A stretch of 34,456 nt of DNA from Anaerolineales bacterium. GTDB taxonomy: Bacteria; Chloroflexota; Anaerolineae; E26-bin7. Position 1 is the first letter of the stretch. Each line of letters starts with the position of its first letter. The notes below the pieces were generated by a model, which did no database searches, was not told the origin of the DNA, and was given only the letters and a program-made list of their open reading frames with translations. The position numbers and the translations under genes are program-made. This document shows, in pieces, positions 1 through 34,456 of the stretch. The DNA lies in the NCBI GenBank assembly GCA_004377365.1, contig SOHZ01000673.1:1-34456 (forward strand), given 5' to 3'.

Positions 1-1438
1 CCTTGGCCTGGTCAACCATCAGGCGGTTAATGCCCATCTCCCACTCCCAGCCCAGAACGTGGAGCTCTTTCTGCTCCATTGCTTTACACTCGGCCAGGCA
101 CTCGTTGATCTCGTCAATGGTCACCGGGGCATCCACCGCGCCGACGTGGATCACGGCGCTGCCTTTCTTGCCGTGCAGGTGCTGAGTTCCGGCCAGGGGT
201 TGCGCGCCATAGAGGTCCAAGATGAATTTGAGGTACTCAAAGATGAGCATCTGCTGGGGGCGCTTCTGGCCGCCAAAGGTGACCCCTTGCCAGACCTGCC
301 GCTCGTACTGGCCCAGGTTGAGAATCTCGAAGGGGCGGCAATCAGGAATGTCCATCAGCCGCTTGCGAGTGGTGTGAATGGCGTAGCGGCTCATATCGCA
401 GCCGATCCAGCGTCGCCCCAGTTTTTCAGCCACGGCCAAGGAGGTGCCGGAGCCGCAGAAGAAGTCGGTGACGAGATCGCCTTCATTGGATGAAACCGTT
501 ATGATTCTTTCCAAAAGGGCCTCCGGTTTCTGCGTGTCGAAGTCCAAATGCTCATAGCCTCGCGGGTGGACCTTTTTCACATCCCACACATCGCGCAGTG
601 AAACCCCTTGCGACTCTTCGTCTGTTTCTCGTTTGACCCACGTTCCATCCTTGGTTTGCACAGTCGTAAGACGCTTCCCGCCATAGTCACTGAGGGTTCT
701 CTCGCTGGCCTCTTCCCATAAGGTATTGAATACGTGCGAATTATCGGTATTTTTGGTGTAAAACAGAATGGTATCATGCATTCTTTGAAAGTTCTTCGCT
801 CTTGTCGGCCAGCGACGATAAAACCAAACGATCTCGTTGCGAAAGCAGGATTGCCCGAAGATGTCATCTAACATTAGTCGAATCTGAGATCCGACATGCC
901 AATCAATATGCACATAGAGGCTTCCGCTATCTGACAGTAGGTCACGGACAAGCCAAAGCCGCTCGTACATCATGCTGAGATATGAATTTAGTCCTTGGCC
1001 CCAGGTATCCCTGTATGCTTTCTCCTCAATGATCGACTGCTCTTTGGTCACTTTCACGTCACCGTCACCAATCTGCGACGTGAATGAGAAATCTGCCCCT
1101 GTCGCAAACGGTGGATCGATGCAGATCAGGTCAATCTTGCCGGCAAAGTGCTCCAGCAAGGAGCCCATCACGTACAAGTTGTCGCCCCAGATAAGCTTGT
1201 TACGCCAGCCGTCGCCCTCGCCAGCCATCTGCTCTTCTTCGGCCTGCCAGTAGTCAAAGAGGGTACCTACGTGGCCGGCAAGTTCTTCTTTGTGCCGCTC
1301 GCGGGTAGCGCGGGTCTCATTGACCCCCTCGATGACCTGGAAGGGCAGGTTGACGCGGCGGGGCGGCACCAGGTTGCCCTCTTCGTCGTATTTGCCGGGC
1401 CAGACAAGTTCGGTGCGGGTGATTTCGATTTTGGGCAT
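1..1438 (-). CDS. Beta-class site-specific DNA methyltransferase (N6-adenine or N4-cytosine), partial
   Basis: The frame is open for 479 codons from ATG at 1438 and runs off the left edge, so the C-terminus is missing. The catalytic motif IV, DPPF, is at residues 108-111. The S-adenosylmethionine motif I, FCGSGT, is at 327-332. The order IV before I marks the beta class, which includes type III Mod and many orphan methylases. The protein should transfer a methyl group from SAM to adenine-N6 or cytosine-N4 in DNA; the target site cannot be read. AGGAGGAG lies upstream of the start. The gene starts 15 nt after the DUF5615 toxin gene and is probably the last or near-last gene of the radC-helicase-NTPase run. 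Its first 47 codons are duplicated at 2145-2285. No restriction endonuclease is visible in the window. The family call is firm; modification partner and specificity are unknown. Confidence 0.9.
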   Translation of the reverse strand, partial: MPKIEITRTELVWPGKYDEEGNLVPPRRVNLPFQVIEGVNETRATRERHKEELAGHVGTLFDYWQAEEEQMAGEGDGWRNKLIWGDNLYVMGSLLEHFAGKIDLICIDPPFATGADFSFTSQIGDGDVKVTKEQSIIEEKAYRDTWGQGLNSYLSMMYERLWLVRDLLSDSGSLYVHIDWHVGSQIRLMLDDIFGQSCFRNEIVWFYRRWPTRAKNFQRMHDTILFYTKNTDNSHVFNTLWEEASERTLSDYGGKRLTTVQTKDGTWVKRETDEESQGVSLRDVWDVKKVHPRGYEHLDFDTQKPEALLERIITVSSNEGDLVTDFFCGSGTSLAVAEKLGRRWIGCDMSRYAIHTTRKRLMDIPDCRPFEILNLGQYERQVWQGVTFGGQKRPQQMLIFEYLKFILDLYGAQPLAGTQHLHGKKGSAVIHVGAVDAPVTIDEINECLAECKAMEQKELHVLGWEWEMGINRLMVDQAK

Positions 1439-1453
1439 CGTGGACTACTCCTC

Positions 1454-2091
<638 letters not shown>

Positions 2092-2132
2092 TCAACTCCT
2101 TGTCTAGAGTCACAGGTCGACGCGCTCATTTC

Positions 2133-2285
2133 TCACTCGCGCTCCTCGCGGGTGGCACGGGTCTCGTTGACCCGCTCGATGACCTGGAAGGGCAGATTGA
2201 CGCGGCGGGGCGGCACCAGGTTGCCATCGTCGTCGTATTTACCGGGCCAGACAAGTTCGGTGCGGGTGATTTCGATTTTGGGCAT
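2133..2285 (-). pseudogene. Truncated duplicate of the methyltransferase start
   Basis: A 50-codon open frame beginning MPKIEITRTELVWPGKYD, the same N-terminus as the methyltransferase at 1-1438, then ending in TGA. By eye about 8 of 141 aligned bases differ between 2145-2285 and 1298-1438, with no gaps. It keeps its own ribosome binding site (GAGGAG) and ATG, so a 50-residue peptide could be made, but both catalytic motifs are absent. It lies 36 nt after the membrane NTPase gene and 44 nt before the DUF433 gene. It is best read as the former start of the methyltransferase, left behind when the TA pair entered. Confidence 0.85.
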
Positions 2286-2321
2286 GGTTCAACTCCTCAA
2301 GGCTATGCTGATTTACGACCC

Positions 2322-4643
2322 TCAAAACTCTGCCATCCGTGCAGACGATTGGGCCTTCTTTTGCACCCAGCGCTGGATCAATGGCACCTGGAAACGGTAG
2401 CCATCGTCGGTTGGCTCTAACAGTTCTCGGCGGCACAGAGAGTCGAGCACCGCCGCATTGGCGGATTCAAGCTTGCCAACAGCAATCTGGCATAGGACAC
2501 CCCGTTCTGCCAAACTGGCGCTGTTCCAAATCTCATCGAAGTACTCGCCGCCGTGCTCCAAGGCGTCATCCAGCACTGCCTGTACATCGGCCTCGGTGGC
2601 AGTGCGCCGTTGGGCCACGTTGAGACGGTTGACCAGTTCGGCACAGAGCAGTTGCACCAGGAAAGGTTGAGCATGAGTCAGTTGCAGGATGGCTTCCACT
2701 GCTTCCGCTTCATAGCGCATGTGCTGTTCAAAGTCCGGGATGGGATGTTCAATCAACTCCCGTGCCTCCTCGGGCCTGAGATAACTGATGTGCAAACGGC
2801 GGGAGTTGATCAGGTAGTCACTCCAGTAAGGCGCCTTTTCTTCTAGGTGCGATCCGGCCAGCAACAGTGTCCAGCGCCGGCGGTGTTCCAGCAGGTCGCG
2901 CAAGAAGTTGAGCACCGCCCGGCTGCCGGTTGCGGCGATTACTTCCTCCAGGCGCTGGAATTCGTCTAAACAGAGCAAGAAGCTACGCCCACGGGCGGTC
3001 TGCTCGGCTTGGCGCAGCCATACGCCCAACACCACAAAAGGGTCGGCCTGGAAATCGGCCAGGGCCGGCGATGGCAAGATCAAGTTACGGCCGCGGCGGG
3101 CGCTGTCTACAATGTCCTGTGCGATCTGATAGGCCAGGCCGGTGTTAGTTGCCGCTGCCGCAGCCCTATGCACGTTGACTCTCACCGGCACTAGATCCGC
3201 TGGCAGGCGTTGGGGCAGATACGCGATCAGGGAGGTCTTGCCGGTGCGCCGCTGACCGTGCAGGAGCAGTATCGGCGGCTGTGGCGCCAGCAATAGTACC
3301 TCAATCTCGGTGAAAATGTCGTCGCGCCCCTTGAACAACCGGTCAGCTTCTTCAGGCCGTAGATGGGGGCCGGCAAGGTAAACCGGCGGGATTTCGTCTT
3401 CCCGTGTCCCTTCCTGCTGTAGTATGCGGATAGCGGCTGCTAAAACATCATGCCAGCGATCAATGGCGTAACCATACCGGGACGTAAACATCGGGTTGCC
3501 CGTCACCAGACTTTCGCGTAGCGTACGCAACTGGCTAATCTGTCGCTCCAACCCCACTTGCTGACGATAACGGGTAGTGAACCTCAGCGCGGCTCGCACA
3601 CCCTGGCTCACATCGAGCAATGCCGGCAGAGTCGGACCTAGTTCTGGCGGTGGAGGCTGGGAGATCCAGCGTAGCTGGTCGCTCACAGTCGCAATGGCGC
3701 GGGTAGTGTCGCAGCGCGCCAACTGGTCCAGTGCGATCAAGACCTGAGCCTGGCGGGCGGCAGCCTGCTGGCGTGAATGAGTGGTCAGGTAGTCAATGGC
3801 CTGGCGGGCACCGGCCTGGTTATATCTGTACGCCTGGGCCAGGAATCGGCCCAGCAACGGGAGCGGCAACACGATGAACTCGTCGTAATAGATGGGCAAC
3901 CAGTGCAGAACCTGACCAGCACGCTCTCCCCGAGCCGCCAACCATAGTCCAACCATCCAAAGGGCTTCGATAGGCCAGAAGCAAAGGCGCAGAGTGCAAG
4001 CTACCATAGCCACGCCGAACGCCACGCCGAACGCCACGCCGACCGCCACGCCGACCGCCACGCCGACCGCCACGCCGCCCGCCACGCCGCCCGCCACGCC
4101 AAAGAGCAAAGGGAGCCATTCTACCAGTTGTGTCGTATCAAGGGAGAGAAGCGCCAAGACACGGGCTACAACATCAAGTAAGTTTCGAGCGGTGACTGGC
4201 GCTAGTGACTGTAGTACGCGAAAAAGGATAATCCCGCCAACAAGCACCAACATGAGGTAGAGCAGGAAATCTATCCACTTGTCAGTAATTCCGGCAGCGA
4301 GACGCTTGGCCAGCCATACGCCGACGGCAAAGGGCAGCACGAAGGCCAATGAATCAAACCAGTCAAAGGTTTGTCCAGCCAGCGTGATGAGCCCGCCTAC
4401 CAGGATTACAGTCAGCAATGGTACCATCTGGGCCAAATGTGCGGACTGTTGGGCGTAGCGTGCCAGCTCAAGGTTGGCAGCGAACTCATCACGCAAGCGG
4501 AACGGGTTACTGATGGGTCCCAAATCAGGATGGATACGTCGCAGATATGCGGCCAGCGTAAAAGGTTTGAAATAGGCCCAGTAGAGCAAACGGGCGCACT
4601 CAGCCCAGTAGGTAATCCATCGCTCCCAACGCGAGGCGTTCAT
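2322..4643 (-). CDS. Multi-pass membrane protein with C-terminal P-loop NTPase domain
   Basis: I take ATG at 4643 (773 residues): it forms an ATGA overlap with the upstream NTPase gene and has GGAGGAGG before it; the longer 786-residue frame has no such support. Residues about 70-145 hold hydrophobic segments. Residues 182-213 are a Gly-Val-Ala run encoded by 12-bp repeats, and more hydrophobic sequence follows to about 268. The soluble C-terminal half has Walker A GQRRTGKTS at about 463-471 and Walker B FLLCLDEF at about 555-562, like STAND/AAA ATPases of the archaeal-ATPase type. The protein resembles the gene before it only in the NTPase part. A membrane-tethered sensor or effector ATPase is plausible. 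No established function is recognised. Confidence 0.8.
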   Translation of the reverse strand: MNASRWERWITYWAECARLLYWAYFKPFTLAAYLRRIHPDLGPISNPFRLRDEFAANLELARYAQQSAHLAQMVPLLTVILVGGLITLAGQTFDWFDSLAFVLPFAVGVWLAKRLAAGITDKWIDFLLYLMLVLVGGIILFRVLQSLAPVTARNLLDVVARVLALLSLDTTQLVEWLPLLFGVAGGVAGGVAVGVAVGVAVGVAFGVAFGVAMVACTLRLCFWPIEALWMVGLWLAARGERAGQVLHWLPIYYDEFIVLPLPLLGRFLAQAYRYNQAGARQAIDYLTTHSRQQAAARQAQVLIALDQLARCDTTRAIATVSDQLRWISQPPPPELGPTLPALLDVSQGVRAALRFTTRYRQQVGLERQISQLRTLRESLVTGNPMFTSRYGYAIDRWHDVLAAAIRILQQEGTREDEIPPVYLAGPHLRPEEADRLFKGRDDIFTEIEVLLLAPQPPILLLHGQRRTGKTSLIAYLPQRLPADLVPVRVNVHRAAAAATNTGLAYQIAQDIVDSARRGRNLILPSPALADFQADPFVVLGVWLRQAEQTARGRSFLLCLDEFQRLEEVIAATGSRAVLNFLRDLLEHRRRWTLLLAGSHLEEKAPYWSDYLINSRRLHISYLRPEEARELIEHPIPDFEQHMRYEAEAVEAILQLTHAQPFLVQLLCAELVNRLNVAQRRTATEADVQAVLDDALEHGGEYFDEIWNSASLAERGVLCQIAVGKLESANAAVLDSLCRRELLEPTDDGYRFQVPLIQRWVQKKAQSSARMAEF
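4011..4094. repeat. Seven 12-bp tandem repeats inside the membrane NTPase gene
   Basis: Seven contiguous 12-bp units of the form CACGCCGAMCGC/CACGCCGCCCGC on the plus strand. They encode tetrapeptides GVAG, GVAV and GVAF on the minus strand. The unit is a multiple of three, so copy-number change alters the length of a predicted membrane segment without breaking the frame. Neighbouring units are identical or differ by one base. Confidence 0.9.
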
Positions 4644-5725
4644 TGCGATCCTCCTCCAAGTCCCAACACCTGGAGCAACCATGTCAGGAACTCGTGCATG
4701 GGTAACACTCCTGTCAGAAACAGTATCACCAACAGCAAGATCAAGATGCCCACAATCCAGTTGCGAACATCATCCCAGGTGGCACCCAGCCAACCGGCGG
4801 TGCGGCCCAACCAGGCAGGAGCCTGCCACACCTGCCGGGCCATCCACTGTCCCAAGCGTCGCCGCAGTCCTCGGTAGGGTCCTGCTTGGCGACGGAATTG
4901 AGCGCGCACCCAATCCTCGCCTCGGCCAGTAGCCTGCGCTTCACAGACGTAGTACGCTGCCATCTGCAAGAAGAAGGGATGGCGTCCGCCCAGCGACAGG
5001 GCCAATTCCTGATCACGTACGCCCAACGCCGGTGGTCCACCGGTAACGTCTGCCGGCAGCATCACCAACTCGCGAGCTTCATCTTCAGGGAACTCCTCCA
5101 AATAGAGCGTATTGCCCAGGTTGAAGAAGCGGGACACAAAACGAAATCGGCTACCGTAGTAGATCAATGACTTGGCTGAGGCGATGATCAGCATGAGCAG
5201 TTGGTCGTCCATCAAGGCCCGCAGCCCGTCGTAGAAGCGGTCGTCGAATTCGTCTGGGGCTTCCAGTAGCGCCTCGAATTCATCCAGGCAGAGAACGGTA
5301 CGGAGGTCTGCCTCAGCAAGTGCCTGCAGGCTCTTACTGAAGGTGACTAGCTCAGTGCATGTGACAGGCCAGGCCGGCAACGTGGCTGCGTCTGGGTGCT
5401 GGCTGAGAGCTTGCGCTATGGCGCTGCCAACCTTTTGTAGGAAACCAGCCACTGTACGGACCCGGGCATCTTGCAAACTCACCTGCCCTACGAGGAAGCG
5501 CTGCGGGTTATCAAGCCGTTGGTAGTAGGTCTGGTAGACATGGTAAATCAGAGAACTCTTACCAATACGCCGCCCGCCCACAACCGCCACACTGGTCATC
5601 TGTGTCCCCGCCATGCGCTGTGTGATGAAGCGCAACTCCGCCTTGCGACCGACGAAGCGGGCTGGATTTATGATCTTGCCACCGAAATAGAACGGGTTAG
5701 TGGTGGATGTTGAAGGAATGACCAT
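4640..5725 (-). CDS. P-loop NTPase with C-terminal membrane anchor
   Basis: A 361-residue protein. An FVGR motif at residues 24-27 and Walker A GGRRIGKSS at about 50-58, followed by Walker B TVLCLDEF at about 143-150, are the layout of archaeal-type/STAND AAA ATPases (AAA_16-like). Residues about 325-347 form a single strongly hydrophobic segment, so the ATPase is likely cytoplasmic and tail-anchored. The start ATG has GGAG about 11 nt upstream. Its stop overlaps the next NTPase start as ATGA, suggesting that both products act together, possibly as a heteromeric membrane complex. It follows the helicase-nuclease gene by 69 nt. The substrate or signal cannot be read. Confidence 0.8.
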   Translation of the reverse strand: MVIPSTSTTNPFYFGGKIINPARFVGRKAELRFITQRMAGTQMTSVAVVGGRRIGKSSLIYHVYQTYYQRLDNPQRFLVGQVSLQDARVRTVAGFLQKVGSAIAQALSQHPDAATLPAWPVTCTELVTFSKSLQALAEADLRTVLCLDEFEALLEAPDEFDDRFYDGLRALMDDQLLMLIIASAKSLIYYGSRFRFVSRFFNLGNTLYLEEFPEDEARELVMLPADVTGGPPALGVRDQELALSLGGRHPFFLQMAAYYVCEAQATGRGEDWVRAQFRRQAGPYRGLRRRLGQWMARQVWQAPAWLGRTAGWLGATWDDVRNWIVGILILLLVILFLTGVLPMHEFLTWLLQVLGLGGGSQ

Positions 5726-5794
5726 GATTCAGTGCTCCATATTCCAGTCCTTATTTGGAGAAAAGGCCAGCGTTCTCATGTTTACTGTACAAGC

Positions 5795-8671
5795 TTATCT
5801 CGTTTGCAAGCTGATTGTTCCCTGTCGCTGACAGTATACCCTGAAGTCACACTCCCCACACACCTTCACCTCCGGTACTTCTTGCACGGCAAAGTCGCGG
5901 GCCAGGATTTGGGCGACCACACTATCGAAGTAGGCCCCGGCCTGGGCTACTTTCTCCGGTTCATAAGGAAAGAACATCAGTGCCTCCTCTCGCTGGGCCT
6001 CGCCGGTCCAGTAGAGAGCCAACCGCTCTGGGCGCTTGCCGTAGCGCTGCTCCAGAATGTGGGCGTAGATAAGCAACTGCTGATGATAGTGGGTCAGCCG
6101 TCGGTCGTCCTCCTGTGGGCGGGGTTGCGACTTAAAGTCCAGCAACTCCAACTTGTTGTCTTCGCCCAGCAGCAGGTCCACCCGGCCTGTGAGAATGTAC
6201 TGCTCCTTCTCCAGGGAGACGTCCACCTCGGTCTCGATGACCTGTGGCATTCGATCCTGATTTTGGTTGAAGTAGTTCATCACCTGCTGGAAGGCCACAT
6301 CGCGTTGGGGCTGGCTGATGGGGCGGTAACCGGCGTTGACCAGGCTGCGAAAATTGGCCTCGAACATACCGGGAATGGCCATCTTGATCAAGGGTAGCGA
6401 CTGGCCCTCCAGCACCCAGCGATGGATGTCTTCGATGGTTTGATGCACCAAAGCCCCGAAAAAGATCTCGGCCGAACGGGAGGGAGCAAACTCGTACTCG
6501 CGGAAGAACTGGTACTGGCGCGGGCAGGTTTCGTAGACCTTGAGGTGGTTGGTGAAAGAGAAAGATTTCTTCAGGGGCACCCGTTCCTTGAGCTCAAAGT
6601 GCTGCGCGGCCAGCAGGTCTTGCTGCACGTAAGGCCACTGGGGCAGCCCCTGCCATAAAGGATTGAAGTGTGGCTTGGGCGTGTCGGTGGTGGTCAGCAT
6701 CAGCAGTTTCTCGGCCCGGGAGAAGGACACATAGTGCAACCGCATACGGTCGAATTCGGTGATACGCTTCTCCGGCTCAAAGGGCTCGCGGTGGTAAAAT
6801 GGTCCCAGCAATCGGTCTACCTGTTTGCCCGAAGAGATATTGGTCGCCAGAGAGCCAACAATCACCACCGGGAACTCTAACCCCTTACTCTGATGGATGG
6901 TCATCACCTGGACGTGGCCGGAGGGGAAAGGGCGGTCAGGGTCCTCGTACTCATTGATGCCGCCCAGGTACAGGAAGCGCAGGAAGCTGTTGAAGAAGCG
7001 CAGCCGCAGGAAGCCCCGGTTGGCGTAGGTGATCACACTATAGCGGTAGTAATGCTGGAAAACCGCCAACAGTTGGCTAAAGATGGCCAGGTTGCGGGCG
7101 CGGTTCTCGTTGCCCATCATGGCGGCAAAGGGCTCGTGGGCGATAAATTCGTAGAGGTAATCGGCCAGGTGACGGTTCAGAGTCTGGCCCTCACGTAGCG
7201 CTTCGATCTCGGCCACCCGCCGTTGCAATACCTGGGCCAGGGGGTGATCGGCCACCACACCGGCCCGGGCCAGAGTGGTCAGACAGCCGTCCACGTAATC
7301 GGCCAGTTCACGCAAGGCGTAACCACTCAGGTTGCCTCGATTGTCTCCATACCAGCCCAGCAGCACGGCGAAGCAGCCTGCCATCAGGCGCACCTCTTCG
7401 TTCTCAAAGTAGGCCCGGGCGCGTGGGGCGAAGGCCGGGATGCTGTGTTGTTCCAGGGCCTGAACGTAGGGGCCAGAATGGTCGGTGCGCACGCTGTGCA
7501 AGAGCAACGCCACCTGATTATAGTCCTCGATCATCTGCTTCTCCTTGAGGAAAGCCACCAGATCGGCAACTCGATTGGCTTCATCGGTCCGATCTACGCC
7601 CCAGATAGCGAACACAGCAGGGTAGTCGGGGTGCTCATCGTTTTGGTTGGGCTCGATGGTTTTGGTGTAGCGAAAGTCAAAGGGCGAGTTGGGATTCGAC
7701 CAGTCGCAGCCGGCCATAAAACGGTTATAGCCCGCGATGATCCGCTCATGCGAGCGGTAGTTCACAGTTAGGCGGACCTGCGGGCAGGGGTTAAAGTGCT
7801 TGCCGAACTCTAGGATGTTGCGGACCGTCGCCCCCCGGAAGCGGTACAGGCTCTGGTCATCATCGCCGACCACACACAAGTTATCTTGAGGAGCGGCCAG
7901 ACGGAGCAATAGTTGTTCCTGGATGTAGTTGGTATCCTGGTATTCATCTACGAGCACATAGCGCGCTTCAGCGTGAACCTGCGTGGCGATGTCCTGTTGC
8001 GTTAGCAGATCGTAGAAAACCTTCTGTTGGTGGGCAAAGTCCAATCGGTTGCGTGCCCGCAGGTTTTCTTCGTAGCGTTGATAGGCCAGGCCCAGTTGCA
8101 GCAGAAATGAATCGTCGCTGGCGACCAACGCCCCAGGATCTACCAACTCCTCAGTCATCTTGTTGAAGAATTCCGTCAGCCCCTTTATGGTCGTCCAGCG
8201 GGTGGACCACTTGCCCAGATACTTACCTTCTGCATCCGGCTCGCCAACGATCTCGTCAAAATTCTCGAACAGAAAGAGGGCCTGGGTCAGCTCATCCAGC
8301 ACCTCGTAGCCAGTGCCCAGCCAGGTGTGGTGGCGAAAGCGGGTCAGGTAATTGTTGCAGATGCCGTGAATGGTGCCCACCTGGAGCTGCGAGAGGTCGC
8401 CCGTGTAGCCAAGGGTGCGGGCTGCCTGGGCTACCCGGTCCCGCAGCTCAAAGGCGGCCTTTTCGGTGAACGTGCAAAGCACAATCTCCTTTGGCTCAGC
8501 CTTGCCTTGCAGCAAGATGTTCAAGGTGCGCACCACCAATACCAGCGTCTTGCCCGACCCCGGCCCGGCGATGATCAGCAACGGGCCGTCGGTCCGAGCC
8601 ACAGCCTCCCGCTGGGCCTCGTTTAGAAAGGGATAGTGTTGCTCGATAGCAGGGTGCAATTCTAAACTCAT
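5795..8671 (-). CDS. UvrD/PcrA-type superfamily 1 helicase fused to a PD-(D/E)XK nuclease
   Basis: A 958-residue ATP-dependent 3'-5' DNA helicase fused to a nuclease. Helicase motifs seen: Walker A AGPGSGKT (about 35-42), motif II LVDEYQDTN (about 240-248), GDDDQSLYRFRGA (about 269-281) and HQSKGLEFPVVIVG further on. The C-terminus holds a RecB/Cas4-like nuclease with D832, D845 and K847 (LLDFKS) and a YHQQLLIYA helix. An Fe-S cysteine set is also present: VYETCPRQY, then C938, C941 and C947. This architecture matches AddB/Cas4-type end-processing enzymes rather than plain UvrD. ATG at 8671 overlaps the radC stop as ATGA. The role may be recombination repair or degradation of invading DNA; the neighbouring methyltransferase and NTPases favour defence, which is an inference. 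Confidence 0.9.
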   Translation of the reverse strand: MSLELHPAIEQHYPFLNEAQREAVARTDGPLLIIAGPGSGKTLVLVVRTLNILLQGKAEPKEIVLCTFTEKAAFELRDRVAQAARTLGYTGDLSQLQVGTIHGICNNYLTRFRHHTWLGTGYEVLDELTQALFLFENFDEIVGEPDAEGKYLGKWSTRWTTIKGLTEFFNKMTEELVDPGALVASDDSFLLQLGLAYQRYEENLRARNRLDFAHQQKVFYDLLTQQDIATQVHAEARYVLVDEYQDTNYIQEQLLLRLAAPQDNLCVVGDDDQSLYRFRGATVRNILEFGKHFNPCPQVRLTVNYRSHERIIAGYNRFMAGCDWSNPNSPFDFRYTKTIEPNQNDEHPDYPAVFAIWGVDRTDEANRVADLVAFLKEKQMIEDYNQVALLLHSVRTDHSGPYVQALEQHSIPAFAPRARAYFENEEVRLMAGCFAVLLGWYGDNRGNLSGYALRELADYVDGCLTTLARAGVVADHPLAQVLQRRVAEIEALREGQTLNRHLADYLYEFIAHEPFAAMMGNENRARNLAIFSQLLAVFQHYYRYSVITYANRGFLRLRFFNSFLRFLYLGGINEYEDPDRPFPSGHVQVMTIHQSKGLEFPVVIVGSLATNISSGKQVDRLLGPFYHREPFEPEKRITEFDRMRLHYVSFSRAEKLLMLTTTDTPKPHFNPLWQGLPQWPYVQQDLLAAQHFELKERVPLKKSFSFTNHLKVYETCPRQYQFFREYEFAPSRSAEIFFGALVHQTIEDIHRWVLEGQSLPLIKMAIPGMFEANFRSLVNAGYRPISQPQRDVAFQQVMNYFNQNQDRMPQVIETEVDVSLEKEQYILTGRVDLLLGEDNKLELLDFKSQPRPQEDDRRLTHYHQQLLIYAHILEQRYGKRPERLALYWTGEAQREEALMFFPYEPEKVAQAGAYFDSVVAQILARDFAVQEVPEVKVCGECDFRVYCQRQGTISLQTR

Positions 8672-9351
8672 AGCAGGCCGTTTTCACGAAAGCTAAAGTG
8701 AGCATCCTGGGACACGATGATATGATCGTAGACAGAGATGCCCATCGTCTTTGCTGCCAGAACCAGACCGCGCGTAAGAGTCTTGTCGAATTCTGAGGGC
8801 GTAACGTTGCCGTCAGGATGGTTATGGACGAAGACGAGATTCGAGGCTTTCGACTTGAGGGCGTGCTCCATCACCTTACGGGGATAGACAGCCGCCTGGT
8901 CAATCGTCCCTTCGGCAATGAGTTGTTCATCCACGATGGCAAACTTGCCATCCAGATAGATCACCCGAAACTGCTCGTTACTCTGAGCACCCATGCGGGC
9001 CATGCAGTAGTCAATCAAGCTTTCCGGGGTGTCCAGGGTAAAATCTGTTCGGGTCTTTTGTTGCAGGTAGCGGGTGGCTGCCTCTTTGATAAAGCGGATC
9101 ATGGTGACTGCGACCGGTCCCACGCCCTCCACGGCCAGGAGCTCCTCTTCGGGGGCATCGAGGACTTCTTTGAATGAACCGAACTTGCCGACTAGTTCCT
9201 TGGCAATAGGTTTGACATCCTTAACAGGGATGGCGAACATGAGAAGAAGCTCCAGAGCTTCGTAGTCTTCCCGAAAGACGTCCAGTCCAAACTGGCGAAA
9301 CTTGGCTCGTACTCGTTCACGGTGGTGCAGGTAGTGTGGCTTTCTCGTCAT
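8668..9351 (-). CDS. radC: RadC family JAB/MPN domain protein
   Basis: A 227-residue protein of usual RadC length. A helix-hairpin-helix segment (LAVEGVGPVAVTMI, about 70-83) precedes the JAMM metal-binding motif: H176, H178 and D189 in VHNHPDGNVTPSEFD. RadC proteins have no settled biochemical role despite the historical repair name. They are frequent in mobile and defence regions. The product is tightly coupled to the helicase-nuclease (ATGA overlap). The ribosome binding site before ATG 9351 is weak. Upstream lies a leader of about 270 nt with three hairpins and a strong promoter at 9630-9658. Confidence 0.9.
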   Translation of the reverse strand: MTRKPHYLHHRERVRAKFRQFGLDVFREDYEALELLLMFAIPVKDVKPIAKELVGKFGSFKEVLDAPEEELLAVEGVGPVAVTMIRFIKEAATRYLQQKTRTDFTLDTPESLIDYCMARMGAQSNEQFRVIYLDGKFAIVDEQLIAEGTIDQAAVYPRKVMEHALKSKASNLVFVHNHPDGNVTPSEFDKTLTRGLVLAAKTMGISVYDHIIVSQDAHFSFRENGLL

Positions 9352-9436
9352 AGGACACCGTCATGCCGGATGAACAGTCGCCTGCGCGTCTGGGTACACG
9401 CCGTAGTGGTCGGTCAAGAGGAAGGCTGAGACCATA

Positions 9437-9473
9437 AGAGCCGCTTCTCCTGCTTGACACAGAAAGCGGCTCT
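9437..9473. other. 10-bp inverted repeat in the radC leader
   Basis: AGAGCCGCTT at 9437-9446 pairs perfectly with AAGCGGCTCT at 9464-9473 across a 17-nt loop. There is no T-tract on either strand, so it is not an ordinary intrinsic terminator. On the minus strand it falls in the 5' leader of radC. On the plus strand its loop contains the -35 box of the predicted small RNA. Confidence 0.75.
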
Positions 9474-9483
9474 CTGGTATCAT
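9454..9483 (+). promoter_or_regulatory. Sigma70-like promoter for a plus-strand small RNA
   Basis: TTGACA at 9454-9459 and TATCAT at 9478-9483 with an 18-bp spacer. No protein gene lies downstream on the plus strand. A hairpin with a T5 tract ends about 85 nt later, which supports a short noncoding transcript. Confidence 0.55.
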
Positions 9484-9489
9484 CTCAGA

Positions 9490-9572
9490 GCCTGGCCTTC
9501 CTGAGCGAAGCAGGAAGGGGGCATTGTCATCATGAAGGGCCACCGCGCTCGGAACGCGGTCGGTCCCTTTTT
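9490..9572 (+). ncRNA. Predicted small RNA antisense to the radC leader
   Basis: About 83 nt, bounded by the promoter at 9454-9483 and the terminator at 9537-9572. It contains a perfect 8-bp hairpin (CCTTCCTG at 9496-9503 with CAGGAAGG at 9511-9518, 7-nt loop). No known RNA family is recognised. It lies wholly inside the predicted 5' leader of the radC operon on the opposite strand, so it could regulate that operon by base pairing. Transcription is a prediction from promoter and terminator only. Confidence 0.45.
9537..9572 (+). terminator. Intrinsic terminator of the predicted small RNA
   Basis: GGGCCACCGCG at 9537-9547 folds with CGCGGTCGGTCCC at 9555-9567 (6-bp perfect inner stem, outer stem with small bulges, loop CTCGGAA). 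T5 follows at 9568-9572 and then further pyrimidines. On the minus strand no T-tract follows, so it should not stop radC transcription. Confidence 0.6.
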
Positions 9573-9880
9573 CCTTTCCCCTCAGGCCCCATCGCTCTTG
9601 AGGGGGTAGGTTACGGTCTGGCTGATTTAATTATATCATGCATTGTGAGAAAATGCAATAGGAAACAAGTAATAAGGGATAGGGTGCAGACTGCCGTGCG
9701 CGCCCCAAAAGGCGCTTGAAAGGTCCTGGTTTAGCCGCGTCGCTGCCTCAAGCAGGCCCAAAACGGGCGTTTCTTGCCTTATATATTTTAGCACACTTCT
9801 GTTAGGGTAGAGTTAGAGAAAGGTTAGAATTTTGTTTGAAATTCGCAGGGAGACCACCCTCTGAACGGCTGCGATAACAT
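9573..9880. other. Noncoding stretch upstream of the radC operon
   Basis: It holds the radC promoter (9630-9658), a small GCGCCCCAAAAGGCGC hairpin around 9699-9714 and AT-rich sequence near 9780-9840. No supported gene is seen on either strand. The gyrB scar begins at 9881. Confidence 0.6.
9630..9658 (-). promoter_or_regulatory. Strong promoter of the radC-helicase-NTPase operon
   Basis: On the minus strand TTGCAT (complement of 9653-9658), a 17-bp spacer and a perfect TATAAT (complement of 9630-9635). The start point would be near 9623, giving a leader of about 270 nt before radC. Confidence 0.7.
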
Positions 9881-9967
9881 CTACACGTCCAGATTTCGCA
9901 CACTCTTGGCATGGGCCTGGATGAAGCGCTTGCGGGGCGGGACGCTGGAACCCATTATCATGTCCAA
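9881..9967 (-). pseudogene. gyrB: Scar of the gyrB 3' end (last 28 codons plus stop)
   Basis: The minus strand reads [20 protein letters not shown], then KSVRNLDV and TAG. This matches the conserved C-terminus of DNA gyrase subunit B (LMG..V.PR..FI..A..V.NLDV). Nothing upstream of 9967 continues the gyrB reading frame; the next gene is a vapC toxin ending at 10010. The fragment cannot be functional alone. It is a junction scar that marks where the TA island meets an older gyrB-radC arrangement. I infer that a full gyrB exists elsewhere. Confidence 0.8.
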
Positions 9968-10009
9968 GGAACACAAAGGTCCGTACGCCCCTTGTTCTTT
10001 GGGATCGAT

Positions 10010-10402
10010 CTACTCGTGGCGATAGAATTCGATAGCAATCAGTTCCTTGAGTGTGGTAAAATCACGCGTGTCGCGCGTCAACAAAGTACGCCCGGTGAGT
10101 TCTGCACTGGCAGCAATTGCCGCATCGGGTAGCGACAACCTGTCTAACCCGATCTGACGCCGCAGTTGTCCCGCCCGCCGGGCAATCGCGCCGTCCAAAG
10201 GCACTCGTTCCAACAAGGCCAGCATTGCCTCGTGCCGTTCTTCCTCGCCAGCTCGGATGCCCTGCCACAACTCCAGTTCGGTAATGGTGGAAAAAGCGCC
10301 GGTAGCCTCTCCGTTCAGGATCCTCTCGATGTAGGGGGTCACCCCTGGCCGGTCGTGGTAGTAGTCAATCAGAGCCACACTATCAAGCATCCAGCCGGGC
10401 AT
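10010..10402 (-). CDS. vapC: VapC-type PIN domain toxin
   Basis: A 130-residue PIN ribonuclease of usual VapC length. The acidic active-site positions are visible: D7 in MLDSVALIDYY, E42/E44 in TELELW, D93 in SLPDAAIAA and D111/D114 in TRDTRDF. VapC toxins cleave RNA, often tRNA or rRNA. The ATG at 10402 has AAGGA upstream and lies within the 3' end of vapB (20-nt overlap), so the two are translationally coupled. The gene ends 42 nt from the gyrB scar. Confidence 0.88.
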   Translation of the reverse strand: MPGWMLDSVALIDYYHDRPGVTPYIERILNGEATGAFSTITELELWQGIRAGEEERHEAMLALLERVPLDGAIARRAGQLRRQIGLDRLSLPDAAIAASAELTGRTLLTRDTRDFTTLKELIAIEFYRHE

Positions 10403-10673
10403 GTTCCAGTTCCTTATCTCTTTCTATCAGGCCAGTCCGGCTGGCGGTCAGGTAGCTGTCTGGGTCTCGGTCGGCCCACATGCCCCGCGCGGCCCGGGCC
10501 AGAGCGACCAGTTTTTCCCGCGAACGCTCCTTGGAGGCAAGATCGATCTCGCCGGCCACCCAGCGGGCTAACAAGTCACGTATCACTTCACTCACCGCCA
10601 CATTTTCTCTCAGAGCTTTGATCCTGGCCCGGTGAAAGATGGACTCTGGGACGTTAATCGTGGTGCGATGCAT
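10383..10673 (-). CDS. vapB: VapB-type ribbon-helix-helix antitoxin
   Basis: A 96-residue protein with an N-terminal ribbon-helix-helix (MHRTTINVPESIFHRARIKA, then VSEVIRDLLARWV) and a charged C-terminal tail that should wrap around the PIN toxin. It precedes and overlaps vapC. A strong promoter with a dyad lies just upstream (10697-10735), consistent with autorepression. Confidence 0.85.
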   Translation of the reverse strand: MHRTTINVPESIFHRARIKALRENVAVSEVIRDLLARWVAGEIDLASKERSREKLVALARAARGMWADRDPDSYLTASRTGLIERDKELEHARLDA

Positions 10674-10696
10674 ATTTTCACTCCATATATATGTCT

Positions 10697-10735
10697 GTAT
10701 GCGTCAAGTATACCCCATTTCGTTCCCGTTGTCAA
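10697..10735 (-). promoter_or_regulatory. vapBC promoter with overlapping dyad
   Basis: Minus strand TTGACA (complement of 10730-10735), 17-bp spacer, TATACT (complement of 10707-10712). A near-palindrome GTATGC (10697-10702) and GTATAC (10708-10713) covers the -10 box, a likely VapB operator. Confidence 0.75.
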
Positions 10736-10862
10736 TGAACCTACCTGACGCAAGTTGAGCCGGACGGTTACCTTGAACGAAAGCCAACAGGTAGAGCCGT
10801 GGAAAGGCTTCTCTGATCAGGCGGCGTTGGATCATGACATGTTTCTCACGAATGTATCCCCA

Positions 10863-10976
10863 CTCTACGCTGTCTCGGCCAGCGCCTCGGCCGGGTAACG
10901 GGCGGTGAGGGCCTCAGCGACCCGCTCCCGCTGTTCCCGGTCCAGGGTGACCAGGGTGCTGCCAAAGCGCAGGGCC
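10863..10976. repeat. 114-bp copy of the 3' end of the vapC at 16571
   Basis: 10863-10976 matches 16569-16682 with 3 mismatches counted by eye. It covers the stop codon and the last 36 or so codons of that vapC. Identity ends abruptly at 10976. The direction is the same on both sides (minus-strand coding). Confidence 0.9.
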
Positions 10977-11283
10977 GATAGCTTGCCCCAGGTAACAGGG
11001 TGGCACAGATCGGCCACGCTCCGCTCTTTGGAGGCGGTAAAGGCGAACTCTTGCATCAACTGTGCGGCGGTTTCGCGGAAGCTGGGCGGGCAGTTCTCGT
11101 CGGCGGGGTCGGGCCACAGGGCAGCGCAGAGCACGGCCCGGCAGCCGTCCAGCGGTCGCCGCGCCCACCAGATGTGCAGCGTGCAGATGTGCCCGTGCCG
11201 GATGGATTTCTCGCGCCGGGCGTGGGCGATGATGCGCTTGATGGGCAGGTCAACTTCGATGAGGCGTTTGGGGTATGGGGTCA
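10865..11283 (-). pseudogene. Chimera: DUF1156 methylase N-terminus fused in frame to a vapC tail
   Basis: An intact 138-codon frame. Residues 1 to about 103 are the start of a DUF1156 (COG1743-type) adenine-specific DNA methylase, with [23 protein letters not shown] and [16 protein letters not shown]. The last 36 or so residues (LRFGSTLVTLDREQRERVAE onward) are the tail of the PIN toxin encoded at 16571-17008. DUF1156 proteins are normally far larger, and no methylase catalytic motif remains. GGAG lies upstream of the ATG, so the chimera might be translated. It is a recombination product, and any function is unknown. Confidence 0.85.
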
Positions 11284-11300
11284 TCCAGCAGTCTCCGTGC

Positions 11301-11367
11301 CTACCAGATGTGCGGGGGGGAGATATGCCCGTGGCGGATGGATTTCTCACGCCAAGCATGGGCGTGG
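11301..11367 (-). pseudogene. Short degenerate DUF1156 fragment
   Basis: The minus strand encodes a broken version of the segment [11 protein letters not shown]...PHIW, matching the intact copies at 11178-11247 and 12890-12958 with several substitutions and small length differences. It sits directly upstream of the chimera and is the third copy of the same gene region in 1.7 kb. Confidence 0.7.
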
Positions 11368-11388
11368 CACACCTTTGCGAGGGATAGA

Positions 11389-11649
11389 TTATAGGTTGGT
11401 CGTGTGCAGTCCCCGTGCTTCCAGTAGGCGGACGGCTTCCCAGGAACTGATGTCCAGTTGCTCCGCCAGGTAGCCTAGACTGCACTCACCTTGTTGGAAC
11501 ATCTCGTACAACTCGGCCAACTTTTGTTCAAAACCTCGTCGCACCAGGTCTTCCAACACCGGCGATGGGTTAGGGACCGCTTCACGCAACAGCCGCTGGC
11601 TAATGTCTTCTATTTGCGGCTCGGTAGGATAATGAACTACTTTAGACAT
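11389..11649 (-). CDS. UPF0175-like antitoxin
   Basis: An 86-residue protein starting MSKVVHYPTE. Its C-terminal half (LYEMFQQGECSLGYLAEQLD, then WEAVRLLEARGL) has the helix-turn-helix pattern of UPF0175 proteins, which pair with DUF3368-type PIN toxins. The ATG at 11649 overlaps the toxin stop by 13 nt; a longer frame to 11754 lies inside the toxin gene and lacks support. Here the antitoxin follows the toxin, a reversed order that occurs in this family. Regulation is probably through the shared upstream transcript. Confidence 0.7.
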   Translation of the reverse strand: MSKVVHYPTEPQIEDISQRLLREAVPNPSPVLEDLVRRGFEQKLAELYEMFQQGECSLGYLAEQLDISSWEAVRLLEARGLHTTNL

Positions 11650-12167
11650 CTTCGGTCTCCAGTCCTCAATATGGTCAGGGTGTGAGGCACAAAGCCGCCC
11701 GAAAACCTGTGCTGCACGGCTTTGACCACATCCTCGGCTAAAGCTCGCCTCCACAACTTGCGCTCGACCAGCTCAATGACCATGTCTAGAAACAAGCAGC
11801 AGGGGATATCGCACCGTTGGCCGACCACGTAAGCCAGCCGATCATCCGTGACCAGAAAATCCAGTTCGTCTGCTTTATCCAGATAGAGGGCAATGCTCTC
11901 TTTCTCACCCGATCCCAGCCTATAATGGCCCAGCACGTTATCGGAGGGCAGACTTGTCGGGATGACCTCAATGCGCCCTTCACCAATGATACGGTCAGCC
12001 AAGCGCGCATCCGGGAACCTGGCGCGGGCCGCGAGCACTTCCTGGTGAACCGCCATCGGAACGCGCAAGGCACACACTTCCAGGACACTTTCGATGGCTG
12101 GGCCGTCTTGGGTCATAGCCTGGCAACAGGTGATCAAAGCATTTGCATCAAAGACCAGTTCAAGCAT
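11637..12167 (-). CDS. PIN-like toxin (DUF3368-related)
   Basis: A 176-residue protein from ATG 12167, chosen because AAAGGA lies just upstream; an in-frame GTG at 12182 is the alternative. Acidic positions fit a PIN nuclease: D7 in LVFDANALI, E43 in HQEVLAA, E88/E90 in GSGEKESIAL and D108/D109 in LVTDDRLA. The GEKESIAL and TDDR pattern is typical of DUF3368 proteins. It begins 29 nt after the RelE-type toxin stop and overlaps the UPF0175 gene, so four genes (12705 to 11389) may form one transcript. Confidence 0.78.
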   Translation of the reverse strand: MLELVFDANALITCCQAMTQDGPAIESVLEVCALRVPMAVHQEVLAARARFPDARLADRIIGEGRIEVIPTSLPSDNVLGHYRLGSGEKESIALYLDKADELDFLVTDDRLAYVVGQRCDIPCCLFLDMVIELVERKLWRRALAEDVVKAVQHRFSGGFVPHTLTILRTGDRRCLK

Positions 12168-12196
12168 AACTTTTCCTTTCACTGTGCATTATAGCA

Positions 12197-12421
12197 TTAG
12201 TTACCAGGAAAGACAACCTCCATATAGTGAAAGGTGAACCGATGATTCAAATCAATGCGCCCCTCCCACACGTCGGGCACGCCCTGGACACGCTTCACAC
12301 CCAACGAGGGATGGCGCGGGTTCTCCTTGAACAGCATGAACGCCTTGGCCGCTTTTGCCTGAATCTCGCGCGGCAACCCGGCTGCCGCTTTCTTGAATCG
12401 CTTTGTGCGGACGTATCTCAT
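12197..12421 (-). CDS. RelE/ParE-type toxin
   Basis: A 74-residue basic protein with the RelE/ParE fold pattern: RTKRFKKAAAGLPREIQAK, then GVKRVQGVPDVWEGRI and a terminal DLNHRFTFHY strand. ATG 12421 forms ATGA with the stop of the upstream antitoxin and is preferred over the upstream ATG at 12430. Family members cut ribosome-bound mRNA or inhibit gyrase; which applies here cannot be read. Confidence 0.78.
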   Translation of the reverse strand: MRYVRTKRFKKAAAGLPREIQAKAAKAFMLFKENPRHPSLGVKRVQGVPDVWEGRIDLNHRFTFHYMEVVFPGN

Positions 12422-12705
12422 CGCGGCCAACTGAGGTCGTCAATCAAGTCTTCCATCGTGTCAAAGCTTTCGTGACGTCCGGCCGCCAGGTCAGCTTCCG
12501 CTTCGCGCTCGCCGGCTTGCCATTCCTCCGTCCAGAACCAGGCTTGGTCTTCGGCGGTCGCCAATGTCTCACGCAGGTAATCGGCGAGCGCGCCAGCCAT
12601 ATCGGGCGTGATTTCCAGGGTCTCGCGGGCGGCGCTGGCCAGTCGAGCCCGGCGCGCAAAAGACTGTACCTTGTCGAGTATGGGACGTTCTATCACTGTG
12701 CTCAT
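12418..12705 (-). CDS. Antitoxin partner of the RelE-type toxin
   Basis: A 95-residue acidic protein with SFDTMEDLIDDL near its C-terminus, a pattern seen in RelB/Phd-like antitoxins. The N-terminal half has no DNA-binding motif that I recognise. It is coupled by ATGA to the toxin. A candidate promoter (12780-12807) lies about 75 nt upstream, within the tail of a DUF1156 fragment. Confidence 0.65.
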   Translation of the reverse strand: MSTVIERPILDKVQSFARRARLASAARETLEITPDMAGALADYLRETLATAEDQAWFWTEEWQAGEREAEADLAAGRHESFDTMEDLIDDLSWPR

Positions 12706-12779
12706 TGTTCACCATCCTTTCGCCATCTTTTTGTGGAATGGGTTTCTTCCAGGTTCCAATGATGGTTTCGGCGTCTGAT

Positions 12780-12807
12780 ATTTTATCACTGCCCTACCGG
12801 GGCGCAA
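12780..12807 (-). promoter_or_regulatory. Candidate promoter of the four-gene TA operon
   Basis: Minus strand TTGCGC (complement of 12802-12807), 16-bp spacer, TAAAAT (complement of 12780-12785). The -35 box is weak. Confidence 0.4.
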
Positions 12808-12992
12808 CTGCAAGCGGGGTCGGGCCACAGAGCGGCGCAGAGCACGGCCCGGCAGCCGTCCAGTGGTCGCCGCGCCCACCAGATGTGCAGCGTGGAGATG
12901 TGCCCATGGCGGATGGATTTCTCGCGCCGGGCGTGGGCGCTGATGCGTTTGATAGGCAGATCTACTTCGATGAGGCGTTTAGGGTAGGTCAT
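12786..12992 (-). pseudogene. Truncated DUF1156 DNA methylase start
   Basis: A 68-codon frame starting [20 protein letters not shown] and continuing through [10 protein letters not shown] and [16 protein letters not shown] to DP, then a few unrelated residues and a stop. It is roughly 90% identical at base level to the copy in the 10865-11283 chimera. Only the first 60 or so codons of the methylase remain. It follows the two tandem DUF433 genes and precedes the RelE-type operon. Confidence 0.82.
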
Positions 12993-13049
12993 CGTCCCCC
13001 AGATCGTCCTCCAGGAAGAGGGGTCATGCGAATGCGATATACGCATACG

Positions 13050-13289
13050 TTACGCCTCTGAAATCTCGTAGGAGTAGACCTTCTCAGCCTGCAAGACGGC
13101 GCTAGCATAGCCCAGGCATGCCTGAATGTCTTCGCGCGTGAGTCCAGGATAGTTGCGCAGAATTTCTCCTTCGCTCCATCCCTGAGCCAGAAGGTCAATG
13201 ATGAACTCCACGGCCAGGCGTGTGCCCTTCACAACGGGTTTCCCCACAAGAATTCCTGGATCAACAACAATTCGATCTTGCCAATTCAT
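13050..13289 (-). CDS. DUF433 domain protein (second of a tandem pair)
   Basis: A 79-residue DUF433 protein (DRIVVDPGILVGKPVVKGTR, then LLAQGWSEGEILRNYP). ATG 13289 overlaps the stop of the preceding DUF433 gene as ATGA. A DUF5615 or PIN toxin would be expected downstream, but the next coding sequence is the DUF1156 fragment at 12992. It is therefore an apparently toxin-less antitoxin, or it serves the toxin upstream at 13596. Confidence 0.83.
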   Translation of the reverse strand: MNWQDRIVVDPGILVGKPVVKGTRLAVEFIIDLLAQGWSEGEILRNYPGLTREDIQACLGYASAVLQAEKVYSYEISEA

Positions 13290-13531
13290 CGCACACCTCC
13301 CTCAGCCAACTCTAGCGTGTGAACAGACTCGTCGGCCAGCCAAGCGGCATACGCCAGCGCCTGACGGATGTCATCCGGTTCCATGTAGGGATATTCGGCC
13401 AGGATTTCCTCGGTGCTCATCCCGTTCGCCACCAGGTTCACGATCAGCGACACCGTGACCCGCATCCCACGAATGCACGCGCGTCCCCCCATCACATTGG
13501 GATCAAAGGTAATGCGATCAAAGCCTAACAT
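13286..13531 (-). CDS. DUF433 domain protein (first of a tandem pair)
   Basis: An 81-residue DUF433 protein (DRITFDPNVMGGRACIRGMR, then LVANGMSTEEILAEYP). A GGAG-containing site is about 9 nt upstream of ATG 13531. It lies 64 nt after the DUF5615 gene and overlaps the next DUF433 by ATGA. It is clearly related to, but diverged from, the other three DUF433 proteins in the window, so it is not a recent duplicate of its neighbour. Confidence 0.83.
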   Translation of the reverse strand: MLGFDRITFDPNVMGGRACIRGMRVTVSLIVNLVANGMSTEEILAEYPYMEPDDIRQALAYAAWLADESVHTLELAEGGVR

Positions 13532-13595
13532 CGTCTTTTCTCCATCTCAATCACTATTCTTTCTTGACGTCACTGGTGCCTTTGCGGTTCAATCC

Positions 13596-13949
13596 TTACC
13601 GCCACTTGTTCAGCCAGCGCACTTGACTGATCCAATCCTCCGCTTGCGTCTCCGCGAGGAGTCGGTCCAAAGCCGCGATCAGGTCAGATAAGGTCCAACT
13701 GGCTTGAGCGGCCAGAATGATGCCGCCATGCCGGGGGTAACGCTGGGCCAGGACCACGAAATCGCGAACGTTGAAGGTAAAGATGCAGCGTCCCTGGGCG
13801 GTGGCCTGCAATAACAGAGTTTCATCGCTGGCGTCCGCCGCCATCCACTCGTTCGGGGTTCGCGTCACATCATGGCCGTGCGCGACCAGGGCCGCTTGCA
13901 GCGCCTTGATAGATGCGTCAGCATCCAAGTGCAGCCGGGGCTTAGACAT
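13596..13949 (-). CDS. DUF5615 PIN-like toxin
   Basis: A 117-residue protein with LHLDADASIKALQAAL at the N-terminus, FTFNVRDFVVLA in the middle and HGGIILAAQ, matching DUF5615. The acidic residues D8/D10 and the NVRDF motif correspond to the DEN and LDxDF motifs of the copy at 1454-1846. Its ATG overlaps the RHH-DUF433 gene by 8 nt. It is probably an RNase toxin silenced by that protein. Confidence 0.78.
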   Translation of the reverse strand: MSKPRLHLDADASIKALQAALVAHGHDVTRTPNEWMAADASDETLLLQATAQGRCIFTFNVRDFVVLAQRYPRHGGIILAAQASWTLSDLIAALDRLLAETQAEDWISQVRWLNKWR

Positions 13950-14340
13950 AGGTCTCTTCTATAGCCTGCTCAGCCGCGATGGCGGCCTCTATTTCCGCGC
14001 GGTGGGCCTCGTAGAACGCCAGGGCTTCGTTCACCTGGGCCTCGGTCAGGCCATACTCGGCGGCGATGTGGGCGGGCGTCAGTTCCCACCGCTGAGCGGC
14101 CACCACCACCGTTTGAACGCGAATGCCTGTCCCGCGCAGGACAGGCACGGGCTGTCCCGCAGCGCCGCGACGGTACGTGAGGTGCGGAAAGGCCAGGTCA
14201 TCGAGACTCTGGCTGAGCGAGCCTACCTTCTCTGCCACGGCCCACATGATGAACTGGTTAAGCGAGACGCCTTGATTGGCCGCCCATTTTTCCGCTTCTT
14301 CTTTCAATTGAGCCGGCAAGTTCAAAGGGTATCGCGCCAT
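13942..14340 (-). CDS. Antitoxin with N-terminal HicB/RHH-like segment and C-terminal DUF433
   Basis: I take ATG 14340 (132 residues) because GGAGGG precedes it; an upstream GTG at 14364 is less likely. Residues 1-45 (YPLNLPAQLKEEAEKWA, then SLNQFIMWAVAEKV) look like the ribbon-helix-helix of HicB/Arc-type repressors. Residues about 60-115 (VPVLRGTGIRVQTVVVAAQR, then LTPAHIAAEYGL) form a DUF433 domain. Two DNA-binding modules in one antitoxin are notable. The partner toxin gene overlaps by 8 nt. A strong promoter with a dyad lies at 14392-14429. Confidence 0.78.
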   Translation of the reverse strand: MARYPLNLPAQLKEEAEKWAANQGVSLNQFIMWAVAEKVGSLSQSLDDLAFPHLTYRRGAAGQPVPVLRGTGIRVQTVVVAAQRWELTPAHIAAEYGLTEAQVNEALAFYEAHRAEIEAAIAAEQAIEETYV

Positions 14341-14391
14341 CGGTCCCTCCTGATTCCGAAACACTTCTGTTTAGACATCACAGAGCACATC

Positions 14392-14429
14392 GTATAACAT
14401 ATCATACAATAGATTCTGGATGCTGTCAA
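14392..14429 (-). promoter_or_regulatory. Promoter and dyad upstream of the RHH-DUF433 operon
   Basis: Minus strand TTGACA (complement of 14424-14429), 17-bp spacer, TATGAT (complement of 14401-14406). An imperfect palindrome GTATAACATATCATAC (14392-14407, 12 of 16 positions symmetric) overlaps the -10 box, a likely autorepression site. Confidence 0.75.
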
Positions 14430-14487
14430 GTTGATACCCTTTTTACCGCCAAGGCGCAAAGATTCCTGGATTTTATTTCCTTGGCAT

Positions 14488-14823
14488 CCTTCGCGTCCTT
14501 GCGATTCAACTTTTGAGACCCATGCACCTGCGGGCCTTTCTGAGCAATTCGACCAACGGCATCAAATCGTCCAGCGTGGCGTGCTGGCGGACGTGCTCGG
14601 CTAGCATCGTCTTGTAGTCGTGGGTCTGGCCGCCCTTCTCCACCGGCTTGCCGTTGATGACGAGCTTACATCTTTACGCTGGAATCGTTCCTCGACCGCG
14701 TCGGGATACTGGCGCACAAAGGGGACGATGAGCGCCTGGGGCAGCATGTCCTCAATTTCCACGTCCCAACTCTTGCCGCCTCTATTCGTGTGATTCGTCT
14801 ATTCGCGTCATTCGTGATTCAAC
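14488..14823. repeat. Similar short direct repeats flanking the remnant gene
   Basis: TTCGCGTCCTTGCGATTCAACT near 14490-14511 resembles TTCGCGTCATTCGTGATTCAACT near 14802-14824 with one gap and a few changes. Around 14784-14818 ATTCGTG-like units recur several times. These may be the ends of a small degenerate repeat element. Confidence 0.4.
14506..14780 (-). pseudogene. Frameshifted remnant of an unrecognised protein gene
   Basis: The minus strand first reads GGKSWDVEIEDMLPQALIVP and onward to ERFQRKD. It then needs a frame change to read KLVINGKPVEKGG, then DYKTMLAEHVRQHA, and a stop at 14506. Both halves have the look of real protein but no start and no common frame. I do not recognise the parent family. 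It lies between the TA promoter at 14392-14429 and the 579-residue gene, and similar TTCGCGTC...GATTCAACT sequences flank it. Confidence 0.55.
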
Positions 14824-16558
14824 TGTCTTGCGCTGTCCGGCACAGCACCGGTTGGGTTTTGGCATCCAGAATCCCGCGCAGGCTCCGTTTACGGCTGTGG
14901 CGGGCCAGCAGGTCCTCGTACCAGGCCACAAACTCATCTACGTGTCCTGCGTGCACGGCGATTTCGGCCAGCAACGCGCAGTAGTAAGCCGCCGTGTCGT
15001 AGCGCTTGCTGCCAGCGGCGACGTGCGTCTCCAGGATGGCCCGGTAGAGATGTTCGGCTCGCTGAATGTAGAGCGCACGTTGCGGTGGGGTCAAATCTGG
15101 CGTATGCAAATGGTCGCGCAGGAAACGGGCATATTCGTTGTACGCAGCCTTGCCGTCGAGGTCCGTTCTGACTTGAGGCACGTACTCACCGTCCACCGAC
15201 TGACCATGCAGCGCGGTCAGCAAGTGCGCCTTGGCGACCAGCTTGAGTTCGTCCAGAGCGCCGTAGCCGCTCAGGTTCTCGACCACACCAAAAGCCGACT
15301 CGTAATCGCTGGCGTACAGGTAGACTCGACAGAGCAAGGAACGCTGGCCTGCCTTCTGCCCGAGGTGAGCGATGACCCCGATGGTGTATTCCTGGGCTGC
15401 CGACTCGCCCAGTTGTTGAGCCAGTTCCAATGCGGCCAGGTAGTCCTCAAACTCGGCGCTTTCCTCAAAGACAACACGACGCTGAGCAAAGGCCGCAGGC
15501 AGGTCGCCCAATTGCTGTTGAGCCCAGGCCATCCGGTTGCGCACGACGCCGGGAGCCAGGTTAGGCAACTGATCGCCGTGGGGGTAGCGGTAGGCACGAG
15601 GGCGGGACGGCAGGGCCAGTGCTGCTGCTCCAAAGCGCAGCAGTTCCGTCCATGCCTCTTGCGCCGTGCAACCCTCCAGCAAAGGCATGTACAGATCCGG
15701 GTAGCGGAACCGAAAGCGGACGCACAGCTCAACTGCAGCCCCGGGTCCGTCCAGCGCGCGGATCAGGCGGATGAGCAATCGCAACGGGAGTGGGGCGACC
15801 GGCCATTCCCCTTTCGGGGCTGGCGACGAGTCCAGTTCCGCTACTTTTTCTTCCAGATGACGCTGCAGTGCAGCGACTGGCTCCTGAGCACCTTCCGCCT
15901 GGCAGGACTGGATTAGATATTGGGAAAGGTCCTGCCAACCCTCCGAGCGCGACTCCAGAAAGGCCAATGCCCGAGGTGCAAACCGTTCTGGCTCCGTCGC
16001 CGACGCCTGGCGCAACGCGACAAAGAGCCGTTCGACCAGTTGGCGGTCGTTGAATCCCAACTCGCTCAACGGATTGTCCACGCCAAACATGTCGTAGCCC
16101 TGGTCAGGCAGCAGCAGCCCCAACAGTTGCTCGTAAGCGTCTGCGGCCACGTCGAACCGGCCAGACTCATAGTACGAGCCGGCCGCCCCCAACAGCCCTT
16201 TCAATTTGGACATGCCAATGTGGTACGCAATGTCGTACTCGTCAATGTACCCCCGTTGTACATGGTAGTCGCGGTCTACGGGGTCATCTCCAAAGTATTC
16301 GGCGGCCTCCTCGTCGTAGTACTCACCGATGGCTGCGGCGGCGACGAACGTCCCCACATCGGCCAGGAATGACTCCGGCGAAGGGTAACGCAGGTCGGCT
16401 GTAGCCAGGTCGGACGGCGCAACTTGCTCCCAGAAGCGGCGACGGGTTGCTTCGTCTATTTGCTGGAGCAGGTCCATCAGCAGGTCAACCAGTTCATCGG
16501 CCGACTTTTTGGTGAGATGCTGGCGTATCTGGGTCAAAGTGTCTGTCTGAGTGTGCAT
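14819..16558 (-). CDS. Uncharacterised 579-residue helical (TPR-like) protein
   Basis: The protein starts MHTQTDTLTQIRQHLTKKSA. The first 35 residues (ADELVDLLMDLLQQIDEATR) form an amphipathic helical region. The rest is predicted mostly alpha-helical with repeats such as GRFDVAADAYEQLLGLLLP, resembling helical-repeat segments of SWIM-associated proteins; this resemblance is weak. No signal peptide, membrane segment or catalytic motif is visible. The last 14 residues after RSLRGILDA look unlike the rest and end in the ATTCGTG repeats, so the natural C-terminus may be lost. AGGAG sits immediately after the vapC stop 12 nt upstream, making phd-vapC-this gene a likely operon. No function can be assigned. 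Confidence 0.7.
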   Translation of the reverse strand: MHTQTDTLTQIRQHLTKKSADELVDLLMDLLQQIDEATRRRFWEQVAPSDLATADLRYPSPESFLADVGTFVAAAAIGEYYDEEAAEYFGDDPVDRDYHVQRGYIDEYDIAYHIGMSKLKGLLGAAGSYYESGRFDVAADAYEQLLGLLLPDQGYDMFGVDNPLSELGFNDRQLVERLFVALRQASATEPERFAPRALAFLESRSEGWQDLSQYLIQSCQAEGAQEPVAALQRHLEEKVAELDSSPAPKGEWPVAPLPLRLLIRLIRALDGPGAAVELCVRFRFRYPDLYMPLLEGCTAQEAWTELLRFGAAALALPSRPRAYRYPHGDQLPNLAPGVVRNRMAWAQQQLGDLPAAFAQRRVVFEESAEFEDYLAALELAQQLGESAAQEYTIGVIAHLGQKAGQRSLLCRVYLYASDYESAFGVVENLSGYGALDELKLVAKAHLLTALHGQSVDGEYVPQVRTDLDGKAAYNEYARFLRDHLHTPDLTPPQRALYIQRAEHLYRAILETHVAAGSKRYDTAAYYCALLAEIAVHAGHVDEFVAWYEDLLARHSRKRSLRGILDAKTQPVLCRTAQDS

Positions 16559-16570
16559 GACGTTTCTCCT

Positions 16571-17008
16571 CTACGCTGTCTCGGCCAGCGCCTCGGCCGG
16601 GTAACGGGCGGTGAGGGCCTCAGCGGCCCGCTCCCGCTGTTCCCGGTCCAGGGTCACCAGGGTGCTGCCAAAACGCAGGGCCACGGCGGCATAAACGGCA
16701 TCGCTGCCCCGCAGACGGTACTGGGCCGCCACGCCGGCCGCCTGCTGCGCCAGCGACGTATCCAGCGGGACCAACACCAGGTGGGGCAGACGGCTCAAAG
16801 TGGCCGCGAACTGGCGCGCCAGGTCCTCGTCTTCCCGCCCCCGGCTGACGGCGGCGGCCACCTCTGGCAGCAACAAGGTCGGCACGATGATGGGCACCGA
16901 CTGCTCCTGCAGCCAGGCCAGCAGGCGATGGCTTTCCTCGTGCCCCACCTCGTAGGGATTGAAAGCGTTCAGGAAGACACTGGCATCCACGGTGTAGGTT
17001 GTCGCCAT
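16571..17008 (-). CDS. vapC: VapC-type PIN domain toxin
   Basis: A 145-residue PIN ribonuclease. Active-site acids: D8 in YTVDASVFLNAF, E49 in LLLPEVAAAV, D103 in LRGSDAVYAAVA and D121 in VTLDREQRER. ATG 17008 shares its A with the phd stop (TGATG) and has AGGAG at good spacing; an in-frame GTG at 17011 is the alternative. The 3' end is duplicated at 10863-10976, fused to a methylase fragment. The gene is coupled with phd upstream and a helical protein downstream. Confidence 0.88.
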   Translation of the reverse strand: MATTYTVDASVFLNAFNPYEVGHEESHRLLAWLQEQSVPIIVPTLLLPEVAAAVSRGREDEDLARQFAATLSRLPHLVLVPLDTSLAQQAAGVAAQYRLRGSDAVYAAVALRFGSTLVTLDREQRERAAEALTARYPAEALAETA

Positions 17009-17289
17009 CACTCTCTCCTAGCACGCATCTCTGACAGTAACTCGGCGCTGGTCCGGGGCGAACGCCATCCCCGGCCGATCTCCTCGCCCAGTCGGCTCAG
17101 TTCTTCCCACACGGCGATCCCACGCTCGCTGCCAGCCACCGCCTCGGCCTGCGTTGCTTCATCCAGCGGAAGCAACACACCCACTGGCCGCCCCCGGTAG
17201 GTGATGACATACCGGGCACGTCGCTCCCGCACGTTTCGGATGATCTCCGAGGCGCGGGCTTTGAGCTCTCGCACACCAACGTCAGGCAT
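17008..17289 (-). CDS. Phd/YefM-type antitoxin
   Basis: A 93-residue protein starting MPDVGVRELKARASEIIRNV, then ITYRGRPVGVLLPLDEA, the classic Phd/YefM fold sequence. The C-terminal half (SRLGEEIGRGWRSPRTSAEL) should bind the toxin. AGGAGGAG lies just upstream of the ATG. It is expected to repress its own promoter at 17354-17381, possibly through the dyad at 17333-17354. Confidence 0.88.
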   Translation of the reverse strand: MPDVGVRELKARASEIIRNVRERRARYVITYRGRPVGVLLPLDEATQAEAVAGSERGIAVWEELSRLGEEIGRGWRSPRTSAELLSEMRARRE

Positions 17290-17332
17290 AGCTCCTCCTA
17301 AAATGCCAGATCTAATGGAAAAACCGGGTTTC

Positions 17333-17381
17333 TGTAGTCCCTTTTGTGACTACATTATACCCGAATCAGGGAGGATGTCAA
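17333..17381 (-). promoter_or_regulatory. phd-vapC promoter and perfect operator dyad
   Basis: Minus strand TTGACA (complement of 17376-17381), 16-bp spacer, TATAAT (complement of 17354-17359): both boxes perfect. TGTAGTC (17333-17339) and GACTACA (17348-17354) form a perfect 7-bp inverted repeat around the start point, well placed for repression. The -35 box ends 2 nt from the asnS stop codon. Confidence 0.85.
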
Positions 17382-17382
17382 C

Positions 17383-18687
17383 TCACGGATACATCCTCCC
17401 CAGCAGCCGGGGGAAGGGGATGGTCTCGCGGATGTGGTGGATGCCACAGATCCACATAATAGTCCGCTCCACCCCCAGACCAAAACCAGAGTGGGGCACC
17501 GAGCCGTACTTCCGTAAGTCCAAATACCATTCATAGGCCGCACGAGGCAGGTTGTGCTCCTCGATGCGCCGTTCCAAGAGTTCATAGCTGGCCGTGCGCT
17601 GGCCGCCGCCGATGATCTCACCGTAACCCTCAGCAGCCAGGAGGTCCACTGACTTGGAAACCTCGGGCCGCCCTGGTTCCTCCTCCATGTAGAAAGCCTT
17701 GCATTGAGTGGGGTAGTGGTGCACAAAGACTGGCTTCTCGAAACGGTCGCCCACAGCCACCTCGTGCGGAGCGCCGAAATCGTCGCCCCACTCGATGGGC
17801 ACGCCCTCTTTGTTCAGGATCTCTACCGCCTCGTCGTAGCTGATGCGCGGGAAGGGCGGGACGACTTTTTCCAGGAGGGTCGTGTCCCGCTCCAGTACCT
17901 TCAACTCGTTGGCCCGGTTCTTTAGCGTGGTTTGGACGATGTAGCTGACGAACTCTTCTTCCACTCTCATGCACTCGTCCAGGTCGGCGTAGGCCATCTC
18001 CGGCTCGACCATCCAGAACTCCATCATGTGGCGGCGGGTTTTGGATTTCTCGGCGCGGAAGGTGGGGCCGAAACAATAGACCCGGCCAAAGGACATGATG
18101 TCGGCTTCGTTGTACAGTTGCCCGCTCTGGGTCAGATAAGCCGGCTCCCCAAAGTAATCCGTGGCAAAGAGGGTGGTGGTGTCCTCGCAGGCCGAAGGGG
18201 TGAGAATAGGTGTGTCCACGTTGAGGAAGCCGTTGCCGTCCAGCCAATCGCGAATAGCACGGATGACCTCGGCACGCACCCGCAGGATAGCCCACTGGCG
18301 CGAGGAACGCAACCACAGGTGGCGGCGATCCATCAAAAACTCAACGCCGTGCTCCTTGGGGGCGATGGGGTATTCCTCGGCCAGTTGCACTATCTCGATG
18401 TCCCTGATGGATAGCTCGTACCCGCCGGGGGTGCCCGGGGCTCGCTCGTCGGCCCGCACCGTGCCCGTGACGATGAGAGACGACTCCTGAGTCACTCCCT
18501 GGGCTGCCTCAAAGACCTCTGGTGGGACCTCTTTCTGAAAGACCACCCCTTGCACCAGACCGGTGCCGTCCCGCACTAGCAGGAACTGCAACCGGCCCTT
18601 GTCGGTCTTGTTGTAGAGCCAGCCCTTGATGGTCACCTCCTGGCCTTCCCAATTGGCAATGTCCTCAATGTAAATGTTCTTGGCCAA
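17383..18687 (-). CDS. asnS: Asparaginyl-tRNA synthetase
   Basis: A 434-residue class IIb synthetase that charges tRNA-Asn with asparagine in the cytoplasm. An N-terminal OB-fold ([19 protein letters not shown]) precedes the catalytic domain. Motif 2 is [20 protein letters not shown] (about 210-229) and motif 3 is [13 protein letters not shown] with R408. The length and the sequences SGQLYNEA and CEDTTTLF fit AsnRS better than AspRS, though a nondiscriminating AspRS-like enzyme is the main alternative. The start is TTG at 18687 with GGAGGTG upstream; no ATG fits. It has its own promoter (18740-18768). Confidence 0.92.
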
Positions 18688-18739
18688 ATCGCACCTCCAA
18701 ACCCGAGTATTTTATGAGACAGGAAATCCACTGCCAATT

Positions 18740-18768
18740 ATTATAACACATCGTCCACAGATTGTCAC
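18740..18768 (-). promoter_or_regulatory. asnS promoter
   Basis: Minus strand GTGACA (complement of 18763-18768), 17-bp spacer, perfect TATAAT (complement of 18740-18745), about 55 nt upstream of the TTG start. The palindrome at 18775-18813 lies just upstream. Confidence 0.7.
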
Positions 18769-18774
18769 CCATGA

Positions 18775-18813
18775 ATCAGACTTCCAAAGTCTCCGAGACT
18801 TTGGAAGTCTGAT
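18775..18813. repeat. 39-nt perfect palindrome between the S8 protease gene and asnS
   Basis: Two 19-nt arms (18775-18793 and 18795-18813) are exact reverse complements around one C. It could end transcription of the S8 gene, but no T-tract follows on either strand. The core AGACTTCCAAAGTCT also occurs at 26291-26305, so it may be a dispersed repeat. Confidence 0.8.
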
Positions 18814-18845
18814 CGCGCATGTCCACGGTTGAGAAAAGCAAGGGG

Positions 18846-21800
18846 CTACGGGCGGTAGTTTTTCATGATGAGAGGGAGGAATTTCGGCAGAGAAGGTACG
18901 GTGGTAGTGGCCGTGCGCTCGGTGACGTAACCGAAATCGTCTTCCAGACGCATCACGTTACGGATGGTCAGGCCAGCCCTGGTGGTGCTGACCACCGCCC
19001 CATAGGTGATGGTGACGGGCGAGCCAAGGCCGAGGGAACCCGACCAGGTGACCTTTTCCCCATCGTAGTCGGCTGGAGGGGCACCCTCTGTCGAAAGCGA
19101 GCCGGGAACGTAGGCGACGTAGGATGGGATGACATTGCTGAGCACCGCCGACGAGGCATCTGTGACGCCCTCGTTGCGCAGGACAATGGTATAAGTCAGG
19201 GGCTCGCCGTGCTCGGCCGTGTCCTTGTCCACTGTGATCGTCGAGGCAGAGAGGTCGGGCGCGTTGACCCGGACGTCTACCTCACGGTCGAAGAGGACGT
19301 AGTGGTCGTCGTAGCCGACGTAGGCCACGTTAGAGATGACCGTCCCTGGAGCCAACGGGGAGGCCACGTCCACACGATAGCTCACGATGACGCTCTGGCC
19401 TGAGGCAATCCCTCCATTCCAGGTCACGGTGTTGGTTAACGGGTGGTAAATGGCCTCGGCTGGCTGTAAGCTGCCAGCCACATAGCCGGTATGGGCCGGT
19501 ATGGGGTTGAGAAGCCTGGCCTGGGAGATGTCGTCCCAGCCATCGTTCCGCAGGGTGATGGTATAGGTCAAAGGGCTGCCTTCGGTGACGACAGTTCTGT
19601 CGGCAGCCAGGGTCGAGGTCCCCAGCCAACTGAGCCAGCCCACGACCCGTTCCATCACCCTCTCCGCCGCCCCGCCGTCCAGGGTCTCAAAGGGATAGCT
19701 GAAAAAGACGGTGCGGTAGGACGGCACGGCGTGAGCCAGGCCGATGGGCGCGCCGGGCCCACCTCGGAAGGCCACCTCGGTCGAAACAATGGGGGTGAGG
19801 GCATCACTCCAGTTCTTGAAGGGATAGTTGAGGTCATAAGGACCCAAGCCATCCCCCACCAGGTTGCCAGCCTCCCCGGTAGCTACAGTGGTGGTCAAAT
19901 CCTCGCTATAAGCCAGGACGCCCAGATAGTCGGTGGCAAAGTCGGTGAAGCCGCTGTCATACAGATAATCCTGGCCGCTGAGGAAGAGACGGCCGTTACC
20001 CTCCAGATACGTTGCCAGGCGAGCCTCCTCTTCCGGGGTGAGAGTCTGGTACCAATCGTAGCCGGTGAACCAGACCAAGACAGGATACCGTTGCAGGATC
20101 TCCAGGGGGGGACTGTTATAAGGCCAGTCGGCGCCGTTTACATTCCAGTAGTCGTAGGCCAGGCCATTGGCTTCCAGGGCCGCCTCGTAGTGAGCTTCCT
20201 GGTCGTACCAGCGGTCATCGTCCACCAGCAGGATGGGAGCTGGGGTCTTGGTAGTCAGAATAGAAGAGCGGGCCAACGTCGGCGATAGGGTCGAACGGGC
20301 AGTCGCGGTCACTGTGTCGGAGACGTTCCAGGCGTCCGTGGGAGGGACCTGCACCGTCACCTCGATGTTCGTCGAAGCACAAGAGTTTACGACGGTGGTG
20401 TCCGTTGACAATGCCGTCGGCCAGTTGTTGCCCTGGAAGGTCAGGGTATAGGTATCGCTGCCTCCGGTCTCGCCGCTGTTGCGCAGGCGCAGGGTGTGAG
20501 TTACCGTCGTGGCCGGTGGCCCAATCAGGGTCTGGCTGAAAGGGGTCAATTCCAGCCCCGCCTGCTGGCGAGAAGACATGAGCCAGTTGATGACTCGCTC
20601 CATCACAGTCTGACGCTCGGAGGCGCTGTTGATGGCCTCGAAACCGAAAGACAGGTAGACGATCCGATAAGGCAGACACAGGCCCACCCGTTGGCCGCCG
20701 GAGCCATCGTCCTGGTACTGGATAACCGTCGAGGCATAGTCGGCATCGGCCACAGTGATTTTGTCGGGGGAGGATTGATTATCGGCCCCGCCTTCTCCCT
20801 GGATAATCAGGTCGAGACCGGTGAAGATGTCGCCTGCCAACCCTTGCAAGTTGTAAATGCCGGCGTTGTCTGTCAGGTAATCAGCTTTCAGATAGTTTTC
20901 ATAGTAGTAGGTGCTGATAAACCAACTGCCGCCGCCATCCCAGTAACCCACGTCCTGGCCGGTGAGGAAAAGCTTGCCACCACCATCCAGGTACTCAGTG
21001 ATGGCTGCCTCAGCCTCGACGTAGCCTGGCGAATCCTGGGGAGCAGACCAGATGACGATGTCATAGGGAGCAAGATCGTCGGCCTGAGGCACGTCACTGG
21101 ACGTACCAAAAGGCTCTTCGATAGTCCAGGTGTCGTAGTAATAATCCAGAGCGTCCAAGGCTTCCCGGAAATAGCCTATCTGACTGTGGTAGTACCACCT
21201 TCCGCTGTCAACCAGGAGGATGGTGGGGGCGGTGGGCAGGACGAAATCCTGGGTGACAATACTGGCTTCGGTGACGGTCACTGCTGGAGCGTGCCCCACT
21301 TTATGGCCGGGACTGGTGGCCCGCAAGGCGTAAGTGCCTACGGGCAAGAGGGTGGTGTAAAAGCCCGTGGCCGGGTTGGTGGTGACGGCAACGGGGGTAG
21401 TGAGGACGGTGATGGTAGCGTTCAGAGGAATCCCAGTCCCTTCCTCTGTCACCTGTCCCGTCAGGGTACCCGTGGGTTTGGCCGTCAGGCTAAAGTCCTG
21501 GGTGGTAGTCGTGCCGGTCACGATGTCAATGGCCCACTCGGTCAGGGGACTGTAGCCAAAGGCCTCCGCTGTGGCATCGTACCGACCAGGAGCCAGGCCA
21601 AGGGTGTAGGAGCCATCGGCGGCGGCTGTAGTCTGAGCAGGGAGGCCCGTGTCGCGGTTGACAGCGGTAACCGTTGCCCCGCTGATGGAGGTGCCCCCAG
21701 CCGTGTCTCGCACCACACCGGAGAGGGCACCAACCGAGCTGACTGAAAGAACCGTGTTATAGGCATCTATGCGCCCCCAACCATAGTCGTTGTTAGGGAT

Positions 21801-23282
21801 GGGGGCCCCCAACGGCACGGCATTGCTGGTCATGGCCTGCTCTGCCGCACTGAGACTCAAGCTCGGCTGGGCCTGGAAAAGCAGGGCTGCCAGACCGGTC
21901 ACGTGGGGGGCAGCCATGGAGGTGCCTTGATACTCTGCATACCCACCTCCGGGCACGCTGGAGCGGACGTTGGTGCCAGGAGCCGAAACGTCAGGCTTGG
22001 TCTCTCCCCAGGGCGAAGGACCACGGCTGGAGAAAGAGGCGATTACATCATCGGTGTCGGTAGCTCCTACGGCAAAAGACTCGGCAAAGCTGGCCGGTGA
22101 GCCGACGGTCCTCTCGTAGGGGCCGGCGTTGCCAGATGAGAAGACAGGGAGGATGTTAGCCGCTCGCAGGGCCTGCACGTCAGGGAGGAAAGTCTGATCA
22201 GACCCATAGTCGCTGCCCCAGGAATTGTTGACCACGTCAGGGGCATCGTCGGTGGCGGGGTCGCCGTCCGGGTCCAGCAGCCACTGAAAGCCAGCGTGGA
22301 TCCAGCTATCATAAGAATAACCCTGATTGTGGAAGATTTTGACGGCGATCCACCGGGCACCGGGAGCCACGCCGATTCCCCCGTCGCCTACGATAGTGCC
22401 CATGGTGTGGGTGCCGTGACCGTGGCCATCGCCGGGGTAAGAGTAGCCCTCGTCGGTGGCGCAGAACCAGTTGCCGGGGTGCACGTGTAACCCCTTGGAG
22501 CTGTAACCCCGGTATTTGGTCAGCAGAGCCGGGTGCTGCCAGTCCACGCCGGTATCCATGTTGGCCACCACCACCCCGCTGCCGTCAATGCCCAGGGCGT
22601 TCCAGACCCGGTCAGCCCGTATGCGGGCGATGTTCCATTCCACGTTGTTGGCCAGGGGACGGGAACTCTGAGTCGGCACATCGTTTCCGAACCCATACCC
22701 TTTATCGTCCAAATAACGCTTGTGGTCAGCGCGGATGAGTTTGACTTCCGGCTGCGCTGCCAGCTCAAAGAGCGTCTCCCGGTCACTGGTGACAGCCAGG
22801 CCGTTGAAAATCCAGTAGGGGGTATGGCTCACCACCCTGCCCTGCGCTTCTTGTTGGCTCAGATAAGCTCTGAGGCTGGCCTGAGAGCTTTGGGCCGTGG
22901 ATTGCAAAGTGGTGACCACCATCTGGCGACGGGCCTGAGCGCTCAGGCCTGCCAGAGGAACGGCTTCCAGGGGGGGCTTTTCCTTGAGGTGAACTAGAAA
23001 GGTGACTTTCCCATCCTCTTTGAGTTGGTCCAACTGTTTGAGGAGGGCGGGCTCAATTTTGCGCAGAACGTCTGGAGGGACGGGTGGGACATGTGGCGGG
23101 GAGGGGGTAGGGGTGGGAATGGCGCGCTGGATCGCCCCAGCCGATGGTACTGAGGAAGTAGAGGATTTGGTAAGCAGGGCGCTTCCCTCTCCTGGGAGTG
23201 TGAGCAGAAAGAGGCAGAAGCCCAGCAACAAGACCAGGAAGACGAACAGCCGGTTGAGTTTCTTGTGGGTATCAGTATCCAT
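18846..23282 (-). CDS. Giant secreted subtilisin-like (S8) protease with C-terminal repeat domains
   Basis: A 1478-residue protein. Residues 11-30 are a signal or anchor hydrophobic stretch, and a Pro-rich linker follows at 55-70. Next come an inhibitor-I9-like propeptide (about 90-190) and the S8 domain (about 225-515) with catalytic D243 (NMDTGVD), H292 (HGHGTHTMG) and S455 (YQGTSMAAPHVTG), plus N352/N353 for the oxyanion hole. Two carboxypeptidase-regulatory-like beta domains (about 518-685) lead to two copies of an ILLVD-beginning domain (about 688 and 1016), split by a NPCBM/CARDB-like beta region. Two DUF11-like repeats (about 1225 and 1347) follow. The tail KFLPLIMKNYRP resembles a Chloroflexota surface-protein tail. 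It follows pepQ by 39 nt and may share its transcript for peptide use. Confidence 0.92.
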   Translation of the reverse strand: MDTDTHKKLNRLFVFLVLLLGFCLFLLTLPGEGSALLTKSSTSSVPSAGAIQRAIPTPTPSPPHVPPVPPDVLRKIEPALLKQLDQLKEDGKVTFLVHLKEKPPLEAVPLAGLSAQARRQMVVTTLQSTAQSSQASLRAYLSQQEAQGRVVSHTPYWIFNGLAVTSDRETLFELAAQPEVKLIRADHKRYLDDKGYGFGNDVPTQSSRPLANNVEWNIARIRADRVWNALGIDGSGVVVANMDTGVDWQHPALLTKYRGYSSKGLHVHPGNWFCATDEGYSYPGDGHGHGTHTMGTIVGDGGIGVAPGARWIAVKIFHNQGYSYDSWIHAGFQWLLDPDGDPATDDAPDVVNNSWGSDYGSDQTFLPDVQALRAANILPVFSSGNAGPYERTVGSPASFAESFAVGATDTDDVIASFSSRGPSPWGETKPDVSAPGTNVRSSVPGGGYAEYQGTSMAAPHVTGLAALLFQAQPSLSLSAAEQAMTSNAVPLGAPIPNNDYGWGRIDAYNTVLSVSSVGALSGVVRDTAGGTSISGATVTAVNRDTGLPAQTTAAADGSYTLGLAPGRYDATAEAFGYSPLTEWAIDIVTGTTTTQDFSLTAKPTGTLTGQVTEEGTGIPLNATITVLTTPVAVTTNPATGFYTTLLPVGTYALRATSPGHKVGHAPAVTVTEASIVTQDFVLPTAPTILLVDSGRWYYHSQIGYFREALDALDYYYDTWTIEEPFGTSSDVPQADDLAPYDIVIWSAPQDSPGYVEAEAAITEYLDGGGKLFLTGQDVGYWDGGGSWFISTYYYENYLKADYLTDNAGIYNLQGLAGDIFTGLDLIIQGEGGADNQSSPDKITVADADYASTVIQYQDDGSGGQRVGLCLPYRIVYLSFGFEAINSASERQTVMERVINWLMSSRQQAGLELTPFSQTLIGPPATTVTHTLRLRNSGETGGSDTYTLTFQGNNWPTALSTDTTVVNSCASTNIEVTVQVPPTDAWNVSDTVTATARSTLSPTLARSSILTTKTPAPILLVDDDRWYDQEAHYEAALEANGLAYDYWNVNGADWPYNSPPLEILQRYPVLVWFTGYDWYQTLTPEEEARLATYLEGNGRLFLSGQDYLYDSGFTDFATDYLGVLAYSEDLTTTVATGEAGNLVGDGLGPYDLNYPFKNWSDALTPIVSTEVAFRGGPGAPIGLAHAVPSYRTVFFSYPFETLDGGAAERVMERVVGWLSWLGTSTLAADRTVVTEGSPLTYTITLRNDGWDDISQARLLNPIPAHTGYVAGSLQPAEAIYHPLTNTVTWNGGIASGQSVIVSYRVDVASPLAPGTVISNVAYVGYDDHYVLFDREVDVRVNAPDLSASTITVDKDTAEHGEPLTYTIVLRNEGVTDASSAVLSNVIPSYVAYVPGSLSTEGAPPADYDGEKVTWSGSLGLGSPVTITYGAVVSTTRAGLTIRNVMRLEDDFGYVTERTATTTVPSLPKFLPLIMKNYRP

Positions 23283-23321
23283 TGTCGTTTCCCTTGTCCC
23301 CCTGCTCCTATCTCCTATCCC

Positions 23322-24428
23322 CTATCCCTTACCCCTTAATTGATCCCGTGGGAAGGTAGTCAGGGTCTCCGCACCCTGAGGGGTAACCAGCACATTGTCT
23401 TCGATGCGTACCCCTCCCTGGCCTGGCAGGTAGATGCCTGGCTCTATGGTGAAAGTCATGCCTGGCTGAAGCAACTCCTCGTTGCCCTCAACGATATAGG
23501 GTGGCTCGTGGATTTCCAGCCCCAGCCCATGTCCGGTGCGATGCACAAAGTACTCTCCATAGCCGGCCTGAGTGATGACCTGGCGTGCAGCCCTATCCAC
23601 CTCCTGAGCAGACACCCCCGGCCGCACGGCGGCTCGACCAGCGGCATTGGCTTCCTTCACGATCTCGTACACCTGCTCCAACTGGGGGGCGACGGGGCCT
23701 GCAGCAAAGGTGCGGGTGATGTCAGCGGCATAGCCCTGATAGGTGACCCCACAGTCTATGACGATCAGATCACCCGGCTCAATGACTCGCCCCGAAGGTA
23801 CGACGTGAGATGAGGCGCTATCCGGGCCAACGCCAACGATGGGCTCAAAGGACATTCCCTCGGCCCCCGCTCGCAGGAAGGCTATCTTCAGCTCGGCTGC
23901 TATCTCCGAATCAGCACGACCAGGCTGAATAGCATCGGCGACTTCCTGAAGAGCCTGCTCGGTAATGCGAATGGCCTGGCGCATATGTTCGATTTCCTCC
24001 GCGTCTTTGATCATGCGCAACTCTGAGATCACTCCCCCTGCGTCCAGCGTCTGGCATCCTGGGGCATACTGTTCCAACTGCTTCAGCTCCAGAACACGCA
24101 TGTTGAGAAATTCCACGCCCAGGCGCTTGCCGGCCAGGTTCAGAGCCCGGCAGGCTCGCTCGAAGGCTGGCTGATGGCCCTCTTCATCGCTATAAACAAA
24201 GAGTTCGGCCTCAAAGGGCAGATTGGCCTCAATCCGAGGCGCTTCCAGGGTTGGCACGATAGATGCCGGGTGCCCTTCCTGAGGGAAGAAAAAGACGATG
24301 GGCCGTTCATAGAGATGCAGATTGAAGCCCGTCAGGTAGCGGAGGTTAGCACCAGGCATCAGAGCCACATAGTCCAGATCGTGGGTCGCTTGCTGCTGAC
24401 GCAATCCTTGTAAGCGTTTTTCGATCAT
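23322..24428 (-). CDS. M24 Xaa-Pro dipeptidase/aminopeptidase
   Basis: A 368-residue metallopeptidase with creatinase-like N-terminus and pita-bread catalytic domain. Metal ligands: D225 (IVIDCGVTY), D236 (AADITRTF), H300 (HRTGHGLGLEIHE), E329 (FTIEPGIYL) and E343 (VRIEDNVLV). It removes or cleaves X-Pro peptides in the cytoplasm and would complement the extracellular protease downstream. I chose ATG 24428 with AAGGAG about 10 nt upstream; the longer frame begins with TTG and has no site. It is divergently placed from the YtxH gene. Confidence 0.9.
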   Translation of the reverse strand: MIEKRLQGLRQQQATHDLDYVALMPGANLRYLTGFNLHLYERPIVFFFPQEGHPASIVPTLEAPRIEANLPFEAELFVYSDEEGHQPAFERACRALNLAGKRLGVEFLNMRVLELKQLEQYAPGCQTLDAGGVISELRMIKDAEEIEHMRQAIRITEQALQEVADAIQPGRADSEIAAELKIAFLRAGAEGMSFEPIVGVGPDSASSHVVPSGRVIEPGDLIVIDCGVTYQGYAADITRTFAAGPVAPQLEQVYEIVKEANAAGRAAVRPGVSAQEVDRAARQVITQAGYGEYFVHRTGHGLGLEIHEPPYIVEGNEELLQPGMTFTIEPGIYLPGQGGVRIEDNVLVTPQGAETLTTFPRDQLRGKG

Positions 24429-24442
24429 TTTTCCCAATCTCC

Positions 24443-24471
24443 TTGCTAATATCTCCAAAATGTGCTATAGT
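24443..24471 (+). promoter_or_regulatory. Promoter of the YtxH-domain gene
   Basis: TTGCTA at 24443-24448, a 17-bp spacer and TATAGT at 24466-24471, about 58 nt before the chosen ATG. Confidence 0.55.
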
Positions 24472-24528
24472 GAAGGTACGAAGCTTTTTGCTCTCAACAA
24501 CATAATTCTAAGGAGGTGGACACCTATT

Positions 24529-24747
24529 ATGAGGAAGATTATTGACTTTGTGGTTGGTTTGTTGTTTGGTGGGCTGGTAGGTGCGACGTTGGGCCTGCTG
24601 TTGGCTCCACGCTCAGGGCTCGAGACCAGGCAACTGTTCAGAGAGCGAATCAATGAAATCGTCGAAGAAGCGAAGCAAGCTGCCGCCGAGCAGCGGCTAG
24701 AATTAGAAGCGCGGTTGGCGGCGGCCAAACGCCCGCCTGCAGCGTAG
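24529..24747 (+). CDS. YtxH domain small membrane protein
   Basis: A 72-residue protein from ATG 24529, which has AAGGAGGTG about 10 nt upstream; the frame extends to 24460 but without support. Residues 4-24 form one membrane helix with the YtxH pattern GLLFGGLVGATLGLLLAPRS. A charged, coiled-coil-like tail (RERINEIVEEAKQAAAEQR) follows. YtxH proteins are stress-linked in Bacillus, but their role is otherwise unknown. Confidence 0.85.
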   Translation: MRKIIDFVVGLLFGGLVGATLGLLLAPRSGLETRQLFRERINEIVEEAKQAAAEQRLELEARLAAAKRPPAA

Positions 24748-24750
24748 AAG

Positions 24751-24780
24751 ACCAGGCGGGGCTCCAGAGTCCCGCCTGGT
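24751..24780 (+). terminator. Hairpin terminator between convergent genes
   Basis: ACCAGGCGGG (24751-24760) and CCCGCCTGGT (24771-24780) are perfect 10-bp arms with a 10-nt loop. They lie 4 nt after the YtxH stop and before the convergent 407-residue gene. The T-tract is weak on the plus strand (TCCTCT). It probably serves both directions. Confidence 0.65.
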
Positions 24781-24853
24781 TCCTCTGGTCAAAGTGCCAG
24801 AAAGCTGTGTTCAGGCCCTGGCTGCCAGGACGCTGCGGGTTGTAGCTCTCAAG

Positions 24854-26077
24854 TTATGCTCTGGCGAGCAAAGAGTCAAACAACTCTTCCGTCCCAGACG
24901 CCTCACCCGTGAAATCCTCCGCCCGTGCCTTTTGGGCCTGGGCCAGCATCTGCAGGCTCTGTTGGGGGTTTTCACCTTCCAGCACTACTTCCCGCATCAC
25001 CAGCGTACCGCCCATCAGAAGGGGCAAATAGAGGAATTCGACGGGCAGAGGAAGGCCTGATTCCAGGTTGCCAACTATCAGACCTGCCAGGGCCCTCTGC
25101 TCCTCCAGCAGCCAAGGTTGCCTTTTGAGCGTGTTTTCCACCAGGGCAAAACTCAGGGCGATAGCCAGACGAACGATGCGCGAGTAGCCGACTTCGCTCA
25201 CCAGCCAGGTAGCGTTGTCGGTCGGAAGGCCATGAAGGTAGGCCTGCATATAGATAGGTATCAGCAGGCTGTCTTGCAGGTCAGCGTTACGCACGAAATA
25301 GCTGACAGTGTAAGTGAGGATTTTGGCTAGAGTGAGGGCCTCTCCGATGTGCAGTACTAGCCCAGCGTCAGCAAACCTCTTCCTGCCCTCGTCCAGCAGG
25401 GGCACATAAATAGCCTCTGGGGCCAGGTAGGGCACGATATAGGCACGCCGCTCATTGATCTCCCGGCTAGCCCGGTGCTGAAGATCCCAGTCCTCCAAGG
25501 TCCAGAGCGAAGTGAAAGTAGGCGCAAGGTCTATTTCCTGGGCACTCCCCTCCTCACCAGTTACATTAAACTTGAACGAGAGCTTGTTTCTGGACTTGGC
25601 TGTAAAACCGACACCAATGGTCGAGGCTAGGTCCAATCCTAATGTGTCTCTGAGTATAGTCTCACCCAGGCGACCCTTGCTCCGTTGAGCTCGAATACGA
25701 TTAGCACTGGCCTTGGGTGTGCCCATGATCTCAAGCCTGATCTCGTAGGTGGTCGAAGGCGTTTCCGTGGAGGTCTGGATCGGGATCCTCAGTTCGCCCA
25801 CCTCGGCTGGCTCTAGAGGCACGATTGTCTCCGCCTCGCCGATTTTGAGCTGAGATGGTTTGCTGCGCAGGCCACCAGTTCGCACAGGCACACTCAGCTT
25901 GAGCGTCACGTCCATAGGCACATCCACCACGCTTTGCAAGAAGAGGACCAATTCTGTCGCTTCCCCAGCGGCCACTGCCTCGTGGCTGAGCGAACTCACA
26001 TATTGAACTGTCCCCACTTCATAACGCTGCCTTGCCGGGATAACCTCTCCTAAAATATCGGGATATTCTATTTCCAC
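24854..26077 (-). CDS. Uncharacterised 407-residue protein
   Basis: GTG start at 26077 with GGGAGG upstream. Residues 30-120 look like a beta-sandwich (VAAGEATELVLFLQSVVDVP and STETPSTTYEIRLEIMG). Residues about 200-380 are rich in helices (EALTLAKILTYTVSYFVRN and IVRLAIALSFALVENTLKRQ). No signal peptide, membrane helix or catalytic motif is clear. It has its own strong promoter (26212-26240) and stands alone, convergent with the YtxH gene. I do not recognise the family. Confidence 0.75.
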   Translation of the reverse strand: MEIEYPDILGEVIPARQRYEVGTVQYVSSLSHEAVAAGEATELVLFLQSVVDVPMDVTLKLSVPVRTGGLRSKPSQLKIGEAETIVPLEPAEVGELRIPIQTSTETPSTTYEIRLEIMGTPKASANRIRAQRSKGRLGETILRDTLGLDLASTIGVGFTAKSRNKLSFKFNVTGEEGSAQEIDLAPTFTSLWTLEDWDLQHRASREINERRAYIVPYLAPEAIYVPLLDEGRKRFADAGLVLHIGEALTLAKILTYTVSYFVRNADLQDSLLIPIYMQAYLHGLPTDNATWLVSEVGYSRIVRLAIALSFALVENTLKRQPWLLEEQRALAGLIVGNLESGLPLPVEFLYLPLLMGGTLVMREVVLEGENPQQSLQMLAQAQKARAEDFTGEASGTEELFDSLLARA

Positions 26078-26211
26078 GGCTGCCTCCCATCATTATTTCA
26101 ATGAATGTAAGCCCTGGCCCTACTCTCTCTTTTGCTGTCACTTTCAGCAACGAGCCCAACAGGCTGCTTTACCTCATCACTATTATTACGTCGTCAGCTT
26201 TGTTCAATAAC

Positions 26212-26240
26212 AGTATAAATGGAGGGTGGATTTTTGTCAA
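26212..26240 (-). promoter_or_regulatory. Promoter of the 407-residue protein gene
   Basis: Minus strand TTGACA (complement of 26235-26240), 17-bp spacer, TATACT (complement of 26212-26217). It gives a leader of about 130 nt. Confidence 0.75.
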
Positions 26241-26752
26241 TAGCTCCCTGGTACTTTGTACGGTCATTCAGTTTTCCGTGCAAATAGCTGAGACTTCCAA
26301 AGTCTGCTACCGGTGCTGGGCAAAACACGTAGCCAGCACCCCTGCCAGGGCGGCGCAAGGCAGCTAGCGAGTAAATCTATCCTGCTGAGTGCCATAAAGT
26401 CGTGACATCCTCAGACTTGACAAGATCGCTTTTCTCAGATATCCTCCTCCTTGCTTCACTGACGAGTGGAGGGGGACTGAGGCGCATCAGAGGCCTCCTG
26501 GGTCAAGTGTGGCCCTATTGTACCCCAATTCCCACAAATTGTGAAACGGTCACCAGTATGGGGTCAAGCCGGTGGCGATCTGTGACCGTCATCCTCCTGG
26601 GACGTGAGCCGAAAATCTGTTGGTGGGTTGACCCTTGTAGTCCGATAGCCATACGGCCTCAGCTCCGGCCATTGACTAGCTCTTCTTATGGTGCATATTC
26701 AGACATTCTAGATTGGCGGTGAGCGTATCACGGAGGGGACAAAGGGGCAACG
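26241..26752. other. Intergenic region with short inverted repeats, no gene seen
   Basis: It contains the 15-mer AGACTTCCAAAGTCT (26291-26305), shared with the palindrome at 18775. There is an 8-bp hairpin GGTGCTGG/CCAGCACC (26312-26319 and 26333-26340, 13-nt loop). There is also an inverted pair ACGGTCAC (26546-26553)/GTGACCGT (26582-26589). A 106-codon frame at 26402-26722 has no family features and I do not call it. Confidence 0.5.
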
Positions 26753-26781
26753 TTGCTTATTGTAGCAAAGTGGGGTATAAT
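26753..26781 (+). promoter_or_regulatory. Promoter of the kinase-cyclase operon
   Basis: TTGCTT at 26753-26758, 17-bp spacer, perfect TATAAT at 26776-26781, about 45 nt before the kinase ATG. Confidence 0.65.
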
Positions 26782-26825
26782 AATAGGCAATTCGGCTAGC
26801 AACCACGTATCAATGAGGAAATGAC

Positions 26826-29477
26826 ATGATTGGGGAGATTCTCGGCAACCGTTACAAGATCATCCAGGAGATAGGCAGTGGTGGTATGGCCTGGGTATAC
26901 TTGGCTGAAGACCTCATCGAAGGGGTTCGGGTAGCATCCAAAGTTCTTTACCCTCAATTCAGCGAAGACATCTCATATATCCAGCGCTTTAGCCGGGAAG
27001 CCAAGCTGGCTATCAGCTTGAACGAACCGCACATCGTCCGGGTGCTAGACTACGGGGCTACCCGAGATGTCCACTATCTGATCATGGAATACATCGAGGG
27101 CCAGGATTTGCTGGAGATCCTGGAGGAAAAGGGACCGTTGCCTTATGAGGAAGTGTTGAATATCACTTCTCAGGTTGCTAGAGCCCTGGAACATGCTAGC
27201 CAACAAGGCATCGTCCACCGAGACATCAAGCCCCAGAACTTGATGGTCACAGCCGATGGGACGGTGAAAGTGTGTGACTTTGGCATTGCCCGTGCTGTAG
27301 CTCTGCCTTCCCTTACCCAATCAGGGTTCGTTGGCTCACCTTACTACATATCCCCGGAACAGGCCATGGGCGAGCATGTTGATGTTCGCTCCGACATATA
27401 CTCCCTGGGCATCGTCATGTACCAGGTGTTGAGTGGGAAACTCCCCTTTGACGCTAAAAGTCCCTGGTCAATTATCAGCCAACACATTGCCAGCAAACCC
27501 CCTTCTCTGCGCCTGGGCAATACCGATCTCCCGGAGGCAGTGGAGCACCTGGTTAACAAGGCTATGGCCAAGCGGCCCGAGGACCGTTTCCAGACCCCGG
27601 CAGAACTGATACGGGCTGTCGAAGACGTCCTCAGCGGGAAAGAGATAGCCGCAGTCAAGACCCCTGTGCCTGAACAGGATATAGCTGGCCTGGTAGAAAA
27701 CCTGTATCGGCGGGCGGTGGAAGCCAGCCAGGCTGAGGAGTGGCAACGAGCCGTCAACCTTTTCAACCAGGTTATCAATCTTCAGCCTGATCATGAGGAC
27801 GCAACCGAAAGGCTGGCCGAGGCCGGGCGACAGGCAAGGCTTTCAGCTTTGTATTTCGCAGCCAATCGGGCTCTGGAGGCCAAACGCTGGCAGGAGGCTA
27901 TTGATGAACTGAGCGAGATCGTGGCCATTGACGCTCACTATAAGGACGCTTCTAAACTGTTGACCGGTGCTGGCCTGGCGTTCTCAGAAAGCAAGGGCCG
28001 GGGAAAGCTTGAGGCCCTCTACCAACGAGGGTTAGAGCATTTTGATGCCCAGGAATGGCCACAGGCTATGGGCTACTTCGCTCAGGTCCACGAGGTAGAT
28101 CCCAGCTATAAAGGGGTGGCTGATCTGCTAGCCAAGGCACGGCGCAAGGGCCGTAAAGCCAGGGGGACGGGGGGGGAATTAGCCATGAGAGAGTCCCCCC
28201 CCTTTGGCACCCGCTTAGCTATAGCAGCAAAGAGGGTTGTCCTTACCATAATGCTTCTGGTTTTGATCGGATTGGGTTTTGCCGGCGCCTACGTTTTGTA
28301 TCAAACCTATCCACAAGCCCCGCCGGTGGATATTCTGGCTGACGATTACCAGCAGGCCCTCAATTATATGGATCAGGGCCAATGGGATCAGGCTATCAAC
28401 CTGTTTGATGAGATTCTGGCTACCGCGCCAGATTACAAGAATGCTGCCGAGAAAAAAGCAGAGGCCCTGGAAAAGCAAGAGTTAATTCGCCTGTATGATC
28501 AGGGGAAAGCATACTTTGAACAGGGTGAGTGGGATGAAGCCATTGCTCAGTTTCAGGAGTTGCGAGACCGTGATCCAGACTTTAATAAGGCTTCGGTGAA
28601 AGACATGTTGTGCGGGGCCTATCTCGAGAAGGGCCTTCTGAAAGTGGCTGCCTTTGATAAAGACAGCGACCTCAGGCACCTCCATGAGGCTATGGTGGAT
28701 TTCAGCCAGGGATTCGCCATTTGCCCGGATAGGGCTGACTTCCAAGAGGAAAAGAACCTGGCAAGCCTATACCTGGATGCCAACGTTGCCTACGGAACAG
28801 GCCAGTGGGATGAGGCCATCACCAAATTGAGTGTCATTTATGAGATTCGGGCAGATTATGGCCAAGTGACGGAAAAACTGTATGCAGCCCATGTGAACAG
28901 GGGAGATGTCTATGTAGAAGAGAAGCGCTGGGAGCTGGCTTTGTCTGACTACGAACGGGCTTTGGAATTTAAAGTGTCCGATAAAAGCATGGCTGCGGAT
29001 AAGCGGGACAATCTCCTGGAAAAAATGGCCAGTCTATCCGCCACACCGACTCCGACGCGGGGAGCACCCACGCGGGTCGTACCCACCCCGCGGCCGACAG
29101 CCACGCCGACTAGGATAGCCATTAAATACCCAGCACCAAAGTTGGTGGGGCCAGCCAATAGGGAGAGGTTCTCAACAACTTTGGAAGCTCCTGTTATGGA
29201 GTGGGAACCTGTGGGAGAACTGGCGAGCGATGAATACTATAGTGTGCTGGTAGTACACTATTATCCATCAGGTAATCCTGTTTACTGGACCTGTGGGTTG
29301 ATAAAGGAGACTCAGGTTAAACTACCCGAGGGAGTTGGTTACGGCAAGGCTGATCACGACGAGTTCTACTGGTGGGTCACCGTACACCGGGCGACAAAGA
29401 CCACTCCTGACGGTAAGCCCGACGGTCCCCCCATCAGCCCTAAGAGTGAAGTTCGGATGTTCTTCTGGGGGCCGTGA
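26826..29477 (+). CDS. Membrane Ser/Thr protein kinase with TPR repeats
   Basis: An 883-residue Hanks-type kinase. The glycine loop is IGSGGMAWVYLAED (16-29). Lysine K39 is in VASKVL. Catalytic D133 is in HRDIKPQN, and DFG is at 151-153. The APE equivalent is SPEQA and YSLGIVMYQVLSG follows. TPR-like repeats occupy about 285-440, and one membrane helix lies at about 467-490. More TPR-like repeats (DQGQWDQAINLFDEILATAP and EQGEWDEAIAQFQELRDRDP) lie outside the membrane, followed by a Thr/Pro stalk (about 738-762) and a C-terminal beta domain with Trp-rich strands. It lacks PASTA domains, so the external signal is probably bound by the TPR or beta module. GAGGAAA precedes the ATG. A cyclase follows by 21 nt. 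Confidence 0.92.
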   Translation: MIGEILGNRYKIIQEIGSGGMAWVYLAEDLIEGVRVASKVLYPQFSEDISYIQRFSREAKLAISLNEPHIVRVLDYGATRDVHYLIMEYIEGQDLLEILEEKGPLPYEEVLNITSQVARALEHASQQGIVHRDIKPQNLMVTADGTVKVCDFGIARAVALPSLTQSGFVGSPYYISPEQAMGEHVDVRSDIYSLGIVMYQVLSGKLPFDAKSPWSIISQHIASKPPSLRLGNTDLPEAVEHLVNKAMAKRPEDRFQTPAELIRAVEDVLSGKEIAAVKTPVPEQDIAGLVENLYRRAVEASQAEEWQRAVNLFNQVINLQPDHEDATERLAEAGRQARLSALYFAANRALEAKRWQEAIDELSEIVAIDAHYKDASKLLTGAGLAFSESKGRGKLEALYQRGLEHFDAQEWPQAMGYFAQVHEVDPSYKGVADLLAKARRKGRKARGTGGELAMRESPPFGTRLAIAAKRVVLTIMLLVLIGLGFAGAYVLYQTYPQAPPVDILADDYQQALNYMDQGQWDQAINLFDEILATAPDYKNAAEKKAEALEKQELIRLYDQGKAYFEQGEWDEAIAQFQELRDRDPDFNKASVKDMLCGAYLEKGLLKVAAFDKDSDLRHLHEAMVDFSQGFAICPDRADFQEEKNLASLYLDANVAYGTGQWDEAITKLSVIYEIRADYGQVTEKLYAAHVNRGDVYVEEKRWELALSDYERALEFKVSDKSMAADKRDNLLEKMASLSATPTPTRGAPTRVVPTPRPTATPTRIAIKYPAPKLVGPANRERFSTTLEAPVMEWEPVGELASDEYYSVLVVHYYPSGNPVYWTCGLIKETQVKLPEGVGYGKADHDEFYWWVTVHRATKTTPDGKPDGPPISPKSEVRMFFWGP

Positions 29478-29498
29478 GACTTAGAAAGGTGATGTAGC

Positions 29499-31298
29499 AT
29501 GAGTGATATGCCTCAATCCAAGATTGGGAAAACACGGGAGAGACTTGAAGCCCTGAATCGGGACCTGATAGACTTTGCTGAGGCCCTGGAGCGCCAACAC
29601 ACTGCTCTGCGGAGACTCCAGGCCCATTGGCCGGCAGGGGCTCAACAGGATCAAGCCCTGCACGAAGTGCAGACTTGCACCGCAACCGCAGCGGTTATGG
29701 TTCAACAAATAGGACAGCGTATGCCTCAGATAGAGTCCTTGTTCAGGGGCGCCCAGGCAGAATTGGCTGCTGAGGAAAAAGAGCGCGGGCAACTCAAAGC
29801 CCTTTATGAGGTCAGCCAGGTTGTCAATTCGACCCTGGATCTGTCCGAGGTCCTGAATATCGTCATGGACACCATCATCAGCTTGATCGAGGCAGAGCGG
29901 GGATTTTTGATGCTCCTCGATGAAGAGACGGGCGAGCTTGATTTCAAGGTGGCTCGCAACATGGATCGGGAGACCTTGGCTGGCTCGTCTTTCGAGATCA
30001 GCCGCACCATCGTCAACCGGGTGGCTGTCGAAGGCGCGCCTATTCTAACCACCAATGCCCAGGCCGACCCCCGCTTCAGCGCCCAGGCCAGCGTGGTCAG
30101 CTACAGCCTACGCTCGATTCTATGCGTCCCCCTTAAGGTCAAGGACAAGATCACCGGCGTCATCTATGCTGACAACCGCATCAAAGCCGGGCTTTTCACC
30201 GAGCTCGACCGTGACCTTCTGGCTGCCTTTGCAGACCAGGCGGTCATGGCTATCGAGAACGCCCGTCTCTTTGAAAGCGTCGTCATCGCCAAGAACTTGA
30301 TGGACAACGTCTTCGCCAGCATCGCCAGCGGGGTTATCACCACCGATGTCATGGATAAGATCACCCTCTTCAATCGAGCAGCAGCGGCCATTCTGGATGT
30401 CCCGGCTGAGCAGTCCATAGGTGCCTCGTACCACGATGCCCTCTTCATGCTGGAGGAGAGCCTTCAGCCATTGGTTGAGGAAGTAAAGGTTGAAGAACAG
30501 GAGTACATCGCCTATGAAATCGAACCAGAGTTGCCCCAGCGAGGCACGGTAAGCCTGAGTATGAATCTGTCACCTCTGAAGGACGCTCAAGAGGAGACCC
30601 TGGGGGTGGCCATTGTCATTGACGATCTGACAGAGAAGAAGCGGTTCGAGCGAGAGCGGGCTATGGTCAAGCGCTACCTACCGTCAGAGTTGGTAGACGG
30701 ATTAGCTGATCTTAAAGAACTGCGGCTGGGCGGCACCCGTCAGTTGATCACTACCTTCTTCGCTGACATCCGTGGTTTCACCACCTACAGCGAGCAACAC
30801 GATCCCGAGCATGTGGTTGAGGTCATCAATAACTATTTCTCGGTGGCAGCCAAGACCATCCGTGCTAATAAGGGCATTGTGGACAAGTACCTCGGTGACG
30901 CGGTGATGGCTCACTTTGGTACTCCCTTGCACCCCATTCCTGACCATGCGTTGCAAGCCGTGCGCACGGCCTGGGCTGTCAAACAGGCCATGGACGAGTA
31001 CCATAAGAGTGTACCCCCTGCTGACCGACTCAGTTTCGGAATGGGCGTCAATACCGGCGAGGCGGTAGTGGGCAACGTGGGAGGCGAAGACCAGATGGAG
31101 TACACGCCCATCGGCGATGCGGTCAATCTGGCCAAGCGCTTGCAGGAGAGCGCCAAGCCGGGTCAGATCCTGCTCAGCCAGAGCACCTACGAGAAGGTCA
31201 AGGGCTACGTTAAAGTCAACGCTTTGCAGTCCATACAGGTCAAGGGGCGAACCGCCTACGAACAGGTCTACGAGTTAGTGGGTATCAAACAAGTTTGA
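29499..31298 (+). CDS. GAF-PAS-class III adenylate/guanylate cyclase
   Basis: A 599-residue soluble signalling enzyme. An N-terminal coiled coil (about 1-100) precedes a GAF domain (about 105-255) and a PAS-like segment (about 270-375, MDNVFASIASGVITTD). The catalytic domain is at about 405-595. Metal aspartates lie in FADIRGF (about 422) and YLGDAVMA (about 467), and the transition-state Asn and Arg are in DAVNLAKRL. Lys in VDKYLGD and Thr in EYTPIGD favour ATP as substrate, so cAMP is the likely product; I am not certain. It follows the kinase by 21 nt on one transcript, suggesting that kinase and cyclase share a pathway. The transcript probably ends at 31393-31434. Confidence 0.9.
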   Translation: MSDMPQSKIGKTRERLEALNRDLIDFAEALERQHTALRRLQAHWPAGAQQDQALHEVQTCTATAAVMVQQIGQRMPQIESLFRGAQAELAAEEKERGQLKALYEVSQVVNSTLDLSEVLNIVMDTIISLIEAERGFLMLLDEETGELDFKVARNMDRETLAGSSFEISRTIVNRVAVEGAPILTTNAQADPRFSAQASVVSYSLRSILCVPLKVKDKITGVIYADNRIKAGLFTELDRDLLAAFADQAVMAIENARLFESVVIAKNLMDNVFASIASGVITTDVMDKITLFNRAAAAILDVPAEQSIGASYHDALFMLEESLQPLVEEVKVEEQEYIAYEIEPELPQRGTVSLSMNLSPLKDAQEETLGVAIVIDDLTEKKRFERERAMVKRYLPSELVDGLADLKELRLGGTRQLITTFFADIRGFTTYSEQHDPEHVVEVINNYFSVAAKTIRANKGIVDKYLGDAVMAHFGTPLHPIPDHALQAVRTAWAVKQAMDEYHKSVPPADRLSFGMGVNTGEAVVGNVGGEDQMEYTPIGDAVNLAKRLQESAKPGQILLSQSTYEKVKGYVKVNALQSIQVKGRTAYEQVYELVGIKQV

Positions 31299-31392
31299 GG
31301 ACTGGAAGCTACCCTCAAGCTGATATTTTGGAGTAGCATTGCCATTCCTATGACGTGAAAAGTGTTGCGCTACGCCCTCGTTCGTGAATGGA

Positions 31393-31434
31393 AAAGGGGT
31401 TTGGGGAAGCAATGATGGCTTTCCAAACCCCTTT
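31393..31434 (+). terminator. Terminator downstream of the cyclase
   Basis: AAAGGGGTTTGG (31393-31404) and CCAAACCCCTTT (31423-31434) form a perfect 12-bp stem, extended inwards by GGAAGC/GCTTTCC. TTTGTTGTT overlaps and follows the second arm. Confidence 0.75.
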
Positions 31435-31450
31435 GTTGTTCACCTGAAAG

Positions 31451-31484
31451 CATCTGCCAGCTTGAGATTGGATATCACATCCAG
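31451..31484. repeat. 34-nt duplicate of the tsaD 3' end
   Basis: 31451-31484 matches 31709-31742 with 2 mismatches. The second copy encodes the last residues of TsaD ([10 protein letters not shown]). The copies are direct repeats about 258 nt apart with the 43-bp repeat array between them. Confidence 0.85.
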
Positions 31485-31612
31485 TAGGCAGGAAACTCCG
31501 TAGGGCGGCTTTCCATAGCCGCCGCTGTAGGCAGGAAACTCCGTAGGGTGGCTTTCCATAGCCGCCGCTATAGGCAGGAAACTCCGTAGGGCGGCTTTCC
31601 ATAGCCGCCGCT
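31484..31612. repeat. Three tandem 43-bp hairpin repeats
   Basis: Units 31484-31526, 31527-31569 and 31570-31612 differ by one or two bases; a 9-bp start of a fourth follows (31613-31621). Each holds GGCGGCT...AGCCGCC (or GGTGGCT in unit 2) around a 6-nt loop, so a transcript would form three hairpins in a row. They lie downstream of tsaD on the minus strand. Confidence 0.92.
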
Positions 31613-31703
31613 GTAGGCAGGTATGGAAACTACTTTCCAGACAGAAACCAGTCCAGGGAACGTGGAGCCACTGTCAGCCCGTCAACAGCGTGGGCTTGTG
31701 CTC
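31613..31703. other. Rest of the interval between the repeats and tsaD
   Basis: About 90 nt between the repeat array and the tsaD stop. No gene, promoter or terminator is seen. Together with the terminator, the 34-nt repeat and the array it makes up the 405-nt gene-free stretch after the cyclase. Confidence 0.6.
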
Positions 31704-32798
31704 TTAACCATCTGCCAACTTGAGATTGGAGATCACATCCAGATCCCAACCAGAGCGGTGGCCAGCCCGGTAGCGGAAGTATCCAGCGCTGGCGATCATG
31801 GCCGCGTTGTCGGTGCAAAGGGCGGGTGGAGGGTAGAGGACAGGCAGGGCCGATCTCTCGGCCATCTGCTGGCACAGCAGGCGGTTGGCCGCCACTCCAC
31901 CAGCCAACACAATCAGCTTGACCTGGCGTTCCTCCGCTGCCCTCCTGGCTTTCTCCACCAACACGTCTATTACTGAATCCTGGAAGCTGGCAGCCAGGTT
32001 GGCCACAGGGAGTTGTCGGATAACTGAAGGCGTTTGAGAGACTGCGATGCGGCGGTTCCGGCCGGAACCCGCCAAAGATGCCTTGCCCTCGTACTTCTGG
32101 ACAATGCGTAACACGGCCGTCTTGAGGCCGCTAAAGCTAAAGTTGTAGGTTCCCTTCAGCCAGGCGCGTGGCAGCTTGAAGGCGCGGGGGTTGCCCTCCT
32201 GAGCGGCCTGCTCGATGGCTGGTCCCCCTGGAAATTCCAGCCCCAACAGCCGCCCGACCTTGTCAAAAGCCTCGCCGGCGGCGTCGTCAAGGGTGTGTCC
32301 TAGTCTTTGGTATTGGCCGTGATCGGTCATCAGAATCAACTCGGTGTGGCCTCCAGAGACCACCAGGGCCAGCAATGGAAAAGCGGCACTGTTGCGCCAC
32401 AAAGCGATCTCCTGGGGCGAGTCGTCCACCCTGAGCCAGTTGGCGTAGATGTGGCCTTCGATGTGGTTGATCCCGATGAGGGGCAGCCCCCGACCATAGG
32501 CCAGGCCCTTGGCCGTGTTGACCCCCACTAGCAGGGAGCCCGGCAGGCCCGGCCCGTAGGTCACGGCTATGGCGTCCAGGTCGTCCCAGTCCAATTCCGC
32601 TTCGGCCATGGCCTGCCGGATGACGGGCATGATCGTCAGGATATGCTGGCGGGAGGCCACCTCGGGGAAAACGCCGCCGTATTGACGGTGCAGGTCTATC
32701 TGTGAGGCGACCACGTTGGAGAGGATGCTGCGCCCATCTTCAACTACTGCAGCCGCTGTTTCGTCGCACGACGTCTCAATGCCCAGGATACGAGTCAT
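31704..32798 (-). CDS. tsaD: tRNA N6-threonylcarbamoyladenosine transferase subunit TsaD
   Basis: A 364-residue Kae1/TsaD ATPase fold protein, slightly longer than usual. It transfers threonylcarbamoyl to A37 of ANN-decoding tRNAs together with TsaB and TsaE. Seen: [14 protein letters not shown] at the start, VASRQH, metal-binding H112 and H116 in [40 protein letters not shown] and [12 protein letters not shown] 32798 overlaps the selA stop as ATGA. The 3' end is duplicated at 31451-31484. Confidence 0.95.
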
Positions 32799-34156
32799 AT
32801 CAAAGCCAGCTTTACTCTTTCGAGGAGAGTCCCTTCTTGCTCCGGCATCACGGTACGCGGATCCAGGAGAAAGCGATTCCCTTCGATCCGCCCCACCACC
32901 GCTGGCTGGCCCAGGCGCAAACGGCGGGCCAGGTCGTCGGGCGAGGGCACCTGGATGGCCACCAGCTTGGTGGGCAGGGTCTCGCCGGGCAGACTACCGC
33001 CTCCCACTGTGGAACGACCATCCACCACGCTGACTTTCCCCGCCTCGGCCAGGAGCGAGGCCCAGGCCTGGGCTCGCTCCTCGATGGCCTCCACAGACAT
33101 GGCCATCATCCGCCACACGGGGACCTTCTCCGGGGCTCTGCCTTCCAGGTAGTGCACCAGGGTGGCCTGCAAGCCGGCCAGAGTGGTCTTGTCCACCCGC
33201 AGGGCACGGGTCAGGGGGTGGCCTCTGAGCTGAGCCATCAGGTCATTCTGCCCGAGGATGATGCCCGCCTGGGGGCCGCCCAGCAGCTTGTCGCCGCTGC
33301 AAGAGACCAGCGAGGCCCCGGCGGCGATGCTTTCCTGGATGGTGGGCTCGTGGGCCAGGCCGTAATCCGCAGTATCCAGCAGGGTGCCGCTGCCCAGATC
33401 ATCAATGACGGGCAGAGTGTATTTGTGTCCCAGTTCTACCAACTCGACCAATGGCACCTCGTGGGTAAAGCCGACGATCCGAAAGTTGCTATGGTGGGCA
33501 CGCAGCAGGAGGGCCGTCTCCTCGCCGATGGCCTCCTCATAGTCCCGCCGGTGGGTGCGGTTGGTGGTGCCTACCTCCACCAGGCGGGTCCCGCTCTGGC
33601 GCATCACGTCGGGGATGCGAAAGCCGCCACCGATCTCGATCAATTGGCTGCGGGAGATGATGGCCTCTCGACCATGGGCCAGGGCCGTCAGCATCAGAAG
33701 AACGGCACCGGCGTTGTTGTTGACCACCAGGGCCGCCTCGGCCTCCGTCAGTTGGCGGAGGAGCTCTTCGGCGTGGACGTAGCGGGAGCCCCGTTTCCCG
33801 GCCTCCAGGTCGTACTCCAGGTTGCTATAGCCACGGGCAGCCTTTTCCATGGCCGCTCGCGTTTCCTTGCTCAGCGGGGCGCGGCCCAGGTTGGTGTGAA
33901 TGATGACGCCGGTGGCGTTGATGACCGGTCGCAGGGTAGGCTGCAAACGACGGTTCAAATTCGTCACAGTCATAGTAGCCAGTTGGCTCACGGGAGGGCA
34001 AGGGCTGCCTTCCAAGATAGCCTGGCGGGCGCTTTCCAGAGCATCACGGGCCGCTTCCACAGCCAACTCGTGGCTGTGCGCCTCGGCCAGGGCCTGGATG
34101 GCCTTCTCCTGGAGCAACTTATCCACGCTGGGCAGCTTCCTTAGCTCCTTCTGCAT
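32795..34156 (-). CDS. selA: L-seryl-tRNA(Sec) selenium transferase
   Basis: A 453-residue PLP enzyme that converts seryl-tRNA(Sec) to selenocysteyl-tRNA(Sec) with selenophosphate. PLP lysine K290 lies in [14 protein letters not shown]. Other family segments are [36 protein letters not shown] and [16 protein letters not shown] precedes the ATG. It is coupled to tsaD by ATGA. No selB, selD or selenocysteine tRNA gene is in the window, so use of selenocysteine is implied but not shown. Confidence 0.95.
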
Positions 34157-34201
34157 AATATCTCCCTCTGAGATAGCGTCCCTTTGAGTTGGACTTTCAC
34201 C

Positions 34202-34432
34202 TCAAAGTAAGTCAACAAATTCCTCGATGGTCAGGCCAGCATCTCTGATAATCCCTCGCAAGGTGCCAGGTGGGATTGTCCTACCACGATGCATAGGAAT
34301 AGTTACTCGCGTGTTGTCACTCACACGTTTGAGGTGAAGGTGACTGCCTCTTTGCCGCCATTCAACAAAACCTGCTCTCTTCAGAGCGCGAAGGACTTTT
34401 TCGCCAGTAATGCGTGGCAGCTTGGGATTCAT
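34202..34432 (-). CDS. hicA: HicA-type mRNA interferase toxin
   Basis: A 76-residue protein of HicA length with the double-stranded RNA-binding-like fold. It shows KVLRALKRAGFVEWRQRGSH with the conserved G-S-H (29-31), then VTIPMHRGRTIPPGTLRGII. HicA cleaves mRNA in a translation-independent way. The ATG overlaps an upstream frame that looks like a hicB end (ATGA), an order in which antitoxin precedes toxin. The gene ends 45 nt before selA. Confidence 0.85.
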   Translation of the reverse strand: MNPKLPRITGEKVLRALKRAGFVEWRQRGSHLHLKRVSDNTRVTIPMHRGRTIPPGTLRGIIRDAGLTIEEFVDLL

Positions 34433-34456
34433 GATGACACTGCTACAGTAAGGCGC
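34429..34456 (-). CDS. Possible HicB antitoxin C-terminus, partial
   Basis: Only 8 codons are inside the window: RLTVAVSS then TGA. HicB proteins often end in a V-E-V-A-V-like strand, and the ATGA overlap with hicA fits a TA pair. The call rests mainly on context. Confidence 0.45.

Follow-up and report, generated by a model that had tools for sequence, protein, structure and literature searches.

A truncated gyrB 3′ end beside a toxin–antitoxin pair suggests that such pairs settle next to genes and leave gene-end copies behind

Chromosomal toxin–antitoxin (TA) pairs are plainly horizontal, yet they often stand alone among housekeeping genes with no mobile element. The 3′ ends of genes are classic targets of integrases, and homology-facilitated illegitimate recombination is a route for foreign DNA in natural transformation. 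Another precedent comes from restriction–modification (R–M) systems, which, according to the relevant passages of two papers, insert with long, variable target duplications of the order of 100 bp (PMC3874152, PMC1643837; both cite Nobusato et al. 2000 for this). The passages on long target duplication in PMC3874152, a 2013 review that treats the R–M case in a section on R–M and TA mobility, do not extend it to TA pairs. Our searches of the open-access literature returned no report of TA pairs with target duplication, no paper describing homology-facilitated illegitimate recombination for such pairs and none on gyrB as an integration site. The arrangement described here is like the R–M case in that a small addiction-type pair is accompanied by direct repeats of ~100 bp copied from the target, with no transposase. 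It is unlike it in that type II TA or TA-like genes form the cargo, the repeats are gene ends bounded by a start or stop codon, and the copies appear to be diverged alleles rather than identical duplicates.

The window, a 34,456-nucleotide stretch of DNA from an Anaerolineales bacterium, belongs to a draft genome of 676 contigs with 7% contamination. Its preliminary description had recognized a gyrB 3′ end directly before which TA genes stop, and both parts of that description are borne out. The Vap-type genes (10010–10673) lie immediately upstream of the gyrB end, and a DNA search of the same genome found a complete gyrB (G000:C458, a 665-aa open frame with the top gyrB family score) that matches the fragment at 90% over 88 bp (E 2e-27), in an alignment that stops at the stop codon of gyrB. 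With a 643-aa gyrB query the fragment was recovered too, in a 42-aa open frame (E 9e-9). Read on the minus strand (9967–9881), the fragment encodes 27 residues from D, or ~28 counting the junction codon, followed by TAG; relative to the genome's own GyrB protein it has A for T (FIQAHA/FIQTHA) and one L to I change. The segment is thus a truncated copy, similar to the genome's own gyrB and with the remainder of the gene absent. As the intact gyrB and the tail are on separate contigs, the gyrB layout is only partly seen in this genome. A search for RNA families in the gap next to the fragment gave nothing credible.

The tail shows 10 differences in 87 from the genome's own gyrB and 10 in 87 from the gyrB of a congener (G001), so that, about equidistant from the two, it resembles a third allele within the genus; the genome's own gyrB compared with that of G001 has no odd 3′ stretch. 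Of the codons that changed on the branch leading to the fragment, roughly half did so non-synonymously, and the fragment has therefore drifted too. The block that holds the tail may have arrived with it from a congener. As a separate observation, the gyrB of G001 (L076, G001:C675, 44–3652) carries a large intein-like insertion after residue 507 within one 1225-aa open frame; a similar insertion is present in G005, G016 and G019 and absent from the gyrB of the window genome.

Comparison of the window with itself revealed a TA block organized around copied gene ends, at least four of which adjoin TA or TA-like pairs, namely the starts of a methylase gene (154–156 bp) and of a DUF1156 gene (183 bp) and the tails of vapC (114 bp) and gyrB (Table 1). 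The toxin gene abutting the gyrB tail has an NCBIfam VapC match that is weak and below the cut-off. Its homologue in Anaerolineae CSMAG_674 is 84% identical and has no gyrB tail; the idea that VapBC and the gyrB tail move together as one fixed unit was accordingly rejected, the closest VapBC homologue lacking the tail. The pair between the two methylase starts was assigned from Pfam (DUF433, E 1e-23; DUF5615, E 2e-11). DUF1156, too, has support from family searches. The pairs between the DUF1156 copies matched no family at threshold in Pfam or NCBIfam, so that their TA assignment is a prediction, and several antitoxins are likewise without a family match. The second DUF1156 copy runs on downstream until the vapC tail breaks the gene.

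Table 1. Features of the window that bear on the gyrB tail and the other gene-end copies.
Feature	Coordinates	Strand	Evidence
Intact N6/N4 DNA methylase gene	2-1438	-	Pfam N6_N4_Mtase
Methylase ribosome-binding site and first 47 codons	1298..1453	-	92% to 2145-2298
DUF433/DUF5615 pair, predicted TA, between both methylase 5′ ends	1454..2088	-	Pfam
Methylase 5′ end, truncated copy beyond TA pair	2145..2298	-	92% to 1298..1453
Divergent accessory RadC	8668..9351	-	RadC in Pfam and NCBIfam; low identity to relatives' RadC
Promoter-like repeat downstream of gyrB tail, three CTAAC, 11-bp period	9779..9870	-	Own-genome copies
gyrB 3′ end, partial copy, ~28 codons and TAG	9881..9967	-	90% to own gyrB, 88% to gyrB of same-genus G001
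PIN toxin, VapC type, in the pair that abuts gyrB tail	10010..10402	-	Pfam PIN, E 1e-12
Predicted antitoxin overlapping PIN toxin gene	10383..10673	-	Position, overlap; weak VbhA match only
vapC 3′ tail, partial copy fused to DUF1156 gene fragment	10863..10976	-	114 bp, 97%
DUF1156 gene 5′ end, second copy	11103..11285	-	183 bp, 92% to 12814-12993
Two small TA-like gene pairs between DUF1156 copies	11389..12705	-	Size, overlap, sequence
DUF1156 gene 5′ end, first copy, truncated	12814..12993	-	Pair with 11103..11285
Intact PIN toxin gene, source of vapC tail copy	16571..17011	-	Pfam PIN
Phd antitoxin partnering PIN gene 16571..17011	17008-17289		Pfam PhdYeFM

The gyrB tail had been taken to mark the edge of a TA island. 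It lies instead within accessory DNA, flanked to either side by accessory genes, between a methylase–ATPase–UvrD–RadC block and the TA block. The genome of G001 matches the window at 85–89% over 17382–23999 (asnS onwards), and most of 4001–17300 has no counterpart there, only short stretches matching at other locations, which places the gyrB fragment within accessory DNA; at the site itself, the region is absent from G001 or the contig edge is reached. The genes at 2–9351 encode, consecutively, a methylase, two AAA/STAND-type ATPases, a UvrD helicase with a PD-(D/E)XK nuclease domain and RadC; this row is missing from the congener where compared (from 4001), and it looks like a defence block. 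Downstream of the tail, the repeat at 9779–9870 has five further copies in the genome (78–92% identical), which precede response-regulator genes, glmS and an exosortase-like gene. It was rejected as a part of gyrB, being an upstream repeat of other genes and one of the genome's regulatory repeats; its 11-bp CTAAC period is the spacing of direct-repeat response-regulator sites.

The layout of interest, an intact gene followed by a TA pair and then by a truncated copy of the same gene's end, was found again outside the window. A 753-kb census sample of the same genome gave one further clear case, in which threonine ammonia-lyase is followed by an antitoxin, a PIN toxin and a 310-bp tail of threonine ammonia-lyase (88% identical). 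In addition, the leader of the gene next to a hicA pair recurs as an 81-bp copy flanking that pair. A single 2.4-Mb contig of G303, a member of a different family of Chloroflexota, carries a complete gyrB, a DUF6883/DUF4926 pair (the DUF6883 frame with an internal stop), a second gyrB tail and a hairpin; the two tails are identical over ~80 bp, which fits plain duplication equally well. Ten further loci, chosen solely for encoding a relative of the window VapC, were scanned, and the layout is plain in two of them: a purT gene, PIN pair and 59-bp purT tail in a Patescibacterium (L211, Candidatus Kaiserbacteria), and an alpha/beta hydrolase gene, PIN pair and 237-bp hydrolase tail in a cyanobacterium (L209, Coleofasciculaceae). 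Another two of the ten carry unassigned repeats around the PIN gene. The layout therefore occurs in three phyla (Chloroflexota, Patescibacteria and Cyanobacteria), with flanking repeats of 59–310 bp around TA or TA-like pairs and inserts down to ~0.6 kb. The earlier suggestion that the gyrB end served as an insertion target holds insofar as a gene end as a TA landing place fits this wider evidence. It fails insofar as it makes gyrB special: the same scars are present in vapC, methylase, DUF1156, threonine ammonia-lyase, purT and hydrolase genes, and gyrB as a particular hot spot was rejected. In an asnS-tail control, no short-frame copy was present among the matches listed, and short-frame gyrB tails do occur.

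Several other candidates were discarded. A second case of gyrB, TA pair and gyrB tail in G091 was withdrawn because the join of its contigs C30 and C237 rests on a 66-bp overlap made up of repeat sequence that is scattered in dozens of copies. A 74-bp dispersed repeat (L120, G091:C237, 1–77) has dozens of G091 copies at 95–100% identity and related copies in the family, and contigs end at it. Candidate tails in G050, G443 and G028 proved to be a second full gyrB or a frameshift, and a gyrB piece in G291, which ends short of the stop codon, was left out.

Taken together, these layouts suggest that a TA pair comes to lie next to a gene and that a truncated copy of the gene's end then remains on the far side of the pair. 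For the window, the reading we favour on balance is that the fragment is the remnant of a gyrB allele's end, displaced when the 3′ end of gyrB gained a TA-bearing segment, either in the ancestry of the window genome or in a congener that supplied the block. Incoming donor DNA would bring a gene end with a TA pair immediately adjacent. The donor gene end would recombine with the resident allele to give one intact gene abutting the TA pair, and the other end of the donor DNA would join within the resident gene end, homology there being slight or absent. The resident gene end would then persist past the TA pair as a truncated copy, a 3′ tail if the TA pair lies downstream of the gene and a 5′ head if it lies upstream. 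In the window genome, the tail would later have been parted from the intact gyrB by rearrangement. We infer these steps, the role of the TA pair as mobile cargo and the later separation alike. The scheme resembles homology-facilitated illegitimate recombination, in which a homologous arm and an illegitimate joint add foreign DNA and part of the resident sequence stays. The fragment itself, the repetition of the layout with several genes, homology limited by gene borders and mostly synonymous differences count for it; gene-end copies without TA genes (L278 and G277, see below) and a close homologue of the window VapBC that lies elsewhere without any repeat count against it. So do the separate contigs of the intact gyrB and the window tail, the identity of the G303 tails, the drift of the fragment, the modules and antitoxins that match no family, a repeat–TA association that is weak by itself beyond the window, and the draft state and contamination of the genome.

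A wider proposal, which we put forward tentatively and regard as rather doubtful, is that type II TA pairs on bacterial chromosomes in general need neither transposase nor integrase to spread, the end of the gene beside them serving as homology arm. If true, it would give addiction modules a general transposase-free route to housekeeping genes (gyrB, purT and threonine ammonia-lyase). The truncated gene-end scar on the far side would make TA landings countable in any genome, both where and how often they occur; the divergence of the copies would tell the distance of the donor, and the scar would tell exact duplication from allele replacement.

The alternative that survives best, although we consider it unlikely, is that the TA pairs insert as R–M systems do, that repair of a wide staggered cut copies 40–310 bp of the target, and that the truncated copy then drifts. 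The look of the loci and the size range of the repeats (~100 bp, variable) match the R–M cases as the passages concerned describe them (PMC3874152, PMC1643837), and direct repeats of ~100 bp around an inserted pair are indeed found here, with the partner of the window gyrB tail on another contig. The copies are near-identical in G303, G277 and G091; those in G303 and G277 are recent and uninformative on drift. The drifting copy of an exact duplicate is expected to show a pN/pS of ~0.5 or more. Five copy pairs pooled gave 44.5 synonymous and 21.5 non-synonymous changes (pN/pS ~0.17), differences too synonymous for a drifting duplicate (P ~2e-5 under a duplicate-then-drift model with a ratio of 0.5, in a test on pooled small samples, with branch lengths taken as equal). 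As the differences are mostly synonymous, the two ends have the look of alleles that came from two different genomes. The limits of homology are also those of the genes, which random target cuts do not predict: relative to the stop codon, it ends at +0 for the genome's own gyrB and for G303, +2 for vapC (10863–10976 against the gene at 16571–17011), +3 for G091 and +9 for threonine ammonia-lyase, and at 5′ heads it is limited by the ribosome-binding site (methylase) or the start codon (DUF1156). Two alleles whose flanks differ would be expected to share homology up to the gene borders and no further. Finally, the cargo is PIN/antitoxin, DUF433/DUF5615 or DUF6883/DUF4926 rather than R–M; this difference and the failure of the copies to behave as identical duplicates set these loci apart from R–M long target duplication.

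Slightly less plausible again is ordinary debris, whereby an accessory region that rearranges quickly accumulates, through random duplication and deletion, assorted gene pieces, that of gyrB included. The window does hold other broken pieces, such as the three of DUF1156, and tail copies free of TA genes exist: those of a TPR-protein gene flank a two-gene C39 peptidase module (L278, 3552–5222), and a remote intergenic site of G277 has an exact 40-bp gyrB tail to the stop codon (L138, G277:C2, about 181966–182046). Debris would not readily account for pieces that are gene ends bordered by a start or stop codon, for a layout that recurs in three phyla, or for pieces near TA pairs more often than expected. 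Six of 26 long direct-repeat pairs, counted unfiltered over 753 kb with the integron contig left out, enclose a whole TA cluster against 0.8 expected (P 2e-4; TA-like clusters make up 1.7% of the sample), and outside the window the figure is two of 22 (P 0.09). The association of repeats with TA genes is thus strong within the window and only suggestive elsewhere.

We give little credence to an integrase-driven, site-specific integration at the 3′ end of gyrB in which the element brought a replacement end. Tails that end exactly at the stop codon would suit an element that restores the coding end, and as in integrative elements at gene 3′ ends, the gene end is repeated at both sides of the insert. 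Unlike those elements, the loci here involve varied, unrelated target genes and 5′ ends too, with inserts as small as ~0.6 kb, and no integrase was noticed beside the tails in the reading frames examined. Likewise, no tyrosine or serine recombinase was present among the Pfam-scanned genes near the fragment or in the small inserts read, helpers acting in trans being possible.

The main reading of the preliminary description, that arrival of the island broke an ancestral gyrB–radC order, agrees with the reading direction of the gyrB tail, which points to radC, and is scarcely credible given a divergent, accessory RadC (its identity to the full-length RadC matches in 40 relatives never exceeds 35%), a congener that lacks the region, and no gyrB directly before radC in any relative checked, the nearest being ~10 kb apart (G031). 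The genome encodes a second RadC on contig C440.

Integron TA cassette arrays are similar to these loci in that small TA units gather in one genome. The repeats in the window are unlike those of integron cassettes, being coding gene ends that differ between loci and not attC sites; attC-like repeats were found on another contig of the genome. This integron-like array (L269, G000:C116, 690–14385) has ~12 repeats of 105–170 bp, one of them with attC-like GCCTAAC...GTTAGGC ends, and its cassettes, mostly on one strand, include Fic, HicB-like, RelE-like and DUF433/DUF5615-like genes.
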